Shown one piece after another: positions 1-34,850 of a DNA stretch of 34,850 nucleotides; positions within the stretch are counted from its first letter, which is position 1; each line of letters starts with the position of its first letter. The position numbers were made by a program, and so were the translations under genes. The notes beneath the pieces were generated by a model that ran no database searches, was not told the DNA's origin, and saw only the letters and a program-made list of their open reading frames with translations. Origin of the DNA: Photorhabdus heterorhabditis (lineage in GTDB: Bacteria; Pseudomonadota; Gammaproteobacteria; Enterobacterales; Enterobacteriaceae); the NCBI RefSeq assembly GCF_018448905.1, contig NZ_RCWA01000043.1, positions 1 through 34,850 on the forward strand. The letters run 5' to 3'.

Positions 1-486
1 AACGACTTCTGGTCGAACATCAATACTGACCCGATTTTTAATTTTGCCTCTTTTTTCATAGCGACCATAGCGTTTACGATAGGGTTTTCTGGCAATTCGC
101 AGATGTTGCCATAAATCACCCCCCTCTCTTTTATCTTGATAAATCAGCCTATAAATTGTCTCATGATGCAAAAATATCCCTTTATGCCGCTTCAAATAAT
201 CAACCACCTGTTCAGGACTCAAATCTTGCCAAATTAACCGTTTTATCCATTTTTTGACTTCCGGCGTTATTTTTACGGCTTTTTTAGCAAAATGACGACG
301 AGCTAATCCCTTCAAATGAGCCTGTTCAGGACAATAGATTTGAACTTCTTGATTTCTCTTCAATTCTCTGCTGATGGTCGACGGGCTTCGCTTAAGTGAC
401 TCAGCAATGAAGCGCTGTGAAAAACCGGCTTTTTTTAAACTGGAAATCGGGTATCTTTCTGTTTCGGTCAGTTGTATATAGGTCAT
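1..486 (-). CDS. IS30-family transposase, N-terminal part (cut by window edge)
   Basis: Reading frame open from the ATG at 486 to the left edge (162 codons, no stop), so the C-terminal DDE part lies outside the window. The translation starts MTYIQLTETERYPI and continues with a helix-turn-helix-like stretch (residues about 16-45, FSQRFIAESLKRSPSTISRE). It then has the IS30-type segment around residues 83-135 (PEVKKWI, LSPEQVV, ETIYRLIY, LRIARKPYRKRYG). This N-terminal HTH and linker is how IS30-family enzymes bind their terminal repeats. A run of six G residues near position 120 looked like a frameshift but reads through in frame, so the visible part is intact. Family assignment is by recognition of these motifs. 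Whether the element is complete cannot be judged here. Confidence 0.85.
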   Translation of the reverse strand, partial: MTYIQLTETERYPISSLKKAGFSQRFIAESLKRSPSTISRELKRNQEVQIYCPEQAHLKGLARRHFAKKAVKITPEVKKWIKRLIWQDLSPEQVVDYLKRHKGIFLHHETIYRLIYQDKREGGDLWQHLRIARKPYRKRYGRYEKRGKIKNRVSIDVRPEVV

Positions 487-547
487 TGTGCATTTTCCTG
501 TGGCGGGAAAGATGCCTACTATAGCAACTGACCGCCCTTCTGAAAAA

Positions 548-571
548 TTGCACTTATTAGTCGAATCCGCC
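548..571. repeat. Probable terminal inverted repeat of the IS30-family element
   Basis: About 60 bp upstream of the transposase start lies TTGCACTTATTAGTCGAATC followed by CGCC. It resembles the ends of IS30-family elements (TTGCACTT...GAATCCGCC). It would mark the 5' boundary of the insertion, beyond which the sequence becomes AT-rich phage debris. The partner repeat is outside the window, so the call rests on similarity alone. Confidence 0.5.
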
Positions 572-573
572 TT

Positions 574-942
574 TCTTTTAAACTAAATATAAAATCTAAT
601 TTTGAAAAAAATTTTATTATGTCAATTCCCAAACCACTAAATATCGCAGTCTGCCGTATGATCAGAAACAGAAAACTTATAATTCTCTAAAGTGATTACA
701 TTTGTTAGTGATAGTAATGTATAAATATCCATAACAGAGATTCACAATGATATGTTTTTGATTTTTCTTTGCTCATTTATTGCTCTAATCATGTTCGTAA
801 TTTACTCATAGTTAATTCATTTCTTGCTAAATCTTCATTTTGGTTATTTATTGACACGTAAATCGACCCGATTTTTATCGTATCCGGCTTCGTTTAATGC
901 TTTAAAGCGCTGCCCTGGCAAGAATTGCGGTGAGTTAATCGG
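574..942. other. AT-rich stretch without a clear gene
   Basis: Between the IS30 end and the fibre crossover site I see no convincing gene. On the - strand a 32-codon frame (939 to the stop at 844-846) reads PINSPQFLPGQRFKALNEAG and ends RVDLRVNK. It has coding-like composition but no start, so it may be the C-terminal end of a lost phage gene. I do not recognise it, and it does not look like a serine invertase. Confidence 0.4.
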
Positions 943-968
943 TTACAGAAAACATTGGTTTAGTGGAA
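943..968 (+). other. Putative DNA-invertase crossover site (distal copy)
   Basis: A 26-bp sequence, half-sites TTACAGAAAACA and GGTTTAGTGGAA around a central TT. It matches the reverse complement of the site at 4862-4887 at 23 of 26 positions, with the same central dinucleotide. The family consensus for Hin/Gin/Cin sites has AAACC-NN-GGTTT at its centre. Here the outer half-site is degenerate (AAACA), so the site may be weakened or dead. The reading frame across it is the same as in the fibre gene (AAC ATT GGT TTA GTG GAA). Confidence 0.7.
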
Positions 969-1466
969 ACGATGAATTTGGCGAAAAGTGCGGTGCCGAG
1001 TAGCCGGAAAATTAATGGCAAGGCGTTGAATGGGGATGTCAGTTTAAGTGCCGGGGATGTTGGGGCATATCCAAAAGGAGAATCGGATGAACGATATCAA
1101 CCACATGGCAACTATCAACCTGTGGGGAACTATGCGGTTAGGGGGGAATGCTATACCAGAGGGGAGAGTGAAAATCGATATCAAAAAAAAGTCTCTTCAC
1201 TGGCTCCACGAGTGGTATGGGAAGGATTTATTGGTAATGGTGGTTCTGTCAATCTGAATGAAGATATCAAAGGTAAATTTTTATTAGTTTCAGGCACGGT
1301 GGCAAGAGATCGACATTCCTTGATATTTATACCTAGTGACGGATTTCCAATAGAATTTACTTATTATGAGTCATCAATTACTGTCATAAGAACCAGTAAT
1401 AATGGTAGGACTGTATCAATAATCAGCTTAAATGGTGGTCTTAGTCGTATTGTAGCATTGGAGTGA
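963..1466 (+). CDS. Silent alternative tail-fibre C-terminal module (inverted, promoterless)
   Basis: A 167-codon frame with a GTG as its first possible start and no convincing ribosome site. Its first residues, VETMNLAKSA, are the same as residues about 227-236 of the intact fibre gene on the other strand, and the DNA identity begins inside the crossover site. After that it diverges: KINGKALNGDVSLSAGDVGA, then two SDERYQ/SENRYQ repeats typical of phage fibre shafts, then a tip domain (about residues 80-167) unlike the one now in use. In frame upstream there is a stop at about 935, so it cannot be expressed alone. It reads as the stored second fibre end of an invertible cassette, comparable to Mu Sv'. 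A plain deletion remnant is the alternative. Confidence 0.75.
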   Translation: METMNLAKSAVPSSRKINGKALNGDVSLSAGDVGAYPKGESDERYQPHGNYQPVGNYAVRGECYTRGESENRYQKKVSSLAPRVVWEGFIGNGGSVNLNEDIKGKFLLVSGTVARDRHSLIFIPSDGFPIEFTYYESSITVIRTSNNGRTVSIISLNGGLSRIVALE

Positions 1467-1475
1467 TCGTAGCAT

Positions 1476-1640
1476 TTAATCAAAATCAACAGGGTTATTT
1501 TTTATGACCCTTGCAGGAACACCAACAGCGGTTGAATCGGATGGAATACCACCGATAACAACCGCTCCAGCGCCGATTTTAACGTTATTGCCAATTGTAA
1601 CTAATAACGGAAAAAGTAAACCGATTGAATTATCGCCCTC
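1476..1640 (-). pseudogene. Hexapeptide-repeat acetyltransferase, C-terminal fragment
   Basis: On the - strand, ending with the stop at 1476-1478, the translation shows left-handed beta-helix repeats: VTIGNNVKIGAGAVVIGG, then IPSDSTAVGVPARVIKNN. This is the typical C-terminus of serine O-acetyltransferase-like or sugar O-acetyltransferase enzymes. Upstream codons (PVFFEGDNSIG) are still compatible with the family but the frame then breaks, and no N-terminal half is present. It faces the alternative fibre module tail to tail, ten bases apart. The substrate cannot be told. As a carbohydrate-modifying enzyme beside a glycosyltransferase it may once have been surface-modification cargo. Confidence 0.7.
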
Positions 1641-1736
1641 GAAAAACACGGGGGGAAAACACCGAATGAATTATTTAAGGGAATACGAACATGTTTACTT
1701 CCAGATTAACGATAGTGGGCTAATTAAATGGTAATT

Positions 1737-2134
1737 TGTATTAAAAATAGGAATAGGATAACATTAGAATCTGGCGAACCAGACCTCAGCCAGATAAGGA
1801 CGTAAATGAAAGTGGTCATATCAAAAGAATTCTATAAAACACGGCAAAAAAAGAGAGAATATGGCAAATACATAAACTATTTTAAAACGATAGCTCAAAG
1901 CTGTATGAACTAAAAGTCAAAAAATTGGGAGTACAATAACGGGTAATAATTTGATTAGATAGGTTTTTGCAATTTTTATAAACCAACAAAATACTAAGTC
2001 GTGGTAAAAAGCAGTCTAACCCTCAAAAAAAATAGGAAACTAAGCGTTAATTTTTATCTGGCGAAATTCTCCAATTAGTAATATACTTGTATCCATTCGC
2101 TATGTAACTTAGAATAGTCTACTATCTTAGTAAA
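1737..2134. other. AT-rich intergenic stretch, nothing recognised
   Basis: No frame of useful length, no tRNA-like fold and no clear insertion-sequence end found between the acetyltransferase fragment and the small membrane ORF at 2135. Confidence 0.4.
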
Positions 2135-2392
2135 GTGGAATATTGTAACTTAATGAATAACCGTCAACTACTAAACTATCAATTACGCAAAAATGCAATA
2201 AGAATGCATGGTGTAGTAAACAAAGCATTGATAGGGGATGGGATATTGCAAGCAATATCCCATCCCTCCAGGTTGTCTATATCCCCTACCCAAACTAAAA
2301 GCGTGAGTGTAGGAGCATGGGTTGTAATTGTTGGGTTAATAACCATAATTATCCTCTTAATGTTCGTTATAAAACACTGGAAGACACTATGA
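2135..2392 (+). CDS. Small predicted single-pass membrane protein
   Basis: An 85-codon frame beginning GTG at 2135; the ATG at 2153 (MNNRQLLNYQ) is also possible and would give 79 residues. The N-terminal half is polar. The C-terminal 30 residues (AWVVIVGLITIIILLMFVIK) form one strong transmembrane helix followed by HWKTL. Its stop overlaps the next start as ATGA, the usual sign of translational coupling to the glycosyltransferase. The coding region is crossed by a perfect 15-bp inverted repeat. I do not recognise a family. It may be a real accessory partner or an open remnant, and the overlap is the main argument for a real gene. Confidence 0.45.
   Translation: MEYCNLMNNRQLLNYQLRKNAIRMHGVVNKALIGDGILQAISHPSRLSISPTQTKSVSVGAWVVIVGLITIIILLMFVIKHWKTL
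2235..2266. repeat. Perfect 15-bp inverted repeat (hairpin)
   Basis: GGGATGGGATATTGC, two bases AA, then its exact complement GCAATATCCCATCCC. It is followed by TCCAGG, not a T-run, so it does not look like a simple terminator. It lies inside the small membrane ORF, upstream of the glycosyltransferase start. Confidence 0.8.
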
Positions 2393-3177
2393 AAAACTTT
2401 ATAATTAGTTTACTGAATAACAATGAAAAAAGAAGAAAACATATAACTGAACAGTTTGAAAGGAATAATATAGAATTTGAATTTTTTGATGCTATTGATA
2501 AGAGCAGAATCAATATTGCAAATGAATTAGGAATAACTTTTGATAACCCAAATTTATCAATGGGAGAAAAAGGATGTTTTTTAAGTCATATTACTTTGTG
2601 GAAGAAAATTATTGACGAGAACATTCCTGTAGCTGGTATTTTTGAGGATGATATATATCTATCCAAGGAGTCAGAATTATATTTAACTGATTATAGTTGG
2701 GTAGATAACAACATTGATATTATAAAAATTGAACGAGCAGATGAGAAAGTAAGAACCTCTGTTTTTCCAGTGAAAAAACTTAAAAAAAATGAGAATATTT
2801 TTAGATTAAAAAACGAACATTTAGGTGCTGGTGGATACATTATTACAAATAAAGGAGCTAATTTTCTATTTAATAAAATAACTAGCACTCCATTAAGAGA
2901 ACCAGTTGATTGTGAAATATTTGATAATTTTATTTTAGATAAAAATTACATTGCCTGTCAGTTAATACCAGCACTATGTATGCAGGATTTTACTTTAAAT
3001 AAGAGTCATAATAATTTCCCGAGTTCTTTAGAAAATGAAAGAGTCCATAGAATTATCACTCCTAAAGAAAATTACAACAGTAAACTGTTACGTGAAATAC
3101 ATCGAGTTAAAAATCAGCTAATTGATTTTATTTTTAATAAACGAATAGAAAGAAAACTCCCCTTTAATAAGGATTAA
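2389..3177 (+). CDS. Glycosyltransferase family 25 (LPS-type)
   Basis: A 262-residue protein from ATG 2389. This start is chosen because GGAAG lies seven bases upstream and because the family begins MKNFIISL. The longer frame from 2317 adds residues with no family resemblance. Visible family features: N-terminal FIISLxxxxxRR (residues 4-16), EKGCFLSHITLWKKI (60-74), the metal/sugar-nucleotide motif FEDDIYL (85-91), and GAGGYIITNKGA further on. Family 25 enzymes such as the Lex2B/LgtB type transfer hexoses onto lipooligosaccharide in the cytoplasm. The composition is more AT-rich than the flanking tail genes, which suggests later arrival. It sits inside the proposed invertible segment, between fibre-assembly gene and alternative fibre end, so it may be phage cargo altering surface sugars. 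The acceptor is unknown. Confidence 0.85.
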   Translation: MKNFIISLLNNNEKRRKHITEQFERNNIEFEFFDAIDKSRINIANELGITFDNPNLSMGEKGCFLSHITLWKKIIDENIPVAGIFEDDIYLSKESELYLTDYSWVDNNIDIIKIERADEKVRTSVFPVKKLKKNENIFRLKNEHLGAGGYIITNKGANFLFNKITSTPLREPVDCEIFDNFILDKNYIACQLIPALCMQDFTLNKSHNNFPSSLENERVHRIITPKENYNSKLLREIHRVKNQLIDFIFNKRIERKLPFNKD

Positions 3178-3190
3178 TGAGCTATGATCC

Positions 3191-3415
3191 TGTAATTTAA
3201 ATTGTGTAATTGCCTGTTTTTGATATATTTATTCGGAAAACGGAGACAGGCAAATTATGGACGAAAATAAAATTAAGGCACTCGCAGCTAAATTGGCTAA
3301 GGACCTCAAAACTGAAGCCGATCTTAATCAGTTTTCCCGTATTCTCACTAGCTCGGTGATCGTCTGGACGGTCATTTATAATCAGATGGCAATTACACAG
3401 AATAATGTACAGACT
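3191..3415 (+). mobile_element. Miniature IS256-family element (internal deletion derivative)
   Basis: Inverted ends surround about 225 bp: GTGTAATTGCC at 3204-3214 and its exact complement at 3388-3398, with weaker pairing outward from TGTA at 3191 and TACA near 3413. Inside, the first 30 or so codons of a mutator-type transposase remain, directly followed by the right end. So transposase coding was deleted but both ends survive, as in a MITE. Exact outer boundaries and a target duplication could not be fixed by eye. Confidence 0.6.
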
Positions 3416-3454
3416 CTATCCCGGGATTTCTCCAATAACGGCAAGTTCTACTGA
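3257..3454 (+). pseudogene. IS256-family transposase N-terminal fragment
   Basis: The frame begins MDENKIKALAAKLAKDLKTE and continues ADLNQFSRILT, the characteristic N-terminus of IS256/mutator transposases (usual length about 400 residues). After residue 31 it leaves the family and reads through the element's right end and out into flanking DNA (ending NNGKFY). No catalytic DDE residues remain. A ribosome site (GGAGAC) precedes the ATG, inherited from the parent element, so a 65-residue chimeric peptide could still be made, but no function is expected. Confidence 0.75.
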
Positions 3455-3530
3455 CGTTATTATTTTCTTTAACATGAGCAAATATTTTAAGCTTTCGCTA
3501 ACTTCCTAATTCTTCTTTCTTGTTCATCTT

Positions 3531-3569
3531 GACCTCAACTAATATCTGTTAAAACTATCAGTTGAGGTC
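3531..3569. terminator. 10-bp inverted repeat, possible terminator
   Basis: GACCTCAACT and AGTTGAGGTC are perfect complements 19 bases apart, with further partial pairing inside the loop. There is no T-run on either side, so intrinsic termination is doubtful. The repeat sits beyond the 3' end of the tail operon (- strand) and could mark its end or be a relic. Confidence 0.35.
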
Positions 3570-3716
3570 TAGAAATTCACAAATAAGTGAGCGTATATAT
3601 AAACTCAATATCACTACCAATTTAAAATTCAAAGATTAAATGTTTGTATTTTTCATATAACTCACTAAAGTTAACTTCATCAATTATGGTAAAATTCATC
3701 TGCTGTTAGTGGGAGA

Positions 3717-4136
3717 TTATGGTTTTTCAGGCCAGTTAATGTCTGGTGCTAATGTAACATCGATACGGCTCAGTGATATTTGGTATTTTTTCCAAGCTAT
3801 TAACTGCGCTTTTTCCTCATCATTTGTCATATTTAGATCAACAGCATCTTGTAATGGTGCAATTTGATTTGTTGCTTCAGCTATCAATTGCTGTTTTCGA
3901 GATTTAGCCTGTTGCTGCAATTCTTCTTTTGTGGGCGTAGGAATGTCCGCCCATTCGGGTAAACCATTTTTACCCGCTATACGATATTTACCCTCTGGAG
4001 GAATACTGCCAGCAAACTCAATGAAGATAACTTCATCGACTTCCACCGCATCGTTTGGAAATGAACCGGCATTGATATAATCCTGTTTCCATTCGAACGG
4101 ATAAAATGCATTAGTTGTTGCACTGTAATAATACAT
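3717..4136 (-). CDS. Tail fibre assembly chaperone (Tfa family)
   Basis: A 139-residue protein starting two bases after the fibre stop. The N-terminal half has the Tfa signature: YYYSATTNAFYPFEW at the start, then EVIFIEFAGSIPPEGKYRIA and GLPEWADIPTPTKEEL. The C-terminal half is a helical region with repeated lysine and glutamine (QQQAKSRKQQLIAEA) ending in LDVNWP-like residues (APDINWPEKP). Tfa proteins help fibres trimerise and in Mu-type phages may stay on the fibre tip. Because they match the fibre's variable end, the gene being inside the proposed invertible segment fits Mu gene U. Last gene of the tail operon. Confidence 0.85.
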   Translation of the reverse strand: MYYYSATTNAFYPFEWKQDYINAGSFPNDAVEVDEVIFIEFAGSIPPEGKYRIAGKNGLPEWADIPTPTKEELQQQAKSRKQQLIAEATNQIAPLQDAVDLNMTNDEEKAQLIAWKKYQISLSRIDVTLAPDINWPEKP

Positions 4137-4138
4137 AA

Positions 4139-5545
4139 TTAATACCCCACAGCCAGATAATAAAACGATAGTGCACTCTGATTACCCGTTAGTGTAAATC
4201 CTGTTCTGCTTCTATTAGTAGTGCCCATAGATTGATATCCTATATTATCTGATAACACGATCCCGAAAACAGCATTTGGAAATGAGATTGGAAAATTAAA
4301 ATTCAGTGATTGCCCAGCATACCAAAGGTGGCTCGCCCACTGATAAATCATCCCGGTATCTCCACATCTCCACCAACCATTTGTAGATTTTAAGGCAGTA
4401 TTTTTGCTGCCATATCGGGAATCAGACTCAGGTTTAGTATATGACTGCCCCATAGGAGCATAGTTCCCGGCTGGCTGGTAACTGCCCTTGAGTTGAAATC
4501 GCCTATTGCACTCACCTGTGGTATATGCGCCGAGTTCTCCTGGGGATGGCTTATTGATTGAACTATATACCCGAATACCGGGTGCTTCATATACCCCCTT
4601 ACCGGAAATATATCCGGTTGCATCCACATTTCCGTTTACAACACCGCCAGATTTTGGATATGCCCCCACTTCCTCAGCAGAAGGCTTATTATTCGGACTA
4701 TAAACACGCAAGCCGGACTCATAAATGTATCTTTTCGCCCAGATGTCTTGACTAGATACAACATCTTTGCCTTCTCCGGATTTTACATATCCAGTCGCAT
4801 CCACATTCCCGTTTACAATCCCACCTGCTTTTGGAAACGCACTTTTCGCCAGATTCATCGTTTCCACTAAACCAAGGTTTTTTATAAACTCACTTTTATT
4901 AGGGATATCTGCACCGTTTTGGTTTTTTGCCAGTCTATTGTTGGCATTATTATTTGCGTTTGTTGCATTGTTGTTTGCATTTGTCGCGTTAGTGTTAGCT
5001 CCATCGATTGATTTATTTAACTCATTCCATACGGTATGCATTAATGATGAGGTCGGTACCGTATTCCCCGCATCAGCAATTTGATTACTTAACCGCACTA
5101 TCCCCTTTTCAGTCAATGATGCATCAGGAACGCCACTTAATTTTCCCTCCGCGATTCTTCTAACGTCATGCACAGCTTTAGGCGTTGCCGCCTGATCTTC
5201 TCTGTCAGAATTTGTCGCGCTGTTGAGCTGCGATATGCCTTTCTGCGTAAGCGAAGCAGCCGGGATTTCCGTGGTAATTTTTTGTTTTAATGCCAAGTCT
5301 AACTGTTGGGTGAGTTTCTCTAAATCACCATCATCAATAACATCCTCCCCCGTTTTTTCTGCAATATATTTCCCAATTACCGCAGCAATGATTGAGGATT
5401 GCCGCCAAACTTTATTTAATCGCTCACTTCTGGCAATGCCCGATTTAAATCCCTCTTCAATAAAATCAGAATTTTCATATTCTTCTTGTGATAAAGTATT
5501 CGCGTTTTCACCCGTCGCAAATGCCTTAAAATCATTTTTCGCCAT
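4139..5545 (-). CDS. Tail fibre protein (host recognition)
   Basis: A 468-residue fibre. Residues 1-90 form the baseplate-attachment end. Residues about 95-170 hold two fibre repeats (SLTQKGISQLN...ATPKAVHDV and SLTEKGIVRLS...VPTSSLMHTV). An Asn/Ala-rich linker follows (TNATNANNNATNANNNANN). The crossover sequence falls at residue about 223, so 1-224 would be constant and 225-468 variable. The variable part holds two related segments (FPKAGGIVNGNVDATGY and YPKSGGVVNGNVDATGY), shaft repeats (RRFQLKGSYQP, SDSRYG), and a C-terminal gp53-like tip starting NGWWRCGDTGMIYQW. Such tips bind surface sugars or proteins of the target cell. The next gene encodes its Tfa chaperone. Confidence 0.88.
   Translation of the reverse strand: MAKNDFKAFATGENANTLSQEEYENSDFIEEGFKSGIARSERLNKVWRQSSIIAAVIGKYIAEKTGEDVIDDGDLEKLTQQLDLALKQKITTEIPAASLTQKGISQLNSATNSDREDQAATPKAVHDVRRIAEGKLSGVPDASLTEKGIVRLSNQIADAGNTVPTSSLMHTVWNELNKSIDGANTNATNANNNATNANNNANNRLAKNQNGADIPNKSEFIKNLGLVETMNLAKSAFPKAGGIVNGNVDATGYVKSGEGKDVVSSQDIWAKRYIYESGLRVYSPNNKPSAEEVGAYPKSGGVVNGNVDATGYISGKGVYEAPGIRVYSSINKPSPGELGAYTTGECNRRFQLKGSYQPAGNYAPMGQSYTKPESDSRYGSKNTALKSTNGWWRCGDTGMIYQWASHLWYAGQSLNFNFPISFPNAVFGIVLSDNIGYQSMGTTNRSRTGFTLTGNQSALSFYYLAVGY
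4862..4887 (-). other. Putative Gin/Hin-type DNA-invertase crossover site inside the fibre gene
   Basis: On the + strand the 26 bp are half-site TTCCACTAAACC, centre AA, half-site GGTTTTTTATAA. The known gix/hix/cix family shares TTCC or TTCT, then AAACC-NN-GGTTT, then ATAA at the same spacing. Both half-sites fit. Position within a fibre gene, at the border between constant and variable parts, is the same as in phage Mu gene S. Partner site at 943-968, inverted. Confidence 0.78.
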
Positions 5546-5547
5546 TT

Positions 5548-6120
5548 CTAACCCTCCACTATATGGTAATTAACCGTTATTCCCATAGGTTTAATCGAGA
5601 GATAACCCTGATGGATGATTTCCTTAGTGATGCTACTAATTACTTTACCTCTTACCGTTACGGTAAATGACATATCCAAGTTATCTTCAAAAGATATAGA
5701 TATGTTGTTATGTGAGTGAATAAAACTCAGGATGTTATTAAGTGATTCAGCCGTTCCATCCCAGTTGTTTGCGCCTATTTTAGCTTTGATTACTATTCGA
5801 TAATTATCATCATCCAACTTGACATAACTTTTATCACTATCAAACCGCCCTTTCCATTTGCCACTATCAAATCCCAATTCAGGAATATCAAAGGAGAAGT
5901 AATAGTATTCAATCGGGGTTTGAATCATTCGATTTCTTTCTACCCATTCTCCAATGATATCAAGCTGTTTGCCCTCCGCTTTATCAAGGTCAAAACTGCT
6001 AATCAGTAAATCAGCGGTGGACGCATTCCAGTTAAAAATATCGGTAACAGCTTCAAGCATTCTGACATATCGTTCACCTTCCATATGGTAAGACGGAATC
6101 AGCTTCATATATTTATTCAT
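5548..6120 (-). CDS. DUF2612 baseplate protein (tail-fibre adaptor)
   Basis: A 190-residue protein. The N-terminus carries the helical segment typical of DUF2612 proteins (YVRMLEAVTDIFNWNASTAD, then DKAEGKQLDIIGEWVERNR at about 47-65). A middle part with SDKSYVKLDDDNYRIVIKAKIGANNWDGT (about 97-125) is followed by a beta-rich end. In contractile tails it lies at the outer baseplate and links wedge to fibre, like gpI/gp48-type proteins. Its start overlaps the preceding J gene by four bases and the fibre gene follows after two bases. Family call by recognition of these motifs. Confidence 0.82.
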   Translation of the reverse strand: MNKYMKLIPSYHMEGERYVRMLEAVTDIFNWNASTADLLISSFDLDKAEGKQLDIIGEWVERNRMIQTPIEYYYFSFDIPELGFDSGKWKGRFDSDKSYVKLDDDNYRIVIKAKIGANNWDGTAESLNNILSFIHSHNNISISFEDNLDMSFTVTVRGKVISSITKEIIHQGYLSIKPMGITVNYHIVEG

Positions 6121-7310
6121 TCGAGCACCGTCACTATTTTAATATTTTCAGGTGAACAGGTCGGCGCTTCATTAAAGGCAATATTGATGTTCGCTACTCC
6201 TGTTGTTGATGCTGATTTACCTGCCACCACAGATAATACTTCATATGTCTGACTGCCGTTTTTATTACATAAGTTTGCCGGCACAAATAAACGAGTAACA
6301 TATATCCCATCACCAATATAAAGTGAGTTGATATAGTTAGATACCTCTGTCCGAATATTATTTCCAATATCCGATGTGTATCCAATAAAAGGTTTAATCT
6401 GAATTTCAATATAAATTGGTACCAGCGTTGGACGATAGAAGTTAATCGTTTTTTTATTGCCAGTGTTATCCGTGACAATTTCAGAGGTGGTGCCAAATGT
6501 CGGTATGCCCGGCGTTTTCTTTATCAAAATAGTTTGAGCAATTTCTTTCGAGTCTCCTCCATCAATGACAATCGCAATACTGTGCGCAGGTATACCGTTC
6601 TTATCGGTTTCATCCGTGTCGTTGTCATATCCCTGATAACGTGAAACACCATGCAGATTAGCAATAGCGCCAATAAGTCCATCCATAATGGTTTTCGAAG
6701 GTAATGCAACTGAAACTGCTTGCCGGATTCTCAGTTCTGCATCGGTTTCAACTCCCCGACCCAGTGTAGCAGCAACAGGGTTTGTCACTGTTTGCCAGCC
6801 CAATGTTGGTGTAGCAATCTGATTAATCGTGTGAGGCAGTGCGCCAATAGCGCCTGTTTTTTGACACACAGCCGTTACAATAGCCTGCCCGTGCATGTCT
6901 ATAGTGACTTCATCCGGTAGTGACCAGGTGTTTCCTATATCATCCCGAATAGAAGCATTGCGAATAACAGTACCCGCCCGGCCAGTTATTAAAACATCTA
7001 CAGTCGAGTTACTGGGGCTTTTTCTGGTAATACCGTTGATTTTGACATTACGAGAAAGCCCCTCACCCACCGCGGTTGCTGGGCTGAATGAGTTATAAGA
7101 AGCAATGATTGCGTTATTACAACCATGAACCACATAAGCAATCAACGATAGAAAAACACCGTCTTTGCTGTCAGATTCAATGTAAATATCTTCTCCGTAG
7201 ATATCTCTAAATATTGTCTTCCAGCCATTTAAAATGGTTTGATAATCAGGGGCATTGATCCCGTTTTTATTAATGTCAGGTAACATTGTGTTGATAATAT
7301 TTTCATACAT
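6117..7310 (-). CDS. Baseplate assembly protein J-like (gp47 family)
   Basis: A 397-residue protein, usual length for the family. Recognisable parts: the N-terminal DYQTILNGWKTIFRDIYGED with SDSKDGVFLSLIAYVVHGCNNAI (about 22-72), the conserved SPATAVGEGLSRNVKINGITR (75-95), GTVIRNASIRDDIGNTW, and the later GRGVETDAELRIRQAVSVALPS with the glycine-rich IANLHGVSRYQGYDNDTDETD. These proteins form baseplate wedges together with gp25 and are essential for sheath contraction. The start overlaps the gp25-like gene by eight bases, so the two are probably translationally coupled. Confidence 0.9.
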   Translation of the reverse strand: MYENIINTMLPDINKNGINAPDYQTILNGWKTIFRDIYGEDIYIESDSKDGVFLSLIAYVVHGCNNAIIASYNSFSPATAVGEGLSRNVKINGITRKSPSNSTVDVLITGRAGTVIRNASIRDDIGNTWSLPDEVTIDMHGQAIVTAVCQKTGAIGALPHTINQIATPTLGWQTVTNPVAATLGRGVETDAELRIRQAVSVALPSKTIMDGLIGAIANLHGVSRYQGYDNDTDETDKNGIPAHSIAIVIDGGDSKEIAQTILIKKTPGIPTFGTTSEIVTDNTGNKKTINFYRPTLVPIYIEIQIKPFIGYTSDIGNNIRTEVSNYINSLYIGDGIYVTRLFVPANLCNKNGSQTYEVLSVVAGKSASTTGVANINIAFNEAPTCSPENIKIVTVLE

Positions 7311-7650
7311 CAGCCGTTACTCCTGTCTGTCCATAAATCGTGTCAATCGTGACTGTAATGGTGATTTTTCTTGTGTTGGGGTTTCTTTCACTGCGGTAGT
7401 GGATAATGTTTGATACACCAAGTGTTTGCAGTATTCTCTGTCTGATGACCAGGTCATAAAAACCCGATGTGCCTTTACCTAATACTTTGTCGTAATCAGT
7501 TCCCTCTTGGTTATCAAGAAACCATTCACCACTACGCAGCATCAAACGTGTTCTCACTGCCTGTGCAATCGCCTCCGGTGAATTGATAAGAAAACCCGCT
7601 TCACCACGACCAAATATATAGTCGTTGTCAATTTCTCTTCTGTATCTCAT
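7303..7650 (-). CDS. gp25-like baseplate wedge protein (W/gp25 family)
   Basis: A 115-residue protein with the gp25 fold features: IAQAVRTRLMLRSGEWFLDN in the middle and YDKVLGKGTSGFYDLVIRQ after it. It ends in a beta pair KITITVTIDTIYG. In contractile injection machines gp25 holds the base of the sheath to the wedge, and it is the most conserved baseplate protein. It overlaps both neighbours by a few bases in the operon. Confidence 0.88.
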   Translation of the reverse strand: MRYRREIDNDYIFGRGEAGFLINSPEAIAQAVRTRLMLRSGEWFLDNQEGTDYDKVLGKGTSGFYDLVIRQRILQTLGVSNIIHYRSERNPNTRKITITVTIDTIYGQTGVTADV

Positions 7651-8402
7651 TGGGGTTTCCCCGTGTTGCTTCCACCCGATTGCACACCGCTATGGACATG
7701 GTTTTTAAGGCTAATCCCCGCTGCTGTCACATCGTTGCTCACAGTAACTGGGCCTTGCATGGTTGCAGTACCACCACCAGCCCCCATTCCCTGCGATAAG
7801 TTGCCGTTAATAGTGACGTTGCCGTTCAGGATGATTTCAGGTGAGGTAATTTCGGTACCACCATTTGCAGTGGCAGTGAGTTTTGCCGGTGTGATAACCG
7901 TGATGTTATGGCTACCAGGATCAAGCTCGATATAAGCCGCACCATCATCACTCCTCAGCTGGACGCTACTTGTGCTAATGCCAGCTATTTTTTGTTGCTG
8001 TGATTGTGGGCCAATAAGCGCAAATCCATCGGATAGGTTGTGCTGCCGGGGATCTACCGGCTCTTGTACGCCACCCGATTGCCACCAGTAATCAATGCAA
8101 CGATCAGCAAACACGACCAGACATTCATCACCCGCTTTTACCGGAAATGTTAGCGTCACTCCACCACCCCTTGGGAATATAACGGGGACATCCACCAACA
8201 GCGGTAAGGATACTGATTCAAGATCCCCATCTTTTTTCCTGATTTTCCATCTGATAGCCGGTTGTGCTGTAACGGTTACCGCATCAGCATCAAATGATTG
8301 AATAATACAGGGCAGAGAGACATACAATCCGGCGCTAATCATTTCTTGCATAGAAAAAAAGACCGCTTCCGGTCTATTTAGTCGTTCATCAGTATTTATC
8401 AT
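7647..8402 (-). CDS. Gp138-like baseplate spike protein
   Basis: A 251-residue protein. Residues about 25-130 form the Gp138-type OB-like N-terminal domain (LPCIIQSFDADAVTVTAQPA, LPLLVDVPVIFPRGGGVTLT, then VKAGDECLVVFADRCIDYWW). The C-terminal half is a repetitive beta-helix (PEIILNGNVTINGNLSQ) ending NHVHSGVQSGGSNTGKPQ. The HVH near the tip is like the His-x-His motif that holds iron at the apex of membrane-piercing spikes. It would be the needle tip that first contacts the target envelope. Start overlaps the hub gene stop. Confidence 0.88.
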   Translation of the reverse strand: MINTDERLNRPEAVFFSMQEMISAGLYVSLPCIIQSFDADAVTVTAQPAIRWKIRKKDGDLESVSLPLLVDVPVIFPRGGGVTLTFPVKAGDECLVVFADRCIDYWWQSGGVQEPVDPRQHNLSDGFALIGPQSQQQKIAGISTSSVQLRSDDGAAYIELDPGSHNITVITPAKLTATANGGTEITSPEIILNGNVTINGNLSQGMGAGGGTATMQGPVTVSNDVTAAGISLKNHVHSGVQSGGSNTGKPQ

Positions 8403-9334
8403 CAGTTGTCTGCCTTACCTTTGTTGCCAGTTGATTGATTCAGCAGGGTGTGATCGCTCTTAGCGATACACATCATTTTCATGTACCACTCGGTTTCGCG
8501 GGTATCGCCGGAATAATTTATATTGAAGACAATGTAATCACCGTCAGAATCCAATGCTGCCGGTTGTTCTTTTGAATCCTTATGTACAGTAGAGGGATCA
8601 ACCGGTGTGATTGAGCGGTTATCCAATCTAATTAATGTACCTGGACGGATGTTCGGATTAATTAAGCACGTAACGTTAATACCTGAGCCGATAGTCTGTT
8701 CAGGCATACCAATCAGACCCGTTTTTAATGTGAGTACAACGGCTTCAGTTAAGTATTTATTTTTAGGCACAATATGTAACTGGTTATCTTCATAGCGCCA
8801 GTTAGCATCACATTGTTTTGCCAAGTCAGAGACTGCATTACGGTGCATACCAAAAAGCACTTTTCCTCTGGGTGAGGCTGACATTCTTAATTCAGGGCGC
8901 AAGCCAGCCGTAATGCCATATTTGGCAATATCACGCATCAGTAAGTGATCTAAATCTGCTTGTGAATATCCAGCCGCAATGGTGGTATTCACTGTCGCGT
9001 AATTGTGTGGTTCATCTCCGTCTGCCGCCTGAATAACAACACAAGTATCCGTTGGGCTATCTCTCTTTACATGGGTGTACTGGATTTGACCTGAAAATAT
9101 TTGTCCTGAGTTCCCTTTGTAGCCCGCCACAAATTTAATCGTTTTAAACTCATTTTTGCGTAATTTATTACTGGTTGCGTCATTAAGGTTATATATTGTA
9201 AAAATGCCTGTAGCAGGATAGGAAGATTCCGTTATTTTAATATCAAATATGATTTTCAGGTTTGATAAATCTACTTTTTCGCCCTTTTCGTCGAAAACGA
9301 TAAGGTGACATTCTCTTATCCATTGTTTTGACAT
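8402..9334 (-). CDS. Baseplate hub protein (gp27/gpD-like)
   Basis: A 310-residue protein, start with AGGTGAATT before the ATG. The N-terminal half (LKIIFDIKITESSYPATGIF, IYNLNDATSNKL, GYKGNSGQIFSGQIQYTHV) has the barrel pattern of hub proteins that sit on the spike. A middle section follows with AKQCDANWRYEDNQLHIVPK, seen in gp27/late-control-D-like hubs. The end (GDTRETEWYMKMMCIAKSDH) is conserved in phages with a Gp138 spike. The position directly before the spike gene supports the hub role. Exact family name is inferred. Confidence 0.8.
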   Translation of the reverse strand: MSKQWIRECHLIVFDEKGEKVDLSNLKIIFDIKITESSYPATGIFTIYNLNDATSNKLRKNEFKTIKFVAGYKGNSGQIFSGQIQYTHVKRDSPTDTCVVIQAADGDEPHNYATVNTTIAAGYSQADLDHLLMRDIAKYGITAGLRPELRMSASPRGKVLFGMHRNAVSDLAKQCDANWRYEDNQLHIVPKNKYLTEAVVLTLKTGLIGMPEQTIGSGINVTCLINPNIRPGTLIRLDNRSITPVDPSTVHKDSKEQPAALDSDGDYIVFNINYSGDTRETEWYMKMMCIAKSDHTLLNQSTGNKGKADN

Positions 9335-9356
9335 AATTCACCTAATTAACAGGAAC

Positions 9357-9378
9357 AAAAAAACCGCAATTAAGCGGG
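9357..9378 (-). terminator. Weak hairpin with T-run between plug and hub genes
   Basis: Read on the - strand: CCGC, six-base loop TTAATT, GCGG, then seven T residues. The stem is only four GC pairs. The 135-base gap here is the only sizeable gap in the tail operon, so it may attenuate transcription. Confidence 0.35.
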
Positions 9379-9469
9379 TATGCGTAACAAGTCATTGAAC
9401 ATTAAAGATTACAGGTTCACAAATAGCAAAATAAACAACCCCCTAAAATTCACGCTTATTTTCTTCATG

Positions 9470-9775
9470 TTAATTTGTTACAAAATATAATTTATCCTCT
9501 TTACCAAGATTATTCCTGAAAGGTTTTTCCTGGTTTATATCACCATAAAAAATTAATGAACCGTTAAAACCAAGATGACGATATTGTTCAAGCAAGTTAA
9601 TCCCAAATACTAGCGGTAAGCCAGTGACTATTGGCTCACTGTCCGGCGTCATGATATCCAGAATCCAACCCGCAATATCACGCCAAATTAAGCTCATTTT
9701 ATAGTTAACACCATCCAATTGAACATCGAATTGCTGGTTTATCGGTGATAAAGGAATTTCTACAATCCCAGCCAT
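9470..9775 (-). CDS. Baseplate plug protein (Pam3 gp18-like)
   Basis: A 101-residue protein whose start overlaps the Dit-like gene by 16 bases. The pattern MAGIVEIPLSPINQQFDVQL, VNYKMSLIWRDIAGWILDI, PLVFGINLLEQYRHLG is that of the small beta-rich protein known as a plug in the cyanophage Pam3 baseplate. It would close the central channel near the hub until contraction. Family call by recognition; length agrees with the family. Confidence 0.75.
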   Translation of the reverse strand: MAGIVEIPLSPINQQFDVQLDGVNYKMSLIWRDIAGWILDIMTPDSEPIVTGLPLVFGINLLEQYRHLGFNGSLIFYGDINQEKPFRNNLGKEDKLYFVTN

Positions 9776-10365
9776 TTTTTACCCCGCTCTATAATATAGT
9801 CAAGAATAACTCGTGGTAATGACGGCTTCACCGTGACTTTGGTTCCCACATTAATCACAGGTGCCGTATCTTCAGGATGTTTCATATTTTCAGCAGGCGC
9901 TGCTTGCTCCGTTGATGTTTCAACAATAATGATTTCACGCAGGTTTAAAATCACTGAGAGAACATTTTCACTGGTTTTATCCGTTGTGATTGTCATATCT
10001 TTAATTAACATATTTTTATATAAGCGTTTCCCGGTGACGACATCAAAAGGTTTATGGGATGCCCTAAGGTCGAGTAATTGTTGATACACCGCATGCGGAC
10101 TGGTTCCCAGGCTCAATCCGGTAGCAATATCAAATACTTTTGTAGTATCAATAACATCAAGTAGCGAACCGCCACCAGCAAAACCTAGCTCCATTCTCAC
10201 TTCTGATGGACTATCATAAGCATGATCACTGATTGTCACCCCCTGTTGGACTGGATGATCCGTGATATTGGATGTGTCCGTATGTGTTTCTGAAATAATG
10301 ACACTCGGTACAATGGCACCTATTTTTCTCGTTTGCTGAGAAAACATAACTGATAATATATCCAT
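9760..10365 (-). CDS. Dit-like tail/baseplate protein
   Basis: A 201-residue protein just after the tape measure, where distal tail proteins usually lie. Residues about 14-145 fit the Dit-like N-terminal domain: VPSVIISETHTDTSNITDHP, VTISDHAYDSPSEVRMELGF, VYQQLLDLRASHKPFDVVTG, MLIKDMTITTDKTSENVLSV. The C-terminal 55 residues are low in structure signals. It would form the ring between tube and hub. Overlaps the plug gene. Confidence 0.78.
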   Translation of the reverse strand: MDILSVMFSQQTRKIGAIVPSVIISETHTDTSNITDHPVQQGVTISDHAYDSPSEVRMELGFAGGGSLLDVIDTTKVFDIATGLSLGTSPHAVYQQLLDLRASHKPFDVVTGKRLYKNMLIKDMTITTDKTSENVLSVILNLREIIIVETSTEQAAPAENMKHPEDTAPVINVGTKVTVKPSLPRVILDYIIERGKKWLGL

Positions 10366-10367
10366 TG

Positions 10368-12212
10368 TTATCTCACTTGTGTTTGCATATTTCTAAGTAA
10401 CATACTGTGAGTGCGTTCTACCGTTTCTCCAGTAAGTCTTGCCGCTTCTCTGGGGGATTCAACGCCATTAATCTCAATATGGTAGTTTACTTCCCCAATC
10501 CCATTCATATTATTATTGCCAGCAGGAATCAGCGAACGCAGCATGAAATTGTGAGTCGCTCCCTGATGATTGATCATACTGTTGATATTCGTCATTGCAC
10601 CGCTGAGCATATGAGGGTCAATGGAAATGTTTTTCCAATAATTAGCAACATTATTTAGATGTTTGGTTAAGCCCAAAGGTTTATTCTCTGACGGTGGCAC
10701 GCCGAGAATCGCCGCCCTAATAAATTCTGGTGAATAGGGATTACCACCAATTTCGACTACCATCATGCTATCAATCAAATGTTGCATCACGTTAGGATCG
10801 GTTAAATCAAGGAACGCATCTTTAGAAACGCCCATCATTTTAGACACACTAGCAATGTATGCTTTAGTCTTATTACCGTCTTTTGATGGCGCCCATGTCG
10901 GGATAATACTGGCAATGGTTTGCAGCTTTTTTCCTGTAGTCTTGCCACTAAAATAACGCCTCAATTGATGAGCGGTGGCCTTTAATTCACTATATGCATC
11001 TGGAAACTTAGCAAATCTGTGCCCAGGGCTATCTTCACGGACTGCCCCTCTTTGATTCGCAAAGTTCATATTTAGCGGGTTGTTATTCCTGGCCCCTCTG
11101 GAAGACATGAGTTTCTTTATTCTTGTTTCTGTCAGCTCACTGTTCAAAATATCCATCGACTGATTAACTGCATTTAAACTCTGATGAGTATCAGGCTGCT
11201 TAGCAATACCAGCTTTATGATGGTCTTTATTGAGTGGCTTATTCTTGCGTTTCTTTTTCGCTTTACTTGATTGGCCTGATACTTTTCTGGGAATATCGGC
11301 AATTTTTTGGCTGTGATCTTTATCAATTATAAGTTCACCGCCATCAAGCTGTTTTTGATATTGGGGAATACCAGCAACTTTCTGGTTGTGATCTTTATCA
11401 ATGATAGGCTTACTACCATCAAGTTGTTTCTGGTATTTTTCATAATTATCTTTGCTAAAAAACGGTGTCAAGTCAGAAGCCACATACAGCCCATGCGTTG
11501 ATATCCAACTATTAAATTGATCAAACGTTAACAGGGGTTTCTTATTTGCTTCACGTTCTTTTCGCTGCCGCTGTATGGTTTCACCCACCGTTTCGTGATT
11601 TTTCCTTGCTTCTTCTTGTAATGCATTTAATCGACTATTAAGGTCGAATAATATTCCCAGCGTAATTTTTCTTCCTGTGAATTTCCATAATTCATTCAGT
11701 GTTTTCAATAAGCCGTTCGCTGAAGCTTCCCCTTTGTTTAACCATTTAACTAATCCCTCAATCGCATTAAATATGTCATCACTATCAAGTGTGTTGGTGT
11801 TTTGATTGGCACATCCCATCGTGGCTTTTAATAGCGGCTCACTCATTGATGTTATCAAAGAGGCAGTATTAACATGGCCGCCATTGGCATGGGACAAAAT
11901 ATCAATCTTCGGTAGAAATCTTTCTACACTTCCACTTCCTACCGCCTGACTAGCTCCCTCATCAATAGGTTTAATTTTTTCAATCGTTGAACCTGTTTTC
12001 TGTAACTGTCCGTAGAGTTTGTCCAGCCCGTCAGTGACTTGGGTGATAAAATTAACCACCGCTGAGGTGGCGTTTTCAATTTCCGCCCTCATTTTGAGAA
12101 CATTGGCTGTTACTTCGGTGATAACAGCGATAAATTTACGCTGTCCCACCTCGTCAACATCAAACTTAAGTGATACCAGGAAATCTCTCATTGTTTCAGC
12201 GTCATTACTCAT
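10368..12212 (-). CDS. Tail tape measure protein with muramidase-like domain
   Basis: A 614-residue protein. Residues 1-210 are helical and tape-measure-like. Around residues 258-310 two 26-residue repeats occur (YQKQLDG...IIDKDHNQKVAGIP and YQKQLDG...IIDKDHSQKIADIP). A lysine-rich linker follows (SGQSSKAKKKRKNKPLNKDH). Residues about 375-505 resemble the virion-associated peptidoglycan lytic domain of the structural protein P5 type: RGARNNNPLNMNF, HRFAKFPDAYSELKA, LRRYFSGKT, LQTIASIIPTWAPSKDGNKT. Such domains open peptidoglycan during injection. The short length implies a short tail. The start lies within the end of the frameshift product, as ATGAGTAA. The ribosome site is GAGAGGTGG. Confidence 0.82.
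   Translation of the reverse strand: MSNDAETMRDFLVSLKFDVDEVGQRKFIAVITEVTANVLKMRAEIENATSAVVNFITQVTDGLDKLYGQLQKTGSTIEKIKPIDEGASQAVGSGSVERFLPKIDILSHANGGHVNTASLITSMSEPLLKATMGCANQNTNTLDSDDIFNAIEGLVKWLNKGEASANGLLKTLNELWKFTGRKITLGILFDLNSRLNALQEEARKNHETVGETIQRQRKEREANKKPLLTFDQFNSWISTHGLYVASDLTPFFSKDNYEKYQKQLDGSKPIIDKDHNQKVAGIPQYQKQLDGGELIIDKDHSQKIADIPRKVSGQSSKAKKKRKNKPLNKDHHKAGIAKQPDTHQSLNAVNQSMDILNSELTETRIKKLMSSRGARNNNPLNMNFANQRGAVREDSPGHRFAKFPDAYSELKATAHQLRRYFSGKTTGKKLQTIASIIPTWAPSKDGNKTKAYIASVSKMMGVSKDAFLDLTDPNVMQHLIDSMMVVEIGGNPYSPEFIRAAILGVPPSENKPLGLTKHLNNVANYWKNISIDPHMLSGAMTNINSMINHQGATHNFMLRSLIPAGNNNMNGIGEVNYHIEINGVESPREAARLTGETVERTHSMLLRNMQTQVR
11283..11438 (-). repeat. Two direct 78-bp repeats in the tape measure gene
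   Basis: Two adjacent 26-codon units, seen for example as GTGATCTTTATCAAT at about 11309 and again about 78 bases on, with the same protein unit in both (YQKQLDG...IIDKDH.QK). In-frame duplication would lengthen the tape by one unit. Confidence 0.75.
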
Positions 12213-12815
12213 TTCGCCACCTCTCTATCATGGCCTCATTTTCCGATTTAACATCAAGGGCATCATTCATCAATGCAATATCAGCCAGGTCAAGAGCGCC
12301 GTCTTTTAATGATTCATAACAGCACATGCCCGCAATGACCGGGCGTAACAGATAATCACGCCCTTTCGGGAGAGTTTCAAAATTTAAGCTGGGTTGTCCT
12401 GGGATTACACTTCGCTCTCTGATAGGGCGGGAAAAAAATTTCCCAATGAATCTCGAATAATAAAACCTACAATTTTCAGTAATTCTAAGCCATTGATGTC
12501 ATCGAACATCAATACTTGACCATCAGGTTCATAAATCTTGCTCCATATGCCACTCTGTTCACGAGAAACCACTGATAAGCAAATATCATTAATTTCATAC
12601 CGGTTGGATTTTCCCAGCGCAGTAATGAATTCAATCAGATGAGGAATCAATTCTTCAAAGCTGGTCGTGCCATCATCATTTCTATCTGCGACGATCTTTT
12701 TCATCAGTGGCCCAAGTGCAGGAATAGCTGGAGACAAGGCCACTGCCAGATCCTGTTGCTGAAAAGCGTTCAGTTTGCCACTGCGATATTTTTTACCGTC
12801 GATTTCAAATTCCAT
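12205..12815 (-). CDS. Tail assembly chaperone, -1 frameshift fusion (E-E' / G-GT type)
   Basis: If ribosomes slip back one base at the heptamer ending at 12435, the short chaperone's first 127 residues continue for 76 more codons to the stop at 12205-12207. This gives about 203 residues. The extension is open throughout, has no start codon of its own before its middle, and looks coding: FETLPKGRDYLLRPVIAG, CCYESLKDGALDLADIALMN, ALDVKSENEAMIERWRNE. Most tailed phages make this pair of products just upstream of the tape measure, and both bind it during tail assembly. The extension's last codons overlap the tape measure start. Confidence 0.82.
12405..12815 (-). CDS. Tail assembly chaperone, short form
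   Basis: A 136-residue product (start ATG 12815, chosen because GGGGGGAGATT lies directly before it; the frame is open to a TTG at 12830). It reads MEFEIDGKKYRSGKLNAFQQ, then SPAIPALGPLMKKIVADRND, SFEELIPHLIEFITALGKSN, and ends NFFPALSESEV. The position between tube and tape measure, the size, and the acidic helical character fit the phage chaperone that coats the tape measure before the tube forms. Related to P2 E / lambda G by position and mechanism rather than by clear sequence similarity. Confidence 0.82.
   Translation of the reverse strand: MEFEIDGKKYRSGKLNAFQQQDLAVALSPAIPALGPLMKKIVADRNDDGTTSFEELIPHLIEFITALGKSNRYEINDICLSVVSREQSGIWSKIYEPDGQVLMFDDINGLELLKIVGFIIRDSLGNFFPALSESEV
12432..12441 (-). 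promoter_or_regulatory. Slippery sequence for programmed -1 frameshift
   Basis: On the coding strand AAATTTTTTT, read in the zero frame as A AAT TTT TTT CCC. A AAT TTT is a standard X XXY YYZ heptamer and T TTT TTT overlaps it. It lies 25 bases before the stop of the short form. The -1 frame is open from here to 12205. Confidence 0.8.
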
Positions 12816-12930
12816 AATCTCCCCCCTCAAATACTTAGCCCAAAACCGTCCAAGCTACCGAAGCATAAGCCTGATTATGAACATGCAGACAAATGCCCCG
12901 GCTAGTTTCAGCGTTTGTAAAGTAAACTGG

Positions 12931-13371
12931 TTAGAATGTGCCTAACATGATGTCGATTTTTCCGCAATCAAACACCCAGGCAACGGTATTACCTGCTTTG
13001 GAATTCTGTAAATCCGGTTGCTTCTGAAAGGCAACAGAACGTGCAACAACAACGTCGTTACTTTCCTTGTTTCGAATAACAATCACGTTATTACCCCATG
13101 CTGCCGATGAAAGCGATTGTGCACTAAGCATAGCGTTCAGTTTTGCGTTTACCGGACTGGTCTTAAGCAAATTAACTGTAATAGTTCCAGATTTGGTAGC
13201 ATGCAATGAATGCATGACTTCACCATCTGCTCCGGTGGTCATGGTGTTTTTGCTTTCTGACATCGTAACTACAATTCCCTCGTCAGAGAGAGCCGCGCCG
13301 TTACCAAGATCGAAAGAACCTCCTACCCCTGTAATAGAAGCAGAGACATCAAGAAAAGAATACGTAGCCAT
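12931..13371 (-). CDS. Tail tube protein (DUF3277)
   Basis: A 146-residue protein from ATG 13371, with AAGGA six bases upstream; the frame extends two codons further to a TTG. It shows the DUF3277 pattern: MATYSFLDVSASITGVGGSF, GIVVTMSESKNTMTTGADGE, MHSLHATKSGTITVNLLKTS, WGNNVIVIRNKESNDVVVAR, DCGKIDIMLGTF. DUF3277 proteins are tube subunits of contractile tails whose sheath is DUF3383. The gene follows the sheath gene after nine bases. Confidence 0.88.
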   Translation of the reverse strand: MATYSFLDVSASITGVGGSFDLGNGAALSDEGIVVTMSESKNTMTTGADGEVMHSLHATKSGTITVNLLKTSPVNAKLNAMLSAQSLSSAAWGNNVIVIRNKESNDVVVARSVAFQKQPDLQNSKAGNTVAWVFDCGKIDIMLGTF

Positions 13372-13380
13372 TTTCAATCC

Positions 13381-14847
13381 TTATCTGTTTACATTAATAA
13401 TGACATCAGCGTAATGAACAGCTCCTGCTAATTTGATAGCGCACTGAATAACCGGTGCTTTCCGGGCTTCCCTGTCAGCCTGTGCCTGTGTCGCAATGGG
13501 TGGAGCGTAGACGTAATAACCTTTTGTCAATGTTGCTCCGGTGTTCAGCGCACCAATCGGATCACCACCCCATACTCCATGAGCGATCAATCCATTCGTC
13601 ACCGCTTGAGCAAGTGACTGTTCAACATTGGTAATTAGGCGTGTGACACCTTCATCAGTTTGGGGGATTTTGCTGGTACTGGTGTAAAGCAGGTTATAAA
13701 GATTGTTCTGAACGTAGTTCTGCAACCAGTCCAGACTGTGACGTTCATCAATGAAATCACCGTTTGCCATGACGCCTTCCTGAATAATGGCTGTGTCATT
13801 GTTATACTTAACAAAAACGTTGCCGTTTTTCTTTTTCAAGGCGTTGGCTTGGGTTGCGGTGAGATTTTCCGCCGTAACCGCAGGTTCTTGTTTAAATTTC
13901 AGGGTAATGGTGGTGTTGTTACCGTCGAAATTGACCGTAAACATACGTCCCATCAGAGAAGCCACAGTATAGGGTTTACCCGTTGAATATTGCCAAAGCG
14001 TACGCTGATAATTTCCCCCTTTCAGTTTTGATCCAATATCAGTATCAACATCAGCATCCAATACCGCTGTTTTTTGCACTGTATGTCCATAGATTCGAGA
14101 AACAGATGCCGATTCAATGTAGTCAGTAACAGATAGAATATCTTCGTCTGTCAGCGTGTCGTCAGCGATAACCAGCCCATACCAGCCACTAGACGCAGCC
14201 CCCAATGTTGCCACGGCCTCAGCAATCGTTTCTGCTTTGGTTGGTTCGATAACCGTAGCCCCAGACTCTCCATCTAGTTTTAGTAAATCACCAATGTACG
14301 TTCCGCTAGCCTGTGAAACATAACCAATAGCGCCCGCAGAATTTGGTACCACGGCGAAACATGCAGATGAATTATCATATGTCACTGAACAATCTTTCAG
14401 CTTTTCCGCTACCCGTTGGGCAACACCATTAAGATTGGTCTCTTTACTCAAATCGATGCCGCTGCATATCACCTCTTTACCGTTAAGCGTTAACTTAAAA
14501 GAACCATTTGTGACGGCAGTAAATTTACTCAGTATTTGTTGTTGCTTGGTCAGTACTGCCCCTTGCAAAGAAGCTCCGACATTGCTTTTAGCCCAGCGGC
14601 CAATATATAAATCGACAGGACGTGGTGACTGGGAGTAATAAAGCGCTGCGGCCTGGTACTCTGGCGTATCCATACCGAAATCTGCCCCTACGCCATCGAT
14701 ATCAGAATACTGGCGTAAACGCTCATGAGTATTGATCACGTTGCTTACACCGACGATCAGTAACGCACCAAAGTTCCGAGCCTGAGCCGCATGAGGAGCC
14801 ATATTCAACGTGACATTGATAATGTTTGAAACAGGTAAACCCTGCAT
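13381..14847 (-). CDS. Contractile tail sheath protein (DUF3383)
   Basis: A 488-residue protein with GGAGATTAAATT before the ATG. Family marks: N-terminal [20 protein letters not shown] and [55 protein letters not shown] (about 70-85); and the C-terminal [40 protein letters not shown], then [20 protein letters not shown]. The sheath stores the energy for driving the tube through the target envelope. Length is normal for the family and no disruption is seen, so the machine could be functional. Confidence 0.9.
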
Positions 14848-14850
14848 AAT

Positions 14851-15390
14851 TTAATCTCCAAAGAATTTGACAGGCGCTTCCACCAGTGATTTAACACCGT
14901 ATTCACGCACCACTTTTCGCCGCAAGGTGATCGTCATGTCATAACGATGCACCCACTGATTATTGATAAGCTCAGGTAAAAAAGTTAGCCGAGTATATTT
15001 GCCCACAGAAAGACCGAAACGACCTAATTCGTCATTGTTCTGACTGACCGCCAATCCATCACGAAAACAGGTACCGTACCGCTGGCAGTTCGGGCCATAA
15101 AACGAAATCAAACACTCGATTTCTTCATAACGCCATAACTCAGTACTTTCGTCGGTTTGGTTCTCAAAGACCGGAGACACGTCTGAAATAAAGCCCGTAA
15201 TGCCAAAATCACACCCATCATCTTCCGATAACGGTGGTGGTAGTGATGTCCATCGGGAACGCACTTTATCGTCAGGCAAACCAGAAACACCACACACCCA
15301 ATGGTGCAGAGTGTGTTCCAGCTCATCATCGTACTCAGGCCCAGGAATGACAGGCGTTAACCAACCCGCTTTATCACTACTGTTGCTCAT
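14851..15390 (-). CDS. Phage neck terminator / tail completion protein (LIC_12616 family)
   Basis: A 179-residue protein. The frame is open to 15570 but the ATG at 15390 is chosen because GGAGG lies eight bases upstream and the family start is near SDKAGWLTP. Motifs: WLTPVIPGPEYDDELEHTLH, WVCGVSGLPDDKVRSRW, CDFGITGFISDVSPVFENQT, ECLISFYGPNCQRYGTCFRD, LAVSQNNDELGRFGLSV, LINNQWVHRYDMTITLRRKV, and the end SLVEAPVKFFGD. In phages it caps the tube at the neck where the head joins. Keeping it while capsid genes are gone fits a tail particle, which also needs a cap. First gene of the structural operon. Confidence 0.85.
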   Translation of the reverse strand: MSNSSDKAGWLTPVIPGPEYDDELEHTLHHWVCGVSGLPDDKVRSRWTSLPPPLSEDDGCDFGITGFISDVSPVFENQTDESTELWRYEEIECLISFYGPNCQRYGTCFRDGLAVSQNNDELGRFGLSVGKYTRLTFLPELINNQWVHRYDMTITLRRKVVREYGVKSLVEAPVKFFGD

Positions 15391-15554
15391 CAAAAATACC
15401 TCCATCAAACAGCAATAACTCGCAATGTAGCTGAATACACCAAGCCCTCTATGAAGGCTTAGTCTCCAGCACCAGGTTATGATTGATTTAATAGGGATAC
15501 CGACCGCAAAGAAGGTAAAAAAATATGCGTAAGTCATTCGCGGCGGCAAATACG

Positions 15555-15580
15555 AAAAAGGCCGCAACAAAGTGCAGCCC
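15555..15580 (-). terminator. Rho-independent terminator upstream of the tail operon
   Basis: On the - strand: GGCTGCA, loop CTTTGT, TGCGGCC (one G-T pair), then five T residues. It lies 165 bases before the neck gene start, in the same direction, so it would stop read-through from the Q side unless transcription is antiterminated. Confidence 0.65.
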
Positions 15581-15644
15581 TTACAATTACTATTTAAGTT
15601 TTTACTTATCTATCAGTGTGTCACAGCGGATACTTTAAGACACT

Positions 15645-15771
15645 TATACCTGTTATCTTTCAAGTTGCCTCTTTGTTGGCTGCACTCACTCACCCCAGTC
15701 ACAGAGTTATCTATGCTCCTGGGGATTCGCTCCCTTGCCGTCTTGATGCATCTTGAAATCTATTGGGTATA
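15645..15771 (+). repeat. ERIC element (127 bp), copy 1
   Basis: Full-length enterobacterial repetitive intergenic consensus, from TATACC to GGGTATA. It contains the conserved CTTTGTTGGCTGCACTCACT and the core CTCCTGGGGATTCGCTC. It lies in the gap between antiterminator Q and the tail operon. ERIC RNA can fold into a long hairpin and alter message stability. Confidence 0.9.
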
Positions 15772-15853
15772 TCCATATCACACCATCTCTTGAATAACTT
15801 TAATTTTTTCAATTGAACCTGATGAATTAAACGTTATTTTCCCGATTTTCTAC

Positions 15854-15884
15854 ATAAAAAAACCCCGATAAAAATATCGAGGTT
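15854..15884 (-). terminator. Rho-independent terminator after antiterminator Q
   Basis: On the - strand: AACCTCGATA, short A/T loop, TATCGGGGTT, then a run of T. Ten-pair stem with one mismatch, 36 bases past the Q stop. It ends the Q message or, in an antitermination scheme, blocks late transcription until Q acts. Confidence 0.8.
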
Positions 15885-15919
15885 TATTAGTTTCCGCGCT
15901 TATTCGCAACTTTAACTGG

Positions 15920-16339
15920 TTAATACACTACCATAGCTTTTTGCGTACGCGCAAGCTTTTTGCACTCTTGTATTTCATTATCCATTTCTAATGTGATATC
16001 AAGCATAGCTAAACATCCCTGTACAAAGCTTTCGCCTTTTTGCAACCGGGAACGTACTTCAATATCTGATACCTCAATTAAACGAGCTATCGATCGTTTA
16101 GAAATACCCAAAGCATAGTACATAAATAAAACTTCAATTTCTTCAGACTTATCTACCGTCTTAAGCTTTGCTATACAGGCATCAATGATCAAACCATCAT
16201 TATCGCAACAGGAAGGACGAGATGGACGAGTTGACGTAATCAGCCCCCTAAACCCAGCAGCGATCGGCGGCCAATTAACACCAGTGGCATCATCAGCCCA
16301 ACCACCCCAACGCTCTAGAACTTGTTGAATATTGCGCAT
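15920..16339 (-). CDS. Antitermination protein Q (lambdoid late-gene regulator)
   Basis: A 139-residue protein of the 82/21-type Q family. The start MRNIQQVLERWGGWADDATG and the following SPIAAGF-like NWPPIAAGFRGLI, the SRPSCCDNDGLIIDACIAKL block, and YYALGISKRSIARLIEVSD (a helix-turn-helix) are typical. So is FVQGCLAMLDITLEMD. Q binds near a late promoter, joins RNA polymerase and lets it pass terminators, switching on all late genes. Here the only late genes downstream are tail genes. The ribosome site is AAGGT. Length is normal for the family. It is the one regulatory gene kept from the phage, which suggests the tail cassette is still regulated. Confidence 0.9.
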   Translation of the reverse strand: MRNIQQVLERWGGWADDATGVNWPPIAAGFRGLITSTRPSRPSCCDNDGLIIDACIAKLKTVDKSEEIEVLFMYYALGISKRSIARLIEVSDIEVRSRLQKGESFVQGCLAMLDITLEMDNEIQECKKLARTQKAMVVY

Positions 16340-16422
16340 ACGTTTTTACCTTAATTTTTAGTAGCAAATAGTAGTAAAAATTATTTTCGTAATGGCCTCT
16401 CGCATCCATGCATTCGGCGTTA

Positions 16423-16549
16423 TATACCTGTTATCTTTCAAGTTGCCTCTTTGTTGGCTGCACTCACTCACCCCGGTCACAGAGTTATCTATGCTCCCGG
16501 GGATTCGCTCCCTTGCCGTCGCGATACATCTTGAAATCTATTGGGTATA
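16423..16549 (+). repeat. ERIC element (127 bp), copy 2
   Basis: Same length, orientation and core as copy 1 (TATACC... to ...GGGTATA), about 85 bases upstream of the Q start. It differs from copy 1 at a few positions only (for example CCCGGTCAC for CCCAGTCAC). Confidence 0.9.
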
Positions 16550-16603
16550 ACGAATTTCTCATGCTCTATTTCTTGCGTTTCTTTGTTACTTAACTATATC
16601 GTC

Positions 16604-16860
16604 TCAATACATCTTATTACCTGATCTATTAAATAGAAATCCTATCTGATTTCTATTCCTTCCAAGCTTAATCTCAGAGGAAAATATAATATCTTGGTTA
16701 ATACAACTAGTTATAAAGTGCTTATCATCCCCATCTAAGTATTTCTCATATAAATTTTACCTAATCCTGTAATGTATCCTACCTTAAAAGGCAAGGAACT
16801 TAGAACATCTAAAGCAAAGCTAATAGTTTTTATTATTTTCCGAGAATTTTCAGACAACAT
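16604..16860 (-). pseudogene. Small ORF broken by a two-base insertion
   Basis: From ATG 16860 (AAGGGG upstream) the frame reads MLSENSRKIIKTISFALDVL, SSLPFKVGYITGLGKIYM and then stops. In the shifted frame from about 16750 it continues EKYLDGDDKHFITSCINQDI, SSEIKLGRNRNQIGFLF and ends NRSGNKMY at 16604. Removing one AT from TATATGAG would restore an 84-residue protein. I do not recognise a family. A sequencing error or recent inactivation would look the same. Confidence 0.4.
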
Positions 16861-17506
16861 AACAACCCCTTTTTATTATCAGATAAAAAATACATTAAAT
16901 AAAAAGTAGCACAAAATTTTTATCTCATGGATATTAAAGTGTAAAAAATACTTTGGATCAACGCTGAAATCTATAGAAAAATGACGATTAAAAATGTCCT
17001 CTACACCTATAACAAAGGTACAGAGATCATACTGTTTACATAACGATCAGCGACAAATCGATGCAAATGTAGGATTTGACTAACAGTGTTCGAAATATCT
17101 CAAGCAGATTTGAAAAAATTTTTAAGGCAGAAATAGGATTAATGTTACTAACAGTAAATTACCGATTATCAGGTAAATATCTATGCAGAAAGTTTTAACA
17201 TTGTCAGAAATAACCCCTTTTTAACCAACGAGTTTTTTTAAACTCATGCGACTTAACCGGCAATTTGGAAAAAGTATTTTACTGGTATGAAACTGTTTTT
17301 GCCTAACACGATCTTGCAACATCAATACCTGCTGCTATCTTTTACCCTGTCTGATCTCTATTTCCTGATTTCTTATTCTGGCTATTTTATGTTGGCCTGC
17401 CTGACAATGAGTTTCGCACTGATATCCATTCTGATAAAAAGATCGCTATGGAAAGTGACAAAATTAGCTGTATATAAAAACAGTTCTTTTATGTGAGATA
17501 AACATG
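16861..17506. other. Intergenic stretch without a supported gene
   Basis: Very AT-rich with scattered stops. A 69-codon hydrophobic frame at 17287-17496 (+) has no ribosome site and a composition no different from its surroundings. Nothing phage-like (integrase, attachment duplication) was found. Confidence 0.4.
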
Positions 17507-17542
17507 AAAAAAGCCGTTATCTTCTGATAAAGATAACGGCTT
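17506..17542 (-). terminator. Terminator of tRNA-Thr
   Basis: Perfect 13-bp stem: AAGCCGTTATCTT at 17511-17523 and its complement at 17530-17542, with a six-base loop. It is followed on the - strand by T residues (17506-17510). It lies 11 bases past the tRNA 3' end. Confidence 0.88.
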
Positions 17543-17553
17543 CTTATATGATT

Positions 17554-17629
<76 letters not shown>

Positions 17630-17660
17630 GTATTCCGGGGTAGCCCCCGAAAGCGAGCGC

Positions 17661-17690
17661 AGTATATTACAACCTGATTCAAACAATCAA
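17661..17690 (-). promoter_or_regulatory. Promoter of tRNA-Thr
   Basis: On the - strand TTGATT (17685-17690), 18 bases, TATACT (17661-17666). A GC-rich discriminator (GCGCTCGC) follows, as is usual for stable-RNA promoters under stringent control. Confidence 0.7.
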
Positions 17691-17896
17691 GCATAAATAA
17701 TAGATTTTTTTAGGCATATTCAAAACACCATAAACCCTGACATCAAAATCTGATCATTGATGACATATCGCTATCCCAAAGAACACTCTGACACAGAGAC
17801 AACCACTATAAGATTGTGCAAAACTGAAGGTACTACCCAGGCAGCGACCTTTTCACTTCTCTTCAATTTATTCCACCCCAAAATAGTTGACTGCTA

Positions 17897-17910
17897 TATA
17901 CCCAATAGAT
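17897..17910. repeat. Short ERIC-end fragment
   Basis: TATACCCAATAGAT is identical to the reverse complement of the last 14 bases of the ERIC copies in this window. No ERIC core follows, so it may be a deleted copy or chance. Confidence 0.3.
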
Positions 17911-17992
17911 GGGTTTATAATCTGGTGGTTTCTCATAGAAACCGAGCGAGAGCTAAGTGATCTTCGCGCATTCTGAATGATACTCTGGAATG

Positions 17993-18026
17993 AAAAAAAC
18001 CTTATGCATAAAATATACATAAGGTT
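17993..18026 (-). terminator. Terminator of tRNA-Ser
   Basis: Nine-pair stem AACCTTATG / CATAAGGTT, with a T-run on the - strand at 17993-17999. It starts seven bases past the tRNA-Ser 3' end. Confidence 0.85.
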
Positions 18027-18032
18027 AGTATT

Positions 18033-18120
<88 letters not shown>

Positions 18121-18130
18121 ATGGCGCGAG

Positions 18131-18160
18131 ATTATGCTCTATAGTAGGATCGTATGTCTA
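18131..18160 (-). promoter_or_regulatory. Promoter of tRNA-Ser
   Basis: On the - strand TAGACA (18155-18160), 18 bases, CATAAT (18131-18136), followed by a CTCGCGC discriminator. Confidence 0.65.
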
Positions 18161-18301
18161 GTCTTAATCGCAAAAAATCTGTGATTTTTTTACTATTCGC
18201 TCAATCCTCAATCTACAATACCATTCCAGGTTCTTATCCTGTTAAAATTAGCGTTCTCGCTAAATCATAGCCAAACAATGACTAAGGTTTTTACCTAACG
18301 C

Positions 18302-20992
18302 ATGTATAACAGACAATCTTCAATCAATTCATCAACCATAAACCGTTACTATGGCTTGTTCATTGCCCTGCTTTTTGTTTCCCTGTTTTTATATAGCTAT
18401 AACTACTTCAACGCCTGGCTGATGGGGAAAAAGTACGCGCTAAATAGTGTTGCAACCAAAATGGTATTGCAGATAGAAGATTATCGTTACCATGCTAATT
18501 CTATCTTTGAACAAGCTAATATCTCGCCTTTTAAACTACAGGGACCTGTTTCACCAATGAAGCTACGACCTGATGTTTATTGGCTTGAAAGTCGTTATCA
18601 GGCTATCGACGCTATTATTTTTGGTCACCATAACGCGACAAGTGCAGCGTTGGCACAACGTCTTTCCAATTATATAGAGATTTTGTGGGGCGCCCGCAAT
18701 GAATACAACTCTATGTACTATCTGAACGGTAAAGATAACAATCTGTTTTTAATAACAACTCACTCCATTCTTAAACCAGAATTAAGATTTAAAGAAAGTT
18801 ATCTGACACTGACAGCCGAATCGAAACGTTCAGAGATGCTGATGCAGTCTACCGCTTTAGATGAACGGGAAAATATTTCATCAATCCGTAAGCTAAGTGG
18901 CGAAAATCTCTATTTCTACACTTACAGGGCAACATTCAACTCACCAGGTCAATTGGCGACCGTTATCGCTTTTGATTTACCGATTAGCCATCTCCTTCCT
19001 ATCGATATGGGAGCAGCAAACTTCAGCTTACTATCTAACAATGAACAAAACCCCGATGAAACGAATAAAGCTAATATCTCACAAAATGGTTTCTGGCTCG
19101 AATTCTCTCAACCACTCAGTGGCACGAAATACAAATTACTGTATCGGGTATCACTCAAAGATTTGCTGATCGATTTGTTGTACAAAAACATCTGGCTACT
19201 GCTGGCAGATTCAATATTTATTATTCTGTCTCTGGGTGGGCTTATTTATATTCGTAAAAAATATATTGCCCCAAATGCTCTTATGAGCCACGAGCTACAA
19301 GTCAAGGATGCGTTAAGTAACGATATTATCTCCAATATCCCAATTGGTTTACTGATTTATAATTTCTCAACAAATCAGATAATCATGAGTAATAAAATTG
19401 CTGATCATCTATTGCCTGATATCGACTTAAACAAAATTAAAATGATGGCAAAGCAACATCATGGTGTCATCCAAACATCAATTGACGATTCAGTCTATGA
19501 AATTAAAGTGCACAACATTCACCTGTTGCCAGAAACTTATCTATTTTTATTGCAAGATAAAGACCAGGAAGCATTGATTAACAAGCGTTTACAACTTGCA
19601 CATCTCGAACATGATAAGAGCGTACAAGCCCGACGTTTTATGTTAACAAACATTAGCTCAGAGCTGAAACAGCCAATAAAGGAATTAAATAATATTGCTT
19701 ACCAACTAAAACAAATCCCTATAGAGGAAAATAGTGATCATATCATCAATAATTTATTAACTAAATCTGAATATATATCCGGCTGGGTCGAGAATATCTC
19801 ATTTCTCAATGAATTGGAATTAGGTGACTGGCAAGCAAAAAGTGAGTCATTTTCATTATCACACATGTTAGACGATATTTTTAAAAACGTGTTATCAAAA
19901 ATAAATAATAAAGGGTTAAATTATTATTATCACTGTAATATTAACCCTGAATCCATATTTATTGGCGATGGCTTTGTCATCCGTAAAATTATCCTGATGT
20001 TGGTTAACTATGCAATCACGATTACATCTTATGGGAAAATATCACTCATAGTTAATTATTCTCAGAAATACAAAGATCAAATTCAGATCGAAGTTATAGA
20101 TACCGGTGCCGGACTGAATTCAAACGATTTGGCAAATTTGAATTATCCATTTCTAAACAAAGCGGTTGGAGATAAATATCAGTCCAATTCAGGGCTGACC
20201 TTCTATCTCTGTGACCAATTATGTCGAAAACTCAATGGTCATTTTACTATAGACAGCAAACCTAACCTGGGTACACATTACACCATCAGTTTGCCGTTGA
20301 TAATCGATCAAGACCAATGCCCACAGCTACTGGAAGATATTACCGCTTTACTGGATATTAGCAATACAGAAATCCGTAAGATCATACAAAATTACCTAAG
20401 ACATTATGGCGCTGCTTACTTTGATAAAAAGAAAGAAAATATCAGTAGAGAATACGATATCATACTGACAGATAAACCGTATGATTCCGCCAGATCTACT
20501 ATATTGTTGGTTGGTGATCTTGCTGGCCTTGAGCAGATGACTCCTGACTATATTAGATGTAACTACAATCTGAACGAAGCTATTATCAATGCCATTTCGT
20601 TATTAATTGAGAGAAACCTCAGTTTTAACGAATTTAATGAAATTTCAGAAATGTCACCATTTAACAACGAAGACACTGATTACGATATTGAAAATGTTAT
20701 AAGCAGTTACCGAAAACAGCTGGCAGCTAGTGATTATCAGCAATTATTTATCGAGACAGTACCGATAGATATTAATAAACTGTATACTGATATAGAGCAG
20801 CATGATTTGATATCACTTTCGCAAACAGCACATCGCCTAAAAGGTGTCTTTGCTATGTTAGACTTAGAATTCCTCAAATTTTCTTGCGAAACACTGGAAC
20901 AACACATAACAAACGGTAACGAAATAGAGATTAAAAATAGCATCAGCCGCATTGATTCTTTCATCACAAGGCTGTTGCAGCAAGGTAACTAA
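18302..20992 (+). CDS. rcsD: RcsD phosphotransferase of the Rcs phosphorelay
   Basis: An 896-residue inner-membrane protein (E. coli about 890). A transmembrane helix near residues 17-37 (YGLFIALLFVSLFLYSYNYF), a periplasmic domain to about 295, and a second helix (IWLLLADSIFIILSLGGLIY). It then has a kinase-like part in which the phospho-acceptor histidine is replaced (NISSELKQPIKEL), a degenerate ATPase region (VIDTGAGLN), and a C-terminal HPt domain with TAHRLKGVF, the active histidine at about residue 844. RcsD passes phosphate between RcsC and RcsB in response to outer-membrane and peptidoglycan stress. The stop lies three bases before rcsB; an rcsB promoter within its end is known in E. 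coli. Confidence 0.95.
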   Translation: MYNRQSSINSSTINRYYGLFIALLFVSLFLYSYNYFNAWLMGKKYALNSVATKMVLQIEDYRYHANSIFEQANISPFKLQGPVSPMKLRPDVYWLESRYQAIDAIIFGHHNATSAALAQRLSNYIEILWGARNEYNSMYYLNGKDNNLFLITTHSILKPELRFKESYLTLTAESKRSEMLMQSTALDERENISSIRKLSGENLYFYTYRATFNSPGQLATVIAFDLPISHLLPIDMGAANFSLLSNNEQNPDETNKANISQNGFWLEFSQPLSGTKYKLLYRVSLKDLLIDLLYKNIWLLLADSIFIILSLGGLIYIRKKYIAPNALMSHELQVKDALSNDIISNIPIGLLIYNFSTNQIIMSNKIADHLLPDIDLNKIKMMAKQHHGVIQTSIDDSVYEIKVHNIHLLPETYLFLLQDKDQEALINKRLQLAHLEHDKSVQARRFMLTNISSELKQPIKELNNIAYQLKQIPIEENSDHIINNLLTKSEYISGWVENISFLNELELGDWQAKSESFSLSHMLDDIFKNVLSKINNKGLNYYYHCNINPESIFIGDGFVIRKIILMLVNYAITITSYGKISLIVNYSQKYKDQIQIEVIDTGAGLNSNDLANLNYPFLNKAVGDKYQSNSGLTFYLCDQLCRKLNGHFTIDSKPNLGTHYTISLPLIIDQDQCPQLLEDITALLDISNTEIRKIIQNYLRHYGAAYFDKKKENISREYDIILTDKPYDSARSTILLVGDLAGLEQMTPDYIRCNYNLNEAIINAISLLIERNLSFNEFNEISEMSPFNNEDTDYDIENVISSYRKQLAASDYQQLFIETVPIDINKLYTDIEQHDLISLSQTAHRLKGVFAMLDLEFLKFSCETLEQHITNGNEIEIKNSISRIDSFITRLLQQGN

Positions 20993-20995
20993 TAG

Positions 20996-21649
20996 ATGAA
21001 TAGCCTTAACGTCATTATTGCCGATGACCATCCAATTGTTCTGTTTGGCATCCGCAAATCACTTGAGCGACTCGAATGGATCAACGTTGTCGCTGAGTCG
21101 GAAGACTCTACTACTTTGATCAACAATCTATCTTGTATTAAAGCAAATGTGCTGATCACTGATTTGTCCATGCCTGGAGACATCTATGGTGATGGGATTA
21201 ATTTGATTAAATACATCAAACGCCATTACCCCAGGCTATCAATCATTGTTCTGACCATGAACAATAATCCAGCCATTTTAAGCGCTGTGCTCGAGCTTGA
21301 TATTGAAGGAGTTGTTTTAAAACAAGGAGCGCCAACAGATTTATCTGACGTATTGACTGCCCTGAAGCAAGGGGAAAAATTTATGCCAGAGAGTGTTTCT
21401 GAACTGTTGAAAAAAGTAACGAAAACCCGCTACGGTGACAAACCGTTATCACAAAAAGAGAGCGAAGTACTACGCCTGTTTGCCCAAGGTTTCTTGGTAA
21501 CAGATATTGCGAAAAAACTAAATCGAAGTGTCAAAACTATCAGCAGCCAGAAAAAATCAGCAATGGTAAAACTGGGTGTGAATAACGATATTGCGCTACT
21601 TAATTATCTTGCTTCTGTGGCTATCAGTGCCAATGAAAATGTTCATTAA
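20996..21649 (+). CDS. rcsB: RcsB response regulator
   Basis: A 217-residue regulator with receiver domain (NVIIADDHP at 5-13, phospho-acceptor Asp56 in LITDLSMPGD, Thr87/Lys109 region IIVLTMN and VVLKQGAP). Its LuxR-type DNA-binding domain includes PLSQKESEVLRLFAQGFLVT, DIAKKLNRSVKTISSQKKSA and MVKLGVNND. It controls capsule, motility and stress genes alone as a homodimer or with RcsA and other partners. In entomopathogenic relatives it also affects virulence and swarming. Convergent with rcsC across a shared hairpin. Confidence 0.97.
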   Translation: MNSLNVIIADDHPIVLFGIRKSLERLEWINVVAESEDSTTLINNLSCIKANVLITDLSMPGDIYGDGINLIKYIKRHYPRLSIIVLTMNNNPAILSAVLELDIEGVVLKQGAPTDLSDVLTALKQGEKFMPESVSELLKKVTKTRYGDKPLSQKESEVLRLFAQGFLVTDIAKKLNRSVKTISSQKKSAMVKLGVNNDIALLNYLASVAISANENVH

Positions 21650-21684
21650 ATGCGATCCGTTATTTTAATATGAAACGAACTCTG

Positions 21685-21714
21685 ATGCCTGGGAGCTACT
21701 ATGGTACCAGGCAT
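21685..21714. terminator. Bidirectional terminator between rcsB and rcsC
   Basis: Eight-pair stem ATGCCTGG / CCAGGCAT with additional inner pairing, flanked by T-rich sequence on the + side (TATTCT) and A/T on the other. It sits between two convergent genes. Confidence 0.65.
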
Positions 21715-21718
21715 TATT

Positions 21719-24571
21719 CTAAGCACTAATACTCCCGACCGCTGTTAGTACCTGTTTGAGAGTCGCAAGGGAAACAGGCTTAGACAAACAATCATTCATC
21801 CCAGCATCAATACAGCGTTGCTTTTCTTCTGCCAATGCATTCGCCGTAATACCAATGATCGGCAACTCACATCCTTTATTCCGTAAATACATTGTTAGCG
21901 CATAACCATCCATATTAGGCATATTGACATCTGTCAGAATGATATCAACATATTCTTTCTTCAAATACTCCAATGCATCCAATCCATCATTCGCCATCGC
22001 TGTCTGAAAACCAATAGATTTCAATTGATCAGTCAATAAATAACGGTTGATAGGATGATCGTCCACGACCAACACCATAATAGTATTCAGCCAAGTGCTT
22101 GCCTGCAAGACAGGCAATGCTGTATTCAATACCTCGCTATTACCCGGTGAAATTAACCTCTCAATAAGTATAGCTAAATCATGCAAATGGTAAGTATTAT
22201 GTAACCAATAGTTTTCTCTGATTTGTTCTGGTGAGCCAATATAGGCCGTCGATAATTCAATATAAGCATATAGAGGGGTAATAACAGCATCAGAGAAGTC
22301 ACTGATAATAATTTCACTGCCATCTGTATTTTGCCCACTATATAAAACAATTTGTAAACCATGATAAATCAGAAAACGCTGTAAAAAATCTTCCAGATAA
22401 AGATTACGTATAGCCAATATAACTTTTTGCTGATGCTCATTAACTAGCTGAATTTTTGGTATATATTTCGCACCGTATAAAGGTAAACGGATAGAAAACA
22501 TACTGCCTATCTGTGGCTGTGAAATAACTTCAATATCGCCATCCATCAAGTTGATAAGTTTTTCACAAATCGCTAAACCAAGACCCGTTCCTTGAGATGA
22601 ACTTTCAGTATTTGGCATTATCTGGAAAAACGGATCAAATAACTGAATAAGCGCCTTATCAGAAATTCCTACTCCTGTATCCTTTACTCTGACATACAAG
22701 TAATCCCTATCAACTACTACATGTATAACCACACATCCAGTATCAGTGAATTTAATCGCATTATTCAACAGATTAGATATAACCTGTTGTAATCGAACGG
22801 GATCATTGCGGATATAATCCGCTACATCCGGCTCGATATAGCAATATAAGCTCAACGACTTTTTCGTAACTAATGGCAGATAGTTGGAAATAACGTGAGA
22901 GATAACTTCCTGACAAGAAAATTCTTTAGGTTCAATTTTAAGCTGTTTAGATTCAATCTTAGAGAAATCGAGGATGTCGCTGATAATTTTCAGTAACAAG
23001 GCTGAAGAGTTATTCATCGTTGATAATAAACGGACTGATTCAGCCGGTAATGAATGGGATTGTAATAACTCTAGGTTGCCAATAATTCCGTAAAGAGGTG
23101 TTCTCAATTCGTGGCTGACGGTAGCCAAAAACATAGACTTAGAATAGCTAGCCTGCTCCGATGCCAATGCCATTTCCTGTAATGATTTTTCCATCCTTAC
23201 ACGAACACTGATGTCAACCAATACACAAATTGCCACTTCTTCATTCCTGTAACGGGAATGAACAAAGCTGATTTGCAGATGATTGTTATTACTGGTTACT
23301 ACGTCAACATAGCTGCTGGTTCTATCACAAATAATATGAATAATACGTTCCCGATCTTCATGGGTCAGCATTTTCAAGTAATTATGAGCCAATTCATTAC
23401 TCAAAATATTACTGCCATCACTTACCCGCAATATACTGATCCCAACAGGAGCTGAAGCGACAATTTTATGATTAAACTGCTCGTGTTCCTCCAAACGAAT
23501 CGCATTATCTTCCGCCGGAACAAACATTTTCCGCTCAAACAGATATACCAAGATAATGATGACAAAAGCAGATAGCACATTAAGCACAATGCTGCTAATA
23601 ATCTGTATCTTAAAACCTTCAAAAATATTTTTCAGTGGAAGCGCGTAAATTATACTGAATGAAGATGGAATTAACCGGCGTTTTAACAATAAATCAGTGA
23701 AGTTATCATCATAGCCAAAATAAGGCGCTTCCAACTGATAATCATCATAATCAAGTTTGTAATCATCATTTGCTGGATAGTGCAACATGGGTTGATTACT
23801 ACGATTTAACAATGTTATTGAAATCGGACGATCTTGCCTTTGAATAAAAGTATCTAATCTGATGAACTGTTCAATTCCTATCATGGCAACCATCTGACCG
23901 TTTACATATACCGGTGCTAACACATAGAGATGGCCGCTATCCGATCTTGCACCAGGCATAACCCAATAAACATTTCGTTCTTTACCTTGCTCTTTCAGAC
24001 TAATAAGTCTACGTGAGTTTTCATAGACTATTTTTTTCAGCGTATCAAGCTCAGTCGTAGTATTACGAATAGAAAAATTCACCATACACATGCTCTGCGT
24101 ACCCACCAGAAAAACCTGATTCAACCCCTGTGGAGCCGCAAGATTATCTTTCCAATAAAAGATAAGGTTATTCAACGAATTTAAGTAACTATGGGTATTT
24201 TTGCGAAAGGTATGACAGTCAGCACTTTGGTTTAAAGGGTGATAAGAAAATGCCGGGTTATTATGTGGAAAATCAAAAACTGCATTCTTTTTTTCATTGG
24301 AATTCAGTAAATGTTTTTCTGTCATATATTGGATATCGCGCAGAATACTGGCAGTATGACGCACATAAGAGAGGGTAGAATCATAATTAGCATTATATTC
24401 TTGTCGGATGTCAGATTTTACTTCATTAAAGATATTAACCAAGTAAAAAGCCGTTAACAAAGCTCCTAATGCCCACAACATCAAACCAATTACCCGGAAA
24501 AGGTAACGGGATATTTTCAGTGTTGTACGAAAAGAAGAAAGATATCTCAAAAGGCTACCTGATAAAAACAA
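21719..24571 (-). CDS. rcsC: RcsC hybrid sensor kinase
   Basis: Up to 950 residues (E. coli 949). The ATG at 24571 has a poor ribosome site. The TTG eight codons in (24550, LRYLSSFRTTLK, with AGGT upstream) aligns with the E. coli start MKYLASFRTTLK and is at least as likely. Two membrane helices bracket a periplasmic domain (about 25-45 and 330-350). Then come a PAS-like part, HisKA with VSHELRTPLYGIIG (His487 from the ATG), HATPase with NLLNNAIKF, VKDTGVGIS and GTGLGLAICEKL, the RcsC ABL domain, and a receiver with VDDHPINR and ILTDVNMPNMDG (Asp881). It phosphorylates or dephosphorylates RcsB through RcsD. Confidence 0.95.
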   Translation of the reverse strand: MFLSGSLLRYLSSFRTTLKISRYLFRVIGLMLWALGALLTAFYLVNIFNEVKSDIRQEYNANYDSTLSYVRHTASILRDIQYMTEKHLLNSNEKKNAVFDFPHNNPAFSYHPLNQSADCHTFRKNTHSYLNSLNNLIFYWKDNLAAPQGLNQVFLVGTQSMCMVNFSIRNTTTELDTLKKIVYENSRRLISLKEQGKERNVYWVMPGARSDSGHLYVLAPVYVNGQMVAMIGIEQFIRLDTFIQRQDRPISITLLNRSNQPMLHYPANDDYKLDYDDYQLEAPYFGYDDNFTDLLLKRRLIPSSFSIIYALPLKNIFEGFKIQIISSIVLNVLSAFVIIILVYLFERKMFVPAEDNAIRLEEHEQFNHKIVASAPVGISILRVSDGSNILSNELAHNYLKMLTHEDRERIIHIICDRTSSYVDVVTSNNNHLQISFVHSRYRNEEVAICVLVDISVRVRMEKSLQEMALASEQASYSKSMFLATVSHELRTPLYGIIGNLELLQSHSLPAESVRLLSTMNNSSALLLKIISDILDFSKIESKQLKIEPKEFSCQEVISHVISNYLPLVTKKSLSLYCYIEPDVADYIRNDPVRLQQVISNLLNNAIKFTDTGCVVIHVVVDRDYLYVRVKDTGVGISDKALIQLFDPFFQIMPNTESSSQGTGLGLAICEKLINLMDGDIEVISQPQIGSMFSIRLPLYGAKYIPKIQLVNEHQQKVILAIRNLYLEDFLQRFLIYHGLQIVLYSGQNTDGSEIIISDFSDAVITPLYAYIELSTAYIGSPEQIRENYWLHNTYHLHDLAILIERLISPGNSEVLNTALPVLQASTWLNTIMVLVVDDHPINRYLLTDQLKSIGFQTAMANDGLDALEYLKKEYVDIILTDVNMPNMDGYALTMYLRNKGCELPIIGITANALAEEKQRCIDAGMNDCLSKPVSLATLKQVLTAVGSISA

Positions 24572-24664
24572 ACATCATTCAACGTAATGAATTACAGGAT
24601 ATACCAGAGCTTAAAAATTACAAAGAATCATCTGTTATAATTCTAAATTAATAAAACTCACCTG

Positions 24665-24691
24665 AAAAAAACAGGTACCGAAGTACCTGTT
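24665..24691 (-). terminator. gyrA terminator
   Basis: On the - strand AACAGGTAC, loop TTCG, GTACCTGTT, then six T residues. A perfect nine-pair stem with a stable UUCG-type loop 28 bases beyond the gyrA stop. Confidence 0.93.
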
Positions 24692-24719
24692 CCTTAATTG
24701 AGTGAAAAAATATTTTCAC

Positions 24720-27350
24720 TTAAACCGGATCGGCTGATTCTCTGCCACTATCAGCATCAGGTGAATTGGTATTATCGCTTTCCAATCCTTCCCTTTCTTC
24801 TACCAGCTCATCTTCATCATCTTCAGGTTCTGCAACCCGCTGTAAGCCAACAACTTTCTCATCTTGAGCAGTACGGATCAGTGTTACGCCCTGAGTATTC
24901 CGGCCAACAACGCTGACTTCCGACACCCTTGTACGTACCAATGTACCTGCATCGGTAATCATCATAATCTGATCAGTTGGCACAACTTGAATTGCACCGA
25001 CCACATTACCATTACGCTCGCTGACCTTGATTGAGATAACCCCCTGAGTTGCTCGGGATTTAATTGGATACTCATTTTCAGCCGTTCGTTTGCCATAACC
25101 GTTTTCAGTCACTGTTAGGATTTCGCCTTCGCCACGCGGGATAATCAGGGAAACAACTTTGTCTTTACCATTGAGCTTAATACCGCGTACTCCGGTGGCT
25201 GTACGTCCCATTGCACGAACAGCACCCTCTTCAAAGCGAACAACTTTCCCTTCAGCAGAAAACAGCATGACTTCGTTACTGCCATCAGTCAGGTCAACGC
25301 CTATCAGTTCGTCACCTTCGTTGAGGTTAACCGCGAGAATACCAGCACTACGTGGACGGCTAAAATCCTGTAAGGCGGTTTTCTTCACAGTCCCGCTGGC
25401 CGTAGCCATAAAGACATACAGCCCATCTTCATATTCACGCACTGGCAGAATCGCAGTAATCCTCTCATTTTGCTCCAGCGGGAGAAGGTTAACGATCGGA
25501 CGACCACGGGCGCTACGACTGGCCTCAGGTAACTGGTAAACTTTCATCCAGTACAGACGACCGCGGCTGGAGAAGCAAAGAATAGTATCGTGAGTATTGG
25601 CTACCAACAGCTTTTCAAGGAAATCTTCTTCCTTGATGCGTGCTGCGGATTTACCTTTACCGCCACGACGCTGCGCTTCATAGTCAGACAGTGGCTGATA
25701 TTTGACATATCCCTGATGTGACAGCGTGACAACAACATCTTCCTGATTAATCAGGTCTTCAATATTGATGTCAGCAGTATTTTCAGTGATTTCAGTGCGG
25801 CGGGCATCATTATATTGCGCCTTGATTGCCAACAACTCTTCACGGATCACTTCCATCAAGCGATCAGGATTCTCCAGAATGAACAGCAACTCACCGATTA
25901 ACGTCAGCAATTCGCGATATTCATCCAATAACTTTTCATGCTCAAGGCCGGTCAGTTTCTGCAAACGCAAATCCAAAATGGCCTGGGCCTGCTGCTCGGT
26001 CAGATAATATTTACCACCATGCACACCATATTGTGATTCCAGCCATTCAGGGCGAGCGGCATCATCACCAGCACGTTCCAGCATGGAAGCAACATTGCCT
26101 AATACCCATGGCTGAGCAACTAATGCTGCTTTTGCCTCGGCTGGCGTCGAGGCTCGACGAATCAGTTCGATAATAGGATCGATATTCGCCAGCGCCACAG
26201 CCAATGCCTCAAGAATATGGGCACGTTCACGGGCTTTCCGTAATTCAAAGATTGTACGACGAGTGACTACTTCGCGGCGGTGGCATATAAATGCAGAAAT
26301 AATGTCTTTCAGATTCAGCAGTTTTGGCTGTCCCTGATGCAGCGCCACCATGTTGATACCGAAAGAAACCTGAAGCTGAGTCAGGGAATAGAGGTTATTC
26401 AGAACCACTTCCCCTACAGCATCGCGTTTCACTTCGATAACAATACGCATGCCATCCTTATCAGATTCGTCACGAAGAGCACTAACCCCTTCAATGCGCT
26501 TTTCCTTCACCAGTTCGGCAATTTTTTCAATCAAACGGGCTTTGTTGACTTGATAAGGAATTTCGTGCACCAGAATAGTTTCACGACCATTTTTCTCATC
26601 AACTTCGATTTCAGCACGGGCACGGATATAAATTTTACCGCGACCAGTCCGATAAGCCTCCTGAATACCCCGACGACCATTAATGATCGCAGCAGTCGGG
26701 AAATCTGGGCCAGGAATATACTGCATCAGCCCTTCAATACTGATGTTTTCATCATCAATATAAGCCAGACAACCATCAATAACTTCGGATAAGTTATGAG
26801 GAGGAATGTTGGTTGCCATACCCACTGCAATACCGGAAGAACCGTTGATCAGCAGGTTGGGTACTTTAGTTGGCATGACTTCCGGGATCTGCTCGGTACC
26901 ATCATAGTTCGGCACAAAATCGACGGTTTCTTTTTCCAGATCCGCCAGCAGCTCATGGGCAATTTTCGCCATACGTACTTCGGTGTAACGCATAGCTGCG
27001 GCTGAGTCACCATCGACTGACCCAAAGTTACCCTGACCATCTACCAACATATAACGCAGGGAGAACGGCTGAGCCATACGAACAATCGTGTCGTAAACTG
27101 CGCTGTCCCCATGTGGGTGGTATTTACCGATAACGTCTCCGACAACACGGGCAGACTTCTTATAGGGTTTATTCCAATCATTTCCCAGCACATTCATGGC
27201 GTAAAGTACGCGACGGTGTACCGGCTTCAGTCCGTCTCGAACATCTGGTAGTGCACGCCCGACAATAACAGACATTGCATAATCCAGATACGAGCTTTTC
27301 AGCTCTTCTTCGATATTGACCGGCGTGATTTCTCTGGCAATGTCGCTCAT
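24720..27350 (-). CDS. gyrA: DNA gyrase subunit A
   Basis: 876 residues from ATG 27350 ([20 protein letters not shown]). The frame reaches a GTG at 27359 but the family starts MSD. The quinolone-resistance region has the sensitive residues Ser83 and Asp87 ([10 protein letters not shown]). The catalytic tyrosine follows in AAMRYTE. The GyrA box QRRGGKG is present ([20 protein letters not shown]). The C-terminal beta-pinwheel is complete, with a short acidic tail ending [11 protein letters not shown]. Together with GyrB it introduces negative supercoils. The gene is transcribed away from ubiG, as in E. coli. Confidence 0.98.
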
Positions 27351-27392
27351 GGAGCCCACTATCCCTCATAATTCCGAATTCAAAGGTTTAGA

Positions 27393-27398
27393 ACTATA
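27393..27398 (-). promoter_or_regulatory. Likely -10 box of gyrA promoter
   Basis: TATAGT on the - strand, 43 bases before the ATG at 27350. No good -35 hexamer at 17 bases. A match to the -10 alone, which suits gyrase promoters sensitive to supercoiling, but the call is weak. Confidence 0.4.
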
Positions 27399-27454
27399 CC
27401 ACAAATCAACAGCTTTATAAAAATCAGATACGGGTATTTAAAAATTAAGCCGTG

Positions 27455-27460
27455 TATACT
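27455..27460 (+). promoter_or_regulatory. Likely -10 box of ubiG promoter
   Basis: TATACT 57 bases before the ubiG ATG, preceded by TG one base upstream (GTGTATACT, extended -10 form). No clear -35 hexamer. Confidence 0.45.
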
Positions 27461-27517
27461 ATTCCCAGCGCAGAGTGAATCCATCTGTAAAGAAAGTTTA
27501 AGGAGCAACAACCGTCG

Positions 27518-28240
27518 ATGAACACCAAATCCCCCTCCACGACAAACAATGTTGATCAACAAGAAATAGAGAAATTTGAAGCAGTTGCTTCCCGCTGGTG
27601 GGATCTGGAAGGTGAATTTCAGCCACTACACCGTATTAATCCACTACGCCTGAATTATATTTTGCAACGTTCCGAGGGGATCTTCGGTAAAACAGTATTA
27701 GATGTGGGTTGTGGTGGCGGCATTTTATCAGAAAGTATGGCTCGTGAAGGTGCAGAAGTGACCGGGCTTGATATGGGAACTGAGCCGCTTCAAGTTGCCA
27801 GACTACACGCCCTTGAAACAGGCATCTCTGTCACTTATGTACAGGAAACAGTGGAAAGTCACGCAGAAAAATATCCACAGGCTTATGATATCGTCACCTG
27901 TATGGAAATGCTGGAACATGTCCCGGACCCTCAATCGGTTGTTCGAGCTTGTGCTCAGTTAGTAAAACCTGGTGGACATGTCTTTTTCTCTACCATTAAC
28001 CGCAACAAGAAAGCCTGGCTCATGGCGGTGATTGGCGCAGAATATATTCTGAAAATGGTGCCGAAAGGAACCCATGATGCGAAGAAATTTATCCGTCCAT
28101 CAGAGTTGATAGGCTGGATTGACAGAACACCCCTGAAAGAACAGCATATCATTGGCCTGCATTATAATCCGCTGACGGATAAATTTAGCCTTGGTTACAA
28201 TGTGGACGTTAATTATATGCTGCATACTCAATATGTCTGA
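27518..28240 (+). CDS. ubiG: Ubiquinone biosynthesis O-methyltransferase UbiG
   Basis: A 240-residue class I methyltransferase. [20 protein letters not shown] and [12 protein letters not shown] at the N-terminus, the S-adenosylmethionine motif [16 protein letters not shown] (about 60-75), GLDMGTEPL, and [14 protein letters not shown] membrane-binding segment [21 protein letters not shown] and [18 protein letters not shown] follow. It carries out both O-methylations of ubiquinone synthesis at the inner membrane. AAGGAG lies about 12 bases before the ATG. The yfaL autotransporter gene that follows in E. coli is absent here. Confidence 0.97.
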
Positions 28241-28382
28241 CATATTCATCTGACAGATTAATAAATCGACAAATGAATCATATTTTCAAGAATTTTTTTA
28301 CTTAGGTTTACTCGTATTTCTGTCAGGTCAACCGCTAGTAATGATGCAGGCTTCCGGCTTTTTGATAAATTTAGTCCTCAAG

Positions 28383-28391
28383 TTATCCACA
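28383..28391 (+). promoter_or_regulatory. DnaA box in the nrdA upstream region
   Basis: TTATCCACA, the high-affinity DnaA binding sequence, 216 bases before nrdA. DnaA is known to regulate the nrdAB promoter in E. coli. Confidence 0.75.
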
Positions 28392-28430
28392 AAAATCCGT
28401 GTTTTTGTACACTTGATAAAAGCTGGTTTT

Positions 28431-28479
28431 AACATTATCTTGTTGTCATTATTTAGTGCACCCCCTACATATTGTGTTC
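28431..28479 (+). promoter_or_regulatory. Possible pair of NrdR boxes upstream of nrdA
   Basis: AACATTATCTTGTTGT (28431-28446) and CCTACATATTGTGTTC (28464-28479) resemble the ACACWATATWGTGT repressor box. They are 33 bases centre to centre, about three helix turns, the usual arrangement. Each copy has mismatches, so this is a suggestion. Confidence 0.45.
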
Positions 28480-28606
28480 CTTAACATTCCATTACCACTA
28501 CTCTCTCGTTGGTTTCTTCACCATTGAGGGAGTTACGTTTTGGTCTGACTAAAGACACAAAGCAGGTGGGAGTGAGTCTGAAAGTAAATGTAAGGTATGC
28601 CTGTCC

Positions 28607-30898
28607 ATGAACCATAGTCTGCTAGTAACAAAGCGTGATGGCCACAAAGAACGAATTGACCTTGAAAAAATCCACCGGGTTGTCGCCTGGGCAGCCGATG
28701 GCCTGAAAAATGTCTCGGTATCACAAGTAGAGCTGCGTTCCCAGATCCAATTTTACGACAGTATCAAAACCTCAGATATTCATGAGACGATGATTAAAGC
28801 TGCCGCTGACCTTATTTCTGGTGATGCACCTGACTATCAGTATCTAGCAGCCCGCTTAGCAATTTTCAATTTGCGTAAAAAAGCTTATGGTCAATTTGAG
28901 CCACCTGCACTGTATGATCATGTATCCCGTATGGTGGAAATGGGCAAATATGACAAACACTTGCTTGCAGACTACTCGAAAGAAGAATTCGAGCAAATGG
29001 ACGAGTTTATTGATCACTGGCGTGATATGAACTTTTCTTATGCCGCGGTCAAACAACTTGAAGGTAAATACCTGGTTCAGAATCGCGTTACTGGTGAAAT
29101 TTATGAAAGCGCCCAGTTTCTTTATATTTTGGTTGCCGCGTGCCTGTTCTCCAGTTATCCGAAAGAAACACGTCTGGACTATATCCGCCGCTTTTACGAC
29201 GCGGTTTCCACTTTTAAAATTTCGCTGCCTACCCCTATTATGGCCGGTGTTCGCACCCCTACTCGTCAATTCAGTTCCTGCGTACTGATTGAATGTGGCG
29301 ACAGTCTGGATTCCATTAATGCGACTTCCAGCGCCATTGTGAAATATGTTTCCCAACGTGCAGGTATTGGCATCAACGCCGGTCGTATTCGTGCACTAGG
29401 TAGCCCGATCCGTAATGGTGAAGCATTCCATACAGGTTGTATTCCGTTTTATAAGCACTTCCAGACAGCGGTAAAATCCTGTTCTCAGGGGGGGGTCCGT
29501 GGCGGCGCAGCTACACTGTTCTATCCGCTGTGGCATCTGGAAGTTGAAAGTCTGCTGGTACTGAAAAACAACCGGGGTGTTGAAGGAAACCGTGTCCGTC
29601 ATATGGACTATGGCGTACAGCTTAACAAATTGATGTATGAACGCCTGATCAAAGGTGAAGATATTACACTATTTAGCCCGTCCGACGTCCCAGGGTTATA
29701 TGATGCATTCTTTGCTGATCAAGATGAATTTGAGCGTCTGTACACCAAGTATGAGCAAGACAGTAATATCCGTCAGCAACGTCTGAAAGCCGTTGATCTA
29801 TTCTCCTTGATGATGCAGGAACGCGCTTCTACTGGCCGTATCTATATTCAGAACGTAGATCATTGCAACACTCACAGCCCATTTGATCCATCAGTTGCGC
29901 CTGTACGCCAGTCAAACTTATGTCTGGAAATTGCACTACCAACTAAGCCATTAAATGATATCAATGATAAAAATGGCGAAATTGCGTTGTGTACACTGTC
30001 TGCATTCAACCTAGGTGCAATTGAAAATCTTGATGAGCTGGAAGAATTGGCTGCTCTGGCTGTTCGCGCTCTTGATGCTCTGCTCGATTATCAAGATTAT
30101 CCAATCCTTGCAGCAAAACAAGGGGCTATGGGTCGCCGTACTTTAGGTATTGGTGTCATCAACTATGCTTATTATCTGGCAAAACACGGCGTACGTTATT
30201 CAGATGGCAGCGCTAATAACCTGACTCACAAAACATTTGAAGCTATCCAATATTACCTATTGAAAGCATCGAATGAATTAGCGAAAGAGCAAGGTGCTTG
30301 CCTATGGTTTAAAGAAACGACCTATTCTGAAGGTATCCTGCCTATCGATACCTATAAAAAAGCACTGGATACACTGACTAATGAGCCTCTTCACTATGAT
30401 TGGGAAACATTGCGTAGCGATATCAAACAATATGGTCTGCGTAACTCAACATTATCCTCTTTGATGCCTTCAGAGACTTCTTCACAGATCTCTAACGCCA
30501 CCAACGGTATTGAACCACCTCGTGGTTATATCAGTATCAAAGCATCGAAAGACGGGATTTTGCGTCAGGTTGTTCCAGAATATGAAAGCCTAAAAGGGGC
30601 TTATGAATTACTGTGGCAAATGCCTGGCAATGACGGCTACTTACAGTTGGTTGGTATCATGCAAAAATTCATCGACCAGTCGATCTCTGCCAATACCAAC
30701 TATGACCCAACACGTTTCCCTAGCGGAAAAGTGCCAATGAATCAGTTGCTGAAAGATTTGTTACTCGCTTACAAATATGGTGTAAAAACGCTGTATTACC
30801 ACAATACACGTGATGGTGCAGAAGACGTTCAGGATGACCTGGAAGAAGTCGTGGAATCTGCTGATTCCGATTGTGAAAGCGGCGCATGTAAGATTTAA
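28607..30898 (+). CDS. nrdA: Ribonucleoside-diphosphate reductase 1, alpha subunit
   Basis: A 763-residue protein (E. coli 761). An N-terminal ATP-cone (LLVTKRDGHKERIDLEKIHR) is the allosteric activity site. FSSCVLIECGDSLDS carries the first redox cysteine, QSNLCLEIALPTKP the Asn/Cys/Glu radical site, and EIALCTLSAFNLGA the second redox cysteine. MPSETSSQISNATNGIEPPR is also present. KTLYYHNTRDG has the tyrosine pair of radical transfer, and the tail CESGACKI holds the shuttle cysteines. It reduces ribonucleoside diphosphates to deoxy forms. nrdB follows after 12 bases. Confidence 0.98.
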   Translation: MNHSLLVTKRDGHKERIDLEKIHRVVAWAADGLKNVSVSQVELRSQIQFYDSIKTSDIHETMIKAAADLISGDAPDYQYLAARLAIFNLRKKAYGQFEPPALYDHVSRMVEMGKYDKHLLADYSKEEFEQMDEFIDHWRDMNFSYAAVKQLEGKYLVQNRVTGEIYESAQFLYILVAACLFSSYPKETRLDYIRRFYDAVSTFKISLPTPIMAGVRTPTRQFSSCVLIECGDSLDSINATSSAIVKYVSQRAGIGINAGRIRALGSPIRNGEAFHTGCIPFYKHFQTAVKSCSQGGVRGGAATLFYPLWHLEVESLLVLKNNRGVEGNRVRHMDYGVQLNKLMYERLIKGEDITLFSPSDVPGLYDAFFADQDEFERLYTKYEQDSNIRQQRLKAVDLFSLMMQERASTGRIYIQNVDHCNTHSPFDPSVAPVRQSNLCLEIALPTKPLNDINDKNGEIALCTLSAFNLGAIENLDELEELAALAVRALDALLDYQDYPILAAKQGAMGRRTLGIGVINYAYYLAKHGVRYSDGSANNLTHKTFEAIQYYLLKASNELAKEQGACLWFKETTYSEGILPIDTYKKALDTLTNEPLHYDWETLRSDIKQYGLRNSTLSSLMPSETSSQISNATNGIEPPRGYISIKASKDGILRQVVPEYESLKGAYELLWQMPGNDGYLQLVGIMQKFIDQSISANTNYDPTRFPSGKVPMNQLLKDLLLAYKYGVKTLYYHNTRDGAEDVQDDLEEVVESADSDCESGACKI

Positions 30899-30910
30899 TT
30901 TGAGGAAGTT

Positions 30911-32041
30911 ATGGCCTATACCACCTTTTCACAAGTAAAAAACGACCAGTTACAAGAACCGATGTTTTTTGGTCAGCCGGTAAACGTAGCCCGTTTTGAC
31001 CAGCAAAAGTATCCAATTTTCGAGAAATTGATCGAAAAACAGCTCTCTTTCTTCTGGCGTCCAGAAGAAGTTGACGTGTCCCGTGACCGCATTGATTACA
31101 ATGCACTACCGGATCATGAAAAGCATATTTTTATCAGTAACCTGAAATACCAAACGCTGCTGGACTCTATTCAGGGCCGCAGCCCGAACGTGGCGTTTTT
31201 ACCGTTGATCTCCATCCCTGAGCTGGAGACATGGGTTGAAACCTGGTCTTTCTCGGAGACTATTCACTCACGTTCTTATACTCACATCATCCGTAATATC
31301 GTTAACGATCCGGCTGTTGTATTTGATGATATTGTCACCAACGAAGAGATTCTCAAACGCGCAAAAGATATTTCCGCTTATTACGATGATCTGATTAAGA
31401 TGACCAATAACTATCAGTTATTTGGTGAAGGAACACATCAAATTGCAGGTACAACCATCACAGTCAGCCTGCGTGAACTGAAAAAGCAGTTATATCTGTG
31501 CCTGATGAGTGTTAACGCGCTGGAAGCGATCCGCTTCTACGTTAGCTTTGCCTGTTCATTTGCCTTTGCAGAACGCGAACTCATGGAAGGTAACGCTAAA
31601 ATCATCAAACTGATCGCCCGTGACGAAGCACTACATCTGACAGGTACTCAGCATATGTTGAACCTGTTGCGCTCTGGTCAGGATGATCCGGAGATGGCAG
31701 AAATTGCTAATGAGTGTGAACAACAGTGCTATGACCTGTTTGTTCAAGCTGCGGAGCAAGAAAAAGAGTGGGCAGATTATCTGTTCAGCGAAGGTTCAAT
31801 GATTGGTTTAAACCGAGATATTTTGTGTCAATACGTTGAATACATCACCAATATTCGTATGCAGGCTGTCGGGCTAAAACTGCCATTTGAGACGCGTTCT
31901 AACCCGATTCCGTGGATTAACTCCTGGCTGGTATCCGATAACGTTCAAGTAGCACCACAAGAAGTTGAAGTCAGTTCATATCTGGTTGGTCAGATTGATG
32001 CTGAAGTTAACCCTGACGACCTGAGTGATTTTGAACTCTGA
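30911..32041 (+). CDS. nrdB: Ribonucleoside-diphosphate reductase 1, beta subunit
   Basis: A 376-residue diiron protein. The radical tyrosine is in [20 protein letters not shown]. Iron ligands appear in [29 protein letters not shown] (Glu and His) and [16 protein letters not shown]. The C-terminal DDLSDFEL is the part that docks into NrdA. It generates and stores the tyrosyl radical used by NrdA. The last base of its stop overlaps the first base of the ferredoxin ATG (TGATG). Confidence 0.98.
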
Positions 32042-32307
32042 TGACAAGTTATAAAGTAACCCTGCATGATATGCAGGGTTATCATATTTACAGCTCCCCC
32101 GAGCTGCATAACAGTCTGCTAGAAGCACTGGAACAAGGTAGAGTACAACCGGAATACCAGTGCCGTGAAGGTTATTGCGGCTCCTGCCGTGTCAGATTGG
32201 TAAAAGGTAAAGTCGGTTATCGGCGTAAACCTCTGGCTTTTGTTAACGAAGGTGAGATTTTACCCTGCTGCTGTCATCCGCTTAGTGATATTGAAATTGA
32301 GCTATAA
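32041..32307 (+). CDS. yfaE: 2Fe-2S ferredoxin YfaE (NrdB diferric cofactor maintenance)
   Basis: An 88-residue plant-type ferredoxin: YQCREGYCGSCRVRLVKGKV gives three cluster cysteines (C-x4-C-x2-C) and EILPCCCHPLSDIEIEL the fourth. In E. coli YfaE supplies electrons to rebuild the diiron-tyrosyl centre of NrdB, consistent with its one-base overlap with nrdB. End of the nrdAB-yfaE operon. Confidence 0.95.
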   Translation: MTSYKVTLHDMQGYHIYSSPELHNSLLEALEQGRVQPEYQCREGYCGSCRVRLVKGKVGYRRKPLAFVNEGEILPCCCHPLSDIEIEL

Positions 32308-32329
32308 CCTTTCGTTATTCACAATAAAA

Positions 32330-32362
32330 GGTAATAACTGATTTTTCAGTTATTATCTTTTA
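32330..32362 (+). terminator. Terminator of the nrdAB-yfaE operon
   Basis: Twelve-base stem GGTAATAACTGA / TCAGTTATTATC (one G-T pair) with loop TTTT, followed by TTTTACC. Confidence 0.85.
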
Positions 32363-32375
32363 CCTTCTACCTTTT

Positions 32376-32402
32376 GGCAGTAATATTACTGCCTTCTTCT
32401 TT
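32376..32402 (+). terminator. Second hairpin after yfaE
   Basis: GGCAGTAATATTACTGCC is a perfect 18-base palindrome followed by TTCTTCTTT. It may back up the first terminator. The small loop needed makes it less certain. Confidence 0.5.
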
Positions 32403-32445
32403 AATATATTCACTAAAATCTACTGTTACATCAAAATTCCCACTC

Positions 32446-32572
32446 TATACCCGTCATCTTTCAAGTTGCTTCTTTGTTGGCTGCACTCACTCACCCCGGT
32501 CACATAGTTATCTATGCTCCCGGGGATTCGCTCCCTTGCCGCCGCGATGCATCTTGAAATCTATTGGGTATA
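32446..32572 (+). repeat. ERIC element (127 bp), copy 3
   Basis: Full-length, TATACCCGTCATCTTTCAAG at its start, ends GGGTATA, same orientation as copies 1 and 2. It separates the nrd operon from the toxin-immunity island. Confidence 0.92.
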
Positions 32573-32618
32573 TTATATTTATTGAAGTGGTCTAAATTAA
32601 CATTTCTCAAAAAATTGA

Positions 32619-32846
32619 TTAAAAAATTGGTTGTAATAAGTCATTACTTCCTAATGGATCTACTCCCAACAAGTCATTGCCTGAATAGGTTTGCACTGAA
32701 TAGAAATCACCATTAAATACGCATCCGGCATTTTTACATCGTTCAAAAATTTCACTCTTTATTTCACCACCGCAGCTTCGACGGTAAGGAAAATTTAATA
32801 ACTGTTTGAGCCTTTTTAAGATAATTAGGAAACTCATAATAGCCAT
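32619..32846 (-). pseudogene. Truncated CdiI-type immunity gene (third copy)
   Basis: The 75-residue frame is almost identical over its first 52 residues to the second copy (MSFLIILKRLKQLLNFPYRR, then SEIFERCKNAGCVFNGDFYS). It diverges after YSGNDLLGVDPLG and stops at LLQPIF. About 110 C-terminal residues present in the other copies are missing, and the following 40 bases do not resume the family. So it is a 5' fragment left by recombination. See the second copy for doubts on the true start of this N-terminus. Confidence 0.75.
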
Positions 32847-32891
32847 TCCATTTTAAATTGATCATATAAATCAAAGGCTAAGATAATTAGC

Positions 32892-32917
32892 GGACACATA
32901 ATAGTAATTACGTGTCC
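32892..32917. repeat. 26-bp imperfect palindrome between immunity copies (first)
   Basis: GGACACATAAT on one side, ATTACGTGTCC on the other, one mismatch, four bases between. The same element is at 33624-33649 in the same position relative to the next immunity gene. No T-run. It could be an operator, a poor terminator or part of a recombination unit. Confidence 0.6.
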
Positions 32918-32984
32918 ATATTAATTCACTCTCTAAATCAAAGATCATGAATAATCAATGCAAAAACAAACTGTTTCTTTATCG

Positions 32985-33578
32985 TCAAACATAACTTCTG
33001 CAACGCGAAAAAGCCAATCGCAATGCGGCACCCACTTCCTCAGGGGAACTGTCTGCCGGGATGATGACATAATCAGATTCAGAAAAACCATCTCCAGACC
33101 AGCCTTCCAATTTTTCATGGCTAGATGGTCGTATTGTTATTTGACTATCAAGTAATTGAATACCACAATTATGCATTTTTTTAAAAAGCTGGCGTTTTGA
33201 ACGGTATGGATGAAATTCCATCATCTCTATAACCCACTGCTCATATCGTTCTTTTCTTTTTTCATTATCTAAAAAATCACCGAGATTCTCATAGGGAATA
33301 AATCGACTTTTAGAAAGAGCACTAAAAACTGCAACCCCTAATTCTTCATCAGAAGTACCGGGAGATAACATATGGTTACCTCCTAAAGGATCTAAATTAA
33401 GCGAACGGTAACCGGAATAAGTTGTTACTGAGTAAAAATCACCATTAAATACGCATCCGGCATTTTTACATCGTTCAAAAATTTCACTCTTTATTTCACT
33501 ACCGTAACTTCGACGGTAAGGAAAATTTAATAACTGTTTGAGCCTTTTTAAGATAATTAGGAAACTCATAATAGCCAT
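32985..33578 (-). CDS. CdiI-type immunity protein, second (displaced) copy
   Basis: A 197-residue frame. From about residue 31 (SEIFERCKNAGCVFNGDFYS) it aligns along its whole length with the cognate immunity protein: LDPLGGNHMLSPGTSDEELG, VFSALSKSRFIPYENLGDF, YRSKRQLFKKMHNCGIQLLD, and a C-terminal 31 residues identical (ESDYVIIPADSSPEEVGAAL, then RLAFSRCRSYV). The DNA differs at many third positions in that stretch. The first 30 residues are not family-like. The base sequence there matches the 3' end of a toxin gene, and the position of the normal ATG reads AAG. So expression depends on a new upstream ATG (33578 or 33566). The likely role is protection against a sibling toxin with a different C-terminus. 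Confidence 0.75.
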   Translation of the reverse strand: MAIMSFLIILKRLKQLLNFPYRRSYGSEIKSEIFERCKNAGCVFNGDFYSVTTYSGYRSLNLDPLGGNHMLSPGTSDEELGVAVFSALSKSRFIPYENLGDFLDNEKRKERYEQWVIEMMEFHPYRSKRQLFKKMHNCGIQLLDSQITIRPSSHEKLEGWSGDGFSESDYVIIPADSSPEEVGAALRLAFSRCRSYV

Positions 33579-33623
33579 TCCATTTTAAATTGATCATATA
33601 AATCAAAGATTAAGATAATTAGC

Positions 33624-33649
33624 GGACACATAATAGTGATTACGTGTCC
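33624..33649. repeat. 26-bp imperfect palindrome between immunity copies (second)
   Basis: GGACACATAAT and ATTACGTGTCC again, about 730 bases from the first occurrence and within the same duplicated intergenic block. Confidence 0.6.
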
Positions 33650-33711
33650 ACTTTAATTAACTCTATAAATTAGAAATCATGATTAATCAGTACAAAACCA
33701 TTGTTTTATCG

Positions 33712-34218
33712 TCAAACATAACTTCTACAACGTGAAAAAGCTAGCCGTAATGCCGCACCCACTTCCTCAGGGGAACTGTCTGCCGGAATGATGACATAAT
33801 CTGACTCAACAATACCCTGCCCTGTCCAAAGCTCAAGTTTTTCATGACCAGAAGGTTTAATAGTTATCACACCATCTAACAAACGAATAGTACAACTGTT
33901 CATCGTCTTGAATAACTGACGTTTTGAGCGATAACCATAAGTTTTGATTAATCGATTAGTCCATTCTTTATATTGTTCGCTACATTTTGCAGGATCAAAA
34001 AAAACACCTACATCTTCCAAAGGAATTAACCTACTTTTGGATAATGCATCAAGAACTGCTATACCTAACTGCTCGTCATCTGTATCTGGGGACAATAAAT
34101 AATGTCCTCCCTGTAGATCAATACCTAGCATCCGATAACCAGAAAGAGTTTCAATGAGGTAAAAATCTCTATTAAATACACATCTGGCATTTAACCCTTG
34201 TTTAAAATCTGCATTCAT
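33712..34218 (-). CDS. CdiI-type immunity protein (cognate copy)
   Basis: A 168-residue protein whose ATG shares its first base with the last base of the toxin stop (TAATG), so it is translated right after the toxin and must be its antidote. It resembles the CdiI/DUF1436 group: ARCVFNRDFYLIETLSGYRM, GIDLQGGHYLLSPDTDDEQL, AVLDALSKSRLIPLEDVGVF, YGYRSKRQLFKTMNSCTIRL, IKPSGHEKLELWTGQGIVES, DYVIIPADSSPEEVGAALRL. Immunity proteins of this kind stay in the cytoplasm and block the toxin's active site or substrate cleft. No signal peptide or membrane segment. The exact subfamily is not certain. Confidence 0.8.
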   Translation of the reverse strand: MNADFKQGLNARCVFNRDFYLIETLSGYRMLGIDLQGGHYLLSPDTDDEQLGIAVLDALSKSRLIPLEDVGVFFDPAKCSEQYKEWTNRLIKTYGYRSKRQLFKTMNSCTIRLLDGVITIKPSGHEKLELWTGQGIVESDYVIIPADSSPEEVGAALRLAFSRCRSYV

Positions 34219-34850
34219 TATTTCACCACTGTAATCTTAACGTTGATGTTCTTTTCTGTTCCATAAGTAATGGCCCGGTTAATCTGCTCCCATTGCTCAG
34301 GTGTCGTAATCTTTGGTACAGCAATACGCACTTCACGTTGCAATATCTCATCAGCATTAACAACACGGTTTCCTTTCGAATCTTCAGTGAAATTAGCCAC
34401 ATCATCGATATTCTTTTTCATCGAAGTATAGAGCTGCTTCGGATCTTTAACCCTTGACGCAGTACGTGTATCTAATGTCTTAACACTGGTAGCTAACCCC
34501 GTTTCTAGATCAAAGAAATCAAACGTCCTGAAATTCTCTGGCAGTCGAGAACCTGCTGGCATCTGCGTAGCAACAAAATCCTCAAAAGGATACCCTTGCT
34601 TATAGTTCCCTTCTCCCCACGCCATTTGGGTCTGACTTCCATCTTTTTCTACCCGATATACTCGACGGATGTCTACTGCTGGGTGTGGATCTTTTGAAAT
34701 GATTTTCGATAATTTAGCCGTAGCAGATGTAGACCCTTTGACCGCCCCCAAGCCACCACCAGCCATACTGACTATTCCAGTGACCAGTTTTCCTATCTCC
34801 AGCCCCGCATTATAGGCTCCCTCTGGACCCGCTTGTTCATATTCGGCTTT
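34218..34850 (-). CDS. CdiA-type toxin, C-terminal nuclease domain (cut by window edge)
   Basis: 210 codons, open to the right edge; the ATG at 34766 is internal and not the true start. The visible part begins KAEYEQAGPEGAYNAGLEIG, a glycine-rich pre-toxin stretch follows (KLVTGIVSMAGGGLGAVKG), then a toxin domain: VDIRRVYRVEKDGSQTQMAW, GYPFEDFVATQMPAGSRLPE, FRTFDFFDLETGLATSVKTL. The Glu in YPFEDF, the Asp residues in TFDFFD, and SVK resemble a PD-(D/E)XK-like nuclease arrangement, as in the EC869-type CDI toxins. Such toxins are delivered into neighbouring bacteria by a long filamentous CdiA stalk, encoded beyond the window. No VENN-type motif is seen in this part. Confidence 0.8.
   Translation of the reverse strand, partial: KAEYEQAGPEGAYNAGLEIGKLVTGIVSMAGGGLGAVKGSTSATAKLSKIISKDPHPAVDIRRVYRVEKDGSQTQMAWGEGNYKQGYPFEDFVATQMPAGSRLPENFRTFDFFDLETGLATSVKTLDTRTASRVKDPKQLYTSMKKNIDDVANFTEDSKGNRVVNADEILQREVRIAVPKITTPEQWEQINRAITYGTEKNINVKITVVK

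What the first reader, a model, noticed from the sequence alone, without database searches (positions are those of the whole stretch)
943..4887. Fibre gene carries a Gin/Hin-type crossover site, with an inverted partner at a silent alternative fibre end
A 26-bp site inside the fibre gene (4862-4887) matches the core layout of invertase sites, AAACC-NN-GGTTT with TTCC and ATAA outer ends. An inverted copy with 23/26 identity and the same central dinucleotide lies at 943-968. It sits precisely where a promoterless second fibre C-terminus begins in the matching frame. Inversion of the 3.9-kb segment would join residues 1-224 of the fibre to a different shaft and tip in frame. This is the Mu G-segment architecture, here around a cassette with no visible capsid genes. 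The fibre-assembly gene also lies inside the segment, as in Mu.
Basis: partly seen in the sequence, partly recalled or inferred. Interest (0 to 1): 0.87.

Follow-up and report, generated by a model that had tools for sequence, protein, structure and literature searches.

The report
Four-site invertible tailocin fibre cluster
A Photorhabdus bacterium appears to swap the tips of a phage-tail-like weapon by flipping DNA at invertase sites, with the enzyme encoded at another tail locus and only broken stubs of its gene left beside the silent sites.

Summary
The window is a whole contig of a Photorhabdus genome: a tail-only cluster (KPP10/Pam3-like) whose fibre gene carries a Gin/Hin-type site (4862-4887) with an inverted partner (943-968). 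The exact site pattern occurs 71 times in 13 Photorhabdus genomes, against 0 for the reversed-pattern control. In three relatives on one contig the cluster has four sites (L+, M1-, M2+, R-); here L and M1 lie on contig C7, M2 and R in the window. Inversion between strains is supported: in one strain a 2.4-kb block, 98.9% identical to another strain's R-side block, sits inverted at the L site with the junction inside the 26-bp site; the reciprocal junction was not found. A strain 99.3% identical over 10.7 kb has a different fibre end.

No invertase was found in 12 clusters fetched. This genome's only Gin-like invertase sits in a P2-like tail locus. Window 764-942 is a broken 5' stub of such a gene keeping two Fis-like motifs 49 bp apart, as in the intact gene. 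I infer retained enhancers served in trans: a new variant of a known kind.

The parts
943..968 (+). crossover site M2, at the start of the silent fibre end; core deviates at one base
4862..4887 (-). crossover site R, inside the fibre gene (codons about 220-228)
943..4887 (.). segment between M2 and R, predicted to be invertible
   Evidence: inverted site pair; exchange at equivalent sites in relatives
764..942 (-). broken 5' stub of a Gin-like invertase gene: start codon lost, stop after 30 codons
   Evidence: profile hits; reading in frame
793..807 (.). distal Fis-like motif (7 of 7 consensus positions), centre about 156 bp from the site centre
   Evidence: consensus recalled
842..856 (.). 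proximal Fis-like motif (6 of 7), centre about 107 bp from the site centre; 98th percentile of conservation among leaders
963..1466 (+). silent alternative fibre end, in the frame of the fibre; reading frame open back through the site
2317..3177 (+). family 25 glycosyltransferase inside the segment
   Evidence: Pfam E 7e-40
3717..4136 (-). fibre assembly chaperone (Caudo_TAP)
   Evidence: Pfam E 1.2e-47
4139..5545 (-). expressed-configuration tail fibre gene; constant N-terminus 5545 to about 4875, variable end beyond
5548..15570 (-). contractile-tail gene cluster: baseplate, hub, tape measure, structural, sheath, terminator
1..486 (-). transposase fragment (helix-turn-helix; IS30-like by recall) cut by the contig end; it breaks the cluster assembly

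Best explanation
This is the right half of a four-site, Gin/Hin-type DNA inversion cluster that changes the receptor-binding end of a tail-only, contractile phage-tail-like particle (tailocin type) of Photorhabdus. The fibre N-terminus sits at site R; alternative ends sit between L and M1 and between M2 and R. Inversion R x M2 would join the end at 963 to the N-terminus; R x L another; L x M1 followed by L x R the fourth. The cluster has no invertase of its own. The likely enzyme is the Gin-like invertase of the P2-like (photorhabdicin-type) locus on contig C26, acting in trans on sites with the same centre. Broken 5' stubs of such a gene beside L, M1 and M2 probably persist because they keep a Fis-bound recombinational enhancer in cis. 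Shown: the site pairs, the congruent four-site layout in relatives, end exchange that breaks at the site, one L/R recombinant junction between strains, the gin stubs, a single Gin-like invertase in this genome's assembly. Inferred: present-day activity in this strain, trans action, enhancer function of the stubs, effect on killing range.
For: 71 exact sites against 0 control in 13 genomes. Four sites L(+) M1(-) M2(+) R(-) in G007, G008, G010, and the same order split over C7 and the window here, with synteny of the left border in ten relatives. L/R recombinant junction: left of L 149/150, right of it 295/300 to G007's R end and 103/300 to its L end; block 2389 bp at 98.9%. Window against its closest strain: 99.26% over 10,721 bp, then a different end. 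67 strain pairs: identity 0.93-0.95 upstream, falling to about 0.3 beyond the site. Own Gin-like invertase: PDB DNA-invertase chain E 7e-83; its Pfam match 72 bp from an exact site in 11 of 13 genomes. Stub. At the P2-like locus of G003 the gin-side site is joined to two different ends, the second junction exact to the site centre.
Against: No two orientation isomers with the same ends were seen for this cluster in one strain; own assembly shows one configuration. In the L/R case the reciprocal junction was not found: that strain's R end matches neither G007's L end (99/300) nor its R end (149/300). The end of the closest strain (L153) is not among the four ends known here. M2 deviates at a core base, and two of four listed M1 sites too. 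The Fis-like pair is modest: for the window 3% of shuffles do as well, for the leaders 1-28%; distal motif only at the 72nd percentile of conservation. G012 has no invertase beside a site, yet keeps an intact R site. The sequence between C7 and C43 is not assembled.
Confidence: 0.78

Rival explanations
1. A relic: the cluster once inverted with its own invertase, which decayed to the stubs; today ends are exchanged only by homologous recombination and horizontal transfer, as proposed for carotovoricin loci of Pectobacterium, about half of which lack ein.
For: No intact invertase in any of 12 clusters fetched; deviating M sites; ends gained and lost between strains; precedent in PMC13195805 (passages read).
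Against: The 2.4-kb block at the opposite end of the cluster, inverted, with its junction inside the site and 295/300 identity right after it is what site-specific inversion gives; the stub's proximal Fis-like motif is the best conserved part beside the site; the site is intact at R in 11 of 12 clusters (in G006 it reads N).
Confidence: 0.16
2. Another invertase serves the cluster: one hidden in the assembly gap, or a prophage or plasmid invertase.
For: The gap between C7 and C43 is unassembled; other genomes hold several Resolvase-family genes; G012 has an intact R site without an invertase beside a site.
Against: In this assembly only two Resolvase-family genes were found; in G007, G008 and G010, where the cluster is on one contig, none lies in it.
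Confidence: 0.1
3. Only fibre-gene homology: the repeat is the coding motif KNLGL with no recombination.
For: The motif also occurs in fibres outside the clusters, and codons just upstream of the site are conserved too.
Against: Three fibres keep KNLGL with other codons (core 8 of 10: L024, L037, L090). Ends change at the site. Silent sites without a coding N-terminus keep the pattern.
Confidence: 0.02

Closest known systems
Min system of plasmid p15B (Sandmeier et al. 1990; title seen in the reference list of PMC5903667; content recalled; paper not held)
   Same: Several overlapping invertible segments with Gin-type sites that give one fibre N-terminus a choice of ends.
   Different: Recalled: Min has its invertase in the cluster. 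Here none was found in the cluster, and stubs of the gene lie beside silent sites; tail-only chromosomal locus.
Carotovoricin Er, ein-mediated fibre inversion (Nguyen et al. 2001; cited in PMC13195805 and PMC13280938, passages read; paper itself not held)
   Same: Tail-like bacteriocin whose fibre end is changed by DNA inversion.
   Different: Recalled as one segment with the invertase ein in the locus; here four sites, another tail type, and the enzyme elsewhere.
Xenorhabdicin loci of Xenorhabdus (PMC13280938, passages read)
   Same: Fibre region inverted between sister strains, glycosyltransferases in it, no invertase in the locus but invertase genes elsewhere in all 97 genomes.
   Different: P2-like tail; the paper suggests multi-site recombinases in general. 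Here the sites, a candidate enzyme with the same sites, and gene stubs with Fis-like motifs are identified.
Phage Mu G segment / Gin, and Hin of Salmonella (PMC3798978, passages read; Mu recalled)
   Same: 26-bp sites and a Gin-like enzyme; the hin enhancer is 65 bp with a Fis site at each end, about 100 bp from a hix site, which fits motifs at 107 and 156 bp.
   Different: One segment with an adjacent invertase; here four sites and the invertase elsewhere.

Membership tests
Gin/Hin/Cin/Min-type invertible fibre cluster | 26-bp sites of the family pattern in inverted orientation inside the fibre gene and at a silent end | tested here: met
   M2 with one core deviation
Gin/Hin/Cin/Min-type invertible fibre cluster | alternative end in frame behind the second site | tested here: met
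Gin/Hin/Cin/Min-type invertible fibre cluster | invertase gene adjacent to the segment | tested here: not met
   stub only; nearest Gin-like gene on contig C26
Gin/Hin/Cin/Min-type invertible fibre cluster | Fis-bound enhancer near a site | tested here: inconclusive
   two Fis-like motifs at the spacing of the intact gene; binding not testable
Gin/Hin/Cin/Min-type invertible fibre cluster | both orientations found | tested here: inconclusive
   one recombinant junction between strains in the orthologous cluster, without its reciprocal; not within one strain
Tailocin (tail-only particle) | contractile tail genes without capsid, portal or terminase genes | tested here: met
   20 of the 47 listed ORFs scanned with Pfam, 10 with PHROGs: no such match; two proteins fall in the PHROG category head and packaging as 'virion structural protein', called baseplate plug and KPP10 structural ORF10 by Pfam
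Tailocin (tail-only particle) | particle made, released and killing relatives | not testable with these tools
   needs an experiment

The most novel reading that the evidence does not exclude
A split inversion system: one Gin-like invertase, encoded in a P2-like tailocin locus, serves in trans a second, unrelated tailocin whose silent sites keep invertase-gene stubs solely as cis-acting Fis enhancers, so that the fibre repertoires of two weapons are switched by one enzyme.
Probability: 0.42. Interest if true: 0.76.

Novelty: new variant of a known kind. Interest (0 to 1): 0.64.

Why it matters
Invertible fibres are known, but usually described with the invertase alongside. Here the enzyme, the crossover sites and the probable enhancer have come apart: sites and stubs in one tail locus, enzyme in another. 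That would explain how loci without an invertase still invert, a point left open for xenorhabdicin (PMC13280938, passages), and it makes a clear prediction: deleting one gene should freeze the fibres of two different tailocins. It would also be a pseudogene fragment conserved as DNA rather than as protein, and it gives a genus-wide natural series of fibre ends on one constant tail.

Tried and rejected
Chance: the loose pattern in the window alone is not significant, so I used the exact pattern genus-wide with its built-in control. Protein-only conservation: rejected. The codon-invariance test at 11 R sites is weak: the loci were found by the site itself, and several codons just upstream are invariant too (10 of 24 amino-acid-invariant upstream codons are nucleotide-invariant). 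Likewise the loci were picked by a pattern covering the first 19 bases of the R site, so identity there is by construction; only the contrast between upstream and downstream counts. The second Resolvase-family gene of the genome (C19) has no site hit with at most one mismatch on its contig; the nearest two-mismatch hit is about 5.3 kb away. Contigs ending about 107-118 bp past a site (C14 and C16 here; G004) were not taken as evidence of mixed orientation, since repeated end sequences explain them. Phage collection: 25 records with partial tail matches, none covering 80% of the query. No paper treating invertase stubs as enhancers appeared among the titles listed (12 of 116; 4 of 4; 15 of 579), and no invertible Photorhabdus fibre cluster of this tail type in the listings (10; 4; 7) or the passages; this covers only the held open-access library. 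One search was a script with a frame error, redone.
Full report
1. What is there. The window is one whole contig (C43) of a 5.05-Mb genome in 226 contigs. Fibre relatives place it in Photorhabdus; the nearest named record in that search is P. australis DSM 17609. The fibre gene, its chaperone and a family 25 glycosyltransferase lie in or across the segment. Behind the fibre are baseplate, hub, tape measure, structural, DUF3383 sheath and terminator genes. No capsid, portal or terminase match appeared among the 20 of 47 listed ORFs that were scanned; two proteins fall in the PHROG category head and packaging. rcsD and rcsB genes follow. A DUF3383 sheath is found in 13 of 13 genus genomes and in 0 of 14 control genomes.

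2. More than chance. Inside the window the loose pattern is not significant. The exact pattern TTN5AAACCN2GGTTTN5AA occurs 71 times in 13 Photorhabdus genomes, at least twice in each; the reversed-pattern control gives 0 in all 13.

3. A four-site cluster. In G007, G008 and G010 the cluster lies on one contig with sites in the order L(+), M1(-), M2(+), R(-); most M sites there carry a core deviation. Each pair L-M1 and M2-R encloses two convergent fibre ends, several with chaperones. In this genome L (170234) and M1 (176381) are on contig C7, and M2 (943) and R (4862) in the window. Behind the silent end at 963-1466 no chaperone gene was seen. C7 carries the left border: its 504-aa gene (77-85% identity) lies left of the leftmost silent site in ten relatives, in seven of them on the contig that also bears the tail cluster. 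Other relatives show fewer readable sites: G002, for example, has two. The cluster was fetched from 12 of 13 genomes; I did not fetch that of G003. An intact R site was found in 11 of 12; in G006 the place reads N. The P. australis record has a broken fibre gene at the R site.

4. Inversion. (a) Contig IMGVR 2895738071_000002 against G007: left of L 149/150 identical; right of the site 295/300 identical to G007's R end and 103/300 (background) to G007's L end. The block runs 2389 bp at 98.9%, inverted, up to the M2 site. The reciprocal junction was not found: the R end of that strain matches G007's L end at 99/300 and its R end at 149/300. (b) The strain closest to the window (L153, IMGVR 2654587594_000002) is 99.26% identical over 10,721 bp up to 37 bp past the site, then has a different end, one not among the four known in this genome. 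(c) Of 25 R-site loci entered, 67 pairs passed the length and upstream criteria (mean ungapped upstream identity above 0.9). Mean identity is 0.93-0.95 upstream, then 1.00 and 0.86 in the two half-sites (largely by construction, see Tried and rejected), then 0.71, 0.44, 0.38, 0.32 and 0.30. A few pairs share an end type (for example L071/L164). (e) At the P2-like locus, two contigs of G003 share a 6.39-kb segment at 99.94%. On one the gin-side site is followed by one end, on the other by another end whose second copy lies at an outer inverted site: that junction has 0 mismatches up to the site centre, then 300/300 with the gin side. In G008 two contigs join the segment to its flanks differently at the site, at 98.7-99.7% identity, which could also be a second copy of the locus.

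5. The enzyme. This genome has two Resolvase-family genes. One (C26, 190 aa) matches the best PDB DNA-invertase chain (4m6f, which I recall as Mu Gin) at E 7e-83. It lies in a P2-like tail locus (sheath, tube, tape measure and baseplate by reading the ORFs; not scanned with Pfam), which I take to be the photorhabdicin locus from recalled literature. Its Pfam match lies 72 bp from an exact site in 11 of 13 genomes; in G004 the contig ends there, and in G012 no such neighbour exists. No Resolvase hit falls in any of the 12 clusters fetched.

6. The stubs. About 180 bp outside M2 are shared by M1 and M2 of relatives. A profile of 14 such leaders, searched on 13 P2-like loci, gives 34 hits: the 5' end of the intact invertase gene in 13 of 13 loci (E 1.8e-16 to 3.2e-12) and 21 further stubs (E down to 3.2e-16, weakest 3.7e-5); the reversed control gives none. 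A model built without this genome finds window 942-765 at E 2.4e-43; stubs also lie beside L sites. In the invertase frame the window reads TIKIGSIYVSINNQNEDLARNELTMSKLRT and then a stop: the start codon is lost. The other leaders read alike, with stops. Conservation falls off about 190 bp from the site. Two Fis-like motifs 48-49 bp apart, about 107 and 156 bp from the site centre, are the best pair in 11 of 11 intact genes, in 14 of 14 P2-locus stubs and in 7 of 13 leaders; in 6 leaders a pair elsewhere scores best, but at the same two places all 13 leaders score 6 of 7 and 5 to 7 of 7. The pair is only moderately unusual: shuffles reach the score in 3% of cases for the window and in 1-28% for the leaders. 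The proximal motif is at the 98th percentile of conservation, the distal at the 72nd. Shared descent from one invertase gene explains the positions; selection for an enhancer is an inference. The hin enhancer is a 65-bp element with a Fis site at each end, about 100 bp from a hix site (PMC3798978, passages).

7. Cargo. Glycosyltransferases of families 25, 2 and 4, a methyltransferase and a sulfatase-family protein lie between the sites in different species (10 proteins chosen from the list). For xenorhabdicin such genes were proposed to give self-resistance (PMC13280938, passages); here that is only an analogy.

8. Verdict. As a mechanism it works like a Gin/Min-type inversion cluster; the defining feature tested and not met is the adjacent invertase. 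New variant of a known kind.

Noticed in passing
own genome C14:114063, C16:95424, C29:34818; also in G003, G004, G006, G008, G011: A second group of fibre-gene sites has the centre TC instead of TT, and G010 has a pair with TG; such groups should not recombine with the TT group.
   Followed up: partly
L082:10660-11130 (P. australis DSM 17609): The fibre gene is interrupted within the R site; foreign sequence and then the equivalent of window 571-835 follow.
   Followed up: partly
L171 against L077 at the R site: Two records identical over 3 kb upstream differ by one base in length within the site, shifting the frame of the fibre end in one; may be an assembly error.
   Followed up: no
L022:13812-14433 (own C7): A small gene pair that looks like a RelE/HigB-type toxin with an HTH antitoxin lies just inside M1, judged by eye from the ORF list.
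   Followed up: no
own genome C7:123393-132933 and C29:28880-34750: Arrays of many fibre N-termini in a row, several per array.
   Followed up: no
window 1-95 and L153:12116-12210: The transposase at the window's left end is identical over 95 bp to one lying just behind the fibre end of the closest strain, so insertion elements help to break and reshape the cluster.
   Followed up: partly
L088:10660-10770 (P. khanii NC19): The assembly reads N exactly across the R site and its start of the fibre end.
   Followed up: no
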